A DNA stretch of 64,000 bases from positions 1,054,001-1,118,000 of the forward strand of contig NZ_CP137642.1 in the NCBI RefSeq assembly GCF_033472595.1, in the 5' to 3' direction. The translations under genes and the position numbers were made by a program. This DNA is from Methanoculleus receptaculi (GTDB taxonomy: Archaea > Halobacteriota > Methanomicrobia > Methanomicrobiales > Methanoculleaceae). Under the pieces are notes generated by a model. It ran no database searches. It was not told the origin of the DNA and saw nothing but the letters and a program-made list of their open reading frames with translations. Below, in pieces: positions 1-64,000 of the stretch; the stretch's first letter is position 1; every line of letters starts with the position of its first letter.

Positions 1-3000
1 TTCTCAAGAGCGCTACTATCCAGCGCAAAGCACGGCTTCAGGCGTGTCAGTTCCGCCTCAAAACGGGTCAGATCACCCTTCGGCATGATCTCGATGCTCG
101 AGAGCTCCCGGATTGCCTTGAGGGCAGGACTCTTCATTAACCTCTTCTTCCGGTTGTCCCCCTCGACACCCAGGCGCGCCGCACCATGGAGACGCAGGTA
201 CTCGTCGATGTACTCCTTTTTCAACCGGTTCAGTTCCCGTTCGAACTCCCTCTGGAACTCTTTGGTCTTCTGAGTCTCCGGATCTCTGATCTTCTCCAAC
301 AGGGCTTTTTTCTGCTCAACCAGCGATTGCAGAAAAGGGTTATCGTCAGGCAGGACCCTCTCTGCCTCTGCGAGGTATTGAGTAACCGGCGCGACACGCC
401 TACAGAACTTATCCAGATCCCCGATCTCCCGCATAACCTCCAGGTTCTTTTGCTGCTTGCGCACATCAGCCCGGCTGCTGCCGAAGTTCCGGAGTTGCCC
501 CTCCGTCTTGAACCGCTGGAGCGACTCGAGGAAGACCTTAAGGTCATCAAGTTTCCGGGCAGCATCCTCTTTTCTGCTCTCGTCAAGAACGCTCTGCCCC
601 CATAGCGTCAGAGAACTCTTCAACACCTCCTTAGCCGCAACAACCTCTTCGATCAACCCGGCCACGCGTGCCTGCAACTGCTTCACCGCTTCCCGGTGGG
701 TTGCGGAGTTCCGGACAAGTGCTGGTGATATCTCGATGAGAGAGAAGAGTTCGGCAAGCACCTCGATCGGCGGTTCTTTTGGCAGTTCAAGGTGTTTAAA
801 CGCTGTCAGGTCAGCAACACTCATCCTGGTGAGGTCCTCAAAATTTGCGGCTGTAATCTTCTTCCCCGGATACGCCACCACCACATCCCCATGGTATACC
901 ATGGCGGCAATAACAACGACAACAAACTCAGGCTCAAGCCGGAACCGCAGATCATACTCGACACCCCTCTGGCCGCCGATGATCTCGCTCCGGTTCAGCA
1001 CCTGACCAACCCCCCTGCTCCGGATGAGATCATTGATGTGGCGGGCATATACGGAATTCTCAGTATTGATAGAACCGTCTTCAAGCAGGTTGAGACCGTC
1101 AAGAACTGCAATGCCGCGCTGTACGCGGACACCGCTTATACACTTGATGGCATCCTTCATCGCCTCTTCCCGCTCTTTAGACCGTATAACCTGCAAGAAA
1201 TGGGGGTAATCCGGGGCGATCTCCTCAAAGTGGGGCGCAAGACAGTGGGCTGAGATGTCATTGATGGTATCCGATATATCCCCCGAAGTGTTTATCCCCC
1301 CCTCTTTTGCCAGCTCAACCAGGGGCCGGGTCACCCCCTGGTACGTCACGTCGTATGCGGTGATGATGTTCTCCCGCAGCCACTTTGTGATCGTCTTGAG
1401 GTGCTCGGACGCCTTGGCTCCGTATATGCTGCGGTTCGACCCCGAAGAGTTAGTGAACATCTCCCTCGCGCCGGCATATAACCTTAGAGCAGTCTCGAAA
1501 GTCTCGTTCATCCTGCTTAACCTGAAGAAGACCTCATCCGACCGCAGTTCGTCCGTGAAGAGCGGCGGATCGTATGGCTGGAGGAAGTAGATGTAAAAGT
1601 CGCGTGGCGGCTGGGCGGTCGACCGTTCGTTGGGCGCTCCAAAGAAGAGGTAGCCAGACCTCCCGGCTTGCCGATCCCTCCAGATGACCTCATGCTCCCA
1701 GATCCGGTAGCCTGGCACATAGGTCGATCCCGGTGTCTTCATCACCCCGGCCAGGACCTCGAAATAGTAGCGATCCAGTATCCCTTTATCCAGGGAATCG
1801 GCCCGCTCTTCGATCTTTGCGTCATAATCAATGTCCTTCCGAACATCGATGTAATACATATCGTTCTCATCATTATGCGATATGAACTGCCCGCTGACGG
1901 TCTTTCCGATCTCACGGAGTATCGACTCGATTGTGGTGAGCAGGAACTCCGAATCCTGCTCCGGTATAGGGAGATAGATACAGAGATCATCCCGGATCTC
2001 TTCCGGCGTCAACCCAATCGGGGAACTCACATCGCCTGTCGTGAGACGATGGACGCAGAGGGCATGAACAATCCTGATCGCAGATGGGAGGTATTGTTTC
2101 CTCTGAAACGATCGGTTCAGGATCCCTTCAAGGATCTGACCTTTTTCGATAACCTCCCGGATATCCTGATTTGTCCGCAACGACGTATCGGTGCTGAGAG
2201 GTTCCCAGTAGTGGTCGTAAGAGAGCAGGCCCGGACTGTCTGTTGGGACCTCCTCTTCAATGAGTTTTTTAACATCCCTGCTCAACGTCTTGAGGATCTC
2301 CCTTTTCTCAACAACAAAAAGTTTCTCGAAGATCTCCAGGTATGCCGGGTGGATGGGGTAGAGAGCAACGTATTCATCAAGCCGTTCGTTCATATCCCCA
2401 TAAAGTGCGGTGAACTTTCCAAGATGATGCCGGATCATTGCCTTTTGTTCTGGCGTCTTCTTCAGCAACCGTTCAGCCACAACATACGAGACATCCGTCC
2501 GGACTATCCGCACCGACTCAAACCGCTTCTGGACCCTCCTCATTGACTCAGCAACGAACTCAAACCGCGGGTTGTCAAAGAGCGCCTCCTGGATCCCGGC
2601 CATAAACCGGAACCTGCTCAGACGACAGGATTCACCGATCTCACGCATAAAGTTGAGATCCAGTATCAACTCCTGCTCCTGCCGTGAACGCAGATAGTCA
2701 AGGAGTTCGTCAACGACGAGAAGCAACCCTTTGTCGGGGTATTTCTCGTTGAATGCATTCATCATCGCGATAAAGGCATCCTTGTGGTTCACCAATCTGT
2801 CTGCAGGAGGAAACGAGTAGTCCACACCAATCTTTGCCAGGTTTCTCTCGAGTTCACCACAGACGATATCACGAAGCGATTGCCGAACAGCTCCGATCTC
2901 TGTCCTGATAACCTTAAACTGACCTGCAATCTTCTTTACAGGCTCCTTTATGTCATCGCTCTGGAGATGCTCCACAAGATCCGCGTGCTCTGCAACGGCA

Positions 3001-3242
3001 CTGACAACCGACATCAGGTGCGACTTACCGGTACCATAATTCCCAACAACCAGCAGCCCTTTCTTGTCGAGCGTTGTGTTCAGTTCAAGGTGAGGTATAA
3101 GAACCTCGATGAGATTCTTCGCCATCCCATCCGAGATGACATATGTCTCCACAAGGCGCCGGGCCTCATCCTTTTTATCCGCCTCTCGCAACTGAACTAC
3201 ATCTTCAATAGGATCAAACCGAACGAGATCGCCGTATTTCAT
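1..3242 (-). CDS. brxC: BrxC-like large P-loop ATPase of a type 3 BREX system (C-terminus beyond the window)
   Basis: The reading frame starts at ATG 3242 and stays open to the left edge (about 1080 codons, no stop), so the C-terminus lies outside the window. A Walker A motif (GNYGTGKS) is near residue 75 and a Walker B stretch (GLLLVVDELLDYL) near residue 175; the remainder is long, charged and partly helical, as in the BrxC/PglY/DUF6079 class of 1100-1300-residue ATPases. The start codon overlaps the stop of the upstream brxF (ATGA), so the two are translated as a unit. The order brxF then brxC is the beginning of a type 3 BREX operon; a PglXI methylase, BrxHII helicase, PglZ and BrxA would be expected to the left, but this is inference. 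Base composition is visibly less GC-rich than the core genes of the right half. Confidence 0.8.
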   Translation of the reverse strand, partial: MKYGDLVRFDPIEDVVQLREADKKDEARRLVETYVISDGMAKNLIEVLIPHLELNTTLDKKGLLVVGNYGTGKSHLMSVVSAVAEHADLVEHLQSDDIKEPVKKIAGQFKVIRTEIGAVRQSLRDIVCGELERNLAKIGVDYSFPPADRLVNHKDAFIAMMNAFNEKYPDKGLLLVVDELLDYLRSRQEQELILDLNFMREIGESCRLSRFRFMAGIQEALFDNPRFEFVAESMRRVQKRFESVRIVRTDVSYVVAERLLKKTPEQKAMIRHHLGKFTALYGDMNERLDEYVALYPIHPAYLEIFEKLFVVEKREILKTLSRDVKKLIEEEVPTDSPGLLSYDHYWEPLSTDTSLRTNQDIREVIEKGQILEGILNRSFQRKQYLPSAIRIVHALCVHRLTTGDVSSPIGLTPEEIRDDLCIYLPIPEQDSEFLLTTIESILREIGKTVSGQFISHNDENDMYYIDVRKDIDYDAKIEERADSLDKGILDRYYFEVLAGVMKTPGSTYVPGYRIWEHEVIWRDRQAGRSGYLFFGAPNERSTAQPPRDFYIYFLQPYDPPLFTDELRSDEVFFRLSRMNETFETALRLYAGAREMFTNSSGSNRSIYGAKASEHLKTITKWLRENIITAYDVTYQGVTRPLVELAKEGGINTSGDISDTINDISAHCLAPHFEEIAPDYPHFLQVIRSKEREEAMKDAIKCISGVRVQRGIAVLDGLNLLEDGSINTENSVYARHINDLIRSRGVGQVLNRSEIIGGQRGVEYDLRFRLEPEFVVVVIAAMVYHGDVVVAYPGKKITAANFEDLTRMSVADLTAFKHLELPKEPPIEVLAELFSLIEISPALVRNSATHREAVKQLQARVAGLIEEVVAAKEVLKSSLTLWGQSVLDESRKEDAARKLDDLKVFLESLQRFKTEGQLRNFGSSRADVRKQQKNLEVMREIGDLDKFCRRVAPVTQYLAEAERVLPDDNPFLQSLVEQKKALLEKIRDPETQKTKEFQREFERELNRLKKEYIDEYLRLHGAARLGVEGDNRKKRLMKSPALKAIRELSSIEIMPKGDLTRFEAELTRLKPCFALDSSALE

Positions 3243-3733
3243 GCCACAACACACCCCCTCCCATTTGATGATACCGATAGGATCGGGGTATCACCAAGAT
3301 GATTCCTGCCATACCTCCGGTAGTCATCATGGCCGGTATAAGCGTACACGAGTTCCGATCCATCATAATCTCCGTTCCATGCGGCGATTACGGTTTTGTA
3401 ACGCCCGAGATTGCTCAGTAAACGGAATGGATCGAGAGCCAGGTCGCGGGAGAACAACACCTCGGTTCTATCGAGCAGCACTGCCTCACCCTCTACCTTC
3501 ATGATAATCTCGTGAAGTAAGCGTTCGGCCATAATAGGACGGTCGCAAGGAGGTAAATCAAGGAGTCCTCGACTCAGCTCAGTGTTCACGTTGATGCGTG
3601 GAAAGCCAAACTGATCTTCGCAGTTGCGCAACACAGCGGAAATCTCTCTTCCTGACCGACCGGTCAGGATGATTAATCTGGTATTTTTAAGCGAAACCGA
3701 GTCGAGAGCCTCCCGAATCATCATACAATGCAT
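3239..3733 (-). CDS. brxF: BREX-3 system protein BrxF, with degenerate P-loop
   Basis: A 164-residue protein that matches my recollection of BrxF: a nucleotide-binding-like N-terminus, a central INVNTELSRGLLDL segment, a Walker-B-like AVLLDRTEVLF, the family stretch TVIAAWNG and a C-terminal YRRY. In the position of the P-loop the sequence reads LTGRSGREIS, so the lysine expected in GxxGxGK[ST] is missing; nucleotide binding may be lost or unusual. The gene overlaps the downstream large ATPase by ATGA. Alternative ATG starts at codons 4 and 5 exist; no clear Shine-Dalgarno precedes the first ATG, consistent with a leaderless transcript. The family call comes from motifs and neighbour order, not a database search. 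Confidence 0.72.
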   Translation of the reverse strand: MHCMMIREALDSVSLKNTRLIILTGRSGREISAVLRNCEDQFGFPRINVNTELSRGLLDLPPCDRPIMAERLLHEIIMKVEGEAVLLDRTEVLFSRDLALDPFRLLSNLGRYKTVIAAWNGDYDGSELVYAYTGHDDYRRYGRNHLGDTPILSVSSNGRGCVVA

Positions 3734-4098
3734 GAGAATAAGAACCGATAAATGTATCTTAAAAATTGAACTGTCGATACCCCCAGGTGAGTTTGTGGCT
3801 CTTTGGCCAGTGATCCTGGAATCAAAAACTCTGCTCAGAAAGATCTATTGAACAGATCTCTCCCGACGATGGAGAGGGGGGAAAAGGGGCCAGCCGCAGA
3901 ACCTCGGCGTAATTCACCCCCATCCCGCAGATGTCTTGCCGCGGGGATCTCCCTGCACTCTCGGCTCCGGGCGTGCACAACCCGTTGAGACCGAACACGG
4001 GTTCCGGGCCCGGATCTCCGATCCGGTCTTGAGCGGATCCCCCCCGCCGCCGGAAAAAAAGATCCCTTAATACCCCCCGGCTATAAATCTCATCTCTC
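3734..4098. promoter_or_regulatory. Divergent intergenic region between brxF and the TauE/SafE permease gene
   Basis: No convincing gene. It must hold the promoter of the leftward brxF operon and that of the rightward permease. Two AGATCT hexamers (3841-3846, 3853-3858) spaced by 6 bp make a short symmetric element that could be an operator. A/T-rich boxes (TTAATA near 4067 and CTATAAAT at 4081-4088) lie just ahead of the permease ATG at 4099; the first fits a near-leaderless message, the second is too close. The middle (about 3870-4060) is GC-rich and without recognised content. Confidence 0.4.
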
Positions 4099-4908
4099 AT
4101 GGCATTCTCCCTCATCGAGACCGTCATCATACTTGCCATCGGCAGCGGCGCCGGGGTGATGGTCGGGATCATGGGGGGCAGCGGGGTGATGGTGGTGGTG
4201 CCCATGCTGACGCTCCTGCTATCTTTCCCCGTCCACACCGCGATCGGCACCAGCCTCCTCATCGACGTCATAGCAACGGTCGTGACCGCCACCATCTACC
4301 ACCGCCACCAGAACGTCTACATCCGGCCAGGGCTCTGGATAGCGCTTGGCTCGGTCGGCGGCGCCCTGGCGGGGAGCAGGGTTGCCGATATGATACCGGC
4401 GGTCGGGATGAGCGGGCTCTTCGCGCTGATGCTCATCCCGACCGGGGTCTACCTCTGGCTGAAGGGGCTTGGCCGTCCCGGTCTCGCCGCCGCCGGCGGC
4501 GAGATCGACTCGCCCCGGCTCCCGGTGCAGACCCGGCGCCAGCAGTTCACCGCGCTTGGCCTCGGTGTCTTCGTCGGCATGATGTGCGGGCTCTTTGGCG
4601 CCGGCGGCGGGGGGATGATCCTGCTGATCCTGATATTTGTGCTCCGCTACCCCGTCCACCTGGCGGTCGGGACATCCTCGTTCATAATGATGGTAACCGC
4701 CGCATCGGGCACGGCGGGCTACATCATCCACTCCAACATCGATATACAGGCAGCGCTGATTGCAAGCGTCCCCACCGTGCTTGCCGCCGGCATCGGTGCC
4801 GGTATAGCAAACAGGGTCAGCGAGAGGACGCTTGGCCGGATCATAGGTTTTGTCCTGGCGGCTCTCGGGGTTGCCATGATCGCAACGCGGGTCGTGGCCG
4901 GGGGGTGA
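4099..4908 (+). CDS. TauE/SafE (TSUP) family membrane transporter
   Basis: A 269-residue, very hydrophobic protein with two similar halves, each opening with a glycine-rich membrane segment (GIMGGSGVMVVVP near residue 24; GLFGAGGGGMILLIL near residue 166), the typical internal duplication of the sulfite exporter TauE/SafE family with about eight membrane spans. Members move sulfite, sulfonates or other small organic anions across the cytoplasmic membrane; the substrate cannot be told from sequence. Single gene between the BREX-3 start and small accessory genes; GC content is high, like the core genome rather than the defence genes, so it may be an original chromosomal gene next to the island. 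Confidence 0.85.
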   Translation: MAFSLIETVIILAIGSGAGVMVGIMGGSGVMVVVPMLTLLLSFPVHTAIGTSLLIDVIATVVTATIYHRHQNVYIRPGLWIALGSVGGALAGSRVADMIPAVGMSGLFALMLIPTGVYLWLKGLGRPGLAAAGGEIDSPRLPVQTRRQQFTALGLGVFVGMMCGLFGAGGGGMILLILIFVLRYPVHLAVGTSSFIMMVTAASGTAGYIIHSNIDIQAALIASVPTVLAAGIGAGIANRVSERTLGRIIGFVLAALGVAMIATRVVAGG

Positions 4909-5077
4909 GGGAAGACCCACCCGTCAAAAAGGTGCCGGCGGTGTAATATGAGGCCATCGGATCGATACCCCGCTCGGATGGCATCACCATGAGTCCTGAT
5001 GGACACAAGCATACGCACAACAACTATACACAGCACATCCGGGGCGGGCAGCCTGACTCCGATGGGCGAGGTTGAAG

Positions 5078-5635
5078 ATGACCGTGGATTTCACCCTCGA
5101 TGAGATAACTGAGAGCCTCTCCGACCTGGATCTGGGGATCCTCCACCTGCTGCATGCAGGAGGCAACCCTGCCGTTTTTGGGGATGTCATATTCCAGAAA
5201 GAACTTTTTCTCATCGGGAACTGCATCGAGCGGATCGGAGACGAGGCAGACTCCGCCCCCCACCAGTTTGGGCCGTACAGCGAGTCTGCCGAGGTTGCGC
5301 CGGATGGTCTCATCGCCCTGGGCGTTGTGAGGAGATCGGAAGGGGGCTATACCCTTGTCTGGGAGAAGGTCTGCTCCGCGCTCCATCCCGAGGAGTCCGA
5401 AGCAATAGACGACTTCAAGGAGTTCCTCAACGACCTCAGCGTGGATGATCTCCTCCTCTTCGTCTACGTCACCTATCCTGAATATGCCCACGAGTCCAGA
5501 AGGCTACGCAAGATCCAGCAAAGGAGAGCCCCTCTTTCGGCGTCGCTGTACCGGAAGGTAAGTCTTGAGAAAGCCGCGTTTCTTGCCGGGATGAATATAG
5601 AGTCATACCTTGATCACCTGAGAGGCGGCGCATGA
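5078..5635 (+). CDS. Small protein with winged-helix/Panacea-like N-terminus and UPF0175-like C-terminus; possible antitoxin
   Basis: The protein has 185 residues from ATG 5078, which has GAGGT six bases upstream; a TTG two codons earlier is less likely. Residues 15-100 resemble the Panacea/YwgA-type fold (FQKELFLIG..., QFGPYSES, then LIALGVVRR). The C-terminal 25 residues (SLEKAAFLAGMNIESYLDHL) resemble the DNA-binding helix pair of UPF0175/VapB-like antitoxins. This suggests a fusion of a protein-interaction module with an antitoxin motif (inference). The stop overlaps an ATG (ATGA, 5632), the usual geometry of a toxin-antitoxin operon, but the downstream frame ends after 20 codons, so the partner seems broken. 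I do not know a name for this protein. Confidence 0.55.
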   Translation: MTVDFTLDEITESLSDLDLGILHLLHAGGNPAVFGDVIFQKELFLIGNCIERIGDEADSAPHQFGPYSESAEVAPDGLIALGVVRRSEGGYTLVWEKVCSALHPEESEAIDDFKEFLNDLSVDDLLLFVYVTYPEYAHESRRLRKIQQRRAPLSASLYRKVSLEKAAFLAGMNIESYLDHLRGGA

Positions 5636-6424
5636 AGATCTTTGACAGGTTACTGCAGGGTCGGCCAGAAGCATCTACCCGGAGGACGCCCTGATCGGGC
5701 ATGAGGAGAGTCTTTCAGCGACTGAATTTCGGCAAAAGAGGTTGCTTGCAGACAGTCAACATGCAGCAGCAGTGCCTGGAGTCCTGAAGGGCATTATCGA
5801 TGGCGTCGCTGGACTACTTCTCGTCGAAGAAGAACGTCGTGCAGAGCGATATCAAGCGTCCTGCAAGACGGAGCGGCAGGTGACCTATCCAGCAGGTTCT
5901 CCTTCTTTCCTGGATCGTCATCACCGTCCAACCCGGGGTTTATTTATCCGTCTTTCCGTCATTGCGTCCGGGAATGGGAATCAGTCACAGAAGGCAGGTC
6001 ACACGATAGAGGGTATAAAGCAACGCGATACCGTGGTCATACACTCCTTTTGGCTCCCACGCCGCAGGCAGGCAGGGCAAAACCGAGATCGGAGATCTAC
6101 ATTCTCGCGTGATAGCAAAAGAGAGTTACCGAAAAAGGTCAGGGAGGCCATATTGAACGATTCGTCAAAGGAGGCTGATATACCGTGTGCGATCACTACC
6201 CTGTGTGTAAGACGTGAAGGACGCTCTGGCGCTCCAGCGGCTCAAGGCTGATACGGTCATACCTGGATTCCCAGCCGGTGATCGATATGCGCAGGCGATT
6301 AGAATCTACGAGCGGGGACGACAAGCGATATAGGGATGCGGCATGGCCTCTCTCTGCGGCTGCAAGGTTGAGCGCGGGTCTTTCAAAAAGTGGTGGGGCC
6401 AGAAGATGGATGATGCGCCGTCTT
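5632..6424. other. Long gene-poor stretch with a possible dead toxin gene
   Basis: The frame beginning ATGAAGATC at 5632, coupled to the preceding stop, runs only about 20 codons before a TGA. A frame without a start then continues over about 5668-5890 (DALIGHEES..., LLLVEEERR) and has some protein-like character, so the stretch may be a frameshifted toxin or other gene remnant. From about 5900 to 6424 I see no coding signal on either strand that I would defend; longer open frames there are low-complexity or antisense. Confidence 0.35.
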
Positions 6425-6703
6425 TTAGTGCCCGCTCTCGGCCTCATCCGCCATCTTTGCCTTCGCCGCAGCGCGGCCAATCAGGACGACCGCAATCACA
6501 GCGATGATAGTCACAACGACAGCGTAGACAAACATCGCAACAAGCGTGCTCCGCTCCCCAAAAATGATATCGAAGAGTTCCTGGATGGCGCCGTTCCAGG
6601 CAAGAGCGGCGATCAGACCGAACGCCGCCGTGATAAGGGCGGCCATCTTATCGATGACCTCAACTTTGAAAGACGTAATAAACCCACCGACGAGAGGGTG
6701 CAC
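6425..6703 (-). CDS. Small membrane protein, DUF5654-like
   Basis: Ninety-two residues, with an amphipathic start (EVIDKMAALITAAFGLIAAL), the AALAWNGAIQELF segment typical of the archaeal DUF5654 family, and a second membrane span (VYAVVVTIIAVIAVVLIGR) before a short charged tail; two transmembrane helices expected. GTG 6703 keeps the conserved FKVEVIDK segment. An internal ATG at 6646 has a better GAGGT ribosome site but would cut that segment. Function of the family is unknown. It stands alone, followed on the right by a repeat cluster. Confidence 0.75.
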   Translation of the reverse strand: MHPLVGGFITSFKVEVIDKMAALITAAFGLIAALAWNGAIQELFDIIFGERSTLVAMFVYAVVVTIIAVIAVVLIGRAAAKAKMADEAESGH

Positions 6704-6817
6704 GTTTTTGCCAGATAACCCTTTCTGTGGTATGCCCGGGGTATGAGCGGGACGACCCCGAGTGACACCCCGCCTCCCGGCTGTTCAGCCGTGGGAGAAG
6801 AGTGGAATTAGCCGGAA

Positions 6818-7565
6818 GGTTCTCGCCTGAAACCGGGTGAGGGGATGCTCTCCGTTGCACCGTATCGATGGGGAATCGCACCCTGGGGAGGGGGACGGGA
6901 CTTCTCCCCGCCCCTGTCGCTCGCGTTTCCCGTTGAACGGTATTTATAGATCACCCCCACCTCCCGGCCGCTCCGCGGCCTCCTCCCGCCCCCTCGATAG
7001 GGGGCGGGCAGTGCGTGGCGATTGGCCAGATGGCCGTGTCAGGGGACGGGAACAGGATTCTTCGGAGGGTTTTCACCGACGCTCTGGTTGACGCTTTGCA
7101 GGGCACGGCATCTATGGGAAATCGCCCCCGTGGGGGAGGGGCTGACGGGGAGGGGGCGGAACGCCCCTTCCCCTGTCGCTCGCGTTTCCCGTTGAACGGT
7201 ATTTATAGATCACCCCCACCTCCCGGCCGCTCCGCGGCCTCCTCCCGCCCCCTCGATAGGGGGCGGGCAAGTGTTTGGCGATTGGCACGATGGCCGTGCA
7301 CATGGGGAGAGACAGGATCTTCGGTGAGGTTCTCGCCTGAAACCGGGTGAAGGGATGCTATTCACTGGCACTGTATCTATGAGGTATCACCCCCCTGGGG
7401 GAGGGGCTGACGGGGAGGGGGATGGAACATATCCCCCGCCCCCGTCTCCTGCATATCAACCAGACACTCTTTTTCCGTCGGAGGTAGAGACACCCCCGCC
7501 TCCCGGCCGCTTCGCTGCCTCCTCCCGCCCCCTCGAGAGGGGGCGGGGCAGTGTGGGGCGATTAG
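6818..7565. repeat. Dispersed three-hairpin repeat, cluster A (three tandem units)
   Basis: Three head-to-tail copies of a GC-rich non-coding unit with a period of roughly 260-280 bp (the GGCCGCTCCGCGGCC hairpin recurs at 6966, 7225 and, altered, 7505). Each unit holds: a conserved CGCCTGAAACCGGGTGA block or variant, an ATCGATGGGGAATCGCCCC-type block, a GGGGATGGAACATCCCC hairpin (degenerate in the first two units), the GGCCGC...GCGGCC hairpin, and a CCCGCCCCCT-loop-AGGGGGCGGG hairpin. Related clusters lie at about 36.4, 46.5 and 60.0 kb. Open frames across the unit are proline/glycine/arginine-rich and change with each copy, so I regard it as non-coding. Confidence 0.9.
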
Positions 7566-7753
7566 ATGATGTCTAACGCCGAAGTCAGACAGATCACTCA
7601 TCTGGACAGGTATAATGCAGCCCGGTTGAGGGATCGAACATGACTGGAATGTGATTGTCACATTCCTGCCACATTTTCCGATCCGAAATGTGCGCAGATT
7701 GTGAAGTCATCATTTCACGGCATTCCTTCGATTGTCCTGGTCTGTGATCCGCC

Positions 7754-7999
7754 TCATCCGCCCCCAAAGACCCTGATCAGCACCGCCACCACCCCGCCGA
7801 CGACCCCGCCGGCCCCGGCGCTGACCGTCGAGACCCTCCGCTCCTCGCCCGCTTTCTCGGCCTGCCACCCCTCCAGCGCACGCAGCCGGGCCTCAAAATC
7901 CTCGTCCCTGGCCTCCATCCGCTGAAGCGTCCGGCATATCCACTTCACGTCGCGGTTCGTCTCGTAGACGAGCTCCCGGGTGGTCTTCTCGGTGGTCAT
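7754..7999 (-). CDS. Small coiled-coil membrane-anchored protein (XhlA-like layout)
   Basis: Eighty-one residues from ATG 7999, chosen because a strong AGGAGGAG ribosome site stands directly upstream; longer open frame to 8122 lacks one. Residues 5-50 are charged and heptad-like (VKWICRTLQRMEARDEDFEA), followed by EGWQAEKAGEERR and a C-terminal glycine/valine membrane segment. The same layout, coiled coil then one C-terminal membrane helix, is found in XhlA-type phage holin-associated proteins, but the match is architectural only. Divergent from the 168-residue gene at 8178, with which it may share a promoter region. Confidence 0.6.
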   Translation of the reverse strand: MTTEKTTRELVYETNRDVKWICRTLQRMEARDEDFEARLRALEGWQAEKAGEERRVSTVSAGAGGVVGGVVAVLIRVFGGG

Positions 8000-8132
8000 G
8001 GTCTCCTCCTGTGGGAGTATGGGTCGGCTGAATCGAAAAGCCATACGGTAAAGGATATATTGGTGAATCCGGGCAAGATCCAGCGTTTTTGATACAGTCA
8101 GGCTGATACCCTCTCCCACCAACCCTATAGTT

Positions 8133-8347
8133 GTCTGTCACATTCCCGGGAACCCTGGCAGGCAGGAGACAGAACCCATGGCAGACTTTGTGCTGAGTAC
8201 TGTAAACAGAACGGCGGTCCGGGAACTTTCGGTCCCGATCCCCAACGTAACGGCGTTTAACAACCTCGTCCAGTCGGTCATCGACGACAACCCCTTCGGC
8301 TGTGTCGGCTACACCACCTCCGACGGGGAGTATATCGAGCCGGTCGT
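8133..8347. repeat. Direct repeat, left copy (5' part of the 168-codon gene plus leader)
   Basis: This segment recurs at 31184-31397 in the same orientation. It covers about 45 bp of leader (ATTCCCGGGAA...CTGGCAGGC) and the first 56 codons of the gene at 8178. A 77-bp core (8244-8320 and 31294-31370) is identical. The two copies bracket the 23 kb that carry the type 1 BREX operon. Confidence 0.9.
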
Positions 8348-8684
8348 CCTCAACCGCGAGCACTACACCGCGAAGGTGAACTTCATCGACGGTGATGGGA
8401 AGCGTGTCGGGACGGTCTCTCTCAACTCGCCGACGATCGCAGCCTTCGAGGCGAACGCCGCCGAAGTAATGGGCAACGCGGCTCTCGAGGCTGCGATGGG
8501 CGGCACCGCCCTCCGCGACCTCCCGCACGAGACCTACTACGCGCAGCTGCGGTGCCACGACCCCTCGGGTGACGACTACTACCTCACCTTCACGAGGAAG
8601 ACCCTCAGGCTCTCGTCCTACCAGGATGAGGCCATCAGGGACACGGTCGAGACCTGGGCCGACGCTGTTGCGTCGCTGGACTGA
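8178..8684 (+). CDS. Uncharacterised 168-residue protein (complete copy of a duplicated gene)
   Basis: The frame starts at ATG 8178 behind GGCAGGAG. The protein is soluble and mixed alpha/beta by look: a polar N-terminus (TAVRELSVPI), VQSVIDDNPFGCVGY, then alternating strands and a helical C-terminus (DTVETWADAVASLD). I do not recognise a family. The first 56 codons and the leader are repeated at 31228, where the copy is truncated. High conservation of the duplicated part with mostly synonymous or conservative changes (for example LSTVNRTAVREL against QKTVNKTAVRDL) indicates that it was under selection as protein, so this is a real gene. Confidence 0.75.
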   Translation: MADFVLSTVNRTAVRELSVPIPNVTAFNNLVQSVIDDNPFGCVGYTTSDGEYIEPVVLNREHYTAKVNFIDGDGKRVGTVSLNSPTIAAFEANAAEVMGNAALEAAMGGTALRDLPHETYYAQLRCHDPSGDDYYLTFTRKTLRLSSYQDEAIRDTVETWADAVASLD

Positions 8685-8756
8685 AGGGGCCTCTCGCCCC
8701 CTTCACTTTCATCCCGCACACACCTCGCATTTAGCAATCCCCTCTTCTCCAGACTC

Positions 8757-9042
8757 TCACATCTTTCTCCACCCGGGCATAGCGCCCGAAGACCTGCGTC
8801 TAGAACGGGAACTCGCGGAACTGGGGTTTCCGGAGGACTGTCTCCCCGTATCGGGTCTTGAGGGATCGGTCCTTGTAGCCGTTCCGATGCGCCTTCCGCG
8901 CATCGGTGCGTTCGTACCGGGCAGCTCCTGCCTGCTGGAGGGCCTCTGCGAGCATCACCTGGTTGAGGAACCCGGTGATGAGGGTCTTCATGCCATTCTC
9001 CTGATCGGAAAGATAATCTCCGATTAACGCTAAGGGATCCAT
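8757..9042 (-). pseudogene. IS256 (Mutator) family transposase, N-terminal remnant
   Basis: ATG 9042 opens a frame with clear IS256-type residues (AARYERTDARKAHRNGYKDR, then TVLRKPQFREFPF). A TAG at the following codon interrupts it, and the frame goes on after the stop as TQVFGRYARVEK, which is where intact members read ETQVFGRY-like sequence; one G-to-T change (GAG to TAG) explains the stop. Homology ends near 8757, so the catalytic domain is gone. Confidence 0.85.
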
Positions 9043-9164
9043 GGCCCTGTTTCTCCTTTGTCTAAATCTAGGTTGGATCCAGGGCCAATTCCATTTTACA
9101 GAACTTTCGTTACGCTACCGATCCGGCACAGCACCCGGATGATCATATGGCACATTGTGGCAAA

Positions 9165-9205
9165 TATGCACAAGTATAAGTATCACGCTGACTGAGAATA
9201 CACAT
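9165..9205 (+). promoter_or_regulatory. Promoter of the toxin-antitoxin pair
   Basis: AAGTATAAGTAT (about 9172-9183) is a good archaeal TATA box, centred about 28 bp before the ATG at 9206. That spacing implies a leaderless message for the antitoxin. Confidence 0.5.
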
Positions 9206-9436
9206 ATGTCTTCCAGCTCGAGTGAAGCAGGCAATCAGATCAAGCGTATCCCCGTCAAAGAGCCCACCTGGAGGGACCTGCACAACCTCAAGGAGGCTGG
9301 GCAGAGTTACGATGAACTACTTAGCCAGATGATCCGGCGCGAGCAGGATTATCGGGACTGGCGGATGATCGCCGAGATTGATGAGACCGGCGAGTTCGTA
9401 GCCTTTGACCCGGACGATATCTTGCAGGACGACTGA
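9206..9436 (+). CDS. Antitoxin of a RelE-type toxin-antitoxin pair
   Basis: Seventy-six residues from ATG 9206, with a serine-rich start, then RIPVKEPTWRDLHNLKEAG and SYDELLSQMIRREQDY, which resembles the ribbon-helix-helix-like N-terminal part of small archaeal VapB/RelB-type antitoxins, followed by an acidic tail (AFDPDDILQDD) suited to neutralising a basic toxin. The frame could begin 17 codons earlier, but the TATA position supports 9206. It is followed after 21 bp by the toxin gene; autoregulation of the shared promoter is expected for such pairs. Confidence 0.7.
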   Translation: MSSSSSEAGNQIKRIPVKEPTWRDLHNLKEAGQSYDELLSQMIRREQDYRDWRMIAEIDETGEFVAFDPDDILQDD

Positions 9437-9457
9437 CGCGCCGGGGAGCAGGAGAGC

Positions 9458-9739
9458 GTGTTTACTCTTGTCATTGAGCGAAGGGCACGGGAGTTCGTGA
9501 AGAAGCTCCCCCCAAAAACCCGGCGCATCATCGTCGAAAAGATCCTGGAACTCAAAGAAGACCCCTTTCCGGGAGGAAACAAGGAAAAACTCGAGTACCC
9601 CCACCCTCCTGCAGTCTATCGCCTGCATATCGGCAGGTCTTTCACGGTATTTTATATCATCGAGCATGAGGAGAGCATCGTCAAGATCGAGAAGATCATG
9701 ACGATCGAGAAAGCCCATAAGGAGTACTCCCGCAGGTAG
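9458..9739 (+). CDS. RelE/ParE superfamily toxin
   Basis: Ninety-three residues starting at GTG 9458, with GGAG nine bases upstream. The fold pattern of RelE/ParE toxins is visible: VIERRAREFVKKLPPKTRRI, the helix pair ILELKEDPFPGG, then the strands YRLHIGRSFTVFYII and IVKIEKIMTIEKAHKEY. RelE members cut mRNA on the ribosome; ParE members poison gyrase; sequence alone does not separate them, though the basic residues (K, R, H) at the end of the sheet fit a ribonuclease. The antitoxin lies directly upstream in the same operon. Confidence 0.82.
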   Translation: MFTLVIERRAREFVKKLPPKTRRIIVEKILELKEDPFPGGNKEKLEYPHPPAVYRLHIGRSFTVFYIIEHEESIVKIEKIMTIEKAHKEYSRR

Positions 9740-9751
9740 GGAGGACGACCC

Positions 9752-10402
9752 ATGCAGATTCATAAGGATATCCTTGCCGCCTTTCCCGGCCTCTCGGTCG
9801 CAGAGGGCGTTATCGGCCCGCTCTCGATCCGGGAGACGGCCCCGGCCCTAAAAGCCCTGGGCGACGAGGTCGCCCGCTCGATACGGGAGCGGTATACGCT
9901 GGAGAGGATCAAGGACGAACCCCTGTTCAGGGCATACAGGGACTTCTTCTGGAAGGTGGGCGTCGATCCGACCAAAACGCGGCCCGCCTCGGAAGCGCTG
10001 GTGAGAAGGATCCTGGCCGGGAAGACGCTCCCGGCGATCAACACCGCGGTGGATGCCTATAACCTGGCCTCGGTCCGCACAGGCATACCCATTGCGGCGT
10101 TCGATGCCGATACCCTGGTCGGGGATCTCGCGATGCGGTTTGCTGAAGAGGGCGAGGAGTTCCTCGGCATCGGGATGGCAGCGCCCGTCATGCTCCGTAG
10201 GAACCAGGTTATCCTGACGGATGAGGATGCGATCGTCGCCGTCTACCCGTACCGCGACTCGGATGCAACGAAGATTACCCGCGCCACAACGACGGTTCAC
10301 ATCGTGGCATGCGGCGTGCCGGGGGTTGAGCGGGAGAAGGTCCATTCGGCATACGAACTGGTCGTCGCATACCTGCGGGAACACGCTTTCGGCATCCGGT
10401 GA
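9752..10402 (+). CDS. B3/B4 domain protein (PheT editing-domain-like)
   Basis: A 216-residue stand-alone B3/B4 domain, the fold found in the beta subunit of phenylalanyl-tRNA synthetase. Visible features are YRDFFWKVGVDPTKTRPASE, the segment VRRILAGKTLPAINTAVD, DLAMRFAEEGEEFLGIG and the C-terminal VHIVACGVPGV. Free-standing B3/4 proteins are common in archaea and bacteria; a tRNA-editing or nucleic-acid-binding role is suspected but not shown. The GGGAGG ribosome site lies eight bases ahead of ATG. It follows the toxin gene by 12 bp but need not be part of the toxin module. Confidence 0.85.
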   Translation: MQIHKDILAAFPGLSVAEGVIGPLSIRETAPALKALGDEVARSIRERYTLERIKDEPLFRAYRDFFWKVGVDPTKTRPASEALVRRILAGKTLPAINTAVDAYNLASVRTGIPIAAFDADTLVGDLAMRFAEEGEEFLGIGMAAPVMLRRNQVILTDEDAIVAVYPYRDSDATKITRATTTVHIVACGVPGVEREKVHSAYELVVAYLREHAFGIR

Positions 10403-10527
10403 TGTTGAGAATGAGCGGGCCTGCGCTCTCCCTGTATCTTGGGCTGTTTTACTGCGGGTCATAAACCCGTCTCTCGCATTGCTCCTCTGAAGCATGATCC
10501 AGACCAGCCGGTTGCCGAAACAGGCAT

Positions 10528-11798
10528 CAGTACTTCGCTAAATTTCCCTCACCTCTCCTTCTGTTTGACTTTGTTCCACCATCCTTTCTCTAAACCCGTT
10601 GCCGTAACACAGCAATTCCTTTCACCATCCCCATCGATACCCGGGTTGCCTCCCAGATCATGAGTCGAAAACTGTCGAATCGAAACGCGCACATTACAAT
10701 CGTTCGCGGTCCCTGCTTCACCGGCGAGAAATGTATCCAGAGCAGAGCGACCCAGACGTTTTTCAGCAGAAAAGAGATGATCGCATAGAGATACCGGATC
10801 ACGGGGTTTCTTGTGCTCGTCCTAGGTCTCACCTGGTTGCGCATCCGATACGACGACTCGATCGAGAACCGTGATCGATAGATCCGGTGTACCCGGAGCG
10901 GATGCCAGGTAATACCGCCGACAACGTAGCCCAGGTTCTCAGCGCCGTGTTTTCCTCGTCTCCCCTTCGCATACTTCACAGCAATGGCAATCGTCAGGGG
11001 AAGTGGTGGTTTTCCCCTCATCTGATACTCGGCATACCGTGACTGCGTTCCCTGGAGCAACTCTTTCATGCGGTTGCTCTGCTTCTTGACGGGGACGATG
11101 AATGGCACCTGCACCTGGGTCAGAAACCCGAAGACCTTCCGGGTATAGAACTCCCGATCCAAACAGAGTACTTCAACTTCGAGGCCGAGTTCGGTGATCC
11201 GGTCGAGGTACCGGGCGATGTAGCCGACCTCTGGTGGTCACGTTGAGGGTGACATAGGAATAGAACTCGTTCGTCGATTGCTTGCGTTTGCTTCTGAGGA
11301 TGTATGGTTCATTCTCCTCGGAGGTCTTCCCGTAGTACGGATCGTTGGTGTAGTCAATCGCAAACTGATACGCGCTCCCGGGCTTGAGAACCTGGTACAC
11401 CGTATGGGCGAGGAGATCGCAGCGCTCTTTTCCTCTAACTCGTCCATATCAAGTTTCTTGAGGTGGTAACGGAAGGATGTCTCACAGGGCACGTGCTCCA
11501 ACAACCCGGTGATCGAGTGAATCGATTGTTGCATCGCGGCCATGCCGACCAGAGCCTGAAACAGGTCGGTCTGGGTGAGCCGACCCTGGATCGAGATGGT
11601 CAGGTGCTGATCCAGCGCCGCAACGGCGTGAGCACAACATTCTTGCGGTGTGAGGTTGGTACTCTTTCTGCAAGGTCGTCTTCTTGCTTTTGGTAAAAGG
11701 CATGAGGAGGTGCCTGCAAACTATATAGATCTTTCGTTTTTGTGCTGGTTTCTGAGTCCAGCGAAGAATATGGGGGTTCTCAAATTAGCGAAGTACTG
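10528..11798 (-). mobile_element. Decayed ISH3-like insertion sequence with terminal inverted repeats
   Basis: The ends carry matching inverted repeats: CAGTACTTCGCTAAATT at 10528-10544 and, read on the other strand, CAGTACTTCGCTAATTT at 11782-11798 (15 of 17 positions agree). About 1.27 kb lies between the outer ends, the usual size for ISH3/IS4-like elements. I could not find a clean target duplication in the flanks. The transposase inside is frameshifted, so the element can no longer move by itself. Confidence 0.8.
10590..11703 (-). pseudogene. ISH3-like DDE transposase, disrupted by at least three frameshifts
   Basis: From ATG 11703 the protein reads MPFTKSKKTTLQKEYQP, then shifts frame near 11660; the second piece holds MAAMQQSIHSITGLLEHV and LKKLDMDELEEK; a shift near 11420 leads to VLKPGSAYQFAIDYTNDPYY (a catalytic Asp region); a shift near 11225 leads to LEVEVLCLDREFYTRKVF (second catalytic Asp) and the C-terminal RFSIESSYRMRNQVRPRTS (catalytic Glu with the Y(2)R-like spacing of IS4-type enzymes). 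All key blocks survive but in three or four frames. Confidence 0.85.
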
Positions 11799-11802
11799 AA
11801 CC

Positions 11803-11896
11803 TGAGCATAAAAGAGGGAAATAAAGCGAATAGTGGTGAAAGGAGCCACTACCGTGAGAATAGTCTGCCCCCTGCGCCTAAAAAGTGCGGGAGTTA
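11803..11896. repeat. Hairpin-containing ~95-bp repeat, left copy
   Basis: The sequence from GAGCATAAAAGAGGG to GTGCGGGAGTTA recurs, in the same direction and with scattered changes, at 12995-13092. Both copies contain a small potential hairpin (AGTGGTGAAAGGAGCCACT here) followed by CGTGAGAATAGT. The two copies flank the IS630-like gene remnant and the left copy touches the right end of the ISH3-like element. Confidence 0.7.
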
Positions 11897-12945
11897 AGGT
11901 TCAATCGCAGAAGCAAGATCCGAGAGGGTGGAGAAATACTTGTTATGAGTAGCCCTCTTTCGAGTCTCTTTCCACACTCGCTCGATCGGATTCAGTTGAG
12001 GGCTATAGGGAGGAAGGAATTCAAGGATCAACTCTTCCTTATGCTTCTCCAGCCAAGGCTTGAGCATTTTTGCATGATGGTATCGACTGTTGTCCAGGAT
12101 CAGGCATAGGGCCCGGTCTCTTTTACGAAAAGGAGAGAAGTTTCTCGAGAAAGTCCTGGAAAGTGGTTGCATTGAAAGTCTCACTTAACTGGTGCACTAA
12201 GCGACCAGTTCCAATCGCCACTGCCCCGAAGACACTGATATGGAATCGTGTGTGTTCCTGCAATACCACTGGATCCCTCTCCTCTGGAGGTATCCACATG
12301 GTGCACCGCGACCCATGCTGCTGAAAGTGGCACTCATCCAACCTCCAGATCTCGAGAGTATCATCCTTCTCCAGTTCTGCAAGTTTTTTTAAACGCCTCT
12401 TGAGCGACCGGGTCACCTCGTGAGATAACTGGTCGGGGTTTTCGCTGTCGGAATCCCAGTTGATGGAAGAGGCGCTGGGCCTGTCTAATCCCGAGTGTGA
12501 TCTGGTATCTCTCCTTCAGGTGATGGCTCAGGAGCTTCCCGTCCCACAGGTTCTGCGAATATCCTAAATCTCGGGGATTCTTCCGAAGGTCCTGGTCAAT
12601 CTGGTCCTTTACTGCATCCGAGATTCGGGACGGTCTTCCCGGACGACTGTCATCGTGCAGCCCTTCCACACCGCGGGTATTGTATGTATTTACCCAGTTC
12701 TCGATAGTTGTCGGGGAGTGCCCCAGGATCTCTGCTACCTCGTAACAATCGTAACCCTTCGCTACGAGAAGAACTCCATGTAACCGGGGAAGCGTACCGT
12801 GCGTCTTCCGATCACCCGGACTGCAGATGCGGCGTCCTTCACCAAGAGTTTTCGCAATTGTATCCCCGTATTCTGGATGTGATGTGATTCTATATTGATA
12901 TACTGTAGGAATTATGACGTTACAATAGAGTCGAAAAGGTCGCAT
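11894..12945 (-). pseudogene. IS630 family transposase with two frameshifts
   Basis: N-terminal part (12945 to about 12380): a helix-turn-helix half with GYDCYEVAEILGHSPTTIEN and the LHDDSRPGRPSRI segment of IS630/Tc1-mariner relatives. A shift at a run of seven A residues (near 12388) is needed to enter LAELEKDDTLEIWRLDECHF, and a second near 12130 to enter LCLILDNSRYHHAKM and PPYSPQLNPIERVWKETRK, the catalytic D/DN/E blocks. With two shifts in different places I read it as decayed, although the A7 run alone would be a plausible slippage site. No terminal inverted repeats were found. Confidence 0.82.
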
Positions 12946-12994
12946 GAACTGCAGCGTCTAAAAATTGTATGGGCGCAATATATCCTGGCAACCT

Positions 12995-13092
12995 TGAGCA
13001 TACAAGAAGGAGGTAAAGCGAGTGGTGGTGAAATGAGCCACTACACTATCGTGAGAATAGTTGCCACGTGCGCCTGACATATGCAGGAGGTT
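12995..13092. repeat. Hairpin-containing ~95-bp repeat, right copy
   Basis: Partner of 11803-11896: GAGCATACAAGAAGG, AGTGGTGGTGAAATGAGCCACT (a potential hairpin), CGTGAGAATAGT and GCGCCT recur in the same order and orientation. It ends about 50 bp before the end of brxL. Confidence 0.7.
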
Positions 13093-13140
13093 AGGGTGTA
13101 TGGTTGAAAGGGGAGATGGAACTAGCCTGCTCGAGCAACC

Positions 13141-15177
13141 TCACTCACCAAGAACCTTGAACAGGGCGTCCCTTGGGTCCTTATAGTAGATGATCATCAA
13201 CCGGGACGCCAGGTCGTCCGACATATCGTTGAGTTGCCTCCGGCAGGATACCGGCAGCAGGATTGCCGTAGCCCCTTTTTCTGCGGCTAACTCCACCATA
13301 TCCAGTGCGTTGTAGACCGGCTCGACGGTTCCGCCCACGCTCATGCCCCCACCAATCACCACGCCACCTTTGAGGCTTCTACCAAGCGCTGCTGAGCAGA
13401 GGGCAAGGAGAAGCGGCATTCCAAGTGAAGAGGCACCTTTTACCGCGGTGAGTGCACGGACCTGAACGGAGAATTCACTCTCCCTCGGGTCCCGGTCACC
13501 TATAAGCGATCTGGCCTGCGTATAGAAGACCTGTTCTGCAGCGCGGAGCCCCTCGCGAAGTCCGGCCGGTGCTTTTACATTGATCAGGCGTACGGATGAA
13601 CCCGGTGTCACCGTGACCTCAATCTTATAAATGCCGCTTCCTTCGTTCTCCTCCCCCGGACCGATCGCCCAGACCTGGCCTGGCGGTAGTGGGTCCTGCC
13701 CTATCTCATTTTCGTTATGTAACTCCGGGGTTGCGACGTACTGTTCAATCCCGTCCATACCGAGTTTGTAGCTGAACATGGTGTTGCGGAACTCCGCAGA
13801 ACCGATCCGTTTCTGTTGCTCTTTGACCCTGCGACGGCACTCGAGAGCCAGACGCACCGCCCACTCAAGGACATCATCAGAGATCTCCATATCTGACGAG
13901 GGATAGACAAGTTTCAGGAGACCGTTTACCGTCTTGTTCACGGCCCGGCGGTCGCGTCCGCTCAGGGCATCCCCGAAGAAGACGCGGTCGTTTATGAGGT
14001 GGAGTTTGTCCTCGCTTCTGAGTTGCCTCCAGCACTCACTCAGGAAATCGCTGACGAGACCATAGTGCTCTGTCATCATGTTTGGATGGATCTTCGGGAA
14101 ATCCCAGCCCGGCACATAACTGTGAATCCTATCCATGAACGCGGTATCATCTCGGATCTCTCTTGGCAGCGGACCGAACAGGTGGCCCACACGCTGCTGG
14201 TGCTCGACATCAATCTCAAAGTTGCCGAGCATAACAATTCCACCCTCCGCCCTGATGCTCTCCTTGCCACGGGAGAATTCCCCGCTTTCCATGTACCCTT
14301 TCATGATGTTGATGCCATCTTTCTGGTCAAAGTTTATCCCCGAAACCTCGTCGAAACAGACAACATCATACTGGCATACGAGACCGCGCTGACCGGTTGC
14401 GTTGTTTACAAACATCTTTGCAACCGTTGCCTTTCCACCCGAGACCAGATGGGAGTAGGGGCTGATCTGCTGATATAGGTAACTCTTTCCTGTTCCACGG
14501 GGGCCGAGTTCGATCATGTTGTAACCCTTCTCGACAAAGGGGACCATGCGGAGAAAGAGGACGTCCTGTGCTCTTGGGGATAGAGAGGAGGGTTCTATCC
14601 CGATGCTCCTGATGAGGAAATCCTTCCACTCTTGAATTGACATCTTCTCACGCCCACGGGCGACATCGTCGAGGACGTTCCTCTTTGAGAGCTGGATTGG
14701 GCGCAGGCGAGTTATAGAGAACGGGCGGTTGCTCTCCGGATCAGCGTATGCAAGATCGATCTCCGCGTAAAACCCGCCGGTAAGCATCCGTTCATGCTCA
14801 TAGACGAGGTCTGATGAGATATGGACATCGTTCAGGAGGAGGGATGGGACCGTGGCGAGAAAGGAGTCTGACCTGGCATCGAGCCTGGCGGTGATGAGGT
14901 CTATGATTTTAACTGTGCCGTGTACCTTTGCCTGTGCTTTGTAGAATTCTTGCTCTCCTGCACGGACGATGCGCTCACCAAGCTGGCGCTGGACTATCTC
15001 AAGTCCATCCTTAATCTCATCTTCATCGGTTGTGGCACAGTATTTTCCGATTAGAAACTCTGCAACGTAGGTGGGGACCGGGTAATTGTCTTTGAACTTC
15101 TTTGCGAGGTCTTTTCTGACAACGTAGCCTGGAAAAACGTCAGCCGCCATCTGATCAAGGGCATCTAATTCTGTCAT
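13141..15177 (-). CDS. brxL: BREX-1 system protein BrxL (AAA+ with Lon-like C-terminus)
   Basis: The 678-residue protein is the last gene of the type 1 BREX operon. An N-terminal domain (1-200) precedes an AAA+ core with Walker A GPRGTGKS at 225-232 and Walker B DVVCFDE near 271-277, followed by sensor-like VMLGNFE. Residues from about 540 resemble a Lon protease domain (VRALTAVKGASSLGMP, then VIGGGMSVGGTVEPV). Where Lon has its catalytic lysine (GG[IV]KEK) this protein has GGTVEP, so proteolysis is unlikely; BrxL proteins are thought to act on DNA as ring ATPases in phage exclusion. It starts 3 bp after the pglZ stop. The length is normal for the family. Confidence 0.93.
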   Translation of the reverse strand: MTELDALDQMAADVFPGYVVRKDLAKKFKDNYPVPTYVAEFLIGKYCATTDEDEIKDGLEIVQRQLGERIVRAGEQEFYKAQAKVHGTVKIIDLITARLDARSDSFLATVPSLLLNDVHISSDLVYEHERMLTGGFYAEIDLAYADPESNRPFSITRLRPIQLSKRNVLDDVARGREKMSIQEWKDFLIRSIGIEPSSLSPRAQDVLFLRMVPFVEKGYNMIELGPRGTGKSYLYQQISPYSHLVSGGKATVAKMFVNNATGQRGLVCQYDVVCFDEVSGINFDQKDGINIMKGYMESGEFSRGKESIRAEGGIVMLGNFEIDVEHQQRVGHLFGPLPREIRDDTAFMDRIHSYVPGWDFPKIHPNMMTEHYGLVSDFLSECWRQLRSEDKLHLINDRVFFGDALSGRDRRAVNKTVNGLLKLVYPSSDMEISDDVLEWAVRLALECRRRVKEQQKRIGSAEFRNTMFSYKLGMDGIEQYVATPELHNENEIGQDPLPPGQVWAIGPGEENEGSGIYKIEVTVTPGSSVRLINVKAPAGLREGLRAAEQVFYTQARSLIGDRDPRESEFSVQVRALTAVKGASSLGMPLLLALCSAALGRSLKGGVVIGGGMSVGGTVEPVYNALDMVELAAEKGATAILLPVSCRRQLNDMSDDLASRLMIIYYKDPRDALFKVLGE

Positions 15178-15180
15178 GGA

Positions 15181-17478
15181 CTATTCCACTCCTATGATCG
15201 TCTTGCGCTGGGTCACTGTGTTTCCATTCTCATCGAGAACGACGATCATAGCTTCCTTTCCTTCAAGGTTGTCATCTGGAACAAGAAGCGAGACCGCCCC
15301 TTCACGTGGAACTGTTTTTTTATCCTTGGTGACGCTGGTCGCCGGGTCACCCGGTTTTAACCGGATGTCAACGGTGTAGCCTTCGGCACCATCGACCGTG
15401 ATATGGCAGCGGAGGCCTCTCCAGGAGGGTGTCTGGATGACCAGTCTCTGTGCTGCACCCGACCCTCTGGTCACGACGATCTCGGGCACGACAACCTCCT
15501 GGGGGCTTAACCCGCCGTGGTCATACTCCCTGCCTGCCTCGAAGCAGGTGATCCCGGGTGCGAGGGCAATCCGGACATTTCTATCCCAGAACCAGGCTAC
15601 AGTGGGGAGATTGGTGGTGCTGTCGGGCAGGAGATCCGCATACCGGCCTCGGCCTTTCTTGAACGAGACGAGCGACTGGAGGAGATCGGTCTTGTTCAGA
15701 CCACCCGGCAGGAGGAGCCATCCGTGGTCGGTGACGACGCTGACCTGCTGCCACCCGGCATCAAGGAGGTCGATGATCCGCCGTTCGATCGTTGCAAGTT
15801 CGTCGTCAAGGGCCGCTGGCAGTTCGCTGCCTCTCTCATGTCCCGCCCGATCGATGTTCCCGCATTCTGTCCATGCCCGGCCCTCCGTGTCGCCGTAACC
15901 GTCATCCCCCAGCACCTGGATCTTCTGTTCTTTAAGGAGCGTTCTCAGTGCAGAGATCTGTGCGACTGCTCCAGTCCTGGTTACGGGGGTGAGGTTCTGC
16001 CCTCCAGCGAGTTCTCCTGCGATGGGCATGACAGCAGGTTTTGCGGTCTCGGTGGTGGTGGGGAGGACTGAGAGACGGTAAGTCAGGGTGCATGTGCAGC
16101 CAGATCTCTGCAACCGCTCCTCAAGGCGGCGGCCGATGTCCATACGGAGCCCATCGACGAAGAGCAGCACTTCGCCCTGAGATGGCTCCCATGTCTCTTT
16201 ATGCTGTTCCGGGGGAGATTTAAGCCATTCGTCCTGAAATGCCGTGGCGAGGTCATCAAGCCATTTACGTGCGATTGCGCGGATCGCGGTGGTTACAGCC
16301 TTTCGATCCTCCTGTCTCCTGACGTGGGCAAGCGCCATGACAATGGCATCGTCAGCCCTCCAGTATTCGTTGGCGTAGCGCTTCGACTGTTCCTCGATGG
16401 TTCCGCCAAACCTGAAGTCTTCTGTCAGTTTTGCGAGCCTGGAGAGGTGCTGGAGAGCGAAGGCAAGTGGGCTTTCGCCAAGGTCGGCCCAGACCCAGGA
16501 GCGCCGGGCTCCGTGTTCTTCCTCAAGCCGCAGGATCTCCCGGCGGGCTTCGTCGATGGGGGCACCCTGGAGGTTGAGGAGTGCCTGGCGGAGATCTTCT
16601 TCCATGGCATCATTGATCTGGGGCCACGACTCACTGAACATTGGCAGCGGCGGCAGGGGGGTGTTTCGGATCAGTGTGGGTATGTTTGGGTAAGCATGGG
16701 GGTTTTCTCTGTAACGCTCCCAGACGTCCGCCCATCGCTTGCCCTGTGAGGTGAGCAGTTCGACAGCGGTTGCGACGCCGTCGGTATGGGGGTCGAACCC
16801 ATAATCCGTCTTGCAGATGTAGCGAAACGACGACCAATCTTTTGGGCCCATCCGCTCCTTTTCTTCCTGTGGTGAGTTCATCCAGAGGAGGATCTGTTTT
16901 CGGTAATCTGGCTGGGCGAGGCTGGCAAGATAGGCGGCATTGAGGGGCTGGTGGCTCTTGATTGAACTGATGGGTTCGTTGCAGAGTTTGTCGATGTTGT
17001 CTCTGAGCAACTTTTTTGTGTCCTGGTCGGAGGTGGTGGCGATGTCGAGGTGCGCCTTAAGAAATCGTGCTATCGTCCAGTCCCGTCCGTTGCGGTGGGA
17101 CCAGATTGCGCCCCGATACTGGAGTTCTGCGAGAGGCTGGATGGGTTCAGGACCGTCACCTATGTTGCGGAGTTCGATCCTGGAGTAGCCGGGGAGGTAT
17201 ATGACCGGCGTTTCGTTGTCGGGCAGCCCTGTTCCGGGGAGGGTGCCTTCTACCAGGCAGCGGATGTAGATGGCCGGGCCCCGCCACTGCCCGGGGTCGT
17301 AGTCACCGAGTGTTATGATCGGGAGGCCCTTCTCCTCTCTGAGCAGGGTTGCCACCGGTTGCCACTCTCCGCTCGGGTCGGGCCAGAGGAGGGCTACCGG
17401 AGGTGTGGTGTTTTCGCGGTTGTAGTCCCTGATCGCCGCTCTGATGGCGTTGTCGATGGCATCTAGCAGGGTTGTCAT
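15181..17478 (-). CDS. pglZ: BREX phosphatase-like protein PglZ
   Basis: A 765-residue member of the PglZ family, the only component shared by all BREX types. The alkaline-phosphatase-like domain lies in the second half: VLLFVDGLRMDIGRRLEERL (metal-binding Asp), SVVTDHGWLLLPGG (DHG metal site) and YDHGGLSPQEVVVPE (second His-containing block), followed by a beta-rich tail. The N-terminal 400 residues are the PglZ-specific helical part. Its start overlaps the pglX stop by ATGA. Size and motif order fit the 'type B' PglZ of type 1 systems. The protein acts with PglX and BrxB/C in host methylation and phage exclusion; the reaction of the phosphatase fold is not settled. Confidence 0.93.
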   Translation of the reverse strand: MTTLLDAIDNAIRAAIRDYNRENTTPPVALLWPDPSGEWQPVATLLREEKGLPIITLGDYDPGQWRGPAIYIRCLVEGTLPGTGLPDNETPVIYLPGYSRIELRNIGDGPEPIQPLAELQYRGAIWSHRNGRDWTIARFLKAHLDIATTSDQDTKKLLRDNIDKLCNEPISSIKSHQPLNAAYLASLAQPDYRKQILLWMNSPQEEKERMGPKDWSSFRYICKTDYGFDPHTDGVATAVELLTSQGKRWADVWERYRENPHAYPNIPTLIRNTPLPPLPMFSESWPQINDAMEEDLRQALLNLQGAPIDEARREILRLEEEHGARRSWVWADLGESPLAFALQHLSRLAKLTEDFRFGGTIEEQSKRYANEYWRADDAIVMALAHVRRQEDRKAVTTAIRAIARKWLDDLATAFQDEWLKSPPEQHKETWEPSQGEVLLFVDGLRMDIGRRLEERLQRSGCTCTLTYRLSVLPTTTETAKPAVMPIAGELAGGQNLTPVTRTGAVAQISALRTLLKEQKIQVLGDDGYGDTEGRAWTECGNIDRAGHERGSELPAALDDELATIERRIIDLLDAGWQQVSVVTDHGWLLLPGGLNKTDLLQSLVSFKKGRGRYADLLPDSTTNLPTVAWFWDRNVRIALAPGITCFEAGREYDHGGLSPQEVVVPEIVVTRGSGAAQRLVIQTPSWRGLRCHITVDGAEGYTVDIRLKPGDPATSVTKDKKTVPREGAVSLLVPDDNLEGKEAMIVVLDENGNTVTQRKTIIGVE

Positions 17479-20400
17479 CTCTCTTTCACCTTTTCTCTTG
17501 CCTTCCGTTTCTCTTCAAGCTTGAAGTGGCGGTCGTTGTAGCGTTCCACGCTCCCGGAAGCATTTGGGACGGGGTCTTTTCCGCGATCTTTATTCCAGTT
17601 GATGTTTGGTCTCGATCGGAGCACTCCGGCCTTGACGAAGGGCCGGATGTTGAGACGCACACCGTCGTTCAGGTCGGGGTCCCAGCCGATCGGTTGTTCG
17701 TGGAGAGGTTTCCACCGGACAAAGATGTCGTATGGCTCTTCACCCTCAAGGATCTTTGCGAGCCGTTCTTTCAGGTCTTCTGCGGCTGCAAGCCGCCGCT
17801 CGGCACCAGGGAGGCCCTTTTCCACTTCTGTCCGCTGCTGGTTGATCCAGGCTCCAAGATAGGTATAGGTCAGCCGTTCAAGGTTGCGTTTATCGAGTTT
17901 GTGGTAGTTGAGCAGCACCGAGAAACCGTCTTTTGTTCCGTCCCAGACCTGCCAGATGAACGGCCGATTGTTAAATAGCCGGGAGTGGGAGGCGAAGAAC
18001 TCGTCCCTGAGGAATCCTTCGAGGTCGCCTTTGAGGCTTCCATCCTTTTTTGTGTATCCGGCCTGTCTGAGGAGTTCGTCCTCCACGTGGGGTGACCACG
18101 CAGGACCATAGGCGGCGGCAAGGAGCGACCGGAGCCGGTCGACGAGCCTTCCCTCGCCCCGTATGGAGGGGATTGTGACGATGCCGTCCTTGTCGGCGAA
18201 GGAAAGGAGTTTCTTGCTCTCTGCCACCCACTCCCGCTGGAGGTCGGCAAGTTCCATATCGGGGTCGAGTTCGGCAGGCCAGCGGTAGCCGAGGAGGCGG
18301 GCGATGGCGACGTGGAGGACTGTTCCATCGGTGCGGAGGGGGCCGCGGGCGAGCATCTTTGTCTCCTCGTCCCAGATGACGCTTCCGCATGGGTGGCCGT
18401 GGAAGATCCACTGGGTGGGGTCGTTTGAGTAGGGCGCGGGGAGGCCGTGGGGGTACTTCTCGGCAGCAACCTTCTGCCAGTGGGGGAGGTCGAAGGGAAC
18501 CTTAACGAGGGTGGCGTTGGTGACTTTGAGGCTCTGGTCGATTTTTCGGACGGCGATGTTGTAATCAGGAGAGGAGCAGAAACACCAGATGGCGGGGAGG
18601 TGGGAGGGGTCGTGGGGGATTATTGGACCGACATTGCTATCGTAAAGTTCACCGGAGTAGAAAGTTGGATTTAACTCTCTCATTTGGCTGACTGCAATCC
18701 CTTTATTTCCCCATGCACTCTGGCCTTGTAATCTCGCCATATTTTTGCCTGAATCTCTCCAATCTACACAATAATGCATTCCATCGTACAAATTTTGCGA
18801 TTCTTCGGTAGTACTTTGATAATAACGCCAGCTTCTGATAGAGTAAGCAATTTCCCAAAATTCTCTTCTGTATCGGTTATCGTCACCTGTTTTTAGACCC
18901 TGTGAGGTATCTACAAATTCTGTAAGTAGAGGTAGTCCAGAACTATGTATATCATCTAAAATGATCCTCGCATCCGGATTCCCCAACTGCCCAGCCTGCT
19001 CCACACACGATATCTCTGCATCCAGAAGCGCCCGGGCCTTTGCCCCCGCATCGCGCTCCTCCGAGACATCCAGCCCGCAGAGGAGGTGCCCCTCTGGCGG
19101 TTTCGCATGGGTGAGGTTCAGGAGAATGGCCTTCACAACCTCGCCGGAGATGGTTTCAAATGCGCCGGGGCCCAGCCTCACCAGCAGGTCCCAGCGCTCT
19201 TTCTTCAGCAGGTGCTCCCTGAACCGCTTATACGATGCCAGGAAGAGCCAGTTCTGTGGCAGAACAATACTGACCTTCCCTCCCGGCCGGCAGAAAGCGA
19301 GGCACCGCTCAAGAAACACCGTTGCAAGATCGTTCTTTGCCAGAGGGTGGTTCTCCTCAATGAAGCCCCTCAGAACCTCTCCCTGTTTCCCGCTGGTCAG
19401 ATAGGGGACGTTCGTCATGACATAATCATACCGCCTGGAGAGGAGACCTGCCGCTTTCAGCACCCCCTCGCCCGTCTCGCCAAACGTCTCCGCGACCGGA
19501 TCGGCCGCATCCTTCTCCCGCCGCAGAGCCTGCTCAAACTTCTTCTCCAGAGTTTTCGGGTCGACAAGGGTCGGCTGCTTATCCACCCGGATCAGGCTGC
19601 CGAGGGTGTCAGCGTTCTTGAAGAGGTCGTAGTACTGCGCAAGCACGCCCTCCAGCAGCCCATCATCCCCGGCAAGACTCAGCCACTCCTCCTTCTTAGC
19701 CCTGATCGGTATCCCTGTGCAGGCCAGGTTTGGCACCGGCAGGTATGAATCGGTCGGGAACCCGGCCTTCCACGCCTCCAGCGCGATGGAGAACGTCGCG
19801 ATCTGGATGCACCGGGGATCAAGTTCAAGCCCGTGGAGGTTCTCCGTCAGGATGCCCCTGATCGCGGCCTCCGTCTCCTCACCAACCTCCCTTCGCATGG
19901 CAAGCAGCATATGAAACGCCGCGACCAGGAAATGCCCGCTCCCGCAGCAGGGGTCGAGGATCTTCAACTCCGCCGGGCTCTCAGGCCAGGCAGAAAAGTC
20001 GTGCTGCACCCCCTCCCTGTAGTAGCGCCACTCATTCCGGAGAGGACTATCCGGATGGAGGTGAAGCCACCAGGCGCCGAGCGTGTTCTGGAGCAGGAAC
20101 TGCACCATGTAGGGCTCGGTGAAGAGCTGGGTCACCGCGCAGATATCGTAGCCCTCCACCTTCCTCTCAGAGGCGTTCACCTCCCTCTTTGCATCGGTCT
20201 GCCAGAACTGGTATGTCCACCCCAGCGCATCCTCGGCAAGGAACGTCTCCGAAGGAATCCTCGCAAGGATCGACCGGAGCGCCATGGTATCCTCGGCCGC
20301 GAACCTGACCCGCGTCACCGGGCTATCACGCCTGAAGAGGCCGGGGAGCATCTCTGCCGCATAATCCCCGGCAACCTCCCAGAGATCCCGCCCCTCCTCA

Positions 20401-20735
20401 CGGGCGATCTCCTCACACTCATCAAGGGTGACAGGCACTCTGAACTCCGGGTGGATCAGCAGGCTGTTCTCGGCCAGGAACCGCGCAAAAAGCATCCGGT
20501 GCCACCGCTCGTAAGCTACCGACCTGACAAGGTCGTCAAACGACCCGAGCCTGCGGCACTCCGTCCGGAGTTGCCGACGTATCTCCGCCTGCTCCGCCGT
20601 GAGATAACCTGGCTTTCGCTCCTCATCAACACCAAGAACCAGCAGAGCATTTCTCGCCCCCTGTTCAGCCTTCCTGCGAGCCTCCTGTATCGCCTCATCG
20701 AGAGCGCTCCTCGCCTCGCGAGAGAGCACCGTCAT
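17475..20735 (-). CDS. pglX: BREX adenine-specific DNA methyltransferase PglX
   Basis: A 1086-residue type-IIG-like methylase. SAM-binding motif I is DPCCGSGHFL at 261-270; the catalytic motif IV reads TNVPY (442-445) where NPPY is the classical form, a variant I recall from other long PglX proteins. The target-recognition region follows (TGDDNRYRREFW near residue 615). It marks host DNA at an asymmetric site so that BREX spares it. Start and stop overlap brxC and pglZ by ATGA. Between about 18640 and 18960 (residues ~590-700) the DNA is strikingly AT-richer than the rest of the gene, suggesting exchange of the recognition domain. Confidence 0.94.
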   Translation of the reverse strand: MTVLSREARSALDEAIQEARRKAEQGARNALLVLGVDEERKPGYLTAEQAEIRRQLRTECRRLGSFDDLVRSVAYERWHRMLFARFLAENSLLIHPEFRVPVTLDECEEIAREEGRDLWEVAGDYAAEMLPGLFRRDSPVTRVRFAAEDTMALRSILARIPSETFLAEDALGWTYQFWQTDAKREVNASERKVEGYDICAVTQLFTEPYMVQFLLQNTLGAWWLHLHPDSPLRNEWRYYREGVQHDFSAWPESPAELKILDPCCGSGHFLVAAFHMLLAMRREVGEETEAAIRGILTENLHGLELDPRCIQIATFSIALEAWKAGFPTDSYLPVPNLACTGIPIRAKKEEWLSLAGDDGLLEGVLAQYYDLFKNADTLGSLIRVDKQPTLVDPKTLEKKFEQALRREKDAADPVAETFGETGEGVLKAAGLLSRRYDYVMTNVPYLTSGKQGEVLRGFIEENHPLAKNDLATVFLERCLAFCRPGGKVSIVLPQNWLFLASYKRFREHLLKKERWDLLVRLGPGAFETISGEVVKAILLNLTHAKPPEGHLLCGLDVSEERDAGAKARALLDAEISCVEQAGQLGNPDARIILDDIHSSGLPLLTEFVDTSQGLKTGDDNRYRREFWEIAYSIRSWRYYQSTTEESQNLYDGMHYCVDWRDSGKNMARLQGQSAWGNKGIAVSQMRELNPTFYSGELYDSNVGPIIPHDPSHLPAIWCFCSSPDYNIAVRKIDQSLKVTNATLVKVPFDLPHWQKVAAEKYPHGLPAPYSNDPTQWIFHGHPCGSVIWDEETKMLARGPLRTDGTVLHVAIARLLGYRWPAELDPDMELADLQREWVAESKKLLSFADKDGIVTIPSIRGEGRLVDRLRSLLAAAYGPAWSPHVEDELLRQAGYTKKDGSLKGDLEGFLRDEFFASHSRLFNNRPFIWQVWDGTKDGFSVLLNYHKLDKRNLERLTYTYLGAWINQQRTEVEKGLPGAERRLAAAEDLKERLAKILEGEEPYDIFVRWKPLHEQPIGWDPDLNDGVRLNIRPFVKAGVLRSRPNINWNKDRGKDPVPNASGSVERYNDRHFKLEEKRKAREKVKER

Positions 20736-23700
20736 CTGAGCATCACCGGAGTCCCCTTCTCAAGTTCAGCCAGCGCCCGCCTGCGGACACCCTTCAGGTA
20801 TGCATCGAGATCATCCGGGGTCTTCACCGTCACCGGCGCCCCGAGAGAGACAATCACCGTCTTTGGCTCAAGGATCTTTGCCACCGCAACCCTTATCCGG
20901 TCAAGCGCCCCCCTGACCAGCATCACGCGGCCATCGAAAGACGTCAGCGGAGTCTTTCTAAGGTGCTCCACTATCTCAGCGTCTGTCCCTATCTTCAACG
21001 GCAATGACTCACCGAGATTGTATTCCCGGATCAGACGTGCCCGGTCTGCATCATCAAGTCTCTGCCAGTCAGGATCAGCCTCAAGTGCAGCGAGCACCTC
21101 CTTTCGCGCCTCCTCCACGCGGGTGATCCCGGTATTCAGGGCTTCACGCAGCCCCTTCCGAAGATCAGCAAGCAGCGGTTCGACCGGATCAGGATCGTGG
21201 AGCAGACTCCGATTCTTACAGATCGCTTCCATCTCGGTCCTGATATCATCAAGATCCTCAAACCCCTCAGCGTGCGAGACCAGATGCTGCAGTGCATCCC
21301 ATGCAGGCTTCCGCTCCTCGATCTTGGCCTTTATCGTCTTCCACCTCTCAATATCCTGTTTGATAACCTCACGCCGTCCAACCAGTTCCCGCACCAACTG
21401 GTTGCCTGAGTATGCCTGGAGTTCAGCAAGGTAAGTGGGCGACTCTCGTGGCGGCAGCGGGGGGTCGTCACCGGTAGCCTCGATAAGGGAACGGAGACGC
21501 TCAAGGAAGATCACCGCCTCTTCCACCTCACGCCCCGGCTCCGCAGACAGACCCAGCTTCGTATAGAGTTCGCGGGCCGCAAGTTTCTCGTTGGGAGAGA
21601 GGACTATATTCTCCGCCTCAAAAGTTGTCTTCCCAATCTTGGTCTTATCCAGATCAGAAGCATATATCGGCCTGTTATTGAAACGGGCTTTCAGGTGACC
21701 GGTGGCCGCCAGCACCATCAAAGCCCCGTCTATCGCGTCCCGCGGCCAGCCGAACGGCGGCGCTTCAAGCGCTTTACGCACCTCGTTTCCGATCTTCGGC
21801 GTGTTCAGCCGCTTCAGGATCTCCTTGCAGACCGGATGCTCCTCGGGCTCTCTTTCAAACCCGATCTGCTTCATCGGTGTCCAGTCACCACTCTTCACAC
21901 GGGTGATGACACGATCCCATCCCGTGGCATCAGCATCAGAGAACCGGTAGTACATACGCTGGACAGCCTGCTCTGCTGCCTTCCTGACCGCACCTGCAAA
22001 CGAATCAGCCTCGATAGGGGTGCCACCGCCGATATACACATGTGCGTTCTTCAGGATCTCATCGACCAGCGAATCGATCCTCTGCATGTGGCCGCGGAGT
22101 TTCGCCTCTATGTTGGACCTAGCCTGATCGCCTTCGGGTGTGGTCGGGGCCGGACGTTCGCTTAGCACCCCCTCAGCAGCGAGCAGCCCGGCGATCTCAT
22201 CCTTTAGCGCATCATGGTTCAGCCGTGGTAAAAAGACCATCACCATCGGGCTTTCATTCCCTTCAGCGGCCGCCTCCGACTTAACACCTGCTTCGGTGAC
22301 CTCCCACCCATGCCGTAGCCATACCGGCACATTCGACCTGATCTCAGGTCTCTGCGGGGTGAAATAGGTTATATCGATCCCGCGCGGGGTTCTGCTCACC
22401 CCCTGTGACAGCGAGAAACTCCCAAGACGTTTGGCGACACAGTTCCTGAGGACTTCGTCCCGCTTGAACGTTATGCTCGTATCGCTCGCCCGGGCGTTGG
22501 CTTTTCGCTGCTGGTAATCTCCTTCCCAGATGCTACCCTCCTCGGTCTGGATGCGGTACTCATCCCCGACCTTTGCGATCACCCCGCGGTCATGAAGGTC
22601 TTTGAGATGGGTCGGGATTTCCTGCCTCAGGTCCTCGCTCCCTGCCGTCAGATCTGTGATCAGGAGATCGGTGAGGGTATCCGGTGTGGCTCTGATCCCG
22701 ATTGATTCATCCAGCAGCTGGATCAGAAAAAGAAGCGCCATTATCCGGGAACGAAGCCGCCCCTCCTTCGTCCCGTCATCCTCCTTGCTGATGCTCTCGT
22801 AGATCTTTGGGTAGAGGATGTTGTTCCGTATCATGTAAGTGCTCTGCTGGTTGAAGATGAAATCTGCCGGAATGACCGTTCCGACTGGATCTTTAGCAAA
22901 CTCACGGCTCCCCTCAAAGGTCAACCGCAACTGATTGCGCAACTGGGTGCTCATCCCTCCCCGGTCAACACTCTGCAGGACTCGTTCCCAGAATCGTTTC
23001 CTGGTAGGCAGTAGAGGATAATCAAGCACCAGAACATCCTCATCCCCGGGCCTTGGTGCCAGACTTGATCCGTCAAGGTGGCGTGAGATCTCACCGCTGA
23101 CCGACTCCAGAACACCTTTAAGGGGTTCTTTCATCGACTCCTTCTTCCGGAGGATCGTCTGACGGAGCACCACGTCGACATCTTTTGACTCCAGTGGAAC
23201 CTGCAGGGAAAACCGATCCTGGAGGCGCTGTAACTGGATGTTGGCATGTAGCGCATCCTGTCCTGTAGCGACAAAGAGCACCTTTGAACCAAATTTTTTA
23301 CAGCAATCCTCAACGACCTCCTGGAAGATTAACAACTGATCCGATCTCTCCCCGATCGTCAGGTACTGCTGAACCTCATCGAGAACTATCAGCACCAGAG
23401 GCATCTTTCCGGCTACGGTGCTCTTCATGGCAAATATATCCTTGAGCATCTCGACCATGGTCGAATTTGTCATCTGAAAATCGGCTCCAAACTGCCGTCG
23501 AAGATCCTCTCTGACCTGCTCCACATCCATACCACGGAAATCAGGGTTAAACTCGATGAGGGCCTCGGCAAACTTTCGAGAGACAAAGGGGCGGGTCATA
23601 TCTCTCTCACGATCCTGTTCGCGGAGTCTGTCCCGCACGGCATCGAGGATCCCGAGCTCTGCGAGCCAGAGGTGCACGCGGGCGGTATCGATATCCTCCG

Positions 23701-24208
23701 GGAGACCAGCGGAACGGAGGACAACCTGGAGTATGGCAACCCGGGGGTCGTTAGCGGATCCAGCACTCAGAGTCCCCGCAGCTGACCATATGCCTCCATG
23801 CCTGCGGCTCTCAATAGTAAGCTCGTTTAGGGCGTCCCGCACGTCATCCGGGAGCATACATACATCCCGTGCAGACACCCCATCGGGAAACTTCAGATCA
23901 CACCAGAGGAACTCCAGCACACGAACAAGATGTGATTTTCCGGAGCCAAAGAACCCGCTAACCCATATTGCGGGCTGCGATGGCTGGTCAAGATTATAGA
24001 GGAACGATTCAAGGATATTTTTTAACCCCCTGTGATACGATCCTTTACAGACAAAATTTTCAAGTTCGTAGCGGGCAACAGCCCACTCGTCCTCTGTGGT
24101 GATGGGACCTACTTTTGTTACACCATCGTTCGGGATGGTATAAGTAAGCGGATCCCTCTGGAAGACATCTCTGTTTAAGATTAAATCATTTGAAACCATA
24201 CTCATCAC
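20732..24208 (-). CDS. brxC: BREX-1 system P-loop ATPase BrxC
   Basis: An 1158-residue ATPase. Walker A GFFGSGKS is at 85-92 and Walker B PLVLIVLDEVQQYL at about 270-283, followed by a sensor stretch (KVLFVATGQDALH). The C-terminal third is helical and charged (EERKPAWDALQHLVSHAEGF). Start GTG 24208 overlaps the brxB stop; ATG codons at 24205 and 24196 are alternatives. The stop overlaps the pglX start (ATGA). It is distinct from the brxC-like gene at the left edge: their Walker A environments differ (SGFFGSGKSH against GNYGTGKSH) and they belong to separate operons. Confidence 0.93.
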   Translation of the reverse strand: MMSMVSNDLILNRDVFQRDPLTYTIPNDGVTKVGPITTEDEWAVARYELENFVCKGSYHRGLKNILESFLYNLDQPSQPAIWVSGFFGSGKSHLVRVLEFLWCDLKFPDGVSARDVCMLPDDVRDALNELTIESRRHGGIWSAAGTLSAGSANDPRVAILQVVLRSAGLPEDIDTARVHLWLAELGILDAVRDRLREQDRERDMTRPFVSRKFAEALIEFNPDFRGMDVEQVREDLRRQFGADFQMTNSTMVEMLKDIFAMKSTVAGKMPLVLIVLDEVQQYLTIGERSDQLLIFQEVVEDCCKKFGSKVLFVATGQDALHANIQLQRLQDRFSLQVPLESKDVDVVLRQTILRKKESMKEPLKGVLESVSGEISRHLDGSSLAPRPGDEDVLVLDYPLLPTRKRFWERVLQSVDRGGMSTQLRNQLRLTFEGSREFAKDPVGTVIPADFIFNQQSTYMIRNNILYPKIYESISKEDDGTKEGRLRSRIMALLFLIQLLDESIGIRATPDTLTDLLITDLTAGSEDLRQEIPTHLKDLHDRGVIAKVGDEYRIQTEEGSIWEGDYQQRKANARASDTSITFKRDEVLRNCVAKRLGSFSLSQGVSRTPRGIDITYFTPQRPEIRSNVPVWLRHGWEVTEAGVKSEAAAEGNESPMVMVFLPRLNHDALKDEIAGLLAAEGVLSERPAPTTPEGDQARSNIEAKLRGHMQRIDSLVDEILKNAHVYIGGGTPIEADSFAGAVRKAAEQAVQRMYYRFSDADATGWDRVITRVKSGDWTPMKQIGFEREPEEHPVCKEILKRLNTPKIGNEVRKALEAPPFGWPRDAIDGALMVLAATGHLKARFNNRPIYASDLDKTKIGKTTFEAENIVLSPNEKLAARELYTKLGLSAEPGREVEEAVIFLERLRSLIEATGDDPPLPPRESPTYLAELQAYSGNQLVRELVGRREVIKQDIERWKTIKAKIEERKPAWDALQHLVSHAEGFEDLDDIRTEMEAICKNRSLLHDPDPVEPLLADLRKGLREALNTGITRVEEARKEVLAALEADPDWQRLDDADRARLIREYNLGESLPLKIGTDAEIVEHLRKTPLTSFDGRVMLVRGALDRIRVAVAKILEPKTVIVSLGAPVTVKTPDDLDAYLKGVRRRALAELEKGTPVMLR

Positions 24209-24756
24209 TCTCGCGCCTCAATAGGCGTTGCGAGGTAGTTCCAGCCGTCACGGGCTTTCAGCAGCCGATAATTGCGCCCATCCCTGTCGCCGGGGAAGAA
24301 GAACATAAGACGACCGGGGATTTTCGTAGATCTGATCAATCGATCGATAACTGCACTCGCCCGGACGATTCCGTATAGACTCCCTATGCCGATCACGGCA
24401 ACCACGGTTGAGTCGTCGGCATCCTTCAACCTCTCTGCAAGGTGATCCGCGAGGCAGGTAACAAAGTCATCGAGATCATACTTTAGAAGGGACGGATCCG
24501 CAAAGTAGTCCTCAAGGTATTCGTTATCTGCCAGCCACCTCTCAAACATCCCGGTGACGTCAACCTCTTGCCAGTTATGCTTGGCCTGTTCGGTAACTAT
24601 CTTAAATTCACTGAGACGAGCGCGTATATTCCGCTCGTAAGAAGGGTCGTAGACGCAGAACCAGACCTTCTCCTCTCCGGAGAGCATCTCATTCCATTCC
24701 AACGAAACCTGCGTTTTGTAAGCCACAATAAGATCGTCAATCTTACTCATAACCAT
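24205..24756 (-). CDS. brxB: BREX-1 system protein BrxB (DUF1788)
   Basis: This 183-residue protein has the DUF1788 pattern: the N-terminal VWFCVYDPSYERNIR, the central MFERWLADNEYLEDYF, TVVAVIGIGSLYGIVRASAV and the terminal GRLMFFFPGDRDGRNYRLL with DGWNYLATPI. Its role in BREX is structural or regulatory, with no known catalytic site. It overlaps brxA upstream by about 10 bp and brxC downstream by 4 bp, so it lies inside one translationally coupled operon. Confidence 0.93.
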   Translation of the reverse strand: MVMSKIDDLIVAYKTQVSLEWNEMLSGEEKVWFCVYDPSYERNIRARLSEFKIVTEQAKHNWQEVDVTGMFERWLADNEYLEDYFADPSLLKYDLDDFVTCLADHLAERLKDADDSTVVAVIGIGSLYGIVRASAVIDRLIRSTKIPGRLMFFFPGDRDGRNYRLLKARDGWNYLATPIEARE

Positions 24757-25529
24757 CGAATCCCGTCAGCAAAATCAGGAGGGAAAGAGACCTCAACGAT
24801 CCCACCTGCATTCTTGTAGATCAGCCAGCCTTTCCTCACTGATTCGTAAACATATTCTTGAATTTCCGAATCCGTTGCATCCAGTACATTTGCCCATACG
24901 GTATTGTGGAGCAGTTTCCCACGCACACCGCAAAGGTAGCCAAGGAAGAGCGCGTATGTAACTGATGCCGGCCCTGCGGTTGCTTTTACCCTTGTTTTCA
25001 TGTTTTTATCTTCCAGATGCCCTGACTGCGTCCAGGATGAGAGAAGATTTTTACTTATGGACCTGACCGTCTTTGGGCTGTACCTGTGAGGGTACTCTTT
25101 CTCTACAAGATCCATCAGCAACTCTTTCTCGGCCACCTCTCCAACCTTTAAGGAGAGAATAAACGGTGCAGACGCACGGAGGATGGTATCCCGGGCGAGG
25201 GCGCACTGGAGAGCAAGCATCCGCCTCTCCCGGGGATCAAAATCCCACAGAAAACGAAGTGCGCGAAATACAGGAACCTGTACATCAAGCCCGTAAGACG
25301 ATTTCAGGTGATAGAAGCTCTTCTCTCTACCCGAAACACTGCTCTTCATGAGGATGTTTTCCTGCTCTACTTTCCTGCGGATCTCATCGAATGAGATCTC
25401 ATGTGGAGTAACTTCGAGCAGCAAAGAAAGTTCTTTAAACATGATAGTGCGTCCGGTGTGAGCGCTTGCAGAGTCCAGAAACCCCAACTCTTCGGGAAAA
25501 GAACAGTTTCCGGGAATATTTGTATTCAC
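24747..25529 (-). CDS. brxA: BREX-1 system protein BrxA (DUF1819)
   Basis: About 260 residues, first gene of the operon. Family-like segments are SAHTGRTIMFKELSLLLEV, RRKVEQENILMKSSVSGREK, FRALRFLWDF, LALQCALARDTILRASAPFI and a C-terminal winged-helix-like part (YEYVYESVRKGWLIYKNAGG). BrxA is thought to be a small DNA-binding protein. The start is uncertain: a TATA-like ACTATTTATC at about 25556-25566 favours GTG 25529 as a near-leaderless start; GTG 25547 and ATG 25442 are alternatives, and the frame is open to 25769. The gene is visibly AT-richer than its surroundings, in keeping with transfer. Confidence 0.82.
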   Translation of the reverse strand: MNTNIPGNCSFPEELGFLDSASAHTGRTIMFKELSLLLEVTPHEISFDEIRRKVEQENILMKSSVSGREKSFYHLKSSYGLDVQVPVFRALRFLWDFDPRERRMLALQCALARDTILRASAPFILSLKVGEVAEKELLMDLVEKEYPHRYSPKTVRSISKNLLSSWTQSGHLEDKNMKTRVKATAGPASVTYALFLGYLCGVRGKLLHNTVWANVLDATDSEIQEYVYESVRKGWLIYKNAGGIVEVSFPPDFADGIRWL

Positions 25530-25849
25530 GACTTTGGATATCTTCACGGCCTGATAAATAGTTAACGAAAAACTCTTTCGCGATAAGCCTGTTTCTATCC
25601 GGACACCTCCAGCCAGCCCCGCCATCCCGGAGAAATGGCAAGGCTCCTCGCACACAGCCGACTGGTAGATCGGTATGAAGGCTCCTGGGGTAGCGGGGGT
25701 AAAAACCGTCAGACAAAAGTGATTTGAAAGAAACTGTCCGATAGTTGAAAATGACTCAGTGAACCTCAATAACTCTCATCTCTCTCCCGACACGCTCCCG
25801 CGCTTAGAACACCATTTTCTTCCAGCAAAGAGGGTGAAAAGAAACGTAT

Positions 25850-25975
25850 CACCGCCCCCCCCCTGTGGCGGTAAAACATCGTAGCAACCTCGGCGGTCGT
25901 CGTTGCTTCCTCTGGGCTCCTATCATCGCGCCACCGCACAAACCGCGGAAACCGGAGGGCAAGCTCCCGCCGGCG
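25850..25975 (-). pseudogene. C-terminal scrap of an ATP-dependent DNA ligase
   Basis: The minus strand encodes RELALRFPRFVRWRDDR, then SPEEATTTAEVATMFYRHRG, the very end of archaeal/eukaryal-type ATP-dependent DNA ligases (FPRF..R.DKSPE.ATT..E). Everything before this is missing. A run of nine G near 25857 pushes the frame past the natural stop; with eight G the frame would end at once as expected. The fragment lies between the BREX-1 operon and a transposase remnant, so an intact ligase gene was probably cut by an insertion here. Confidence 0.75.
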
Positions 25976-26004
25976 CCCCCGGTCACAGTTACAGCCCAAT
26001 CTCC

Positions 26005-26683
26005 TCATACATTAGGGAATATATTCAGTTCAAGCCTCTCTGCGATCTTCCGTACCTGCTTTGGCACCTCGGTGATCGCTCTCTCCTCCCCGCTCCTCAC
26101 TGCATACACCTTTGAAAGTTTCAGGAGGAGACCATGCGGTGAGAGATGAGCGGTCATTCCCACTTTCTTGATCCTATTCAGGATCCTGCAGTAGAGGTAG
26201 AGACACAGGAACCCCACAAAGACGTGGCCAAAGACCGCCGTTGCATCACGGAGGTATAGTTTATCCGCCTGGATTAAACTCTTGAACACAAGCATTATGT
26301 TCTTCCACCAGGCTTCTGGACTTGTAGAGGTCGTAAACCTCCCGGGGTTCTGCCGCGAGGGAGGAGACGATCAGGATCCGGCCGGCGCGCTTCAGTCGCT
26401 TATTCAGCGTCTCTCGGTCGATCACCCCCTCTTCCAGCAACCGGTAGAGCGTCTTCTCCTCCTCCGCCACCAGATCGACATCCTCATAGAGGTAGAGCGT
26501 CACCCCGTCCACCTCACGTTTCCCCGCATGGATCAGCCGTTTGTGGTAGAAGAAGTGGTCGGTGAGGTGGATCCGGGTCTCATACCGGGTGCTGTTGCGG
26601 CGCTGGGGGAGGACGAACTGGAGTCCTGACTCTCGCAGCAGGTTCTCGTTTGCCTCCGAGACGAAACCCCTATCGTAATTAGA
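26005..26683 (-). pseudogene. IS1634/IS4-like transposase, truncated and frameshifted
   Basis: From about 26683 the minus strand reads DRGFVSEANENLLRESG, TRIHLTDHFFYHKRLIHAGK, ILIVSSLAAEPREVYDLYKS, RSLVEE, then after a frameshift near 26285 LVFKSLIQADKLYLRDATAV and FGHVFVGFLCLYLYCRIL. These are the middle and C-terminal blocks of IS1634-type DDE transposases. The N-terminal half is absent. It abuts the DNA ligase scrap on one side and the unknown two-gene operon on the other. Confidence 0.8.
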
Positions 26684-26714
26684 GCATTTATGGGTAAAAA
26701 TGATGCGTGGGGGA

Positions 26715-28493
26715 TCAGGTAGTGCCGGATTTGGATATTAAGGTTTTATCATGCATTATCTTCTGCAGCATATGATTTACTTCCTGTATCGGGATTAACC
26801 CCTTCGAGGTGATGTCGAAGGTCAGGAATCTGACCGGAATGACCTGCTGATCGCGGAACGTCTCTTCAAGCCAGAGGAGATCGCTCATATGTCTAATGGC
26901 AGCAACGTTGTCGATGACAACATAGACTCTTGCAGGATTATTGCGATCTGATTTATATTTCAACACAGTCTCCGACAAATGGTTGACGAGTTCTTTTCCG
27001 TTTCTATCTCCCGCAAACAGCGTCTCTATCTCGTAATACTCATTGTCTTTCTTATACAAAACGTCCGGAATGAAATATTCGGGGCTGGAGCTCAAATCTT
27101 GGGGCTTTTCAGTTTGAATGGCTTCTGTTATCTCCACAATAGTCTTCAACTGATATTTTTCAGAGAGGTATCGGACAACATAACACTTCATCAGATAGTG
27201 CTCATCGGACTCTCTGGATCTCTTTTTTGTCACGATCTGGTACAGCCTGTTTTCTCCTCTGATGAACGAGGTGAACTCTTTCTCGTACTCTTTCCTACAC
27301 TTTTTGTTGAAGACTATGTCTAAGTCATATGAAGAGATGCGCGTCTCCCTGCCTCCCCCATCTCGATAATGAGCAACTATCGGGAGTTCTTCCTTAATTC
27401 GCGCGCAATTCCCCCAGAAGATTGATGAAATCCATCTCTTCTCATCGATCGAAAGAGAATTGGGTTTAACAACATGAATATCCAGGAGATGGCCGATCTC
27501 AGACGCGAGCCGCTCCTCAACCAATTGCCGGCAGTTCTCAAAAAGATCCTCTCTCCGGGACTTGAAGATAATGAACCCATAGTCTGCGGCGATTGCTCTC
27601 CTCAGGAAGTCACGCAGATTTTTTGGTTCAAGCCACTTCTCTGCTTCCGCTTGGTCAAAGTAATCAAGATCCAGCGTGATAAGGCGATGGCCTGGATCTG
27701 CCCATCGGTCTAAATAGGTCACAATGGTTTCGTCCAGCCCGCTGATGGGCTGTAGCTGTAATCTTGGATCCCCGCCTGCCTGTTCCCGGTAGACACGTAA
27801 ACAGCAGGTTTCAAAACTGGCCAGGGTGTTGTCCTCGGGTAGTTCTTTGTAGAGAATGATCTTTGGCCGCCGGGTCGATAGGTCATCGTTTTTGATCCCA
27901 AATAGGTACTGCATGACATCTGGAGGCTCCTCGGGTATGCCGGCGCCCCCTCCAGATGGTGAGTCTGGTGAGGTTGTCTCCGGGGTTTCCTTCATGTCTT
28001 CTCTATCAGTCGAAGTCTGTTCACGGAGCGTTGCGTACGTAGTGACCCAGTGCTCCTGGACATCGCTAGCACATTCAGTCCAGGTATTATGAAGAACTGG
28101 AGCGGACTGTTGAAGACTCACCACAGGGACGTAAAAATGGACATCTTCTTTTGGTATTAAGGGAATATGATCGTCCAGCACAACCTTGCTCATGGTGATA
28201 CTCCCCGGCCGTAAGCGGAGTATCGGCACACTCAGGTCCAGGCTGCCCTGCCGGTTGATTTCAGGAATAGTGCAATCAAATTCAACCTTTAGGGAGTGTT
28301 CTTTTGCCTGTTCCGGTAACTTTACAATTGGGACACTAACCGCAGGGATAAGTTCACCTCCAAAAAGAGACTCCTCTAATTCCGGCCCGTCGCTCATACT
28401 GCCTTTCGGTTCCCGCCCGGTATCTGCACTGATGCCCGGGGGGCGCCCATCGGGCATCTGCCCGCTGTTCTCTTTATTCACTTCCATGGACAT
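26715..28493 (-). CDS. Unknown 592-residue protein with PD-(D/E)XK-nuclease-like C-terminus
   Basis: The start is ATG 28493 with GGGTGG upstream. Residues 1-45 are polar and probably disordered. Between 50 and 130 a short strand motif recurs three times about 34 residues apart: VPIVKL (54), VPILRL (89), VPVVSL (122). A hydrophilic linker (145-195) follows. Near the end, a helix with Glu (ESDEHYLMKCYVVRYL, from 428), then FIPDVLY (PD at 476-477) and YYEIETL (488-490) gives the E...PD...ExE order of restriction-endonuclease-like folds; this is a visual match only. It is the second gene of a two-gene operon next to BREX-1, so a defence role is a reasonable but untested idea. I do not recognise the protein. 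Confidence 0.6.
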   Translation of the reverse strand: MSMEVNKENSGQMPDGRPPGISADTGREPKGSMSDGPELEESLFGGELIPAVSVPIVKLPEQAKEHSLKVEFDCTIPEINRQGSLDLSVPILRLRPGSITMSKVVLDDHIPLIPKEDVHFYVPVVSLQQSAPVLHNTWTECASDVQEHWVTTYATLREQTSTDREDMKETPETTSPDSPSGGGAGIPEEPPDVMQYLFGIKNDDLSTRRPKIILYKELPEDNTLASFETCCLRVYREQAGGDPRLQLQPISGLDETIVTYLDRWADPGHRLITLDLDYFDQAEAEKWLEPKNLRDFLRRAIAADYGFIIFKSRREDLFENCRQLVEERLASEIGHLLDIHVVKPNSLSIDEKRWISSIFWGNCARIKEELPIVAHYRDGGGRETRISSYDLDIVFNKKCRKEYEKEFTSFIRGENRLYQIVTKKRSRESDEHYLMKCYVVRYLSEKYQLKTIVEITEAIQTEKPQDLSSSPEYFIPDVLYKKDNEYYEIETLFAGDRNGKELVNHLSETVLKYKSDRNNPARVYVVIDNVAAIRHMSDLLWLEETFRDQQVIPVRFLTFDITSKGLIPIQEVNHMLQKIMHDKTLISKSGTT

Positions 28494-28529
28494 GTAAGAA
28501 CCACCCTTTACGATTCTTCGGACCTCTCA

Positions 28530-29660
28530 TTAGCCATGATAGGTAGAACAAACATACAGCGCCGGTTGTGATCCAACAATTTCTCTCTCGTATTGTGTGC
28601 GGGGCCCACGTTCTATCTCCAGAGTCATCAGACCCATGAAGAGATACGGGGCAGCAATACGGAGGAAGTGCTGGAGACTCATTTCGCAAGCACGGTAAAA
28701 ATTCCTCGAATTACCGGTATACCCCAGAACGTTAAGCCCGTTATCAGTGAGGTAGTATTTCGTCACTTCAAATGCCTCGCTCAGTGGTTTCAGACCGGGA
28801 TTACTCATCTGAATGTTCTCGATGAACTCATCCCGAAGAGGTGGAACTTGACCGTCGAATAAAGCAAAGGAGGATAAGCTATACCAGGCAATCTGATTCA
28901 ACTTATAAAGGCTGTCGGCGAATCCCTCTGGTGTATGTCCGATCAAAACCATATCGCCCTGATACGCTGTTTTGTTGACCCGGGGAATCTCGGTCACTAC
29001 TAGCCCTAACAGTGCTGTTACCGCGTCGAAATGTATTTTTAACCGCGGATAGGCTTCAAAAAGGAAAAATTTTGGTGTTAGACGAGTACTCATGGCAAAG
29101 AACGTATGATAGTTGTATGTCGCTGAGATCTTGATCAATTGGGAATATACCGTCTCGAATTCGTCTATGATACTCTCTGGATCTTGGATGAAACCGTTAA
29201 GGACGTCCTCATCAATTTCAGGAAGATCATGGCCTGCTGACCTGAGTATTTTGCTACTTAAATCACAGACATCGTTCGACCTATGGGGAATCAGCGGCTG
29301 AGATAAGTGAACCTTGATATGTTGAAGCGTTTCAGTGTCAGGCTCCTTACATAACGAAACCCAGAGATGAGGGTCGATGTAGACTCCAATACGTTCTTTA
29401 TAAAACTTAGCGAGGCTATTCTCGGCATATTCACCATCTGGAGTTACTCCCCCGAGAAGCATCTTCTGGATACCCTTATTCTCTAAAAATGCATCTGTAA
29501 AAGAACTCTCCAATTTTCTTCTTAAATATTGAGAGAACTCAGTGATCTTAACCGCTGCAATGTAGAGGGGAAGGATCTCTGAGGTGACAAATTCTTTCCA
29601 CGCGCCCTCATCGGTATAATCGAAACCAAGCATTTCATCATACGTGGTCATATCCAGCAC
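28530..29660 (-). CDS. Unknown 376-residue, mostly helical protein, first gene of a two-gene operon
   Basis: No known family was recognised. The sequence looks helical with amphipathic stretches (EILPLYIAAVKITEFSQYL; DEFETVYSQLIKISATYNYH) and a winged-helix-like end (EAFEVTKYYLTDNGLNVLGY). There is no signal peptide or clear membrane span. It starts at GTG 29660 or ATG 29651. A TATA box (AGTTATATC on the minus strand, 29690-29699) sits about 34 bp upstream, allowing a near-leaderless message. The partner gene begins 36 bp downstream. Composition is AT-richer than the core genome. Gene order (helical protein, then nuclease-like protein) suggests a sensor-effector pair, which is inference. Confidence 0.6.
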   Translation of the reverse strand: MLDMTTYDEMLGFDYTDEGAWKEFVTSEILPLYIAAVKITEFSQYLRRKLESSFTDAFLENKGIQKMLLGGVTPDGEYAENSLAKFYKERIGVYIDPHLWVSLCKEPDTETLQHIKVHLSQPLIPHRSNDVCDLSSKILRSAGHDLPEIDEDVLNGFIQDPESIIDEFETVYSQLIKISATYNYHTFFAMSTRLTPKFFLFEAYPRLKIHFDAVTALLGLVVTEIPRVNKTAYQGDMVLIGHTPEGFADSLYKLNQIAWYSLSSFALFDGQVPPLRDEFIENIQMSNPGLKPLSEAFEVTKYYLTDNGLNVLGYTGNSRNFYRACEMSLQHFLRIAAPYLFMGLMTLEIERGPRTQYEREIVGSQPALYVCSTYHG

Positions 29661-29720
29661 CAGACAACCGAGTGGTTGGTGAATAAGGTGATATAACTTT
29701 CGTTTACATCTTAAAATACG
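29661..29720 (-). promoter_or_regulatory. Promoter of the unknown two-gene operon
   Basis: On the minus strand two A/T-rich boxes, ATTTTAAGATG (about 29706-29716) and AGTTATATC (29690-29699), lie upstream of the GTG/ATG start. The second has correct spacing for an archaeal TATA box. The rest of the gap to 29909 is AT-rich and shows no gene. Confidence 0.45.
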
Positions 29721-29909
29721 AATGCGATGTCTTACCTACCTAGGCAACCGAAAAACTGCAGAAAATTCCACCACCACTAAAAATAGTTCCGATATGGAGA
29801 GTTTCGTTGTGCTGGCCTATTTATTGAGAGGGCGATCGTTCGGACGTCCGGTTGTCCATTTTCCCTTCAGATTAATATCCGCCCTCCCCAACCCAGATGT
29901 CTCCCGAAA

Positions 29910-30505
29910 TCACGCAGATTGGGAATCACCGCCTGATCTGGAGACTCTGCCAATGATGTCGTTGATGACCTTCACCATCTCGCCCCTCTTCTCCATCACC
30001 TCATCCCTGCTGTAGAACGAGATGTGCGCCGCCCCGTTCCGCTCAAGAGACAGATCCCGGCACAGTTTCCCGAGGTCTGCGAGAATCTTCATGGAGATCC
30101 CTTGCTCCTGGAGCAGAGCAGAGAACTCCCGTGTCACTGGGTTCGCCAGCCCCCTCTGGATGTCACTGCCAAGGTGCCCCCACTGGCCAAGAGCAAGTGA
30201 CTTTTCGTCGTTACCAAGCACGGTCTTCAGCGTGAACGGAAGCGGTGGGATCTTCTCCCATTCAGAACCTTTCCAGAAGATCGGTCGAACTCCATCTTTG
30301 GAATCATTGCAGAACCTGTTGTCCGACCGGATCCGCTCCCGATTGGGAAGGAGAAGAGTTTCATGGAGCAATTTCTCAACACCCTTCCCATACTGGATGA
30401 CAACCGGCTCGATGTCGTATATTTCCCTCTCTGGACCCTTATACACGCTGTAGAGCAGCCAATTTCCGGTTCTGAACGTACTGACCCGCCAGTGCCTGTC
30501 ACGGA
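29910..30505 (-). pseudogene. 5'-truncated gene with HEPN-like RNxxxH motif
   Basis: The minus frame is open to 30623, but above about 30505 it is merely antisense to an IS630 transposase scrap on the plus strand, so the gene has lost its N-terminus there. The remaining ~198 codons read as protein: EIYDIEPVVIQYGKGVEKLL, GNDEKSLALGQWGHLGSD, and near the C-terminus LCRDLSLERNGAAHISF, where RNGAAH fits the R-x4-H motif of HEPN domains. A GTG inside (SVYKGPE) might still allow a short product. The family is not recognised. Confidence 0.55.
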
Positions 30506-30651
30506 GAATCGCGGAGATCGGTGAGGTCAGGGCAGAAGTAAAAGCGTGGGAAAATGCCAGAAATAATAAAAATGCAAACGTAAACTGGCAGTTCACGACT
30601 GAAGATGCACGGATCAAACTCAAACGGCTTTACCCGACGTTAGAAGGTTGA
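30505..30651 (+). pseudogene. C-terminal scrap of an IS630-type transposase
   Basis: The plus strand reads EVRAEVKAWENARNN, then NVNWQFTTEDARIKLKRLYP and stops at TGA 30649. The WQFTTxDARIKLKRLYP ending is characteristic of one branch of IS630 family transposases. Nothing upstream belongs to it, so only the last ~48 codons are left. It sits between the 5'-truncated gene at 29910 and the broken HepT gene, both of which end at it. Confidence 0.8.
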
Positions 30652-30654
30652 CGC

Positions 30655-30762
30655 GGCACTAGTTCGTCCTGCAAAAAAGCATCCCTGCCCCGGACCGCAT
30701 ACCGCTCAATCTCAATCGATCGCATCCAGGATGTCGATGAGCCGCTCGCTCCCGTCCTTCAG
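30655..30762 (-). pseudogene. HepT (DUF86, HEPN) toxin remnant
   Basis: Directly overlapping the mntA-like stop (CTGA), the minus strand encodes KDGSERLIDILDAI, and after a frameshift EIERYAVRGRDAFLQDELV, which is the N-terminal helix pair of DUF86/HepT proteins. The frame then stops being homologous; the catalytic RX4-6H part is missing. The truncation point coincides with the end of the IS630 scrap at 30651. Confidence 0.75.
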
Positions 30763-31052
30763 AGCGGCACCACCTCCTCAAGGATCTTCTTTCTGTATCG
30801 CTCCTTGAGCGCTTTTTCGGTCACCACATCCACCCTGCACCCGAGGTCCTCCTCCAGGTCCTGGATGAGCGCGATATGGTCTAGGAGGCTCCTGCCCGGC
30901 TCCATCTCCACCAGGAGGTCGAGATCGCTCTCCGACCCCGCCTCTCCCCGGGCGACCGACCCGAAGATCCGCAGGTTGGTTGCACCGTGCCGCCCGGCTA
31001 TTGCGAGAATCCTGGACCGCTTCTTCCGGATCAGATCCAGCGTGACGGGCAT
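30759..31052 (-). CDS. mntA: MntA-like minimal nucleotidyltransferase antitoxin
   Basis: The 97-residue protein is a minimal nucleotidyltransferase: an N-terminal helix (LDLIRKKRSRILAIAGRHGA), the GSVARG signature, SESDLDLLVEM with the two catalytic Asp, and DVVTEKALKE at the end. MntA proteins AMPylate and silence the HepT HEPN ribonuclease. Here the gene is intact, but the partner next to it is a frameshifted fragment, so the module can no longer be a working toxin-antitoxin pair unless it acts on another HEPN protein. Confidence 0.85.
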   Translation of the reverse strand: MPVTLDLIRKKRSRILAIAGRHGATNLRIFGSVARGEAGSESDLDLLVEMEPGRSLLDHIALIQDLEEDLGCRVDVVTEKALKERYRKKILEEVVPL

Positions 31053-31183
31053 ATCCGTTCAATCTGTTCTATCGGGAGCAAGGAACATAAATCTGCCTCC
31101 TGGTGGTGCATCGCCGTACAGAACCGGGTATCGTGACCTGCTCAGGGCCAGCCTCCCGATAAAGTCAGACTGATCTCTTATGA

Positions 31184-31397
31184 TCGTCTGTCGTATTCCC
31201 GGGAAGCCTGGCAGGCGAGGAGTAACCATGGCAGACTTCGTCCAGAAGACCGTGAACAAAACGGCGGTCCGGGACCTTTCCGTCCCGATCGCCAACGTAA
31301 CGGCGTTTAACAACCTCGTCCAGTCGGTCATCGACGACAACCCCTTCGGCTGTGTCGGCTACACCACCTCTGGCGGGGAGTATATCGAGCCGGGTTT
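31184..31397. repeat. Direct repeat, right copy
   Basis: Counterpart of 8133-8347 in the same orientation; the 77-bp core 31294-31370 is identical to 8244-8320. Similarity ends abruptly after the codons for EYIEPG. Confidence 0.9.
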
Positions 31398-31482
31398 CCA
31401 TGCCAGAAATCTCTCGTTAAAATCGGTAAATCCATTCCCGGCGAGAACCACCCCGGTTAATACCCCCGCCACCCATTCGTGA
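31228..31482 (+). pseudogene. Truncated copy of the 168-residue gene at 8178
   Basis: ATG 31228 follows GGCGAGGAG. The first ~56 codons match the gene at 8178 (TAVRDLSVPIANVTAFNNL, DDNPFGCVGYTTS), then the frame runs into unrelated sequence (HARNLSLKSVNPFPA) and ends at TGA 31480. About 110 C-terminal residues are missing. A short hybrid peptide of 84 residues could still be made, but a function is doubtful. Confidence 0.8.
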
Positions 31483-31484
31483 GT

Positions 31485-32678
31485 ATGGATAAAAAGACCC
31501 CCGTCCCCGAACTCCGGGATAGAATGGAGCGATTCCGGGACCGTATGGACGCCGAGAACCCCTCATGGGAGTTCGCCGCGATCTTTGGACGGACAAACCA
31601 GTTCTACTTCACCGGGACGATGCAGGACGCGGTTCTCCTTATCCCCCGCCGGGACGAACCCGTGCTCTGGGTGCGCCGGAGTCTTGAGCGGGCGCTTGAT
31701 GAATCAGTCTTCCCCGATATCCGGCCCATGAAGAGTTTCCGCGATGCTGCTGCCGGGATGGGCGCTCGCCCCTCAACGGTCTACCTCGACTCGGAGAAGG
31801 TGACACTCGCACTGCTCGAACGCTTCCGCAAACACTTCCCTTTCAGGGAGGTGCGCCCGCTCGATGCGCAGACGGCAAAGGTGCGGGCAAAGAAGAGCCC
31901 TTACGAGATCGCCATCATGGAACGGGCGGGAGAGATTCATCGCCACATTCTCGAGGATTGCGTACCGGCGATGCTCAGGGAGGGGATGAGCGAGGCCGAA
32001 CTCGGTGGCGAGACCTTTGCCCTCATGGTCAGGGAAGGGCACCACGGCATAACCAGGTTCGGGGGCTTCGGGACGGAGATGGTGCTCGGCCAGATCGGGT
32101 TTGGCGAGAGTTCGCTCTACCCCACCGCGTTCGACGGTCCGGGCGGGTGCCGCGGGGTCGCTCCCGGCGCACCTGTGCTCGGCAGCCATGACCGGCGGCT
32201 TGCACCCGGCGACCTGGTCTTCCTCGACTGCGGTTGCGGGGTGGATGGCTACCACACCGACAAGACCATGACTTACATCTTCGGGGAGGCGCTCCCGCCG
32301 GAGGCGATGGAAGCGCACCGGCGTTGCGTTGAGGTACAGGACGAGGCAGCCTCGCTGCTCCGCCCCGGAGTAACGCCGTCAGAGATCTACAGGAGAATAA
32401 TCGAGAACCTGGAGCCCGGGTTCCTGGAGAACTTTATGGGTTTTGGGAACCGGCGGGTGCAGTTCCTGGGCCACGGCATCGGTCTTGAGGTGGACGAGAT
32501 GCCGGTGATCGCCGGCGGTTTCGATGAACCGCTCGAAGAGGGTATTACGATCGCCCTCGAACCCAAGAAGGGGATCGAGGGCGTCGGGATGGTGGGGATC
32601 GAGAACACGTTTGTTGTCACCCCCGGCGGCGGCAGGTCCATCACCGGGAGAGACCACGGGCTGATCCCGGTCCACTGA
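31485..32678 (+). CDS. M24 family metallopeptidase (Xaa-Pro aminopeptidase/creatinase fold)
   Basis: About 397 residues, with a creatinase-type N-terminal domain (FAAIFGRTNQFYFTGT) and a C-terminal pita-bread domain. The five metal ligands are visible: LDCGCGVDGYHTDKT (two Asp), GHGIGLEVDEMP (His), ITIALEPK (Glu) and GIENTFVV (Glu). It cleaves an N-terminal residue before proline in peptides, or a related dipeptide bond; exact specificity is unknown. ATG 31485 is chosen; GTG 31479 overlaps the stop of the truncated duplicate. It is monocistronic and marks the return to GC-rich core sequence. Confidence 0.88.
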   Translation: MDKKTPVPELRDRMERFRDRMDAENPSWEFAAIFGRTNQFYFTGTMQDAVLLIPRRDEPVLWVRRSLERALDESVFPDIRPMKSFRDAAAGMGARPSTVYLDSEKVTLALLERFRKHFPFREVRPLDAQTAKVRAKKSPYEIAIMERAGEIHRHILEDCVPAMLREGMSEAELGGETFALMVREGHHGITRFGGFGTEMVLGQIGFGESSLYPTAFDGPGGCRGVAPGAPVLGSHDRRLAPGDLVFLDCGCGVDGYHTDKTMTYIFGEALPPEAMEAHRRCVEVQDEAASLLRPGVTPSEIYRRIIENLEPGFLENFMGFGNRRVQFLGHGIGLEVDEMPVIAGGFDEPLEEGITIALEPKKGIEGVGMVGIENTFVVTPGGGRSITGRDHGLIPVH

Positions 32679-32897
32679 GTCGACGGCGGCCGGAGTCTTC
32701 CTTCAATCCGGCCAGTACAGGTCTTCCTTAACCCGTTTTGAGACCGTCTGCTCCTTACCGGCCCATCCTCGCGGCATGAGGTGATCATGAGCCGGGTATC
32801 GGGGGTTATACCAGGTCAGGGTTGACCGATCCGTTATCGACGGGGAGAATCGTCAGCCGGATTCGCTGCCGGGGGTCGCGGCCTCTATCCTGCCCGG

Positions 32898-35800
32898 TCA
32901 CCGGAGATCCACGGACGCCGCGTGCCGGTAGACCCCGTGCGGCACCCTCATCTCAAACCGCGCCCCTTTTCCCGGCGTCCCGGTCTCGGTGATGCTGATC
33001 CCGGTGACCCCCAGGATCTCGCGGATCAGGAAAAGCCCAAGCCCCGTGTTCTTACCTACATCCCGCTCAAATATCCGCTCCTTTTCCTCCAGCGGAATGC
33101 CGACGCCGTTATCCTCCCAGACAAGGACAAGGTCGCCGTTCTCCCCGGGGTACGACCATACACGAACCCGTGTAGCCGACTCACCGTGACGGATGGTGTT
33201 GTCCATCAGGTTGGAAAAGACCGTTGAAAGCATTGGATCCGCATAGACAACCAGGTCTCCCGTCTCATCCTCGACCGGCAGCCCCTGTGCGGACGCGGAG
33301 CGGATCAGATCGGAGACCCGCTGCCACTCGGGCGCCCGGACACCGAGGTCGGTGTAGTCCCGCGTAAACTCGATCTGGAGGCGGATCCGCTCGGCGGCGT
33401 CCTCTACACGGGCAAGGTAGTTCGATATATCCTCCCCGGGACCGGCCATCCTGGCAAGCGACAGGTTGCCAAGAAGGACTGTTAGCTGGTTTAAGACATC
33501 GTGTCGGGTGATGCTGTTCATAAGGGTGAGTTTTTTGTTCGCGACGGCCAGGCTGTTCCTCTGCTGTGCAAGTTCCCGGGCATGATACTCGATCTCCCGC
33601 TCCATGGCCTTTCTCTCGGTTATATCCTGGACGGTCAGCGCCATCCCGTGAGAGACCTCCGCCTGGCCGAGAGGGGTGCCCGACACCTCCAGAAAGACCA
33701 GATCATCGGTCCTGCCGCCGCGCCGCGCCACGGTCTCAAGCGTAAACCTCCCGGTATTCTCGACCCGGGCAAGCGCCTCACGCCTGGCGGCCTCATAATC
33801 ATCTTCGCCCGGGAAGAGCAGCCTGACGTGCCGACCGATGAGGTCATCGCGGGTGTAGCCGAGGATCTCGCAGAGGCGATCGTTTGCCTCCGTGAAGATC
33901 TCGTTCACCATCATGCCTATACCGATGGGAGCAGCACGGAAGATCCCCGCCATCTTCTCAGCGGTCTCCCGTAACTCCCTCTCGACCCGCCTCTGCTCGG
34001 TCACCTCCCGGATCGTCTCTATAGCACCGGCACGCCTGCCTTCCAGGTTGTAGAGGGGGGACACCCTGAGCCTGAGGATGGCCTCCCTCCCGGCAGGGCG
34101 GGCAAGCGATGTCTCGCTCTCAAGGAGATCTCCTTCTCGCCCCAGGATCTCGTAGCGGTTCAGAATGGCTTCATCGGGCTTAAGAACGTAATCGATAAGT
34201 ATGGGGCGCGCCTCGCCGTAGAACGGAACCGCATACGCGTAATCGCCCCTGCCGAGCATCTCTTCTTTTGGAACACCGGTGAGCCTCTCGATAGCACGGT
34301 TCCAGGTGATAACACGGCCTTCTGCATCGATGACAAAGGCTGCGTCCGGGAGGAACTCGATGATCTCGGCAAGCCTGCGTTCACTCTCCCGAAGTTGCCG
34401 CTCCCGCTCACTAAGTTCCTCAAAACCTGACCGGAGCTCCTCCTCGATGGCGGTGAGTTGTTCATATGCCGCCTGCAGTTCCTCGTGACGCCGCATCGCC
34501 TCAAGTTCGGCAAGTTTGCGATCTGTGATGTCGTGCACCATCCCGATTGTGCGAATGACCCGCCCGGACTCGTCGCGCTGGTGCTCGCCGCGTTCAATGA
34601 CGTACCTGACCTCACCGGTATCGGCTCGAATGATCCGGTGCTCGATCTCGTAGCCGTCACTCCCGCCGGTGAGCGATCTGGAATGCAGCGACCTGACCGC
34701 GGCGCGATCGTCGGGGTGAAGCAGTTCGAAGTAGTCATCCGCTGAGTAGTCGCCGGGGGAAAGACCAGAGATCCGGGCAGCCTCCTCCGACCAGGTCAAC
34801 CGGCCCGTGGTGTGATCGAACTCCCAGCTGCCCAAGTGAGCGATCTCCTGGGCTCGTCTCAACTTATTTGCGGTCTCTTCGCGCTCTCTCACCAGGGCGT
34901 CGCGTTCTGCAAGCGATCTCGCCAGGGTGATGTTGGCGTAACTCAACTTAGATATGAATACGGCAGCCTCACGCAGGAAGGAGATGGCGCTGTCCACGGT
35001 CTTTCTGCTCAACCGTGGAACGGCATCGAGCGCGGCGGTGTAGGCATCTTCATCAAACCCGTGGCGCCGCGCCTGCGCCAGGAAGACCTCGTAATCCGGT
35101 TCTTCTTCCTTAAGGAGGAACTGCCCCATGAAGACGTTGCCAAGGTGTCTGCCGCCCACGATGATGGGGGATGCGACATCCCATAAGTTGTTTTTGCAGC
35201 GGTAGATCTTCGCTTCTCCGGGAGCGATCCCTGTGGAGAGGTGCGTGTCGCTCTCGATGCAGTTTCGAAGCGTCGCGGGATGAACCCGGTGAAACTTTGC
35301 ACAGATCTCCTGCCACCCGGCATTGATCAGCACCCGGCCATGTGTATCTATGATGGCGACCGAGATCCCGGTGAGGGCGTGGAAATCGCTGAGGAGCGAC
35401 TGGATCATGGGTATATCGGTGATATCGGCAAGTTCAAGGTTGCCGATATCACCCTCGGGGGAGAGGATGCTCTCCAGTTTAGCCTTTACGCGCTCCTCGC
35501 TCTCCTTTAGACGCTCCTGAGCCTCCTTTGCATCTGTTACGTCGTGCACCATCCCGATTGAGCGGACGGGCCGCCCAAAGATGTCCAGGGTGTGCTCACA
35601 CCGCTCCACAACGTGGCGAACCTCACCGGTATCGGCTCGAATGATCCGGTGCTCGATCTCGTAGCCGTCACTCCCGCCGGTGATCGAGGCGGAGTAGGTC
35701 GCATCGACACTGGCGCGATCCCCCGGGTGGACGAGCGAGAGGAACTCATCATAGGCCGGCGCCCCATCCCCGGGGTCGCGCCCGAAGATGCGGTAGGTCT

Positions 35801-36305
35801 CCTCGGACCAGACCAGCTCCCCCGTCCTGTGGTCAAACTCCCAGCTCCCGAGATGCGCAAGCCGTTCGGCCTTATGCAGCATCCCCTCCATTCTTCGGGC
35901 CTCGGCTTCGGCCTTCTGCCTGCCGCCAACCTGCCTGATAGCGTTTGCAAGTTCAAAAAACTGCGATTTCGGGTCGCCGCCCTTCTGGAGGTAGAAGTCA
36001 GCGCCGCTGTTGAGCGCCTCGATCACCACCTCCTCGCGTCCCCTGCCGGTGAAGATGATGAACGGGACGTTTGACCCCGCGCCGCGGATCTCTTTGAGGA
36101 GCGTGATCCCGTCCATCTCCGGCATCTGGTAGTCTGAGACTATCACGTCGTAGCGATCGCTCATGATCAGGCGGAGTGCTTCACGGGGATCTGGAGTGGT
36201 GTCGACGGCCATCCCGCCCGCCCGCTCAAGGAAGATCCGGGCGATCTCAAGCAGCGAGGCCTCGTCATCAATGTAGAGGATCCGCAGAGGTTCTGGATAC
36301 GACAT
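32898..36305 (-). CDS. Hybrid sensor histidine kinase: REC, four PAS, PocR and HATPase domains
   Basis: A 1135-residue cytoplasmic signalling protein with no membrane segment. Order: N-terminal receiver (1-125; ILYIDDE, phospho-Asp in DVIVSDYQMPEMDG, Lys in LQKGG), PAS (about 145-265), PocR ligand domain (about 290-455; the Cys-bearing RNCIESD and YRCKNNLWDVASPI), PAS (485-600), a coiled linker, PAS (645-760), PAS (770-890), a phospho-acceptor helix (MNSITRHDVLNQL) and HATPase (DNTIRHGES, WEDNGVGI, GKNTGLGLFL). PAS domains 1 and 2 share nearly identical stretches (SITGGSDGYEIEHRIIRADT against SLTGGSDGYEIEHRIIRADT), pointing to internal duplication. The receiver at the N-terminus suggests a phosphorelay with another kinase. 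Confidence 0.9.
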   Translation of the reverse strand: MSYPEPLRILYIDDEASLLEIARIFLERAGGMAVDTTPDPREALRLIMSDRYDVIVSDYQMPEMDGITLLKEIRGAGSNVPFIIFTGRGREEVVIEALNSGADFYLQKGGDPKSQFFELANAIRQVGGRQKAEAEARRMEGMLHKAERLAHLGSWEFDHRTGELVWSEETYRIFGRDPGDGAPAYDEFLSLVHPGDRASVDATYSASITGGSDGYEIEHRIIRADTGEVRHVVERCEHTLDIFGRPVRSIGMVHDVTDAKEAQERLKESEERVKAKLESILSPEGDIGNLELADITDIPMIQSLLSDFHALTGISVAIIDTHGRVLINAGWQEICAKFHRVHPATLRNCIESDTHLSTGIAPGEAKIYRCKNNLWDVASPIIVGGRHLGNVFMGQFLLKEEEPDYEVFLAQARRHGFDEDAYTAALDAVPRLSRKTVDSAISFLREAAVFISKLSYANITLARSLAERDALVREREETANKLRRAQEIAHLGSWEFDHTTGRLTWSEEAARISGLSPGDYSADDYFELLHPDDRAAVRSLHSRSLTGGSDGYEIEHRIIRADTGEVRYVIERGEHQRDESGRVIRTIGMVHDITDRKLAELEAMRRHEELQAAYEQLTAIEEELRSGFEELSERERQLRESERRLAEIIEFLPDAAFVIDAEGRVITWNRAIERLTGVPKEEMLGRGDYAYAVPFYGEARPILIDYVLKPDEAILNRYEILGREGDLLESETSLARPAGREAILRLRVSPLYNLEGRRAGAIETIREVTEQRRVERELRETAEKMAGIFRAAPIGIGMMVNEIFTEANDRLCEILGYTRDDLIGRHVRLLFPGEDDYEAARREALARVENTGRFTLETVARRGGRTDDLVFLEVSGTPLGQAEVSHGMALTVQDITERKAMEREIEYHARELAQQRNSLAVANKKLTLMNSITRHDVLNQLTVLLGNLSLARMAGPGEDISNYLARVEDAAERIRLQIEFTRDYTDLGVRAPEWQRVSDLIRSASAQGLPVEDETGDLVVYADPMLSTVFSNLMDNTIRHGESATRVRVWSYPGENGDLVLVWEDNGVGIPLEEKERIFERDVGKNTGLGLFLIREILGVTGISITETGTPGKGARFEMRVPHGVYRHAASVDLR

Positions 36306-36419
36306 TCAGTTAAACCCGTACAGGTGGTAGCACTGCGGTTTTTTATAGGTTTCGAAGGCACCGATGGAGATTGCGCCAGGGCTTGCGAAGAACACAGCCA
36401 GAAGGCCCCTGAGAGGGAG

Positions 36420-37085
36420 GGGGAGCAGTCACAGCCCGGTCTCACCGTGGCGCTGGACCTGCACTCCACGGGGGGTGTGTCACCCCGGGGAGGGGCGGAA
36501 AACGCCCCCACCTCCCCCGCACCTCTAGAAAACACCCCCACCTCCAGGCCCCTACAAGGGGGCGGGCAAGTGATTGGCGATTGGCCAGATGGCCGCGGCA
36601 GGGAACGGAAACAGGATTCTTCGGGGGGGTGTCAGGTGAGACCGCGAAGAGACTACCAGATCCCCGGAGACTGTATCCATGGGGAATCACCCCGTGGGGG
36701 TGGGGCTGACGGGGAGGGGGATGGAACATCCCCCTCCCCTGTCTCATGCGTCTCCCGTTGAACGGTTTTCGCTGGAAGACCCCCACCTCCCGGCGCGTTC
36801 CGCGCCTCCTCCCGCCCCCTCCACAGGGGGGCGGGCAAGTGTTTGGTGATTGGCCAGATGGCCGCGACAGGGAACGGAAACAGGATTCTTCGGGGGGTTT
36901 TCACCGGGAACCAGGTGAAGGAAATCTCTCCCGTGGCGCTGTATCTACAGGGAATCACCCCGTGGGGGTGGGGCTGACGGGGAGGGGGATGGAACATCCC
37001 CCTCCCCTGTCTCATGCGTCTCCCGTTGAACGGTTTTCGCTGGAAGACCACCACCCGGCCGCTTCCACCCCGGCTCTCACAGACC
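36420..37085. repeat. Dispersed three-hairpin repeat, cluster B
   Basis: Two to three tandem units of the same family as at 6.8 kb, in the gap between the start of the PAS kinase and the end of the helicase gene. GGGGATGGAACATCCCC hairpins occur at about 36718 and 36987; the GCGGGCAAGTG after the CCCGCCCCCT...AGGGG stem occurs at about 36562 and 36831. The first unit is degenerate (ACCTCCCCCGCACCTCTAG in place of the GGCCGC hairpin). Confidence 0.88.
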
Positions 37086-37106
37086 GCCAGCGACCGCCGT
37101 GGAGGT

Positions 37107-39839
37107 CTACCAGAACCTGTGAGTCTTAACGTAGTTGCGCTCAGCCTTCAGGATCTCACGGTAAAAGGCATCCCCCTCAGAGAGGGTTGCCAGGATCCGC
37201 GACGCCGTCTCCGGGCCGACACCCTTTGCCGCGAGGGCGGTCACCGCCTTCTTCCCGCTCGAGAGAACAATGTTAGCGTTCCGGAGGAACCGGACCTCGA
37301 TCGCCCGCTCCTCCTCCGATTTCTTCTTCTTCGTCACCGCCGGGATGAGTTCCTCGTCCCAGGGCTTCAGCGCGGCGATCAGGCGAGCGCCGCAGAGGGG
37401 GCACTGCGGCCGGTCGGGGACGCGCTCAACGACCGTCCGGCTCTTCCACTTCCGGCAGTTCATGCAGAAGAGGACGACCTCCTCCTTCTCCAGTCTGCGC
37501 ATGAGCGTCGCGACCACCGCCTGATCGATCATCGGCGGCGGGACAGTATCCCGGGACGACGAGAGCCCCTCGCTCCCGATCGGGCTGAGACGGCCTATGG
37601 TGACCGCAATCCGGCCGTCGCGTATGCCGGCCAGGATCTCCTCTGCCGCCTCCAGATCCATGTAGTTGCTGAAGAGTTCCCGGTACGCCTCCGCCGCTAT
37701 GACCGTCCCGTCGAAGAGGTCGATCAGACGGTGGATGCTGAACCGCTCGTAGTCGGCGTCCGCATCGATGGCGCCGAACTTCTTGGCCACCTGCACAAGT
37801 TTCCACTTGAAGAGCGCCGTCCGCTTCAGGGCAAGTCTCAGTATCCCTGCAAGGTGCTCGGGCTCGATCCCCGCCATCGCCTCCTGCACCTCAAGCGCCC
37901 GGACGTTCCCGGGCAGGCGGAGTAGGAACCGGTATGCCCCGACCTCGATCCCGACGGTCGTCCCGTAGCGGGCCGAAATAAGTATCGAGAGAGCCCGTGC
38001 CAGCGTCTCGTTCGCCTTATGGCCGCCGCAGACGTTGCAGACCACGCCCTCGTCAGCGTTCTCCAGAGTGATGAGCCGATCGGATGGGACAGGATGGTTT
38101 CCTGCATCCATCCGGGCCATGAACCGCTCCGCATACCCGATCACCCCCGGAACGTCCGAGTAGCGGCCGAACGCCCGCATCCGCCGGAGCGCCCCGACCT
38201 CGCGGGCGACCGCAAACGGCACCGGTATCTGCTCCCCCTCCCAGGAGGGCACCTCCCCCCTCACCCTCACGGCCGGTTCGACCGTGATCCTCCCGCCCTC
38301 CATATCGAGCACCCGCCAGAGCTGGCCCTTCGTGATGAAGACCGCGCCGGTCTGCATCCAGCCCAGGACAAACGACTCGTCCAGGGTTCCGACCGTCCTG
38401 CGCGACACGATATCAAAGACCTCCATCTTCCGCTCGTCATGGATCATCGAGAGGTTCCCGACAAGGTAGCGCCTTGCACGCCCTGTCCGGATGACCCTGG
38501 TCGCCTCGACCCGGATCAGCCTGTGCTCCGCCATCTGACGGCATACGTCGTCCAGGAGAGACCCGCAGCCGGCAAAGATGCTCGACCGCTCCACAATCTT
38601 TCGGAGACGGGAGATCTCGATCTCGCCGTACTCGACCGCGATCGCCGCCACCTGGTTTGCAAGCACATCGGCGGCGCCGGCGGGCGGGACGACCCTCTCG
38701 CACTCGTTAGCCTTCGCCCGGCGCGCTATCACAAGCGACTCCAGGAGGTCGTCAAACCCGGTCGCAAGAACGGTTCCGCGCGATACCGCGTCGAGACGGT
38801 GGCCGGCCCGGCCGACCCGCTGCACCAGGCGCGATACCTCCCTTGGGGAGCCAAACTGGAGGACGTGCTCGATATGCCCGATATCGATGCCAAGCTCCAT
38901 CGAGGAGGTCGCGATCAGCGCCCGGATCTCCCCGCGCCTGAACCGCTCCTCGGCGTCCACCCGGACATCCCGCGAGAGCGAACCGTGGTGAACCTCGACA
39001 TCCCCCCTGGAGTAGAGGCTGTGGCCGAGGGCCTCCGCGGTCACGCGTGTGTTGACAAAGACCAGGGTGGAGCCCGGGGCGTCCAGGCACCTCTCAACCG
39101 TCCTGACCTGGTCTCCGAAGTCCTCCCCGGCAAACCGGACGGTTATATCCAGGTTGCTTGCGACCGGAACCTCCACGACCGAGAACGGCCGTGCGCCGCA
39201 GAGGAACCGGCCGATCTCGTCCGGGTTCCCCACGGTCGCCGAGAGGCCGATCCTCTGGAACTCCCCGGCATACTCGGCCAGACGTTCGAGAGCCACCGCA
39301 AGTTGCGCCCCCCGTTTGCTCTCGGCGAGGTCGTGGATCTCGTCGATTATGACATACCTGACGTTCTTGAGGTGTTCGCGGAGGCGTTTGCCCATGAAGA
39401 GCGCCTGCAGCGACTCCGGCGTGGTTATGAGCAGGTCAGGGGCGTTCAGCGCCTGTTTACGCCGCTCGTTCTGCGGTGTGTCACCGTGGCGGACGCCGGC
39501 CGTGAGTGAGAGCTCCCGGCACCACCACTCCATCCGCGCCAGGATGTCGCGGTTCAGGGAGCGCAGCGGGGTTATGTAGAGGGCCTTGAACCCGGGACCC
39601 GGCGTCTCGAGGAGCCGGTCGAATACAGGGAGCATCGCGCTCTCGGTCTTCCCGGTGCCCGTCGGCGCCACCAGGATCAGGTTGTCCCCGGCAAGAAGCC
39701 GCGGAATGGACTGCTCCTGCGCCTCAGAAAACTCTGTGAACCCTCGCTTCCGGACGACCTCCCGCACCCGCGGGTCGAGGAGTTCAGCCGTCGGCGTCTG
39801 CGGGGCAGAGCGTGGCCGGGGAGCCGACGTACGTGCCAT
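37107..39839 (-). CDS. Lhr-type superfamily 2 DNA helicase
   Basis: The 910-residue protein has the motif series of Lhr-family helicases: Walker A APTGTGKTESAML (from about 58), DEIHDLAESKRG (motif II), LSATVGN (III), STLVFVNTR (IV), IATSSMELGIDIG (V) and QRVGRAGHR (VI). A long C-terminal domain follows with a probable zinc site (FCMNCRKWK, CPLCGARL) and a helix-hairpin-helix-like end (AAKGVGPETASRILATL). Lhr enzymes are 3'-5' translocases that act in DNA repair and replication-fork restart. The start lies 56 bp inside the end of the upstream phosphoesterase gene, in the common archaeal order rpap-phosphoesterase-lhr. Confidence 0.92.
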   Translation of the reverse strand: MARTSAPRPRSAPQTPTAELLDPRVREVVRKRGFTEFSEAQEQSIPRLLAGDNLILVAPTGTGKTESAMLPVFDRLLETPGPGFKALYITPLRSLNRDILARMEWWCRELSLTAGVRHGDTPQNERRKQALNAPDLLITTPESLQALFMGKRLREHLKNVRYVIIDEIHDLAESKRGAQLAVALERLAEYAGEFQRIGLSATVGNPDEIGRFLCGARPFSVVEVPVASNLDITVRFAGEDFGDQVRTVERCLDAPGSTLVFVNTRVTAEALGHSLYSRGDVEVHHGSLSRDVRVDAEERFRRGEIRALIATSSMELGIDIGHIEHVLQFGSPREVSRLVQRVGRAGHRLDAVSRGTVLATGFDDLLESLVIARRAKANECERVVPPAGAADVLANQVAAIAVEYGEIEISRLRKIVERSSIFAGCGSLLDDVCRQMAEHRLIRVEATRVIRTGRARRYLVGNLSMIHDERKMEVFDIVSRRTVGTLDESFVLGWMQTGAVFITKGQLWRVLDMEGGRITVEPAVRVRGEVPSWEGEQIPVPFAVAREVGALRRMRAFGRYSDVPGVIGYAERFMARMDAGNHPVPSDRLITLENADEGVVCNVCGGHKANETLARALSILISARYGTTVGIEVGAYRFLLRLPGNVRALEVQEAMAGIEPEHLAGILRLALKRTALFKWKLVQVAKKFGAIDADADYERFSIHRLIDLFDGTVIAAEAYRELFSNYMDLEAAEEILAGIRDGRIAVTIGRLSPIGSEGLSSSRDTVPPPMIDQAVVATLMRRLEKEEVVLFCMNCRKWKSRTVVERVPDRPQCPLCGARLIAALKPWDEELIPAVTKKKKSEEERAIEVRFLRNANIVLSSGKKAVTALAAKGVGPETASRILATLSEGDAFYREILKAERNYVKTHRFW

Positions 39840-40521
39840 CTGCCAGGAACACCTCCGCGTTCTTATAGTCTATGCAGCGCGAGAGGGGGCCAAGCCCGCT
39901 CTCCCGCAGCAGCCCGACATCGATCCCGCCCGCGAGCTCGTTGAATGCCGGGACGAACAGGAGCCGGCTGCGCACCCCCGTCGGCTCCTCAAATACCGAG
40001 TAGAGGTAGGCCGGCTGGGCGCGGGCGGCGCAGCCGACGGAGTCCATGAGCGAGACGACCGGGTGGTGGTGGCCGAGGATTATGAGGCGGCCAAAAAGAG
40101 AGGGGGCAGGATGGGTGTGGCCGTGGAGATACCCGACGCCGTCTATGAGCGCGCCTCCCGCGGGCAGGAGTTCACCCTCCTGGAGGAACCGGTCGATCCC
40201 GCCGTCATGGTTGCCCGGGGTGACGGCGATAGGGACGAGTTCCCGAAACGACTGGAGTATGCGCGGAAGTTCGCGGTACTCCTGCCGGGTTGTCACCGGG
40301 ACGTTGTGCTTGAGATCGCCGAGTAGGAGCAGGAGATCGGGTCGGGTCTCCTCGATGCAGGCGATCACACGTTTGGCACGGGCGTCGCTCCGGCTCGTGA
40401 TATGAACTCCGCAGCGTTCGAGACCGGACTCGATCCCCATGTGGAGGTCGGCGACGACCAGGACGCGCTGCTCCTGCTCGACCAGGAGGGCGGGGCCGTT
40501 CTCAATGAAATGTAGGCGCAT
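39784..40521 (-). CDS. Calcineurin-like metallophosphoesterase (COG1407 type)
   Basis: 245 residues with metallophosphoesterase blocks in order: VADLHMGIE (DxH), LLLLGDLKH (GD), TPGNHDGGI (GNHD), YLHGHTHP and ILGHHHP (GHxH, twice). This is the archaeal COG1407 family that is regularly found beside Lhr helicases and RPA genes, suggesting a nuclease or phosphatase in DNA repair; activity not proven. The gene overlaps lhr by 56 bp and begins 8 bp after the RPA-associated gene, so the three form one operon. Confidence 0.9.
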   Translation of the reverse strand: MRLHFIENGPALLVEQEQRVLVVADLHMGIESGLERCGVHITSRSDARAKRVIACIEETRPDLLLLLGDLKHNVPVTTRQEYRELPRILQSFRELVPIAVTPGNHDGGIDRFLQEGELLPAGGALIDGVGYLHGHTHPAPSLFGRLIILGHHHPVVSLMDSVGCAARAQPAYLYSVFEEPTGVRSRLLFVPAFNELAGGIDVGLLRESGLGPLSRCIDYKNAEVFLADGTYVGSPATLCPADADG

Positions 40522-40529
40522 TAATCGTC

Positions 40530-41228
40530 TCAGATCAGTTTTATTGTGCCATCCACGGGCTGGTAGCAGTTTCCATCGGCAAGAAGTTCTTCAATCGCGG
40601 CGCGTGCCTCCCCGGCGGTGAGGCCGGAACGCACCCCGGCCGCGACTGCGTCATCGACCCCGATCCCCCTGGAGCCGCCGCCCATACGCTGGAGAGCGTC
40701 AAGCATGACCTCCGGGAGAGTCCGGGGGGTGATCCCGACCGGGGAGGGGGTTTCCAGGACGGTCTCAACCGCCGCCCTTACCATCTCCAGGATTGAGGCA
40801 GACTCGTCCCCGCCGTCCCGGAGCGCCTCGAGCCGGTCGAGCGTTGCGGCGGCGGTTGCGAGCACCCAGGTGTCGCGGGCGCCGCGGTCGGCCACGCGGA
40901 CGGCCTCAGCATCCAGCGTTGCGCAGACACCGTCTCCCGAACCGCTGAAGACCGGCCGGCCGGTGACGGCGACGAACGCGGGCGGGTCGATGCATCTGAG
41001 CGTATCGAGCGCGTCGGGGTTATGCCAGTCCGCCGTGACCAGGAAGACACCGGTCGGATCGGCTACACGGGCGTGGACGAGATCCCCGCTTCCAAGGCGT
41101 TCGGTGAGAGCACCGACTATGAAGAGGCGGCGGCAGCATGCACCCGACGGCGTCACCAGGATACGGACGTCGGCGGTCTGCCGCGCGGCGGAGAACTCCC
41201 GCGCAAATACCCGGTCTACAGGCACCAT
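40530..41228 (-). CDS. RPA-associated protein (COG3390-like)
   Basis: The 232-residue protein starts with an OB-fold-like half (ARQTADVRILVTPSG, RLFIVGALTERLGSGDLVHA, GVFLVTADWHNP, AFVAVTGRPVFS) and ends in a winged-helix-like half (AVAAGVRSGLTAGEARAAIE, LLADGNCYQPVDGTIKLI). This layout matches archaeal RPA-associated proteins, which bind single-stranded-DNA-binding RPA and are usually encoded next to it. No RPA gene follows or precedes it here; the divergent neighbour is rfcS. ATG 41228 is the first gene of the leftward operon. Confidence 0.8.
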   Translation of the reverse strand: MVPVDRVFAREFSAARQTADVRILVTPSGACCRRLFIVGALTERLGSGDLVHARVADPTGVFLVTADWHNPDALDTLRCIDPPAFVAVTGRPVFSGSGDGVCATLDAEAVRVADRGARDTWVLATAAATLDRLEALRDGGDESASILEMVRAAVETVLETPSPVGITPRTLPEVMLDALQRMGGGSRGIGVDDAVAAGVRSGLTAGEARAAIEELLADGNCYQPVDGTIKLI

Positions 41229-41351
41229 GCAATCAATCCGTTTGAGAAAGCGGTTGTGATATAACGCGGCTGTACCTATTATCTGTTTTCCCCCATCTAA
41301 AAGGGATCACCGGGAACCCGAACCTTTTACGATGGACTGGCACCTATACCT
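41229..41351. promoter_or_regulatory. Divergent promoter region rpap / rfcS
   Basis: The 123-bp gap between two divergent replication/repair operons. ACCTTTTACG at about 41319-41328 is a candidate TATA region for rfcS, about 28 bp before ATG 41352; TTATCTGTTTTCC near 41279 may serve the leftward genes. Confidence 0.4.
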
Positions 41352-42326
41352 ATGCAAATGGAAGGCAACCACACCATCTGGATAGAGAAGTACCGGCCCA
41401 GACGGCTTGACGATATAGTCGGGCAGAATGATATCGTGGTGCGCCTCAAGTCTTACGTTAAGACCGGCAACCTGCCGCACCTCCTGTTTGCAGGCAGCGC
41501 AGGGGTCGGGAAGACCACAGCCGCCGTGGCGCTTGCCAGGGAGTTCTTCGGCGACTCCTGGCAGACGAACTTCCGGGAGATGAACGCCTCCGATGAACGC
41601 GGTATCGACGTCGTCAGGACACAGATCAAGGAGTTCGCCAGGACGTCGCCGCTTGGCGGTGCGGAGTTCAAGATACTCTTCCTGGACGAGGCGGACGCGC
41701 TCACCACCGATGCGCAGGCGGCTCTCAGGAGGACGATGGAGACCTATGCCCGCACATGCCGGTTCATCCTATCCTGCAACTACTCCTCAAAGATCATCGA
41801 CCCTATCCAGAGCAGGTGCGCCATATACCGGTTCAGGCCGCTTGACCGGGAGGCGGTCATAGAGGGGATCGGGAGGATTGCCGCGGCCGAGGGGCTCACA
41901 CTCGCGGAGGGGGCGCTTGATGCCATAGTCTACGTCGCCGCAGGGGATATGAGAAAGGCGATCAACGCTCTGCAGGGCGCTGCCATCATCAGCCCCCGGA
42001 TCGATGAGAAGATGATCTACGCGATCACCGCGACCGCAAGACCGGACGAGATCGATGAACTCCTGGATCTCTCGATCGGCGGGAGGTTCGACGAGGCGGA
42101 GAGGGCCCTCTCCGACCTGACCGGGGTGCGGGGCATAGCCCCAAACGAGGTTCTCAACCAGTGCTATCGGGCGCTCGTCCAGCGCGATATCGACCGGGCG
42201 CTCAAGGTGAAACTTATAGACGCCATCGGCGAGGCCGATTTCCGGCTCTCGGAGGGGGCAAACAGCGATATCCAGATGGAAGCGCTGATTGCCCGGTTCG
42301 TCCTTGCCGCCGCGGGGCATCGCTGA
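41352..42326 (+). CDS. rfcS: Replication factor C small subunit
   Basis: A 324-residue clamp-loader ATPase: [17 protein letters not shown] (box II), Walker [18 protein letters not shown], box [10 protein letters not shown] (Walker B), the SRC motif ([10 protein letters not shown]) and sensor 2 ([13 protein letters not shown]). With the large subunit it loads PCNA at primer ends. Length is normal. A second ATG two codons downstream is an alternative start. It is followed after 13 bp by mcm; the pair is a compact replication operon. Confidence 0.95.
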
Positions 42327-42339
42327 AAGGAGGTCTGGT

Positions 42340-44445
42340 GTGGCCGAGGAGATAAACGTCGAGGTCACCGATAACGTCGGTGAGTGGACGAAGTTCTTAA
42401 AGAAGCAGTATCGCCGGGAGATTGCCGAGATATCGCGCGAGTACCCCCACCGGCGTTCGCTTGTCATCGATTACCGCAAGATCCTTAACAACCGGCTCGC
42501 TTTTGAACTCCTGCGCAGCCCGGGAAAGGTTATCGGGGATATACGGGACGCGATCGTCCAGAACAAACTGCTCAAACTCAAGGACGGCCAGGAACCCGAC
42601 CTCCTCAACATCCGGTTCACGAACCTGCCGCAGAAGACCAGCATAAGGGACATCCGGGCCGACCAGATCAACACACTCGTCAGTACCGAGGGGATCATCA
42701 GAAAGACGACGGAGGTGCGTCCCCGGATCGTCAGCGCTGTATTCCGGTGCCGTTCCTGCAACAACCTGACGGATCCGATCCCGCAGGGTTACGGCCGGTT
42801 TGATGAACCCGAGTTCTGCCCGAGATGCGAGCGCAAGACGCGACTCGATCTTGTCATCAACCGATGCCGGTTTGTCGACGCCCAGAAACTCAGGATCCAG
42901 GAGTCGCCGGAAGGGCTCCGCGGGGGCGAGCAGCCCCAGACGCTCGATATCGACGTCGTCGACGACCTCACCGGGCTGGTCGCGCCGGGCGACCGGGTGG
43001 TTGTGAACGGCATCCTGCGGTCGGTGCAGCGGATCAACTACGGCCAGAAGAGCACCCTCTTTGACATCTACCTGGAGGGCAACTCCATCGAGGTTGCCGA
43101 GAAGGAGTTTGAGGAGGTTTCGATCACCGAGGAGGACGAGGCGAGGATCATGGCCCTCGCCCGCGACCCGATGGTCTACAGGAAGATTGTGCGCTCGATT
43201 GCGCCGACCATCTATGGCTCAGACGATGTGAAGGAGGCTATCGCCCTCCAGCTCTTCGGCGGTATACCAAAGGAGATGCCGGACGGCTCCCGTCTCCGCG
43301 GCGATATCCATGTCCTGCTGGTTGGGGATCCGGGTATCGCGAAGAGCCAGATACTGCGATACGTTGCGAAACTCTCGCCCCGCGGGATCTACGCGAGCGG
43401 GAAGTCGTCGACGTCTGCAGGGCTTACGGCAACGGCGGTGAAGGACGAGTTCGGCGACGGCCGCTGGACGCTGGAGGCGGGTGCGCTGGTTCTCGCGGAT
43501 ATGGGGGTCGCGGCAGTCGATGAGATGGACAAGATGGCAAAGGAGGACCGGAGCGCGCTGCACGAGGCTATGGAGCAGCAATCCGTCTCGGTTGCCAAAG
43601 CCGGGATCACAGCGACCCTGAAATGCCGGTGCGCGCTCCTCGGCGCTGCAAACCCGAAACTCGGCCGGTTTGACCAGTTCATCCCTATCGCCGAGCAGAT
43701 CAACATGCCGCCATCGCTCCTCTCACGGTTTGACCTGATCTTTGTCATGACGGATCAGCCGGAGGCCGAACGGGATGCGGCGATCGCCCAGCACATCATC
43801 GGGACGCATGCCGTGGGCGAACTGATCAAGCAGCACGAGCACGAACCCCTGCCGGGCGTTGATGACGAGTATATCCGGCGGGCGCTTGAACCGGTCACAC
43901 CGGATATCGATCCGGTGCTGCTGCGCAAGTACATCGCCTATGCTAAGAGGACGTGCTTCCCCATACTATCCGATGGGGCGAAGGAGGCGCTGATTGGATA
44001 CTACATGCGTCTGCGCAACCTTGCCAGCGGGGACAAGCCTGTCCCGGTCACCGCCAGGCAGCTCGAGGCGCTGGTGCGGCTTGCGGAGGCGAGCGCCAGG
44101 ATGCGTCTCTCAAACACCATCGATACGGAGGACACTGACCGGATCCTCAAGATCGTGGACGCCTGTCTGCGGCAGGTCGCATACGATGCGGAGAGCGGGA
44201 GTTTTGATATCGACAAGGTTGTGACGGGGGTCACAAAGTCGCAGCGCGACATCATCCGGTCTATAAAGGAGACCATCCGGACCCTCTCCGGCGAGTCCGG
44301 CGGCCAGGCGAGGGTCGAGGAGGTCATCGACGTCCTGGTCCAGCAGGGGTTTGCCCGCGACAAGATCGAGTATACCCTGGACCACCTGAAGCGGGGCGGC
44401 GAGGTGCTCGAGCCCCGGCGCGGGCTTATCAAGCTGATCGGGTAG
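42340..44445 (+). CDS. mcm: Replicative helicase MCM
   Basis: The 701-residue protein starts at GTG 42340, chosen because AAAGGAGGT lies at 42326-42334; the frame is open further upstream into rfcS. Domains: N-terminal helical bundle, zinc site (FRCRSCNNLTD, CPRCERK), OB-fold, then the AAA+ core with Walker A LVGDPGIAKSQIL, Walker B AAVDEMDKM, and arginine finger LLSRFDLIFVM, ending in a winged helix (QGFARDKIEYTLDHLKRGG). No intein. It is the replication-fork helicase in the same operon as rfcS. Confidence 0.96.
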   Translation: MAEEINVEVTDNVGEWTKFLKKQYRREIAEISREYPHRRSLVIDYRKILNNRLAFELLRSPGKVIGDIRDAIVQNKLLKLKDGQEPDLLNIRFTNLPQKTSIRDIRADQINTLVSTEGIIRKTTEVRPRIVSAVFRCRSCNNLTDPIPQGYGRFDEPEFCPRCERKTRLDLVINRCRFVDAQKLRIQESPEGLRGGEQPQTLDIDVVDDLTGLVAPGDRVVVNGILRSVQRINYGQKSTLFDIYLEGNSIEVAEKEFEEVSITEEDEARIMALARDPMVYRKIVRSIAPTIYGSDDVKEAIALQLFGGIPKEMPDGSRLRGDIHVLLVGDPGIAKSQILRYVAKLSPRGIYASGKSSTSAGLTATAVKDEFGDGRWTLEAGALVLADMGVAAVDEMDKMAKEDRSALHEAMEQQSVSVAKAGITATLKCRCALLGAANPKLGRFDQFIPIAEQINMPPSLLSRFDLIFVMTDQPEAERDAAIAQHIIGTHAVGELIKQHEHEPLPGVDDEYIRRALEPVTPDIDPVLLRKYIAYAKRTCFPILSDGAKEALIGYYMRLRNLASGDKPVPVTARQLEALVRLAEASARMRLSNTIDTEDTDRILKIVDACLRQVAYDAESGSFDIDKVVTGVTKSQRDIIRSIKETIRTLSGESGGQARVEEVIDVLVQQGFARDKIEYTLDHLKRGGEVLEPRRGLIKLIG

Positions 44446-44503
44446 GGGTGGCCGGGCGATCCCCTGATATCCCGTTTCCGGGAGGGGGGCGGGCCAATCG
44501 CCC

Positions 44504-46291
44504 CTACTCCAGGTCCCGCCATTTCCCGGCGGGAACGCGGATCACGAACCTTGCTCCGCTGCCGGGGATGCCGTTCTCGGTGATCGTGATCCCGGTCAGC
44601 CCCAGGATCTCGCGCGAGAGAAAGAGGCCCAAACCCGTGTGCTTCCCAAACCCGCGTTCGAATATCCGTTTCTTATCCTCCCCTGAAACACCCACGCCAT
44701 CGTCTTCCCAGGCCACCACCAGGTCGCCATCGGAGACCTCGGCGGTGAGGGTGATCCTGCTGACGCCGTCGCCGCCGTGCCTCAGGGTGTTGTCAAGGAG
44801 GTTCTCAAAGACCTGCTTTACCATGGGATCCGCGTAGATCTCGCGTTTGAGCCCGGAGGTCTGGAACGAGATCGATGACGGCACTTCCAGGCCCTGGATC
44901 AGGGTTTCGAGGTTCTGCCATCCCGGTTCCAGTGTGCCGATGGCCTCGTACTGGCGGGTGAACTCGATCTGACGCTGGATCTTGTGGATTGCCAGATGAA
45001 CCTTCTCAAGGTATGTCTCCCGGGCGGCCGGGTCGGCGTCCTTGTACAACTCCATATAACCGTCAGCCGCTGTGATGCTGTTCAGGATGTCGTGGCGGGT
45101 GATCCCGGTGAGGATCTGCAACTGTCGGTGAGCCTTCCGGAGCGCTGCTTCCGCCTCTTTTCGCTCGCTGACGTCCCGGATGACAGCCACAGCGTGCCAT
45201 GCCCCGCCGATGTTCAGGGGGGAGATGGTGAGTTCAACGGGAAACTCCTTTCCGTCTCTTCTGCGAGCCGTCCTCTCGAGCGGCCTGCCGATGACAGGAC
45301 CGGTGCCGGTGAGGGCGAAGTTGCGCACCCCCTCTTCTGCTGCGTTTAGAACGTCTGGCGGGGCGATGAGGTCGTGGACCGGTCTCCCGCGCACCTCATC
45401 CTCCGAATACCCAAACATCTCCACTGCCGCCCTGTTCCAGAAAGTCACGCGTCCCTCGCTGTCGACCATGACTATGGCGTCATACGCCGACTGGGTGACG
45501 TTTCTGAACATCTCCTCGCTCTCTCTAAGAGCGTCTTCCGCCTGCTTGCGTGCGGTGGTCTCGTAGGCATGGACGAGGTAACCTATGATCGAGCCGCCAT
45601 CATCCCTTATGGGGGTGATGAGGCGATCCAGCCAGATGACCCCTCTGCGTGAGGTGGGATAGAGGTTATGCGACCTGACCCTCTCGAAATCGAATTGGGC
45701 CTGGTAGTGGGTTTTTCTCCCTTCAAGGAGGTTTTTCTTCTGGTCCTCTGGAAGATTCGGGTCTTCAAACAGGGGAAACCCGATGAGCGAATCCAGATCC
45801 CTAACGCCCACCAGGTCGAGGGCGGCGGGGTTGGCATGAGCGAGTTTCCCGCTGGCATCATACACCCCGATGGCGATCGGCGACTGCTCGTATATCGCCC
45901 GGTACCATCCTTCCCTCCTATGGATCTCCCTGTTCAACTCCTGGAGACGCTCCTCCTCCTCCAGCCCGGTGGCGACCGCTGCCCGGAGGCGGGCGGCAAG
46001 GGTGGCCACGATCACAGCAATGGCGATGAAGACCGCCACCCGGCTGAGAGCCGCAACGATGATCCCGGCGGTCGCCGGGGTGAGGATGAGAACAAGCGCC
46101 AGGTAGATCGCTCCAAGCCCGGCGGACACGGCAACCCCGCGCCGCAGGTAGTAGTAGGCGGCGTAGACTATGGGAATGTAGAAGATATGCGGAAAGACGG
46201 TGGTGATACCATTTGCCAGGCAGCCGATCGTGATGGCGATCACGGCAAGGCTTGAGGCTGCAAGTATCCCGGCCTGGATGCTGCTCCGCAT
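44504..46291 (-). CDS. Membrane-anchored PAS sensor histidine kinase
   Basis: About 595 residues from ATG 46291, which has GGAGGGGG ten bases upstream; the frame is open to 46555. Four to five N-terminal membrane helices (ILAASSLAVIAITIGCL; IFYIPIVYAAYYYLRRG; LGAIYLALVLIL; VAVFIAIAVIVATLAARL) are followed by PAS (YRAIYEQSPIAIGVYDASG), PAS (VTQSAYDAIVMVDSEGR) and a kinase core with the acceptor helix ILTGITRHDILNSITAADG and HATPase (DNTLRHGGD, WEDDGVGV, GKHTGLGLFL). The kinase core resembles the one at 32.9 kb. The cognate regulator is not nearby. Confidence 0.87.
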   Translation of the reverse strand: MRSSIQAGILAASSLAVIAITIGCLANGITTVFPHIFYIPIVYAAYYYLRRGVAVSAGLGAIYLALVLILTPATAGIIVAALSRVAVFIAIAVIVATLAARLRAAVATGLEEEERLQELNREIHRREGWYRAIYEQSPIAIGVYDASGKLAHANPAALDLVGVRDLDSLIGFPLFEDPNLPEDQKKNLLEGRKTHYQAQFDFERVRSHNLYPTSRRGVIWLDRLITPIRDDGGSIIGYLVHAYETTARKQAEDALRESEEMFRNVTQSAYDAIVMVDSEGRVTFWNRAAVEMFGYSEDEVRGRPVHDLIAPPDVLNAAEEGVRNFALTGTGPVIGRPLERTARRRDGKEFPVELTISPLNIGGAWHAVAVIRDVSERKEAEAALRKAHRQLQILTGITRHDILNSITAADGYMELYKDADPAARETYLEKVHLAIHKIQRQIEFTRQYEAIGTLEPGWQNLETLIQGLEVPSSISFQTSGLKREIYADPMVKQVFENLLDNTLRHGGDGVSRITLTAEVSDGDLVVAWEDDGVGVSGEDKKRIFERGFGKHTGLGLFLSREILGLTGITITENGIPGSGARFVIRVPAGKWRDLE

Positions 46292-46499
46292 CAACAGACC
46301 CCCTCCAGCGGTAGACAGTATGGCGGGTTTTCCGGCGACGGGCGCCGGCAACGCAGCGGTTGCACTTGAGAGACAACGTACTGCGGGGATGACCCGGATC
46401 GGGTAGTCATGGCTTTTTATCTCTATTTGTTGCATATAGTGTTTTCCGCTGTGGAGGGCGGAGGAGTGAGGGGGGCCATCGACGGCGAGCAGGAACGGG

Positions 46500-46905
46500 A
46501 TTTCGGTGAGGGTGTTCACATCAAGCCGTGGAGATGCTCTTCCCCGGCAGTGCATCGATGGGATATCGCCCCTGTCTCATGCATCTCCGATTGAACAGTA
46601 TTCGCTGGAACACCCCCACCTCCCGGCCGCTCCGCGGCCTCCGCCCGCCCCCTTCCGAGGGGGCGGGCGAGTGTTTGGCGATAGTTCGGATGCCGTGCCA
46701 CTGGGGAAAACAGGATTCTTCGAGGAGTTCTCGCCTGAAACCGGGTGAGGGGATGCCCCCCTGGCAGTGCATCGATGGGATATCGCCCCGTGGGGGAGGG
46801 GCTGACGGGGAGGGGGATGGAACATCCCCCGCCCCTGTCTCCTGTGTTTCCGCTTGAACGGTATTCGTCAAGCCACCCCCCACCTCCCGGCCCGCAGATC
46901 CGCTG
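46500..46905. repeat. Dispersed three-hairpin repeat, cluster C
   Basis: Two units in the divergent gap between the PAS kinase and the HEAT-repeat gene. GGCCGCTCCGCGGCC with the following CCCGCCCCCTTCCGAGGGGGCGGG is at about 46626-46668; the second unit has the GGGGATGGAACATCCCC hairpin at about 46812 and is cut short at CCTCCCGGCCCGCAG. The rest of the gap (46292-46499) shows a TATA-like CACTATATGC on the minus strand near 46435 but no gene. Confidence 0.87.
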
Positions 46906-46909
46906 GACA

Positions 46910-46944
46910 GACACCTTTAATTTTTTATACTGAGAGATCGTGGT
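46910..46944 (+). promoter_or_regulatory. Promoter of the HEAT-repeat gene
   Basis: CCTTTAATTTTTTATACTG at about 46914-46932 is a long A/T box ending 13 bp before ATG 46945; its 5' half is at the right distance for a leaderless start. Confidence 0.45.
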
Positions 46945-49900
46945 ATGCACACCGACGCCCGGGAAGGATCCCCGGATATCCCGCTCACCGACCCCCTGCC
47001 AGCCGCCCCCCGGATGACAGGGGGGATGATGAAGCCCGCAGCGGCCAGCGAACCGTGGCCGGAGAGGCGGTGTGCATCCCCGCTCTTCACTCAAACCCTG
47101 TTATGCGCAATCGCAACAGCCGCATTCCTCCTCCTTATATACACCGCCGCTGCAGACGGCATCCCCGCGACGGGCGGGCCTGTATTTCCGGCAGTCTGCC
47201 TGCCGGGTCTCCTCAGGTCCGGGAGACCCTCGCGCCTAAAACGCTGGCTGAAGAGAGGTCAAAAAGAGAGCGAGAACGAAGAAGAAAAACCCCACCCCCC
47301 CGCGACTGCCCCACCCGGCGCTGAGACCGAACCTTACCCGGCCGATTCCCTCTTCCCCGGCGAGATCGAGATCGAATGGCCCCGGGAAGACCTGGAAGAG
47401 TCCAAACCCCCAACAGAGGTGACTCCCGTGGAGGGAGAGGCATCCCCCGAAGATCTCTCCATAGAGAGTTCCAACATCAGTATCGCGGACGAACCGCCCT
47501 CCGCCTCCCGCTCCGAATCGCTCAGCGACGATGACCTCATACGGATGCTTGGGTTTGAGGAGGGCGACCTCGGCCCTGCCCTGGACGAACTTGAACCCGC
47601 CGGAATCGGTCTCCAGGACGACCGCCCCGTAGAGTCGCTCATCGAGGACCTTATGAGCGACGATGGGATGGTTCGCCGGCGTGCCGTAGATGCGATCGCA
47701 GAGCGCGGAGCAGACGCTGTGGACCCACTCATCCACGCCCTTGCGCAAGCAGACAAAGCACGGCGGTGGTGCATCGCCGATGCCCTTGCCATGGTCGGCG
47801 AAGATGCAATCCCCGCGCTGATCGCCGCGCTCGGGGATGACGAAGCGCAGATCGGGGCTGCAACCACACTTGTGCGCATGGGCGGTCCCGCTGTGCCGCC
47901 CCTGATCCAGGCGCTTGCCGATGACGACGAGGAGGTGCGGTTCGGGGCCCGCTACGCCCTCCGTGAGATCGGCGACGAAGCGCTCCCATCCCTTATCGAG
48001 GCGCTCGACGCGCCTGAACGGCGCATCAGGAACACCGCTGCTGCCATCCTCCGCGACCTCGGCTGGACGCCGCCTGACACCGCCGCATCGATCCGCTGCC
48101 TCATCGCCGAGGAGGCATGGCTGGATCTTGCGGCTTACGGTGAGACCGCAATCGAACCCCTCATCCAGATCCTGAGATCCCGCGATAAAGGATTATGGTG
48201 GAACGCCGCCCGCACCCTCGGGGAGATCGGTGAGGCCGCGATCGCCCCCCTGATCGACCTGATGCAGCAGGCAGACGATGAGGTTCGGCCGCTCGCCGCC
48301 ATGGCGATCGCAGAGATCGGGGCGGCAGGCATCGATCCGCTTATACGGATGCTCGAGAACCCGGACCTCCGCAGCACCGCGGCGGAGGCGCTGGTGCAGA
48401 TCGGCGAACCTGCGGCTGAGGCCTGCATCCAGTCCCTGAACACAGCCGATGGAGAGACAGAATCTGTGCTCCGTGAGATCCTCTGCGCAATCGGTGATCC
48501 GGCAATCCCCGGCCTGATCCAGGCCCTCATCGCCGGGCCACAGCGGCTGCGTTCCCGCGTGGCCGATATCCTGGGCGAGATGGGCTGGGAACCCTGGAAC
48601 GATACCGAGCGGGCATGCTACCTTATCTCACGGGAGGAGTGGACGGAGGTCGCCCTGATGGGCAGCGCAGCGGTCGAACCGCTGATCCGTGCACTCAACG
48701 ATGATGACGGCCGCGTGCGCCGCGAGGCCGCGGCAACCCTCGGCGAGATCGGTGATCCGGCGGCGGTTGGACCGCTCGTGGCATCTCTTGCCGATAAGAG
48801 CGTTGCCCCGGCGGCGGCGGAAGCGCTGGCCGCCATAGGAGAGCCGGCCGCATCTCCGGTTCTTGCCCTGCTCAAGGAGGGCGGCAGCGAGACCGCGATG
48901 GAGAGTGCGGTAGAGGTGCTCGGCAGGCTCGGCGAACCGGCGGCCGTCCCGCACCTCATCGAGTTCCTCAGGAGAGGAAGTGACCGTCTTCATCGAAAAG
49001 CCATCGACGCCCTGGTCGGCATCGGCGAACCGGCGGTAGATGCCATCATCCCCCTCCTCGCCGAGGAGAGGGAGGCGCAGGCTGGCGCGATGGCCGCACT
49101 GGCCGGGATCGGCGGCCCCGCAATCCCGGCGCTGGTAAAAGCCCTCGAGAACGAGAACTCCGCGGTCAGGCTTGGAGCGGCAGGGGTTCTTGAGAGGCTC
49201 GGCTGGAAGCCTGCGGATCCGGAGGAGGAGATCGCCTGGCTGATCGCGCTGCAGCGGTGGCAGGAGGCCGCCGAGGCTGGCGGCACGGCAATCAACCACC
49301 TGGCAGCACGGCTTGGCGATCCGGATGCTGCGGTGCAGACCTCCGTGATGGAGGTCCTGGTCGAGATCGGGGCGCCTGCTGCCCCCCAGCTGGTCTCTCT
49401 GCTCGGTGAGGAGAGGCTCCGCGAACCGGCCGAAGATGCACTGGTTCGAATCGGCGGCTCAGCAGTGGATACGCTGATCGAAGCCCTGCACCGGCCGCAG
49501 ATCCGCAGGACGGCCGCAGGAGTGCTTGTCCGGATCGGCGAGCCCGCCACGGGAGCGCTCATCCAGGCCCTTGCGGATCCTGATACCGGCGATACAGTTG
49601 CCGCGATCCTGGAGGCGATAGGCGAGCCCGCCATTGATGCGCTCATCGCAGCGCTCGGGCACGAGAACGCCTGCGTCAGGGAGCGGGCCCTCGGGGTTCT
49701 CGCCGCCCTTGGAGAGTCGGCCGCACCCGGACTCATAGGGGCGCTGGACCACCCCGGTGAGGTCATCCGGCTTGGGGCAATCGATGCCCTCACCCGCATC
49801 GGGAAGCCGATCACACCGCTTCTCACAGAATCCCTCAACGACGAGCGCTACATGGTCAGGCTGGGTGCTGCGGAGGTCCTCGACCGGGTCGGCTGGGAAC

Positions 49901-51063
49901 CGGAGACCGAGGAGGAGACCATCCGCTACCTGATTGCAAAAGAACAGTGGGCTTCGGTCGCCGCGATCGGTGCCTCGGCTGTCGAACCCCTGATCGGGAT
50001 GCTCAACGACGCCGACAGCGGCGTCCAGAGGGGTGCAGGTCATGCACTCGGTGTGATCGGGGCGCCGGCGGTCATGAGACTGATCCGGGAACTCCGGACC
50101 GAACAGGAAGCGGCGCAGAGAAAGGCGATAGAGGCTCTCAAGATGATCGGCGAACCGGCGGTCATGCCGCTCATCGAGGCGTTCCAGGACAGCGACTGGA
50201 GGATCCGGCTGGGAGCGGCGCGGGCTCTTGTCGGCATAGGGAGCCCGGCGGTTGAACCCCTCATCCGGGCGCTCCGCACCGCCCCGCTGCCGATCCGGCT
50301 GGGAGCGGCCGCAACGCTTGGAAAGATCGGAAACCCTGCGGCCATCGAACCCCTGATCGATGCGCTCCTCCTGGATGACCCGCGCCTCCTGCGCGTTGTT
50401 GTGCGGGCGCTGGGGCTGATGGGCGAACCTGCCGTTCTGCCTCTCCTCCGCGTCCTCTCGGAGGGGGACGAGGCGTCACGCAAGAGCGCCGTGGAGGCGC
50501 TGGTGATGATAGGGGAGCCTGCTGCACGCATCCTCCCCGCTGCACTCACCGATACGCATTTCCGCGTCAGGGCCGGTGTGGCCGATGCCCTGGATCGACT
50601 GGGCTGGTCGCCGGCAGGTGGGGAGGAGACGGTCGTCTACCTGATAGCAAAGGAACGCTGGGGCGATCTCGCCAGGATGGGGGCCGCCGCAGTCGAACCC
50701 CTGATCACCATCCTGGAAGACCGCGACGACAGCATCCGGCGGCGGGCGGCGATGACGCTCGGTGAGATCGGCGATCCGCGTGCGGTGCGGGGCCTCATAA
50801 CCCTGCTCCACGACGATTACTACAGCGTCCGCCGGGAGGCTGCATCGGCGCTGATCGCCATCGGCGCCCCTGCGATGGAGGGGGTCATCGCGGCCCTGGA
50901 GGATGAGGACGGGGACGTCCGCAAACGTGCAGCGGATATCCTGGCCGAGATCGGCGATGGGCGGGCGATTGCACCGCTTGAAGCCCGCCTCGATGATGAG
51001 GACTGGTACGCCCGGAAGGCCGCTGAGGACGCACTGGCGAGGATCAGGGAACGCGGCGGGTGA
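46945..51063 (+). CDS. Giant membrane-anchored HEAT-repeat protein
   Basis: The 1372-residue protein has one membrane helix near residues 48-70 (TLLCAIATAAFLLLIYTAAA), a basic patch (RLKRWLKRGQK), an acidic proline-rich linker (about 105-215) and then continuous PBS-lyase-type HEAT repeats of about 31 residues (VEPLIRAL..., RREAAATLGEIGDPAAV). A longer unit is superimposed: a segment of the form GW-P-(10)-YLI-E-W-VA-G-AVEPLI occurs at residues ~371, 545, 751, 981 and 1218. HEAT solenoids bind proteins; no catalytic residue is seen. The single helix implies a scaffold tethered to the membrane, with side unknown. It is monocistronic. Function unknown. Confidence 0.88.
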   Translation: MHTDAREGSPDIPLTDPLPAAPRMTGGMMKPAAASEPWPERRCASPLFTQTLLCAIATAAFLLLIYTAAADGIPATGGPVFPAVCLPGLLRSGRPSRLKRWLKRGQKESENEEEKPHPPATAPPGAETEPYPADSLFPGEIEIEWPREDLEESKPPTEVTPVEGEASPEDLSIESSNISIADEPPSASRSESLSDDDLIRMLGFEEGDLGPALDELEPAGIGLQDDRPVESLIEDLMSDDGMVRRRAVDAIAERGADAVDPLIHALAQADKARRWCIADALAMVGEDAIPALIAALGDDEAQIGAATTLVRMGGPAVPPLIQALADDDEEVRFGARYALREIGDEALPSLIEALDAPERRIRNTAAAILRDLGWTPPDTAASIRCLIAEEAWLDLAAYGETAIEPLIQILRSRDKGLWWNAARTLGEIGEAAIAPLIDLMQQADDEVRPLAAMAIAEIGAAGIDPLIRMLENPDLRSTAAEALVQIGEPAAEACIQSLNTADGETESVLREILCAIGDPAIPGLIQALIAGPQRLRSRVADILGEMGWEPWNDTERACYLISREEWTEVALMGSAAVEPLIRALNDDDGRVRREAAATLGEIGDPAAVGPLVASLADKSVAPAAAEALAAIGEPAASPVLALLKEGGSETAMESAVEVLGRLGEPAAVPHLIEFLRRGSDRLHRKAIDALVGIGEPAVDAIIPLLAEEREAQAGAMAALAGIGGPAIPALVKALENENSAVRLGAAGVLERLGWKPADPEEEIAWLIALQRWQEAAEAGGTAINHLAARLGDPDAAVQTSVMEVLVEIGAPAAPQLVSLLGEERLREPAEDALVRIGGSAVDTLIEALHRPQIRRTAAGVLVRIGEPATGALIQALADPDTGDTVAAILEAIGEPAIDALIAALGHENACVRERALGVLAALGESAAPGLIGALDHPGEVIRLGAIDALTRIGKPITPLLTESLNDERYMVRLGAAEVLDRVGWEPETEEETIRYLIAKEQWASVAAIGASAVEPLIGMLNDADSGVQRGAGHALGVIGAPAVMRLIRELRTEQEAAQRKAIEALKMIGEPAVMPLIEAFQDSDWRIRLGAARALVGIGSPAVEPLIRALRTAPLPIRLGAAATLGKIGNPAAIEPLIDALLLDDPRLLRVVVRALGLMGEPAVLPLLRVLSEGDEASRKSAVEALVMIGEPAARILPAALTDTHFRVRAGVADALDRLGWSPAGGEETVVYLIAKERWGDLARMGAAAVEPLITILEDRDDSIRRRAAMTLGEIGDPRAVRGLITLLHDDYYSVRREAASALIAIGAPAMEGVIAALEDEDGDVRKRAADILAEIGDGRAIAPLEARLDDEDWYARKAAEDALARIRERGG

Positions 51064-51179
51064 CAACACACAACCGTCCGGGATGGTGTCTATCCCCGTA
51101 GTTGTTGTTACGGGACAACGTTCGTCGGGTGGTTTTCACAGGGGCTGCGGCTTTTCGGCAGAGCCTCGTGAGGGGCCTA

Positions 51180-51221
51180 ATGTTTTATTATATTGCAATG
51201 CGTTGTATATGGGTAGATAAG
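51180..51221 (+). promoter_or_regulatory. tRNA promoter
   Basis: TTTTATTATATTGC at 51182-51195 is a strong archaeal TATA box about 30 bp before the tRNA 5' end. Confidence 0.55.
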
Positions 51222-51306
51222 GCGAGGGTTGCCAAGCCAGGTCAAAGGCGCCAGGTTGAGGGCCTGGTCTCGTAGGAGTTCGTGAGTTCGAATCTCACCC
51301 CTCGCA
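51222..51306 (+). tRNA. tRNA-Leu (anticodon GAG)
   Basis: An 85-nt class II tRNA: acceptor GCGAGGG pairs with CCCTCGC (51299-51305), discriminator A at 51306; anticodon stem CCAGG/CCTGG around a TTGAGGG loop, so the anticodon is GAG (leucine, CTC/CTT); a long variable arm (TCTCGTAGGAG); T-arm GTGAG-TTCGAAT-CTCAC. CCA is not encoded. No intron. Confidence 0.96.
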
Positions 51307-51442
51307 TCGGCACTTTTTCTCTTCTCCGCCAGCGGCAAACCGATGTTTGGTGCGGCTTTTTGCAAACGCAATCTTCAAATCAGCCGGGAGACCACATAAA
51401 TTGCGTATTCAAAGGGTTGCAGGATCAGGAGGATATCCAGCG

Positions 51443-52174
51443 ATGCTTACCGGCCGGGAACGGGAGCGCTACAGCCGGCAGATAGCGCTCCTCGGGGAAG
51501 AGGCGCAGGAGCGGCTTTCAAAAGCCAGGCTCGCCATAGTCGGCGCCGGCGGGCTCGGCTGCCCGGTCGCGCTATACCTGGCCGCCGCCGGTGTGGGGGA
51601 GATCCGGCTGATCGATGGCGATCTCGTGGACCTGACCAACCTGAACAGGCAGGTGCTCCACACCGAGAGCGATATCGGCCGGCCGAAGGTCGAGTCGGCG
51701 GCGGCGAAACTCCGGGCGCAGAACCCGGGCATCAGGGTCACCGCGATCCAGGCCACCCTGGATGAGGGGAACGCCGCCGGCCATCTTGCCGGGGTCGATC
51801 TCGTCATCGATGCCGTCGACAACTTCGCTGTGCGCTACACCCTGAACCGGGCGGCGATCAGGATGGGTGTCCCGCTCATCCACGGCGCGGTCAGTGGGTT
51901 TGATGGCCAGGCAATGACTATCATCCCGGGAAGAACGGCCTGCCTGGAGTGCATATTCCCGGCGGCTCCACCCGGGGAGGAGATGATCCCGGTCGTCGGG
52001 ACGACGCCGGGGGTCATCGGTCTTGTCCAGGCAAACGAGGCCATAAAGTACATCACCGGCAGCGGCGAACTCCTGGAGAACAGGCTCCTGATCTGGGACG
52101 GCCGGGCTGGGACGATGACAACCCTGGCCGTGGAGCGGCAGGAGGACTGCAGCGTCTGCGGGGACGGCAGGTGA
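51443..52174 (+). CDS. MoeB/ThiF/HesA family adenylyltransferase
   Basis: 243 residues from ATG 51443, behind AGGAGG. The E1-like fold is clear: ERERYSRQIALLGEEAQERL, nucleotide-binding IVGAGGLGCPVALYLAAAG, LIDGDLVDLTNLNRQVLH, INRA-like NRAAIRMGVPLIHG, and the Cys block FDGQAMTIIPGRTACLEC. A C-terminal CSVC pairs with LECIF as a zinc site. It adenylates the C-terminal glycine of a ubiquitin-like sulfur carrier (MoaD/ThiS/SAMP) for molybdopterin or other sulfur transfer. No carrier gene is seen nearby. It is followed by moaE after 10 bp and probably heads the moeB-moaE-ycaO-tfuA operon. Confidence 0.9.
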   Translation: MLTGRERERYSRQIALLGEEAQERLSKARLAIVGAGGLGCPVALYLAAAGVGEIRLIDGDLVDLTNLNRQVLHTESDIGRPKVESAAAKLRAQNPGIRVTAIQATLDEGNAAGHLAGVDLVIDAVDNFAVRYTLNRAAIRMGVPLIHGAVSGFDGQAMTIIPGRTACLECIFPAAPPGEEMIPVVGTTPGVIGLVQANEAIKYITGSGELLENRLLIWDGRAGTMTTLAVERQEDCSVCGDGR

Positions 52175-52184
52175 GGAGGAGAGC

Positions 52185-52601
52185 ATGATCAGTGTGACAG
52201 AAGAGGATTTCGATATAAACGCCGTGATCGAGCAGGTTAAGAGACCGGATCTCGGTGCTCTCGTCACCTTCCTTGGCACCGTCAGGGCCGATGAAGGTGT
52301 GGAGATGATGGAGGTCGAGGCCTACCGGGAGGTCGCGGTGAGAGAACTTGAGACCATCAGGGATGAAGCGTTCCAGAGATTCCCGGTGGCGGCCGTATGG
52401 ATCATCCACCGGGTTGGGCGACTCCGGGTCGGTGAGAAGATCCTCCTCATCGTCGTCGGCGCCGGCCACCGGCATGAGGCTTTTGCAGCCTGCGAGTACG
52501 TCCTCGAGAGGATCAAGCAGAGCGTGCCGATCTGGAAGAAGGAGATCGGCGATGGCGGTGAACGCTGGGTGCCCGGTGAAGCCTCTGGAGGCGGGGCATG
52601 A
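52185..52601 (+). CDS. moaE: Molybdopterin synthase catalytic subunit MoaE
   Basis: 138 residues with GAGGAGGAG in front of ATG. Family blocks: LGALVTFLGTVRADEG, LEVEAYREVA-like MEVEAYREVAVRELE, AVWIIHRVGRLRVGEKILL, VGAGHRHEAFAACEYVLERI and the active-site lysines in SVPIWKKE. With MoaD thiocarboxylate it turns cyclic pyranopterin into molybdopterin. The stop overlaps the ycaO start (ATGA). Methanogens use this cofactor (molybdenum or tungsten) in formylmethanofuran and formate dehydrogenases. Confidence 0.94.
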   Translation: MISVTEEDFDINAVIEQVKRPDLGALVTFLGTVRADEGVEMMEVEAYREVAVRELETIRDEAFQRFPVAAVWIIHRVGRLRVGEKILLIVVGAGHRHEAFAACEYVLERIKQSVPIWKKEIGDGGERWVPGEASGGGA

Positions 52602-53812
52602 TCCGGCTCCAGCCCTGCAGGAAGGCCTACTCAAAGGAGACCCAGCGTGCGGTTCCGCCCGAAGAGACGCTGCGCCTGGCGCGGGAGAGGCTGCCTGCGG
52701 CCGGGATAACCAGGGTTGCGGACATAACGAACCTGGATCGGATCGGTATCCCGGTCTTCTCGAGCATCAGGCCGACCGCGGAGGCCGGGGCGATATCGGT
52801 CTACAACGGGAAGGGTGCCACCCCGATCGAGGCCGAGGTCTCGGCGATGATGGAGGGGATCGAACGCTACTCTGCAGAGATAGGCGACCGCGAGGTGGTC
52901 ATGGGCCGCTACAGTGAGGTCTCGGCGGAGTATAACGCGCTCGATCCCGTCGACCTGATCCTCCCCGATCACGTCCCGGCCGATCTGGTGATCCCCTGGG
53001 TCAGGGGTTATGATATCGTGCAGCAGGAGGAGATCCTTATCCCGGCCCACGCGGTCTTCCATCCGCTGCCGGTGAAGATGGGCGGTCTCTTCCGGACGAA
53101 CACCAACGGGCTTGCCTCGGGCAACACCCTTGAGGAGGCGGTCTTCCACGCCCTGATGGAGGTTGTTGAGCGCGACGCCTGGTCGCTCGCGGAGGTGACA
53201 CGGGATACCGGGCCGCGGATCGAGGGGATCGAGGACGGGCTTGCCGCCGACCTGCTTGCAAGGTTCGAGGCCGCCGGGGTTGAGGTCACGCTCAAGGATA
53301 TCACCAGCGATACGGGGATCCCCACGGTTGCAGCGGTTGCCGATGACCTCGTCCTCAGGGACCCGACGCTGCTCACGATCGGGATGGGGTCGCATACCAG
53401 CACCGGGATCGCGGTTCTCCGGGCGCTCACGGAGGTCGCACAGAGCCGGTTGACCCAGATCCACGGCGCCAGGGAGGATACCGATACAGCGGATGTGAGG
53501 AAACGGATCGGTTACGAACGGACGAAACGGCTGAACCGTCACTGGTTTGCGGATTCGGAGACTGTTTCGTCTGCTGACCTGCCGTCGTTTGACAGCGACG
53601 ACTTCCTCACCGACATCCGGCACGTCATCGACCGGCTCAGGGCGGTGGGGCTGTCGCGGGTGATCGTGGTCGACCTCACCAGACCCGAGATCGGGATCCC
53701 GGTCGTCCGGGTTGTCGTGCCCGGCCTGGAGATCTACGCGATGGACCAGGACCGGATGGGCAGGAGGTGCCGTGATGCGAGGCGTCGTCGTATTTCTGGG
53801 TCCAAGTTGTGA
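52598..53812 (+). CDS. ycaO: YcaO-domain protein (thioamide-forming, TfuA-associated)
   Basis: 404 residues. YcaO ATP-binding signatures are visible: SVYNGKGATPIEAEVSAMME with GIERYSAE, then NTNGLASGNTLEEAVFHALM with EVVERDAW, and GMGSHTSTGIAVLRALTEVA with QSRLTQIHG. In methanogens YcaO with TfuA converts a glycine of McrA to thioglycine using ATP and sulfide; this pairing with tfuA immediately downstream makes that role likely. It overlaps moaE by 4 bp and tfuA by 38 bp. The overlap with a sulfur-transfer gene set suggests shared sulfur supply (inference). Confidence 0.92.
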   Translation: MIRLQPCRKAYSKETQRAVPPEETLRLARERLPAAGITRVADITNLDRIGIPVFSSIRPTAEAGAISVYNGKGATPIEAEVSAMMEGIERYSAEIGDREVVMGRYSEVSAEYNALDPVDLILPDHVPADLVIPWVRGYDIVQQEEILIPAHAVFHPLPVKMGGLFRTNTNGLASGNTLEEAVFHALMEVVERDAWSLAEVTRDTGPRIEGIEDGLAADLLARFEAAGVEVTLKDITSDTGIPTVAAVADDLVLRDPTLLTIGMGSHTSTGIAVLRALTEVAQSRLTQIHGAREDTDTADVRKRIGYERTKRLNRHWFADSETVSSADLPSFDSDDFLTDIRHVIDRLRAVGLSRVIVVDLTRPEIGIPVVRVVVPGLEIYAMDQDRMGRRCRDARRRRISGSKL

Positions 53813-54428
53813 CCCGGCGGCAGCCCGCCAGATCCTGGACGCCGATTACCGGCCACCCGCAAAACGGGGCGACATCATCCGGGCAGTGGAGGAGGGGGCA
53901 CGGGTCATCGGGCTGATCGATGGCGTCTTCTTCCAGGACTCTGCTGTGGCCCACCGCGAGATCCTTGCCGCGTTGAGGGCGGGGGTGCGGGTCGTCGGCG
54001 CCTCAAGCATGGGGGCGCTCCGTGCGGCGGAACTCGACAGCCTGGGTATGGAGGGGGTCGGTGAGATCTACCGCGCCTACCGCGAGGGGAGACTTGTTGC
54101 TGATGACGAGGTGGCGCTCCTCTTCGATCCTGAGACATTCGCGGCGATCTCAGAGCCGCTTGTAAACATCCGGGCGACCGTTCAGGCGGCGATCGAGTGC
54201 GGTGTGATCGGCGCCGATACCGCCCGGGCGCTGGTAGAGGCCGCAAAAGAGATCTACTTCCCCGACCGGACGTACGAGGCGGTTGCAAGCGCGGCAGAGG
54301 AACGGGGTGGTGACCCGGAGGAGGCTGCACGGTTCCTGGAATTTGCAGGGGAGCATGCCGTCGACCAGAAACGCAAGGACGCGCTGCTTGCGCTTGAGTA
54401 CATCAGGGATATCATCAGCGCACCCTGA
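53775..54428 (+). CDS. tfuA: TfuA-like protein, partner of YcaO
   Basis: 217 residues from ATG 53775 with AGGAGGT six bases upstream, located within the last codons of ycaO. The TfuA core is typical: VVVFLGPSCDPAAARQIL, YRPPAKRGDIIRAVEEGARV, GLIDGVFFQDSAVAHREIL and VVGASSMGALRAAELDSLGM. TfuA proteins help YcaO enzymes, probably by delivering sulfur, in peptide thioamidation; in methanogens the target is McrA. The 38-bp overlap with ycaO ensures coupled synthesis. Confidence 0.93.
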   Translation: MRGVVVFLGPSCDPAAARQILDADYRPPAKRGDIIRAVEEGARVIGLIDGVFFQDSAVAHREILAALRAGVRVVGASSMGALRAAELDSLGMEGVGEIYRAYREGRLVADDEVALLFDPETFAAISEPLVNIRATVQAAIECGVIGADTARALVEAAKEIYFPDRTYEAVASAAEERGGDPEEAARFLEFAGEHAVDQKRKDALLALEYIRDIISAP

Positions 54429-54553
54429 AAAAAAAACCGGGTGCGTCTCCACAGGTCTTTGCCCCCCGGACGCACCGGCCTCGAGAACCTCAAACCCTGC
54501 CCAACCTTTAAGTTCCCTCGCCGCCAACCATGATCCGGTGGAAACCACTATGA
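54429..54553. promoter_or_regulatory. Promoter region of the branched-chain amino-acid operon
   Basis: An AACCTTTAAGTT box at about 54502-54514 is the likely TATA element, about 45 bp upstream of the GTG start at 54554. A tiny frame (ATG 54551, eight codons with stop) overlaps the start in another frame; I see no attenuator structure. Confidence 0.4.
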
Positions 54554-56041
54554 GTGATTGTTTTATTTGTTGAACCGATCCGCTTTTTTGATACCACGTT
54601 ACGGGACGGCGAGCAGACACCCGGTGTCAGCCTGACGCCGGCCGAGAAGGTTGAGATTGCAGCCCACCTTGCCGGTATCGGTGTCCACGTCATCGAAGCA
54701 GGCTCCGCAGCCGCATCCTCCGGAGAACGTGAATCCATCCGCCTGATCGCGGACGCCGGGCTCAAAGCCGAGACCTGCACCTACGTCCGGGCACTGCCGG
54801 CGGACATCGACCTCGCCGCCGACGCCGGGGCAGACTCCGTCCACCTGGTGATCCCGGTGAGCGACCTCCACATCAGCAAGAAACTCCGCAAGACCCGCGA
54901 ACAGGTCTGTGAGATGGCCTGGAGCAGCGTCGAGTACGCAAAAGAGCGCGGACTGATCGTCGAACTCTCCGGAGAAGACGCATCCCGCGCCGACCAGACG
55001 TTTCTGGCAGAGATCTTCCGGGAAGGAGTCGAACGCGGCGCAGACCGGCTCTGCTTCTGCGACACCGTCGGGCTCCTCACACCCGAAAGAGCGGCCGAGA
55101 TCATCCCGCCGCTCCTGTTTGCCCCGCTCTCCATCCACTGCCACGACGACCTCGGGTTTGCGCTCGCAAACACCGTCGCCGCCCTGCGTGCCGGAGCATC
55201 CGCCGCCCACGTCACCGTCAACGGCCTCGGCGAACGGGCGGGGAACACCGCCCTCGAAGAACTGGTGATGGCGCTCGAGGTCCTCTACGGCGTTGACACC
55301 GGGATCGTGACCAGCGAACTCTACCCCCTCTCGACCCACGTCGCCCGTCTGACCGGGGTGCCGCTGCCGACCAACAAACCCATCGTAGGCGAGATGGCGT
55401 TCACCCACGAGAGCGGGATCCACGCCCACGGCGTTATGCGGGACGCAAGCACCTACGAACCCCTCAAACCCGAGAGGGTGGGAAGGAGGAGGCGCATAGT
55501 CCTCGGGAAACACTCGGGGTCTGCAGCGGTCGAGGCCGCGCTCCACGACATGGGCTATAACCCCAATCCCGCGCAGCTTGCTGAGATCGTCGCAAGGATC
55601 AAACGGATGGGGGACGCCGGAACGCGGATCACCGACGCCGACATCATGACGATCGCCGACACCGTCATGGAGATCGAGTTCAAACCCTGCCTCGAACTGC
55701 GGCAGTTCACCATAGTCTCCGGGAGCAACGCCATGCCCACCGCCTCCGTCACGATGCTCGTCAACGGCGAGGAGATCACCGGTGCCGCGGTCGGGAACGG
55801 CCCCGTGGATGCAGCCATCCGCGCGCTCCAGCGATCGGTCGCGGATGTCGGGGATGTACGGCTTGATGAATACCGTGTCGACGCCATAACCGGCGGCACA
55901 GACGCCCTCGTTGACGTCTCCGTGAAACTGAGCAGGGACGGAAAGAGCGTCACCTCCCGCGGCGCCCGGACAGACATAATCATGGCAAGCGTCGAAGCGG
56001 TTATCACCGGTATGAACAGATTACTCAGGGAAGGAGCATGA
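54554..56041 (+). CDS. 2-isopropylmalate/(R)-citramalate synthase family (LeuA/CimA/AksA)
   Basis: 495 residues from GTG 54554. TIM-barrel signatures: [19 protein letters not shown] (start of barrel, metal Asp), [18 protein letters not shown] (metal His) and [19 protein letters not shown], followed by the [14 protein letters not shown] block and a full LeuA regulatory domain (from about 370; [20 protein letters not shown]) for leucine or isoleucine feedback. The enzyme joins acetyl-CoA to a 2-oxoacid. Followed without gap by ilvB and ilvN, so citramalate synthase for isoleucine or isopropylmalate synthase for leucine are both likely; sequence reading alone does not decide. Confidence 0.88.
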
Positions 56042-57714
56042 AGACCGGAGCCAGGACTCTGATAGAAGCGCTGCAGCGTGAAGGGGTGGATACCATATTC
56101 GGCTACCCCGGCGGCGTTGTGTTGCCGATCTACGATGAACTCTACGACTCGTCGATCCGGCACATTCTGGTAAGGCATGAGCAGGCAGCGGCGCACGCGG
56201 CCGATGGCTACGCGCGTGCAAGCGGCCGCGTAGGTGTATGCCTTGCCACCTCAGGCCCCGGCGCCTGCAACCTCGTAACCGGTATAGCGACGGCCTACAT
56301 GGACTCCATCCCGATCGTCGCCCTCACCGGCCAGGTGCCCACAGCACTCCTGGGTAACGACGCTTTCCAGGAGTCGGACATCACCGGGATCACGATGCCG
56401 ATCACGAAGCACAACTACCTGGTCAAGAACGCTGCCGATATCGACCGCGTTGTAAAGGAGGCGTTCTACATCGCCGGCACAGGCCGGCCCGGCCCGGTGC
56501 TGATCGATCTTCCAAAAGACGTCAGCATGGTTGAGGTGGATGAGGCATCCTCGCCGCCGGTGGCGGTCTCGCTTCGGGGCTACCAGCCCACGTATGAGGG
56601 GCACGTCCGCCAGATAGACAAGGCGCTTGACCTGATCGCGGAGGCGGAGCGGCCACTCATCTACGCCGGTGGGGGCGTGATCCTCTCCGGCGCCTCAGCC
56701 GAACTCCGTGAGTTTATCGAGACCGCTGCCATACCGGTGACGACCACCCTTATGGGGCTTGGCGCCATCCCGGGAGACCACCCCCTCAACCTGGGGATGC
56801 TCGGTATGCACGGCACCGCGGCCGCAAACTTCGCTGTCACGGAGTGCGATCTCCTGGTGGCAATCGGGGTGCGGTTCGATGACCGGGTTACAGGCAAGAT
56901 CGAGGCCTTCGCCCCGAACGCCCAGATCATCCATATAGATATCGACCCGGCCGAGATTGGGAAGAACAAGAAGGTCGATGTACCGATCGTCGGCGATGTC
57001 GGGAGGGTGCTCCGGGCGATGCTTGCGCGGATGAAGAAGCGCGGCGATACGGCGAACTGGGTGAACCGGACGAGCACCTGGAAGGCGCAGTTCCCGCCGG
57101 CTTACCGCGACGACGATCGCCTGCGGCCGCAGTACATCATACAGCAGCTCTCCGACCTGATGAAGGGCGAGGGAATCGTCATAAGCGAGGTCGGCCAGAA
57201 CCAGATGTGGACGGCGCTCTACTACTGTTTCAGGAAACCGCGGTCATGGATAACCTCGGGCGGTCTCGGGACGATGGGCTACGGGTTCCCGGCGGCCATA
57301 GGCGCCCACTTCGCCCGGCCGGGGGAGACGGTCGTCGATGTCGCGGGTGACGGGAGTTTCCAGATGAACATCCAGGAGCTCGCGACGGTTGCGCACAACA
57401 ACATCCCGGTGAAGGTTGTCATCCTGAACAACATCTATCTCGGGATGGTCCGGCAGTGGCAGGAGCTCTTCTACGACCGGCGTTACGCCTACACCGAGCT
57501 CTCGCCGGTGGACTTTGTGAAGGTCGCAAACGCCTACGGTGTTGAGGGGATGCGGGTCGAGGAGAAGGCTGATGTTCGCGGGGCGCTCGAGACGGCTCTC
57601 TCCCACGATGGGCCGTTTGTCCTGGATTTCAGGATAGAGCGGGAGGAGAACGTCTTTCCCATGGTCCCGGCCGGTGCTGCGATCAACGAGATGATAGGGG
57701 TGCGTAACCCATGA
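56038..57714 (+). CDS. ilvB: Acetolactate synthase large (catalytic) subunit
   Basis: 558 residues, thiamine-diphosphate enzyme of the acetohydroxyacid synthase family: [20 protein letters not shown], catalytic Glu in [16 protein letters not shown], the FAD/CoA-like middle domain (GIRF-like [12 protein letters not shown]) and the ThDP motif [19 protein letters not shown]. It condenses two pyruvates, or pyruvate and 2-oxobutyrate, at the first common step to valine and isoleucine. Start and stop overlap its neighbours by ATGA. Length is normal. Confidence 0.95.
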
Positions 57715-58214
57715 CATCGCATACGCTGAGCGTCCTGGTCGAGAACAGGGCGGGTGTCCTCTCCCGGGTTGCCGGGATGTTCTCACGCCGGGGGTTCAAC
57801 ATCGAGAGCCTTGCCGTGGGGACGTGCGAGGAGCCCGGGATGAGCCGGATCACGATCGTTGTGAACGGGGATGATGCTGTGGTCGAGCAGGTGATGAAGC
57901 AGACCAACAAGATCATAGACGTTATCAAGGTCTCCGACCTGACGGAGCACGAGAGCGTTGAACGAGAGCTTGCGCTGATCAAGGTGGCCGCGGAGACCGG
58001 GGCCGCCCGTGCGGAGATCATGCAGATCGCAAACATATTCCGGGCGCAGATCGTGGATGTGGGGACGAGGACGCTGGTGCTCCAGGTCGCGGGGGATACC
58101 GATAAGATCGATGCCCTGGAGAAACTCCTGCGGCAGTACGGCATCAAGGAGCTCGTCAGGACGGGCAAGGTTGCCCTCCTCCGCGGGTCAAAGACCGTGA
58201 AAACCTCCAAATAA
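57711..58214 (+). CDS. ilvN: Acetolactate synthase small (regulatory) subunit
   Basis: 167 residues: an ACT domain at the N-terminus ([32 protein letters not shown]) and the C-terminal activating domain ([38 protein letters not shown]). It binds valine and activates IlvB. ATGA overlap with ilvB. A TTTTT tract soon after the stop (58215-58219) may end transcription. Confidence 0.95.
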
Positions 58215-58254
58215 CTTTTTGTGCGGTGTGAATGGCGATCGGAGCGATCTCCGA

Positions 58255-58295
58255 TCGATTGTGTTATATGTTAGCATGCCACACACTGTCATAGC
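58255..58295 (+). promoter_or_regulatory. Promoter of the symporter operon
   Basis: GTGTTATATGTTAG at 58261-58274 is a clear TATA box centred 30 bp before ATG 58296, giving a leaderless message. Confidence 0.55.
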
Positions 58296-58409
58296 ATGAC
58301 GATACTGGGATTACCACTCCACACGGTACTCTATGTGGGCGCAATCGTCGTCCTGGCCTTTGTGTTGTTGATCATCTGGGGTCTGCGGTTCCAGGAGGAT
58401 GAGTCCTGA
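58296..58409 (+). CDS. Small membrane accessory protein of the symporter (37 residues)
   Basis: The frame ATG 58296 to TGA 58407-58409 encodes 37 residues: a polar start (MTILGLPLH), one membrane helix (TVLYVGAIVVLAFVLLIIWG) and the tail LRFQEDES. The stop overlaps the symporter start (TGATG). Such 'symporter small accessory proteins' precede sodium:solute symporter genes in other archaea, as I recall. A TATA box at correct spacing and the tight coupling support a real gene despite its size. Confidence 0.85.
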   Translation: MTILGLPLHTVLYVGAIVVLAFVLLIIWGLRFQEDES

Positions 58410-59953
58410 TGGCGGATCTAACGACGGTCGCCCTGATCGGGATTTACTTCTTTGTGCTCCTCGGTATAGGCACCTGGGCGTCGCGCAAGATCCGGAACAC
58501 CGAGGACTACATCCTTGCGGGGAAGTCGCTCGGGTTCTGGATCTTCACGATCCTGATCGTCTGTTCGATATGCAGCGGGATGACGCTGCTCGGGGTCAGC
58601 GGGTTTGGGTATACTTCGGGCTGGCCGGGGATCTGGGAGCAGATCTTTGTGCCGCTTGCGGCCTCGTTCTGTATAATCTTCTTCGGGGTGAAGCTGAACG
58701 CTGTGGGGAAGGAGCGGGGCTACATGACCGTCCAGGACTACCTGGCCGAGAGGTTTGAGAGTCCGCGGGGGATGCGGGCGCTCTCGGCGGTCTCGGGGAT
58801 CCTGGTCTCGCTGATATACCTCATAGGGCAGTATGCTGCGATCAGCATCGTGCTGGTCTGGATATTTGCGATACCGCACTGGCAGGCGCTGCTGATCTCG
58901 GGTGTCATAATCATAGCCTACACGGTGATCGGCGGGTTATACGCGGTATCCTGGACGACGCTGTTCCAGGGCGGGATCCTGATTCTGGGGGTGCTTGCGA
59001 TGGCGCCTTTTGTCATCAGGAGCGCGGGGGGGCTTACCCACATCAACACGGTTCTTGCGGGGATCGATCCGAACTTTGTTGAGCCCTGGTTCCCGAGCCC
59101 GGTATACGCGTCTTACGCCTACGCGACGCCGGAGTTCCTCTTCTCGTTTGCCATACTGCTGATGGTGGGGCTTGCGTGTGCGCCGCATGTCATCAACAAC
59201 GTTCTGGCGGCGAAAGAGTCGCGCTACTTTAAGTGGTCGCCGCTTCTGGCGTTCGGGATATACGCGGTTGTGATGTTCCTGGTGAAGTTTACGGGGTTTG
59301 CGACCAGGGTGCTTGTGGAGGAGGGGGCGGTGACCCTTCCCGATGTTGTGAACGCCCAGGATTTTGCGTTCATTGTGGGTGTGGAGTATGCGATGCCAAA
59401 CATGTTTTTATGGGGCATTTTTGCTGTGATTGTGCTTGCGGCGGTGATGTCGACGACGGATCGGCTGATGCTCACGATAGGGACGTCGTTTGGCTGGGAC
59501 ATCTACAAGAACCTGTTCCGACCGGCGGCTTCGGAGAAGGAGGTTCTCATGGTCTCCAGGGTCGCGGTTGTGGTGGGGGCGGTGGGGACGCTTATCCTGG
59601 CCATCAATCCGCCGCCGATGCTGGCCTGGCTGATCTGGATGGGTATCGGGGTTATGCTGGCGACGTTTGCTGTTCCGCTGCTGGCCGGCCTCTACTGGAG
59701 GGGGGCGACGGGTGCGGGCGGTATTGCGAGCATGGCGACCGGGCTTGTGGCGGCCGGGGTCTTTGGCTACTGGCACAAGTTTGTGGCGCCGCTTCCGATG
59801 CACTTCAGTTTCTTTGCGCTGCTGCTCTCGCTGCTGGCGATGGTTGTTGTGAGTCTTCTGACGCGAAAGAACTCTCCCGAAATACTGGATGGCACCGGGA
59901 CGGGCTGGTTTATCCAGTCCGGCGGTGTCCGGGGGGAGGCTGAGAGGGAGTGA
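58409..59953 (+). CDS. Sodium:solute symporter (SSS family)
   Basis: 514 residues with about 13 membrane helices. SSS landmarks: the N-terminal ASRKIRNTEDYILAGKSLGF, VCSICSGMTLLGVSGFGYTS, YMTVQDYLAERFESPRGMRA, TVIGGLYAVSWTTLFQGGIL and ACAPHVINNVLAAKESRYFK, then VMSTTDRLMLTIGTSFGWDI. Substrate (proline, pantothenate, acetate or other) cannot be read off. It is coupled to the 37-residue protein and shows GGAGG 11 bases before ATG. TTTTT at 59963-59967 may act as terminator. Confidence 0.93.
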   Translation: MADLTTVALIGIYFFVLLGIGTWASRKIRNTEDYILAGKSLGFWIFTILIVCSICSGMTLLGVSGFGYTSGWPGIWEQIFVPLAASFCIIFFGVKLNAVGKERGYMTVQDYLAERFESPRGMRALSAVSGILVSLIYLIGQYAAISIVLVWIFAIPHWQALLISGVIIIAYTVIGGLYAVSWTTLFQGGILILGVLAMAPFVIRSAGGLTHINTVLAGIDPNFVEPWFPSPVYASYAYATPEFLFSFAILLMVGLACAPHVINNVLAAKESRYFKWSPLLAFGIYAVVMFLVKFTGFATRVLVEEGAVTLPDVVNAQDFAFIVGVEYAMPNMFLWGIFAVIVLAAVMSTTDRLMLTIGTSFGWDIYKNLFRPAASEKEVLMVSRVAVVVGAVGTLILAINPPPMLAWLIWMGIGVMLATFAVPLLAGLYWRGATGAGGIASMATGLVAAGVFGYWHKFVAPLPMHFSFFALLLSLLAMVVVSLLTRKNSPEILDGTGTGWFIQSGGVRGEAERE

Positions 59954-60044
59954 GAGAGGGGATTTTTCCGCCTGATACCTGGACGGGGGTTCTGGGCAGA
60001 CGCCGGGGAAGATACTCTTGAGCACGCGGCGGCGGGCCGGTTAT

Positions 60045-61405
60045 GCGTCTCTGGTTGAAGGGTGGTCGTTGAACAACCCACCACCACCCGGCCGCTCCGC
60101 GGCCTCCTCCCGCCCCCTTCCGAGGGGGCGGGCAGTGAGGGGTGATTGACCCGGTGGCCGTGGCAGGGGACGGGAACAGGATTCCGGCAGGGTGTTCACA
60201 CTGACGGTAGAGAGGTTGTCTGTTCCCCGGCAGTGCGTCGATGGGGGAATCGCCCCCGTGGGGGAGGGGCTGACGGGGAGGGGGATGGAACATCCCCCGC
60301 CCCTGTCGCTCGCGTGCCACTGAAAACCTCTCTCGCTGGATCACCCCCACCACCCGGCCGCTCACGCGGCCTCCTCCCGCCCCCTTCCGAGGGGGCGGGC
60401 AGTGAGGGGTGATTGACCCGGTGGCCGTGGCAGGGGACGGGAACAGGATTCCGGCAGGGTGTTCACACTGACGGTAGAGAGGTTGTCTGTTCCCCGGCGG
60501 TGCGTCGATGGGGGAATCGCCCCCGTGGGGGAGGGGCTGACGGGGAGGGGGATGGAACATCCCCCGCCCCTGTCGCTCGCGTGCCACTGAAAACCTCTCT
60601 CGCTGGATCACCCCCACCACCCGGCCGCTCACGCGGCCTCCTCCCGCCCCCTTCCGAGGGGGCGGGCAGTATGGGGCGATAGCACCGGATAGCCGTGCCA
60701 TGGGCGGAGAGAGGATCTTTCAGGAGTGTCAGGTGAGACCGCGACGAGACTGCCAAATCCCAGGACACTGTATCGATGGGGAATCGCCCCGTGTGGAGTG
60801 GGGATGGAACATCCCCCGCCCCTGTCTCATGCATCTCCGGTTGAACGGTATTCGTCGACCACCCCCACCACCCGGCCGCTCCGCGGCCTCCTCCCGCCCC
60901 CTCCAGAGGGGGCGGGCAGTGCATGGCGATTGGCTCGGTGGCCGTGTCCGGGGGACAGAGACAGGATCCTCGAGGAGTTCTCGCCTGAAATCAGCTGAAG
61001 GAAATCTCTCCCGTGGCGCTGTATCTATGGGGAATCGCCCCCCGGGGAGAGGCTGACGGGGCGGGGGATGGAACATCCCCCCCTGTCTCATGCATCTCCG
61101 ATTGAACGGTTTTCGCTGGAACACCCCCACCTCCCGGCCGCTCCGCGGCCTCCGCCCGCCCCTTCCGAGGGGGCGGGCAGTGCATGGCGATTGATCGGAT
61201 AGCCGTGCACGGGGGAGAGACAGGATCTCGACGGGGGATCCGGCGAGACGGTGGCGATGCCCCCCTGGCGCTGTATCTACAGGGAATCGCCCCCCGTGGG
61301 GGAGGGGCTGACGGGGAGGGGGATGGAACATCCCCCGCCCCTGTCTCATGTGTCTCCGATTGAGCGGTATTCACTGGATCACCCCCGCCTCCCGGCGCGT
61401 TCCGC
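60045..61405. repeat. Dispersed three-hairpin repeat, cluster D (about six units)
   Basis: The largest cluster, in the convergent gap between the symporter and the pyrimidine reductase gene. GGCCGCTCCGCGGCC-type hairpins (or GGCCGCTCACGCGGCC) recur near 60089, 60356, 60623, 60874 and 61137, each followed by a CCCGCCCC...GGGGCGGG stem, and GGGGATGGAACATCCCC hairpins near 60280, 60547, 60802, 61065 and 61319. The last unit is truncated at CTCTCTCCG. Coding frames here are repeat artefacts. Confidence 0.92.
60103..60670. repeat. Recent 267-bp tandem duplication inside cluster D
   Basis: Positions 60103-60369 repeat at 60370-60636 and the match goes on to about 60670. The one difference I noticed is a/g at 60232 against 60499. 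Other neighbouring units differ at many positions, so this copy is young. Confidence 0.9.
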
Positions 61406-61425
61406 GGCCTCTCTCCGTTGAACCA

Positions 61426-61442
61426 GGGCTATAAAAAAGAGT
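61426..61442 (-). terminator. Candidate terminator after the pyrimidine reductase gene
   Basis: On the minus strand AACTCTTTTTTATAGC lies about 20-35 bp after the stop at 61461; a T6 tract is a usual archaeal termination signal. Confidence 0.4.
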
Positions 61443-61460
61443 TAAGAGGGGTGCATCGGT

Positions 61461-62153
61461 TCACTCTCCGGCACCAGGACCGTAAAGGACCTTCCACTCG
61501 GTGACAAGGTTGCTCCCGCAGAGGTAGTGCCCCTTCAGGGATAGCCGGATCATCTCCTCCTCGGTCTCGATGTGCATCCCGCCGACGAGCGAGGGGGTGT
61601 CAGCACCGCCGACGATGAATGGAAGGTGGATCAAGCGTATCTCGTCAACGAGATGGTGGTGCAGCATCGACCAGTTCAGGGTCGGTCCGCCCTCGATCAT
61701 CATCCGGTCAACACCATACTCCCGCTTCAGGATCCGCATCAGCCCCGGGAGGTCGACCTGGTCCTTTCCTGCGACGACCACGTCGGCGCCGGCCTCCCGC
61801 AGCCGGGCGATCTTCTCAGGCGGTGCGGCCTCACTGACGGCAATAAGCGTTCTGGCATCATGACCCAGTATGTTTGCACCGGGCGGGATCTCTCCGCGGC
61901 TGGTCGGGATGACGCGGAGCGGGTTCTTCCCCTCGACCAGCCTGACCGTCAGGATGGAGTTGTCTATCCTGATGGTGTTTGCCCCGACCATGATGGCATC
62001 ACATTCCGCCCGCGTGCGGTGCAGGAGGATCCCCGTCTCCGGAGCCATGTACTTCATGAGGATCTTGCTTGATGCCCCGCGTTTCAGGGTGAGCTTTCCG
62101 TCGACGGTGATCTCCGACATCATCAGCACGTGCGGCCTGTCGTCTTGTGGCAT
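61461..62153 (-). CDS. 2,5-diamino-6-ribosylaminopyrimidinone 5'-phosphate reductase
   Basis: 230 residues of the RibD C-terminal/DHFR-like reductase family in its archaeal stand-alone form: VLMMSEITVDGKLTL, substrate loop RAECDAIMVGANTIRIDNS, NADPH-binding RVIPTSRGEIPPGA, MMIEGGPTLNWSMLHHHLVD and a C-terminal LVTEWKVLYG. It reduces the ribose of the GTP-derived pyrimidine in riboflavin (and hence F420-side-chain flavin) synthesis. Single gene; ATG 62153. The minus-strand start leaves a 140-bp divergent gap to the AIP synthase gene. Confidence 0.9.
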   Translation of the reverse strand: MPQDDRPHVLMMSEITVDGKLTLKRGASSKILMKYMAPETGILLHRTRAECDAIMVGANTIRIDNSILTVRLVEGKNPLRVIPTSRGEIPPGANILGHDARTLIAVSEAAPPEKIARLREAGADVVVAGKDQVDLPGLMRILKREYGVDRMMIEGGPTLNWSMLHHHLVDEIRLIHLPFIVGGADTPSLVGGMHIETEEEMIRLSLKGHYLCGSNLVTEWKVLYGPGAGE

Positions 62154-62295
62154 TGGACTCGTTCCCGAAATACTATCTGGCGGGAGCGTTTATGAATCTG
62201 GTGATTCCCGCCCGGAAAGGGTATTCTGGCTGAAGTGTTGCGCTTCTATCCGGCAGAGCAAAGATTAAACACTTTCATTGCTGATTAGATACGTG

Positions 62296-62928
62296 ATGAA
62301 TATAACCTCCCTGCGGCCGAAATTCCTCAAACACACGGAGCCAATCGCGTCGTTTTGCATCCGGCTGGGTGTTACGCCAAACCAGATCTCCGTGCTCTCC
62401 TTGCTCTTTGGTTTTGGTTGCGCCATTGCTTTTGCCGGCCGCCACTTCCTGGCAGGGAGCCTGCTTATCCTCATCTCGGCCGTCCTTGACCTTGTGGACG
62501 GCAGCGTCGCACGGAGGAACAATACTGATAGCAGGTTCGGCGCGGTCTTTGACTGGATCGCCGACAAGTACGTCGATGCAGCGGTCATCCTGGGTGTGGG
62601 GTTCTCCGGCATCCCGATTGTCAGCCACATCTTCGACGTTCCGGCGGTCGCGGATTTCGGCGTGGTGGGGCTGGCGCTTGCAGGGTCGCTGCTGAACACC
62701 TTCATCAAGCCGGTCACTTACGCCGAGATCGGCTATTCTGAAAGGGTCGCCGGAAAGATCGAGGACCCGCTGGAGGGGGTCGGCTTCTTCGGCAGGCCTG
62801 AGACCATCCTGGTGCTGGTGCTCGGCGGCCTGACCGGTTTTCTCTGGGCGGCGGTGATCCTGATCGCGGTCTGCACAAACCTCTCCGCGCTCCAGCGGAT
62901 CGTCTACCTCTACCAGCGGTATTCCTGA
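62296..62928 (+). CDS. Archaetidylinositol phosphate synthase (CDP-alcohol phosphatidyltransferase)
   Basis: 210 residues, about six membrane helices. The CDP-alcohol motif D-x2-DG-x2-AR-x8-G-x3-D-x3-D is complete: DLVDGSVARR, then RFGAVFDWIADK. The N-terminus (LGVTPNQISVLSLLFGFGC) is typical. The enzyme joins CDP-archaeol to a polar head such as inositol-1-phosphate to make ether phospholipids in the membrane. ATG 62296 is preferred to TTG 62278. It converges on archaeosortase A, which releases proteins onto such lipids, so the two may be linked in protein lipid anchoring (inference). Confidence 0.88.
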   Translation: MNITSLRPKFLKHTEPIASFCIRLGVTPNQISVLSLLFGFGCAIAFAGRHFLAGSLLILISAVLDLVDGSVARRNNTDSRFGAVFDWIADKYVDAAVILGVGFSGIPIVSHIFDVPAVADFGVVGLALAGSLLNTFIKPVTYAEIGYSERVAGKIEDPLEGVGFFGRPETILVLVLGGLTGFLWAAVILIAVCTNLSALQRIVYLYQRYS

Positions 62929-62983
62929 GCGGCTCCCCTGCCGCAGCGCAGACATTCGGGCGGTCAAGAAGAGCCAGGAACCC

Positions 62984-62998
62984 CCGCCGGTTTTTTTC
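62984..62998 (+). terminator. Candidate terminator between convergent genes
   Basis: CCGGTTTTTTTCAC lies in the 68-bp gap after the AIP synthase stop and just before the end of the facing archaeosortase gene; the T7 tract is the only obvious stop signal for the plus-strand gene. Confidence 0.45.
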
Positions 62999-63821
62999 AC
63001 GTCCCGGTCTTATCCGGTCCCCGCCGAAGGAGCCTTTCCAGCTCGCCGCGATAAAGCAGATAGAGGTCGTTGGCGAGGGTGGCCAGTTGGGGTACTACGG
63101 TGAAGAGGGCGTAGGCCAGGAACACCAGCACGACAAGCGCCCCGAGTTCTGCCGCGACGTTGTGCGCCCAGAAGAAACTCTCGTAGCCGAACTCACCGTT
63201 GCTGGCGATCTCGGGAAGGTATGGGAACCACTGCTCGGTGTAGGCCGCGATCACAAAGACGTTTCGGAGGATGTTGAGGATGTAGATCGTGGGGAAGACG
63301 ATGAAGAAACCCGCTATCTTCTGTTTCAGCGTCGACTTTACGCCCCAGGCGACGCCGAGCATGATCGCGATGCTCTGGATCCCGGTGCAGGCCAGGACTA
63401 TCTCGGTCTGGAAGCCGTTGCGCTCCAGCATGTTCCAGGCCTGAAAGTTTACCGGGTAGCCGATTGCTGCAAGCACCGCTGAGGTTTGCCCGGCGACCGC
63501 GCTGATCAGCCAGTCCCCGAGCGCCGGGATGTAGCCGAAGGGGGCGTAGACCAGGAACGCGATGGCGGCGATCACTGAGACCTGGATCACCCGGGGGTCG
63601 TTGCGGAGGAGGTGTTTTATGGTTATATAAAGGAGCGGCAGCGAGATGACTGCCAGCGTTGGGTATACGAAGTTGTTGAGTGAGATGTAGCGGGGTATAC
63701 CGGCGAAGAGGTAGCCAACTATGCTTATCCAGCCGCCGATGGCAAAGTAGTTTCGATACCTCCAGGGGATGAGGAAGGCAAGAAAGCAGATGCAGGAGAT
63801 CAGCACCAGGTAATCACTCAT
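62997..63821 (-). CDS. artA: Archaeosortase A
   Basis: 274 residues, eight or so membrane helices. The exosortase/archaeosortase catalytic triad is visible: Cys in VLACTGIQSIAIML, Arg in LNILRNVFVIAAY, His in SFFWAHNVAAELGAL. ArtA cuts the PGF-CTERM tail of surface proteins such as S-layer glycoprotein and attaches them to an archaeal lipid. No PGF-CTERM substrate is encoded in the window. ATG 63821. Confidence 0.93.
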   Translation of the reverse strand: MSDYLVLISCICFLAFLIPWRYRNYFAIGGWISIVGYLFAGIPRYISLNNFVYPTLAVISLPLLYITIKHLLRNDPRVIQVSVIAAIAFLVYAPFGYIPALGDWLISAVAGQTSAVLAAIGYPVNFQAWNMLERNGFQTEIVLACTGIQSIAIMLGVAWGVKSTLKQKIAGFFIVFPTIYILNILRNVFVIAAYTEQWFPYLPEIASNGEFGYESFFWAHNVAAELGALVVLVFLAYALFTVVPQLATLANDLYLLYRGELERLLRRGPDKTGT

Positions 63822-64000
63822 CCATTAACGTTCTGTTTATCCGGCAATAAAACCACGTGTGCGGCCGATCTCCCCGGCCGCGGGTTTGGGCGGGGGAGTG
63901 GCTCGTGCAGTATGACCAAGAGTGAACTACCCCGCGCCTCTCGGGCGGGGACTTCCCGCTCCGCCCCCTTCACCCCCGCAAGTTAATTGTGGTCGCCGTC
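63822..64000. other. Right-end intergenic sequence
   Basis: GC-rich, without a gene. A short inverted motif (CCCGCGCCTCTCGGGCGGGG near 63932) can form a hairpin and recalls the stem of the dispersed repeat family, but too little is present to assign it. Confidence 0.3.

Follow-up and report, generated by a model that had tools for sequence, protein, structure and literature searches.

Type 3 BREX, as described in the literature (PMC12839542; PMC10799925), is matched in composition by an operon of the archaeon Methanoculleus receptaculi, whose six genes and their order are those of the type and which encodes a PglXI with a four-cysteine finger and an internal recognition segment as well as a Swi2/Snf2 helicase. 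It departs from the described type in a BrxF that lacks the Walker-A lysine and in its position 9.4 kb from a type 1 BREX operon. The latter has the six genes and canonical order of type 1 BREX and differs in motif IV of its PglX, which reads NVPY. BREX islands that include type IV restriction, such as the plasmid island of PMC8565348, likewise place BREX beside a second modification-reading defence, but the partner here is a second BREX type. The components of this locus are ordinary, and their arrangement is uncommon. No published account of adjacent BREX-1 and BREX-3 operons was found in the literature searched, which for the most part did not include subscription papers, and type 3 BREX has been reported from only 28 archaeal taxa (PMC12839542).

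A complete type 3 operon and its type 1 neighbor

The window is a 64,000-nucleotide stretch of the host genome, a single contig of 1,980,381 bp (G000, C1, 1054001-1118000), with window position 1 at genome position 1054001. Its first 3733 nucleotides contain, on the minus strand, brxF (3239-3733; 164 aa), the first BREX-3 gene, followed after an overlap of 16 nt by brxC/pglY (1-3254, from a GTG start at 3254), which is cut by the window edge. BrxF matches NF033453 BREX_3_BrxF with 137 bits (cut-off 50) and the PADLOC BrxF profile with E=2e-38. BrxC, recognized by PADLOC, Pfam and NCBIfam profiles, matches PADLOC BrxC with 1677 bits and Pfam DUF6079 with 1491 bits, the latter spanning the entire protein. 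The size of these scores excludes a chance match for either gene and bears out the original prediction that brxF followed by a large P-loop ATPase marks the start of a type 3 operon.

The host chromosome was then examined with the same profile sets from 1040001 to 1058000. The first 1084 codons of brxC lie inside the window, and the gene continues past the left edge to genome 1053562 (window -438), giving a whole gene at 1053562-1057254 that encodes 1230 aa. It is followed to the left of the window, still on the minus strand, by pglXI (genome 1050980-1053559; 859 aa; PADLOC PglXI 1390 bits), brxHII (1048369-1051008; 879 aa; Swi2/Snf2 class, with SNF2 and Helicase_C domains, RapA-like), pglZ (1046445-1048376; NF033449 BREX_PglZ_3 626 bits, cut-off 250) and brxA (1045711-1046445; PADLOC BrxA E=5e-73). 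The operon thus runs off the left edge as anticipated, in keeping with its minus-strand orientation, which the original observation left unstated, and the four genes forecast there were found in full and in the forecast order. Spacing from brxF to brxA is -16, +2, -29, -8 and -1 nt, without breaks. Neither an early stop nor an insertion sequence (IS) was seen after the ATPase, pglXI and pglZ are both present, and the first IS remnant appears only past brxA. These observations confirm a complete, canonical type 3 operon of six intact genes.

The motifs expected of the encoded proteins are also present, including Walker A (GNYGTGKS, residue 71) and Walker B (LLVVDE, residue 178) in BrxC; DEAH and QRIGRVDR in BrxHII; VMDG, DHG and HGG in PglZ; and FCGTG, DPPF and a four-cysteine finger (CPSC at 234, CPHC at 261) in PglXI, the finger being a hallmark of type 3 (PMC12839542). 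The top PADLOC model for the helicase carries the label BrxHI, a name that in published usage denotes a Ski2-like protein (PMC12839542); despite this label, fold class and operon context identify the protein as BrxHII. The locus therefore combines brxF, a DUF6079 BrxC with Walker motifs, a PglXI with recognition segment and finger, a Swi2/Snf2 BrxHII, a type 3-class PglZ and BrxA, in the order F-C-XI-H-Z-A. The P-loop of BrxF reads GRSGREIS, without the Walker-A lysine, whereas close relatives carry GxxGxGKT. The lysine is also absent at several other BREX-3 loci, and BrxF has been classed with inactive STAND homologues (PMC12839542), so its absence does not indicate that the system is inactive.

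The type 1 operon lies upstream on the same strand, with 9.4 kb between brxF and brxL, in agreement with the separation of about 9 kb and the full type 1 operon noted originally. It is an ordinary canonical member of its type, with brxA-brxB-brxC-pglX-pglZ-brxL intact in one minus-strand operon at 13141-25442, or to 25769 with the longest brxA frame. These genes are brxL (13141-15177; PADLOC BrxL E=1e-281), pglZ (15181-17478; PADLOC PglZ E=8e-256), pglX (17475-20735; PADLOC PglX 1401 bits; CGSG at 264 and NVPY at 442), brxC (20732-24208; NF033441 758 bits, cut-off 400), brxB (24205-24756; PADLOC BrxB E=4e-62) and brxA (24747-25769; PADLOC BrxA E=2e-80). The brxA frame is open from a TTG at 25769, its profile match begins at residue 94 of this long frame, and the likely start is the ATG at 25442. 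The NVPY of PglX, in place of NPPY, is shared with the homologues in two other genomes (G046 and G015).

Two methyltransferases with divergent recognition segments

PglXI and PglX differ in architecture, with the recognition segment lying between motif I and motif IV in PglXI and after both motifs in PglX. In sliding-identity comparisons, PglXI is ~90% identical to that of its closest relative (G079), but only ~30% identical over residues ~345-455, and PglX is ~85-95% identical to that of G046, but ~28% identical over residues ~585-690. Outside the recognition segments, the two proteins are ~80-95% identical to their nearest relatives. Both segments appear to have been replaced or to have diverged rapidly while the catalytic parts were retained, which suggests that PglXI and PglX are two active enzymes of differing specificity. 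Considering also their differing motif orders and the ~30% identity of the segments to those of the nearest relatives, two independent methylation marks are likely. As a test for segment exchange between loci, recurrence of the two segments in other loci was searched for; it was not found. For PglXI, the best matches that spanned most of the segment reached 42-45% identity, and for PglX they reached 36-37%. The type 3 PglXI recognition segment, like that of type 1 PglX, would be one that is swapped among close relatives. Two consecutive pglXI-like genes occur in the BREX-3 operons L038/L039 (genomes G203 and G208), L135 and L136, which suggests two specificities in one system.

Genomic context and origin of the two operons

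A TauE/SafE permease gene (4099-4908, plus strand; Pfam TauE) is divergent from brxF. The remaining inter-operon stretch (4909-13140) contains unknown genes, a DUF5654 gene, repeats of ~265 bp, an IS256-type N-terminal remnant (8800-8991, minus), a RelBE-like pair (9206-9739, plus), a B3/4 protein gene (9752-10402, plus) and an IS630-type remnant (12361-12945, minus), with the RelBE and IS630 labels based on sequence reading and helix-turn-helix matches. IS remnants thus occur on the flanks of both operons, and an IS256-type transposase remnant also follows the BREX-3 brxA both in the host (genome 1045414-1045623) and in G079 (L031:12988-13343). The ~265-bp repeats are dispersed, intergenic and ~70-97% alike (6814-7563, 36538-37063, 46492-46894, 60043-61416 and -14019 to -13695); an Rfam search of the window gave no match, repeats included, and no phage match was found for those near 6800-7600. 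An unknown-family gene at 8178-8684 has a truncated copy across BREX-1, adjoining an M24 peptidase gene, and 8133-8343 and 31186-31393 are copies with 90% nucleotide identity.

Upstream of BREX-1, three frames of 592, 376 and 237 aa occupy 26715-30623; the 237-aa frame matches the C-terminal part of the PADLOC 'TPR' defence family and may thus belong to a broken defence gene. A small nucleotidyltransferase gene (30759-31052; MNT-like, PADLOC PDC-S09) is possibly half of a toxin-antitoxin pair. On the far side of BREX-3, genome 1040357-1045328 contains an Orc1/Cdc6 gene and a gene whose 979-aa product has prim-pol-like and P-loop motifs; together they resemble an integrated-replicon module. A segment of a Methanomethylovorans hollandica plasmid matches the N-terminal third of the 979-aa protein at 46% identity, the single partial match in a plasmid search for relatives of this gene. 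Relatives of the 979-aa gene and of a 111-aa gene lie near BREX-1 in G046 (L027).

The two operons had been described as parts of one island. They do share a 45-kb variable zone, which is rich in IS elements, lies between a surface-polysaccharide cluster and the M24 peptidase gene, and has its right border at window 31457 beside the latter, beyond which the sequence is collinear with the nearest relative (G075). A single acquisition does not hold, as relatives carry one operon without the other and the boundaries differ, and a composite island whose two operons moved or were inherited together was not recovered. G046 carries BREX-1 without BREX-3, with nucleotide homology stopping at window 13140 and 25529, the limits of the operon, and G079, G067 and G090 carry BREX-3 without BREX-1. 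G015, a member of another family, is 95% identical at the nucleotide level over window 3388-4929 (locus L040), which covers TauE and part of brxF; its brxF is a frameshifted fragment, and the BREX-3 brxC was not found there. At this locus, a BREX-3 operon of the lineage has decayed. From the single-type relatives, the differing flanks and this BREX-3-end remnant beside TauE in another family, BREX-1 and BREX-3 seem to have been acquired separately.

In G075, the TauE gene lies near a repeat array and a glycosyltransferase gene; the latter is only 52% identical, so the site is treated as a candidate empty site. The ~265-bp repeats occur there as well. The matching points in the host are 17.7 kb apart and enclose Orc1/Cdc6, the prim-pol-like gene and BREX-3. 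G+C content is about 49-59% across both operons (about 49-57% in BREX-3), 63% in the right-hand flank and 67% in the replication-type genes, and the difference between the replication-type genes and BREX-3 means that their joint arrival is not required.

Activity and linkage of the two operons

It is very probable that the complete type 3 and type 1 operons of the host were separately acquired and that each works as its type does. Points against this reading are the missing Walker-A lysine of BrxF, the NVPY motif of PglX, the decayed BREX-3 operon in G015 and the BrxHI label of the best PADLOC helicase model. That one operon is decaying or silent, leaving only the other active, would be compatible with the IS remnants beside both operons, the missing P-loop lysine of BrxF and the frameshifted brxF fragment that is the sole BREX-3 leftover in G015. 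This alternative is nevertheless improbable, as all twelve genes are intact, the catalytic motifs checked are present and the recognition segments seem to be under active exchange.

A selected tandem forming one functional unit, through shared regulation, shared subunits or back-up, is slightly more doubtful still. It is supported by G397, a Methanosarcinaceae-like archaeon of another family with a one-contig genome of 4,139,808 bp, in which BREX-1 (brxB-C-pglX-pglZ-brxL recognized) is followed on the same strand, after a 9.4-kb gap, by a complete BREX-3. Four archaeal genomes with a closed chromosome carry both types, and two of these have them within 22 kb (p=0.002 under uniform placement); leaving out the host, which was itself chosen for closeness, the count is one of three (p=0.05), and in G282 and G475 the two types are ~395 kb and ~1.25 Mb apart. 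The inter-operon genes of G397 differ from those of the host and include GmrSD-type, SRA and helicase genes, which argues for independent assembly in a defence island. The operons are also divergent, with only 24-38% identity between the BREX-1 systems of the two genomes across the alignable segments of BrxC, PglX and BrxL, and no regulator was recognized among the host inter-operon genes tested.

An alignment scan of species genomes with PglXI yielded 80 loci, many with the same BREX-3 gene order, and none had a recognizable BREX-1 gene in the flanking DNA covered, which was up to 10 kb on either side of pglXI. Fifty of these loci come from 49 genomes, 13 of which also encode a type 1-like BrxC; as a further point against a functional unit, in none of these 13 bacterial co-carriers, whose assemblies are fragmented, do the two lie on one contig. 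General clustering of defence genes accounts for the pattern of close archaeal pairs. Tight linkage of BREX-1 and BREX-3 is accordingly uncommon, with one independent parallel in G397. At the genome level, BrxF was found in 11 and type 1-like BrxC in 25 of the 232 genomes of the class, with both in the host and G015; these two co-carriers against 1.2 expected (Fisher p=0.34) correspond to a chance frequency, and attraction between the types was rejected.

The idea that the left-edge genes represent a BREX-related system built around DUF499, or the remnant of a solitary ATPase gene, draws on the ATPase, methyltransferase and helicase homologues common to BREX-related systems (PMC12839542), but it can be dismissed with near certainty: DUF6079, not DUF499, spans the entire ATPase, which rules out the former, the ATPase is a complete 1230-aa protein inside a six-gene operon, which rules out a truncated orphan, and brxF, brxA and a BREX-3-class PglZ accompany it.

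Proposed function and significance

Under the favored reading of two separately acquired, functional operons, window 1-3733 would be the promoter-proximal end of the six-gene type 3 operon, transcribed leftward, and each operon most likely functions as established for its type. Both would be expressed and active, with PglXI and PglX each predicted to methylate adenine in its own short non-palindromic chromosomal motif, and with the other subunits (BrxC, PglZ, BrxA, BrxF/BrxB and BrxHII/BrxL) expected to block replication of unmarked invading DNA. The two systems would act in parallel without shared subunits, having probably settled independently in the same variable, IS-rich zone. It is unlikely, though worth stating, that the BREX-1-then-BREX-3 tandem has been selected, with differently built methyltransferases writing two independent codes on one chromosome and the operons backing each other up; if true, an invader that evades or mimics one mark would be caught by the other BREX.

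These results add complete archaeal type 3 operons to the few reported. They also provide a naturally occurring strain whose cells would have to accommodate both BREX types, each with its own methyltransferase, BrxC ATPase and PglZ protein, making the cross-talk of BREX types, the independence of their marks and the breadth of protection testable in a single organism.

What the first reader, a model, noticed from the sequence alone, without database searches (positions are those of the whole stretch)
13141..25529. Complete six-gene type 1 BREX operon in a methanogen
brxA, brxB, brxC, pglX, pglZ and brxL occur in canonical order on one strand, five of them with start/stop overlaps and the last with a 3-bp gap. 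All key motifs (two Walker sets, methylase motif I, alkaline-phosphatase-like metal sites) are intact, so the system is probably functional.
Basis: partly seen in the sequence, partly recalled or inferred. Interest (0 to 1): 0.6.

Follow-up and report, generated by a model that had tools for sequence, protein, structure and literature searches.

The report
Intact BREX-1 operon, PglZ type B
A methanogenic archaeon carries a complete, apparently intact six-gene BREX virus-defence operon of a known but little-studied branch whose DNA-marking enzyme has an unusual active-site letter, and a second, different BREX operon sits next to it.

Summary
brxA, brxB, brxC, pglX, pglZ and brxL lie on the minus strand at 25529-13141, with 10, 4, 4 and 4 bp overlaps and a 3-bp gap. 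PADLOC and NCBIfam confirm the genes. It is a real type 1 BREX system and looks functional: dN/dS is 0.07-0.25 against a relative, and the PglZ metal residues match those shown to matter in E. fergusonii.

Refinements. (1) It belongs to the "PglZ type B" branch; its PglX is only about 25% identical to the characterised kind of BREX-1 enzyme and fails NCBIfam's BREX-1 PglX cut-off. (2) In this branch methylase motif IV reads NVP[YF], not NPPY: 69 of 72 sequences, against 8 of 8 NPPY in other PglX sampled. (3) The DNA-recognition block of PglX (about residues 590-705) differs sharply between close relatives in 4 of 4 pairs. (4) The pglX-pglZ junction carries inserts in 39 of 57 such loci; here it is empty. 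(6) The closest relative with the same operon has an insertion sequence in brxA.

The system is known; the branch's motif IV and the paired BREX are modestly interesting.

The parts
24747..25529 (-). brxA (GTG start, 260 aa)
   Evidence: PADLOC BrxA 268 bits; start at 25529 from DNA conservation with G034
24205..24756 (-). brxB (183 aa)
   Evidence: PADLOC BrxB 207 bits; Pfam PF08747 over cut-off
20732..24208 (-). brxC (GTG start, 1158 aa), P-loop ATPase
   Evidence: NCBIfam NF033441 758 bits, cut-off 400; Walker A 85-92 and D277-E278 invariant in 9 aligned homologues
17475..20735 (-). pglX/brxX (1086 aa), adenine methyltransferase with motif IV NVPY
   Evidence: PADLOC PglX 1401 bits; NCBIfam BREX-1 PglX 384 bits, below cut-off 500; model matches solved BrxX/PglX; motif IV
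18621..18968 (-). pglX segment for residues about 590-705: divergent (probably exchanged) target-recognition block
   Evidence: 20-residue identity profile against G034 falls to 0.10-0.5 between flanks of 0.8-1.0
15181..17478 (-). pglZ type B (765 aa)
   Evidence: NCBIfam NF033450 789 bits, cut-off 400; catalytic T476, H654 conserved
13141..15177 (-). brxL (678 aa), AAA+ with Lon-like C-terminus
   Evidence: Pfam BrxL_ATPase 430 bits, BrxL_N 145 bits; phmmer hit to solved BrxL 8emc, 1.7e-152
17475..17478 (-). pglX-pglZ junction, 4-bp overlap: the cargo slot of this branch, empty here
   Evidence: gap tables of relatives
3239..3733 (-). brxF of a second, type 3 BREX operon
   Evidence: NCBIfam NF033453 137 bits, cut-off 50
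1..3242 (-). 5' part of type 3 brxC (frame open to 435 bp left of the window)
   Evidence: uninterrupted 1242-codon frame; C-terminal part matches PADLOC BrxC 153 bits; pglXI, helicase, pglZ-3 and brxA follow outside the window
26005..26295 (-). IS1634-type transposase fragment upstream of brxA
   Evidence: NCBIfam NF033559 38 bits
25874..25972 (-). orphan C-terminal fragment of ATP-dependent DNA ligase
   Evidence: TIGR00574 positions 494-526; intact ligase elsewhere at C1:796248-797687

Best explanation
This is an intact type 1 BREX operon of the PglZ type B branch in a Methanoculleus-type methanogen. Most likely PglX, working with other BREX proteins, puts N6-methyl-adenine on one strand of a non-palindromic site of the host genome; incoming unmethylated viral DNA with that site is recognised by the PglX/BrxC/BrxB/PglZ assembly, and PglZ (a metal-dependent nuclease) and BrxL (an AAA+ DNA-binding motor) stop its replication. 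Shown here: the genes, their order, intact frames, conserved catalytic residues, purifying selection, the type B membership, the NVP[YF] motif IV of the branch and the divergent recognition block. Inferred from characterised E. coli, Salmonella, E. fergusonii and Acinetobacter systems: the chemistry, the complex and the defence phenotype. The divergent block implies that related operons mark and police different DNA sites (inference).
For: Gene identities and order. dN/dS against G034: brxB 0.167, brxC 0.177, pglX 0.183, pglZ 0.249, brxL 0.072. PglZ: D442, T476, D543, D584, H585, H654 in 51 of 51 type B sequences and the same residues in the three non-B ones aligned; T476/H654 align with T538/H741, and T538A abolishes, H741A reduces E. 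fergusonii PglZ nuclease (PMC12205998, passages). PglX model (mean pLDDT 74) has E. coli BrxX and Salmonella PglX as its six best PDB matches, E 2e-35 to 2e-30. Motif I glycines and the TQLFT segment invariant in 24 aligned PglX. Operons with the same order in relatives. Recognition-block divergence in 4 of 4 close pairs.
Against: Motif IV is NVPY, not NPPY; no paper naming NVPY was found and no tested type B enzyme turned up, so methylation by PglX is not certain. NCBIfam's BREX-1 PglX model stays under its cut-off. G034, the closest relative with the operon, has brxA broken by an IS. IS and ligase debris lie upstream of brxA, and the DNA upstream of the start codon is not conserved with G034, so the promoter is unproven. 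The nearest sampled relative by peptidase identity (G004) has no match to either PglZ model.
Confidence: 0.85

Rival explanations
1. PglX of the type B branch binds and recognises its site but does not make ordinary N6-methyl-adenine (different base, much slower, or only a sensor), so self-marking in this branch differs from E. coli BREX.
For: Motif IV NVP[YF] in 69 of 72 deduplicated type B PglX with the motif in view, NPPY in 8 of 8 other PglX sampled.
Against: Asn442 and Pro444 are invariant in 24 aligned sequences and the aromatic residue is kept; three archaeal members have NPPF, the two of them in the tree nested inside the NVPY lineage, so both forms seem compatible with function; motif I intact; purifying selection on pglX.
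Confidence: 0.12
2. The operon is intact in sequence but silent or decaying: a recently acquired island with a debris-filled upstream region and no BrxR-type regulator recognised next to it.
For: IS1634, IS630-like and Mutator transposase fragments around it; lower GC than the right flank; IS in brxA of G034; patchy presence (14 of 199 genomes of the order over cut-off).
Against: All six frames open; dN/dS 0.07-0.25; an AT-rich TATTTATC box some 25 bp before GTG 25529, with a similar TTTTTATC in G034 (reading it as a promoter is inference).
Confidence: 0.15
3. The relevant unit is a composite two-BREX defence island (type 3 plus type 1) selected as a pair, not two independent acquisitions.
For: A complete type 3 operon starts 9.4 kb away on the same strand; G000 is the only one of 199 order and of 392 phylum genomes with both PglZ models over cut-off.
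Against: Chance expectation of genomes with both is 0.56 (14 x 8 / 199) and 0.37 (12 x 12 / 392), so a single case is no excess; genes lying between them here (9155-10402) occur together in other genomes in stretches where no other island gene matched.
Confidence: 0.08

Closest known systems
NCBIfam 'BREX-1 system phosphatase PglZ type B' operons (e.g. Deinococcus sp. QL22, Runella sp. SP2, Haliscomenobacter hydrossis plasmids)
   Same: Same six genes in the same order, PglX 41-48% identical over nearly the whole length, NVP[YF] motif IV
   Different: Those bacterial plasmid operons have 1.7-6.7 kb of cargo between pglX and pglZ; here the two genes overlap by 4 bp
Methanoculleus-genus genome G034 BREX-1 operon
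   Same: 74-90% identical protein segments, empty pglX-pglZ slot
   Different: PglX recognition block differs (27% at residues 601-660); brxA interrupted by about 1 kb IS
E. coli / Salmonella / E. fergusonii BREX-1 (PglZ type A)
   Same: Gene set, order, BrxX fold, PglZ T/H metal residues, BrxL architecture
   Different: PglX about 25% identical over about 60% of its length; motif IV NPPY instead of NVPY; PglZ barely alignable
Type 3 BREX (brxF, brxC, pglXI, helicase, pglZ-3, brxA)
   Same: The second operon of this genome is a complete one of this type
   Different: No BrxL found in it; different methyltransferase; not the operon of the finding

Membership tests
BREX type 1 | six genes brxA, brxB, brxC, pglX, pglZ, brxL in this order on one strand | tested here: met
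BREX type 1 | PglZ over the curated cut-off of a BREX-1 PglZ model | tested here: met
   NF033450 788.7 bits against 400
BREX type 1 | BrxL with N-terminal, AAA+ and Lon-like domains | tested here: met
   Pfam hits, alignment to solved BrxL
BREX type 1 | PglX over the cut-off of NCBIfam BREX_1_MTaseX (NF033452) | tested here: not met
   384.3 against 500 bits; but PADLOC PglX 1401 bits and BrxX fold. NCBI also leaves this gene without a BREX name in the four NCBI-annotated type B plasmid records seen. This is a cut-off of one annotation model, not a defining feature of the system (gene set, order, PglZ, BrxL), so I do not read it as excluding membership
canonical (E. coli-like) BREX-1 PglX | methylase motif IV NPPY | tested here: not met
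   NVPY at 442-445, NVP[YF] in 69 of 72 type B PglX
BREX type 1 | PglZ metal/nuclease residues | tested here: met
   T476 and H654 align with T538 and H741
BREX type 1 | host 6mA at an asymmetric site and virus exclusion | not testable with these tools
   no methylome or infection data
BREX-1 PglZ type B branch | full-length PglX and PglZ relatives in that branch rather than the E. coli-like one | tested here: met
   PglX bimodal on plasmids: 7 records at 41-48% with at least 95% covered, the other 18 listed (of 179 in all) at 24-29% and at most 69% covered; PglZ hits 8 plasmid records at 1e-20, named type B in 5, unnamed in 3
BREX type 3 (neighbour operon) | brxF, brxC, pglXI, helicase, pglZ-3, brxA | tested here: met

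The most novel reading that the evidence does not exclude
Type B BREX is a separate branch whose methyltransferase uses a non-canonical motif IV (NVP[YF]) nearly fixed across archaea and many bacterial phyla, so its self-marking step differs in chemistry or in dependence on partner proteins from the E. coli-type BREX on which current mechanism rests; its members diversify by exchanging only the recognition block and by loading the pglX-pglZ junction with back-up effectors.
Probability: 0.2. Interest if true: 0.6.

Novelty: new member of a known kind. Interest (0 to 1): 0.38.

Why it matters
BREX mechanism is known from a few E. coli-like systems. This operon is a clean, minimal (cargo-free) example of a widespread sister branch with a different methylase motif IV, in an archaeon. 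It makes two things directly testable: whether an NVPY PglX still makes 6mA, and whether exchanging residues about 590-705 alone changes the site. The neighbouring type 3 operon gives one cell with two BREX machineries.

Tried and rejected
Considered and dropped: (a) brxA of 340 aa from TTG 25769: conservation starts at GTG 25529. (b) Type 3 brxC broken: it only seemed so because it runs off the window; the frame is open. (c) The empty pglX-pglZ slot as something special: in the genome-contig survey 16 of 42 loci are empty as well. (d) Co-occurrence of the two BREX types as an excess: not above chance. (e) The upstream genes 26715-28493 and 28530-29660 as BREX accessories: the first has a match in 6 of 199 genomes, own genome included; the pair is present together in three relatives, of which only G034 also has this BREX, and there they lie 0.3 Mb apart. 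(f) DNA ligase end as integration site: only an orphan fragment, no att pair shown.

Led nowhere: single-sequence fold of the 592-aa protein (mean pLDDT 41); relatives of it in viral contigs; its PDB search; PglZ PDB search (no hit); first genome-contig scan with BrxC alone (no relative); Rfam on the window (none); searches for 'two BREX systems', 'NVPY' with methyltransferase, 'PglZ type B': no paper. These searches cover only the held open-access library. The founding BREX paper (PMC4337064) is not held.

Rows dropped before counts: motif IV: 2 duplicates (L135 = L056, L136 = L052) and 3 sequences without the motif in view, leaving 72 of 77. Slot count: one search gives 16 type B loci (the Acinetobacter type A row left out), one search gives 42, minus the 2 duplicates, plus the window, = 57; 18 are under 150 bp and 39 at least 1 kb. 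Loci whose contig ends before pglX or pglZ were not counted. The 80 genome-contig loci are the best 80 of 493 confirmed relatives, chosen by BrxC similarity, so they are not a random sample. In the PglZ conservation count two truncated sequences (L055, L062), the two duplicates and weak or incomplete matches were left out.
Full report
What is there. On the minus strand of the window lie six adjoining genes, brxA (25529-24747), brxB (24756-24205), brxC (24208-20732), pglX (20735-17475), pglZ (17478-15181) and brxL (15177-13141). PADLOC scores are BrxA 268, BrxB 207, BrxC 1289, PglX 1401, PglZ 849 and BrxL 934 bits; NCBIfam puts BrxC and PglZ well above their cut-offs. The brxA start at GTG 25529 is supported by DNA similarity with relative G034, which begins exactly there.

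Where it is. The window is C1:1054001-1118000 of a single-contig 1.98 Mb genome. The stretch from 1 to about 30 kb has GC 0.47-0.60 against 0.59-0.67 from 32 kb on and holds transposase fragments. Gene order shared with relative G004 starts at the peptidase gene at 31461, the right edge of the variable region. G034 has its BREX-1 operon within about 17 kb of the same peptidase gene, which suggests a common region.

Integrity. All frames are open. BrxC Walker A (85-92) and D277-E278 are conserved in nine homologues (one residue of the Walker A loop varies). BrxL aligns end to end with solved Acinetobacter BrxL (the source organism of that entry is recalled); the Lon-type lysine position reads SVGGTVEP, without the catalytic lysine (the Lon motif is recalled), as expected for BrxL, which lacks the protease dyad (PMC12839542, section 19). 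PglZ D442, T476, D543, D584, H585 and H654 are present in 51 of 51 type B sequences and in the three non-B ones aligned; T476 and H654 align with T538 and H741 of an E. coli plasmid PglZ, the numbers of the residues whose change abolishes or reduces E. fergusonii PglZ nuclease (PMC12205998, passages). dN/dS against G034 is 0.07-0.25 for the five genes compared; brxA was not compared because it is interrupted in G034.

Which BREX. PglZ is NCBIfam 'BREX-1 PglZ type B'. PglX hits on plasmids fall into two groups: seven records at 41-48% identity with at least 95% of the query covered (Aeromonas, two Deinococcus, Pseudomonas veronii, Runella, Haliscomenobacter, Azospirillum), and the other 18 listed at 24-29% with at most 69% covered; the table shows 25 of 179 records. 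All seven also carry brxA, brxB, brxC and pglZ relatives, and six of seven brxL (the Aeromonas locus shows none). A genome-contig scan with a BrxC profile found 493 relatives, of which the best 80, from bacteria of many phyla and from methanogens, were kept. The NCBIfam BREX-1 PglX model scores this PglX at 384 bits, under its 500 cut-off, and in the annotated type B plasmids the gene is named only 'N-6 DNA methylase', 'type II restriction endonuclease subunit M' or 'hypothetical protein'.

The unusual motif. Motif IV of the adenine methyltransferase, NPPY in E. coli BrxX (508-511; Y511A abolishes defence; PMC11842806, passages) and Salmonella PglX (509-512; PMC11341690, passages), is NVPY here. 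Of 75 deduplicated type B PglX, 62 have NVPY, 7 NVPF, 3 NPPF and 3 do not show the motif. Eight of eight PglX from six bacterial plasmids and one haloarchaeal plasmid (which has two) outside this branch have NPPY. In the tree the ten archaeal type B sequences group together (support 0.865), with the two full-length NPPF ones nested among NVPY ones, so NPPF looks like a secondary change. Motif I differs too: DPCCGSG or DPCMGSG in most, DPACGSG in those with NPPF. The Asn, second Pro and aromatic residue are kept, so I think it most likely still methylates adenine (inference). A search for NVPY with 'methyltransferase' found no paper.

Recognition block. Between the window and G034, PglX is 73-93% identical per 60 residues except 601-660 (27%), 661-720 (53%) and the last few residues. 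The same dip appears in the three other close pairs tested (G036/G012, G031/G001, G058/G033; wider in the last two), four of four. By order along the protein it corresponds to the target-recognition domain of E. coli BrxX (651-837) and Salmonella PglX (662-849). AlphaFold confidence is low just there (589-701), while the model as a whole matches BrxX/PglX best in the PDB. So related operons probably mark different sites. That the TRD is the most variable part of BrxX is already in print (PMC11842806).

Cargo slot. In 39 of 57 type B loci in which both genes are in view the pglX-pglZ junction holds at least 1 kb of extra DNA; in 18, including the window and G034, it is under 150 bp. In the methanogens it holds an AAA/ABC-type ATPase plus DUF4276 pair, a DUF2254 membrane protein, a DUF1016/YhcG nuclease, a DUF3800 protein or a transposase-like ORF (the transposase by eye only). 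Bacterial plasmid loci hold DarT, HNH, GTPase or AAA-plus-restriction-endonuclease genes. That BREX loci carry such back-up effectors, and that Salmonella has an ATPase and DUF4435 between pglX and pglZ, is known (PMC12839542 section 35 part 1; PMC9009780, passages).

A second BREX. Left of the operon, brxF (3733-3239) and brxC (from about 3242) of a type 3 BREX start in the window and run on to the left, followed by pglXI, an SNF2-type helicase, PglZ-3 (626 bits, cut-off 250) and brxA. All frames are open. An Orc1/Cdc6 gene lies beyond. Among 199 genomes of the order, 14 have PglZ type B and 8 PglZ-3 over the cut-offs, and only this genome has both; among 392 of the phylum 12 and 12, again only this one (the samples overlap). 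One case is what chance allows (0.56 and 0.37 expected).

Verdict. It is a new member of a known kind; the type B motif IV, the recognition-block divergence and the two adjacent BREX operons are the points worth following. Methylation, expression and defence remain untested.

Noticed in passing
window 1-3733 and L044 11711-19996 (G000:C1:1045711-1057733): Complete type 3 BREX operon on the same strand, 9.4 kb from the type 1 operon, next to an Orc1/Cdc6 gene.
   Followed up: yes
26715-28493 and 28530-29660 (-): Two adjacent genes (592 and 376 aa) of no known family; found together at 79-97% identity in G034, G100 and G086 (G086 is in another family of the order). The C-terminus of the first has an IPDVLY...YYEIETLF stretch that looks like a PD-(D/E)xK nuclease core by eye only.
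   Followed up: partly
25874-25972 (-): Orphan C-terminal end of an ATP-dependent DNA ligase; the intact gene is elsewhere in the genome.
   Followed up: partly
8171-8343 and 31221-31393: 91% identical 173-bp direct repeats: the start of a 168-aa gene of unknown family and a truncated second copy, 23 kb apart, flanking the BREX-1 region.
   Followed up: no
6817-7549: Local array of repeats (105, 55 and 33 bp, up to 98% alike) of unknown nature.
   Followed up: no
L056 9920-10246 (Methanocalculus chunghsingensis): A 109-residue pglX C-terminal fragment (79% identical to window residues 976-1084) between pglX and pglZ, perhaps a relic of pglX duplication or recombination.
   Followed up: no
L051 about 15464-16471 (G034): brxA of the closest relative with this operon is interrupted by a transposase-bearing insertion of about 1 kb.
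   Followed up: yes
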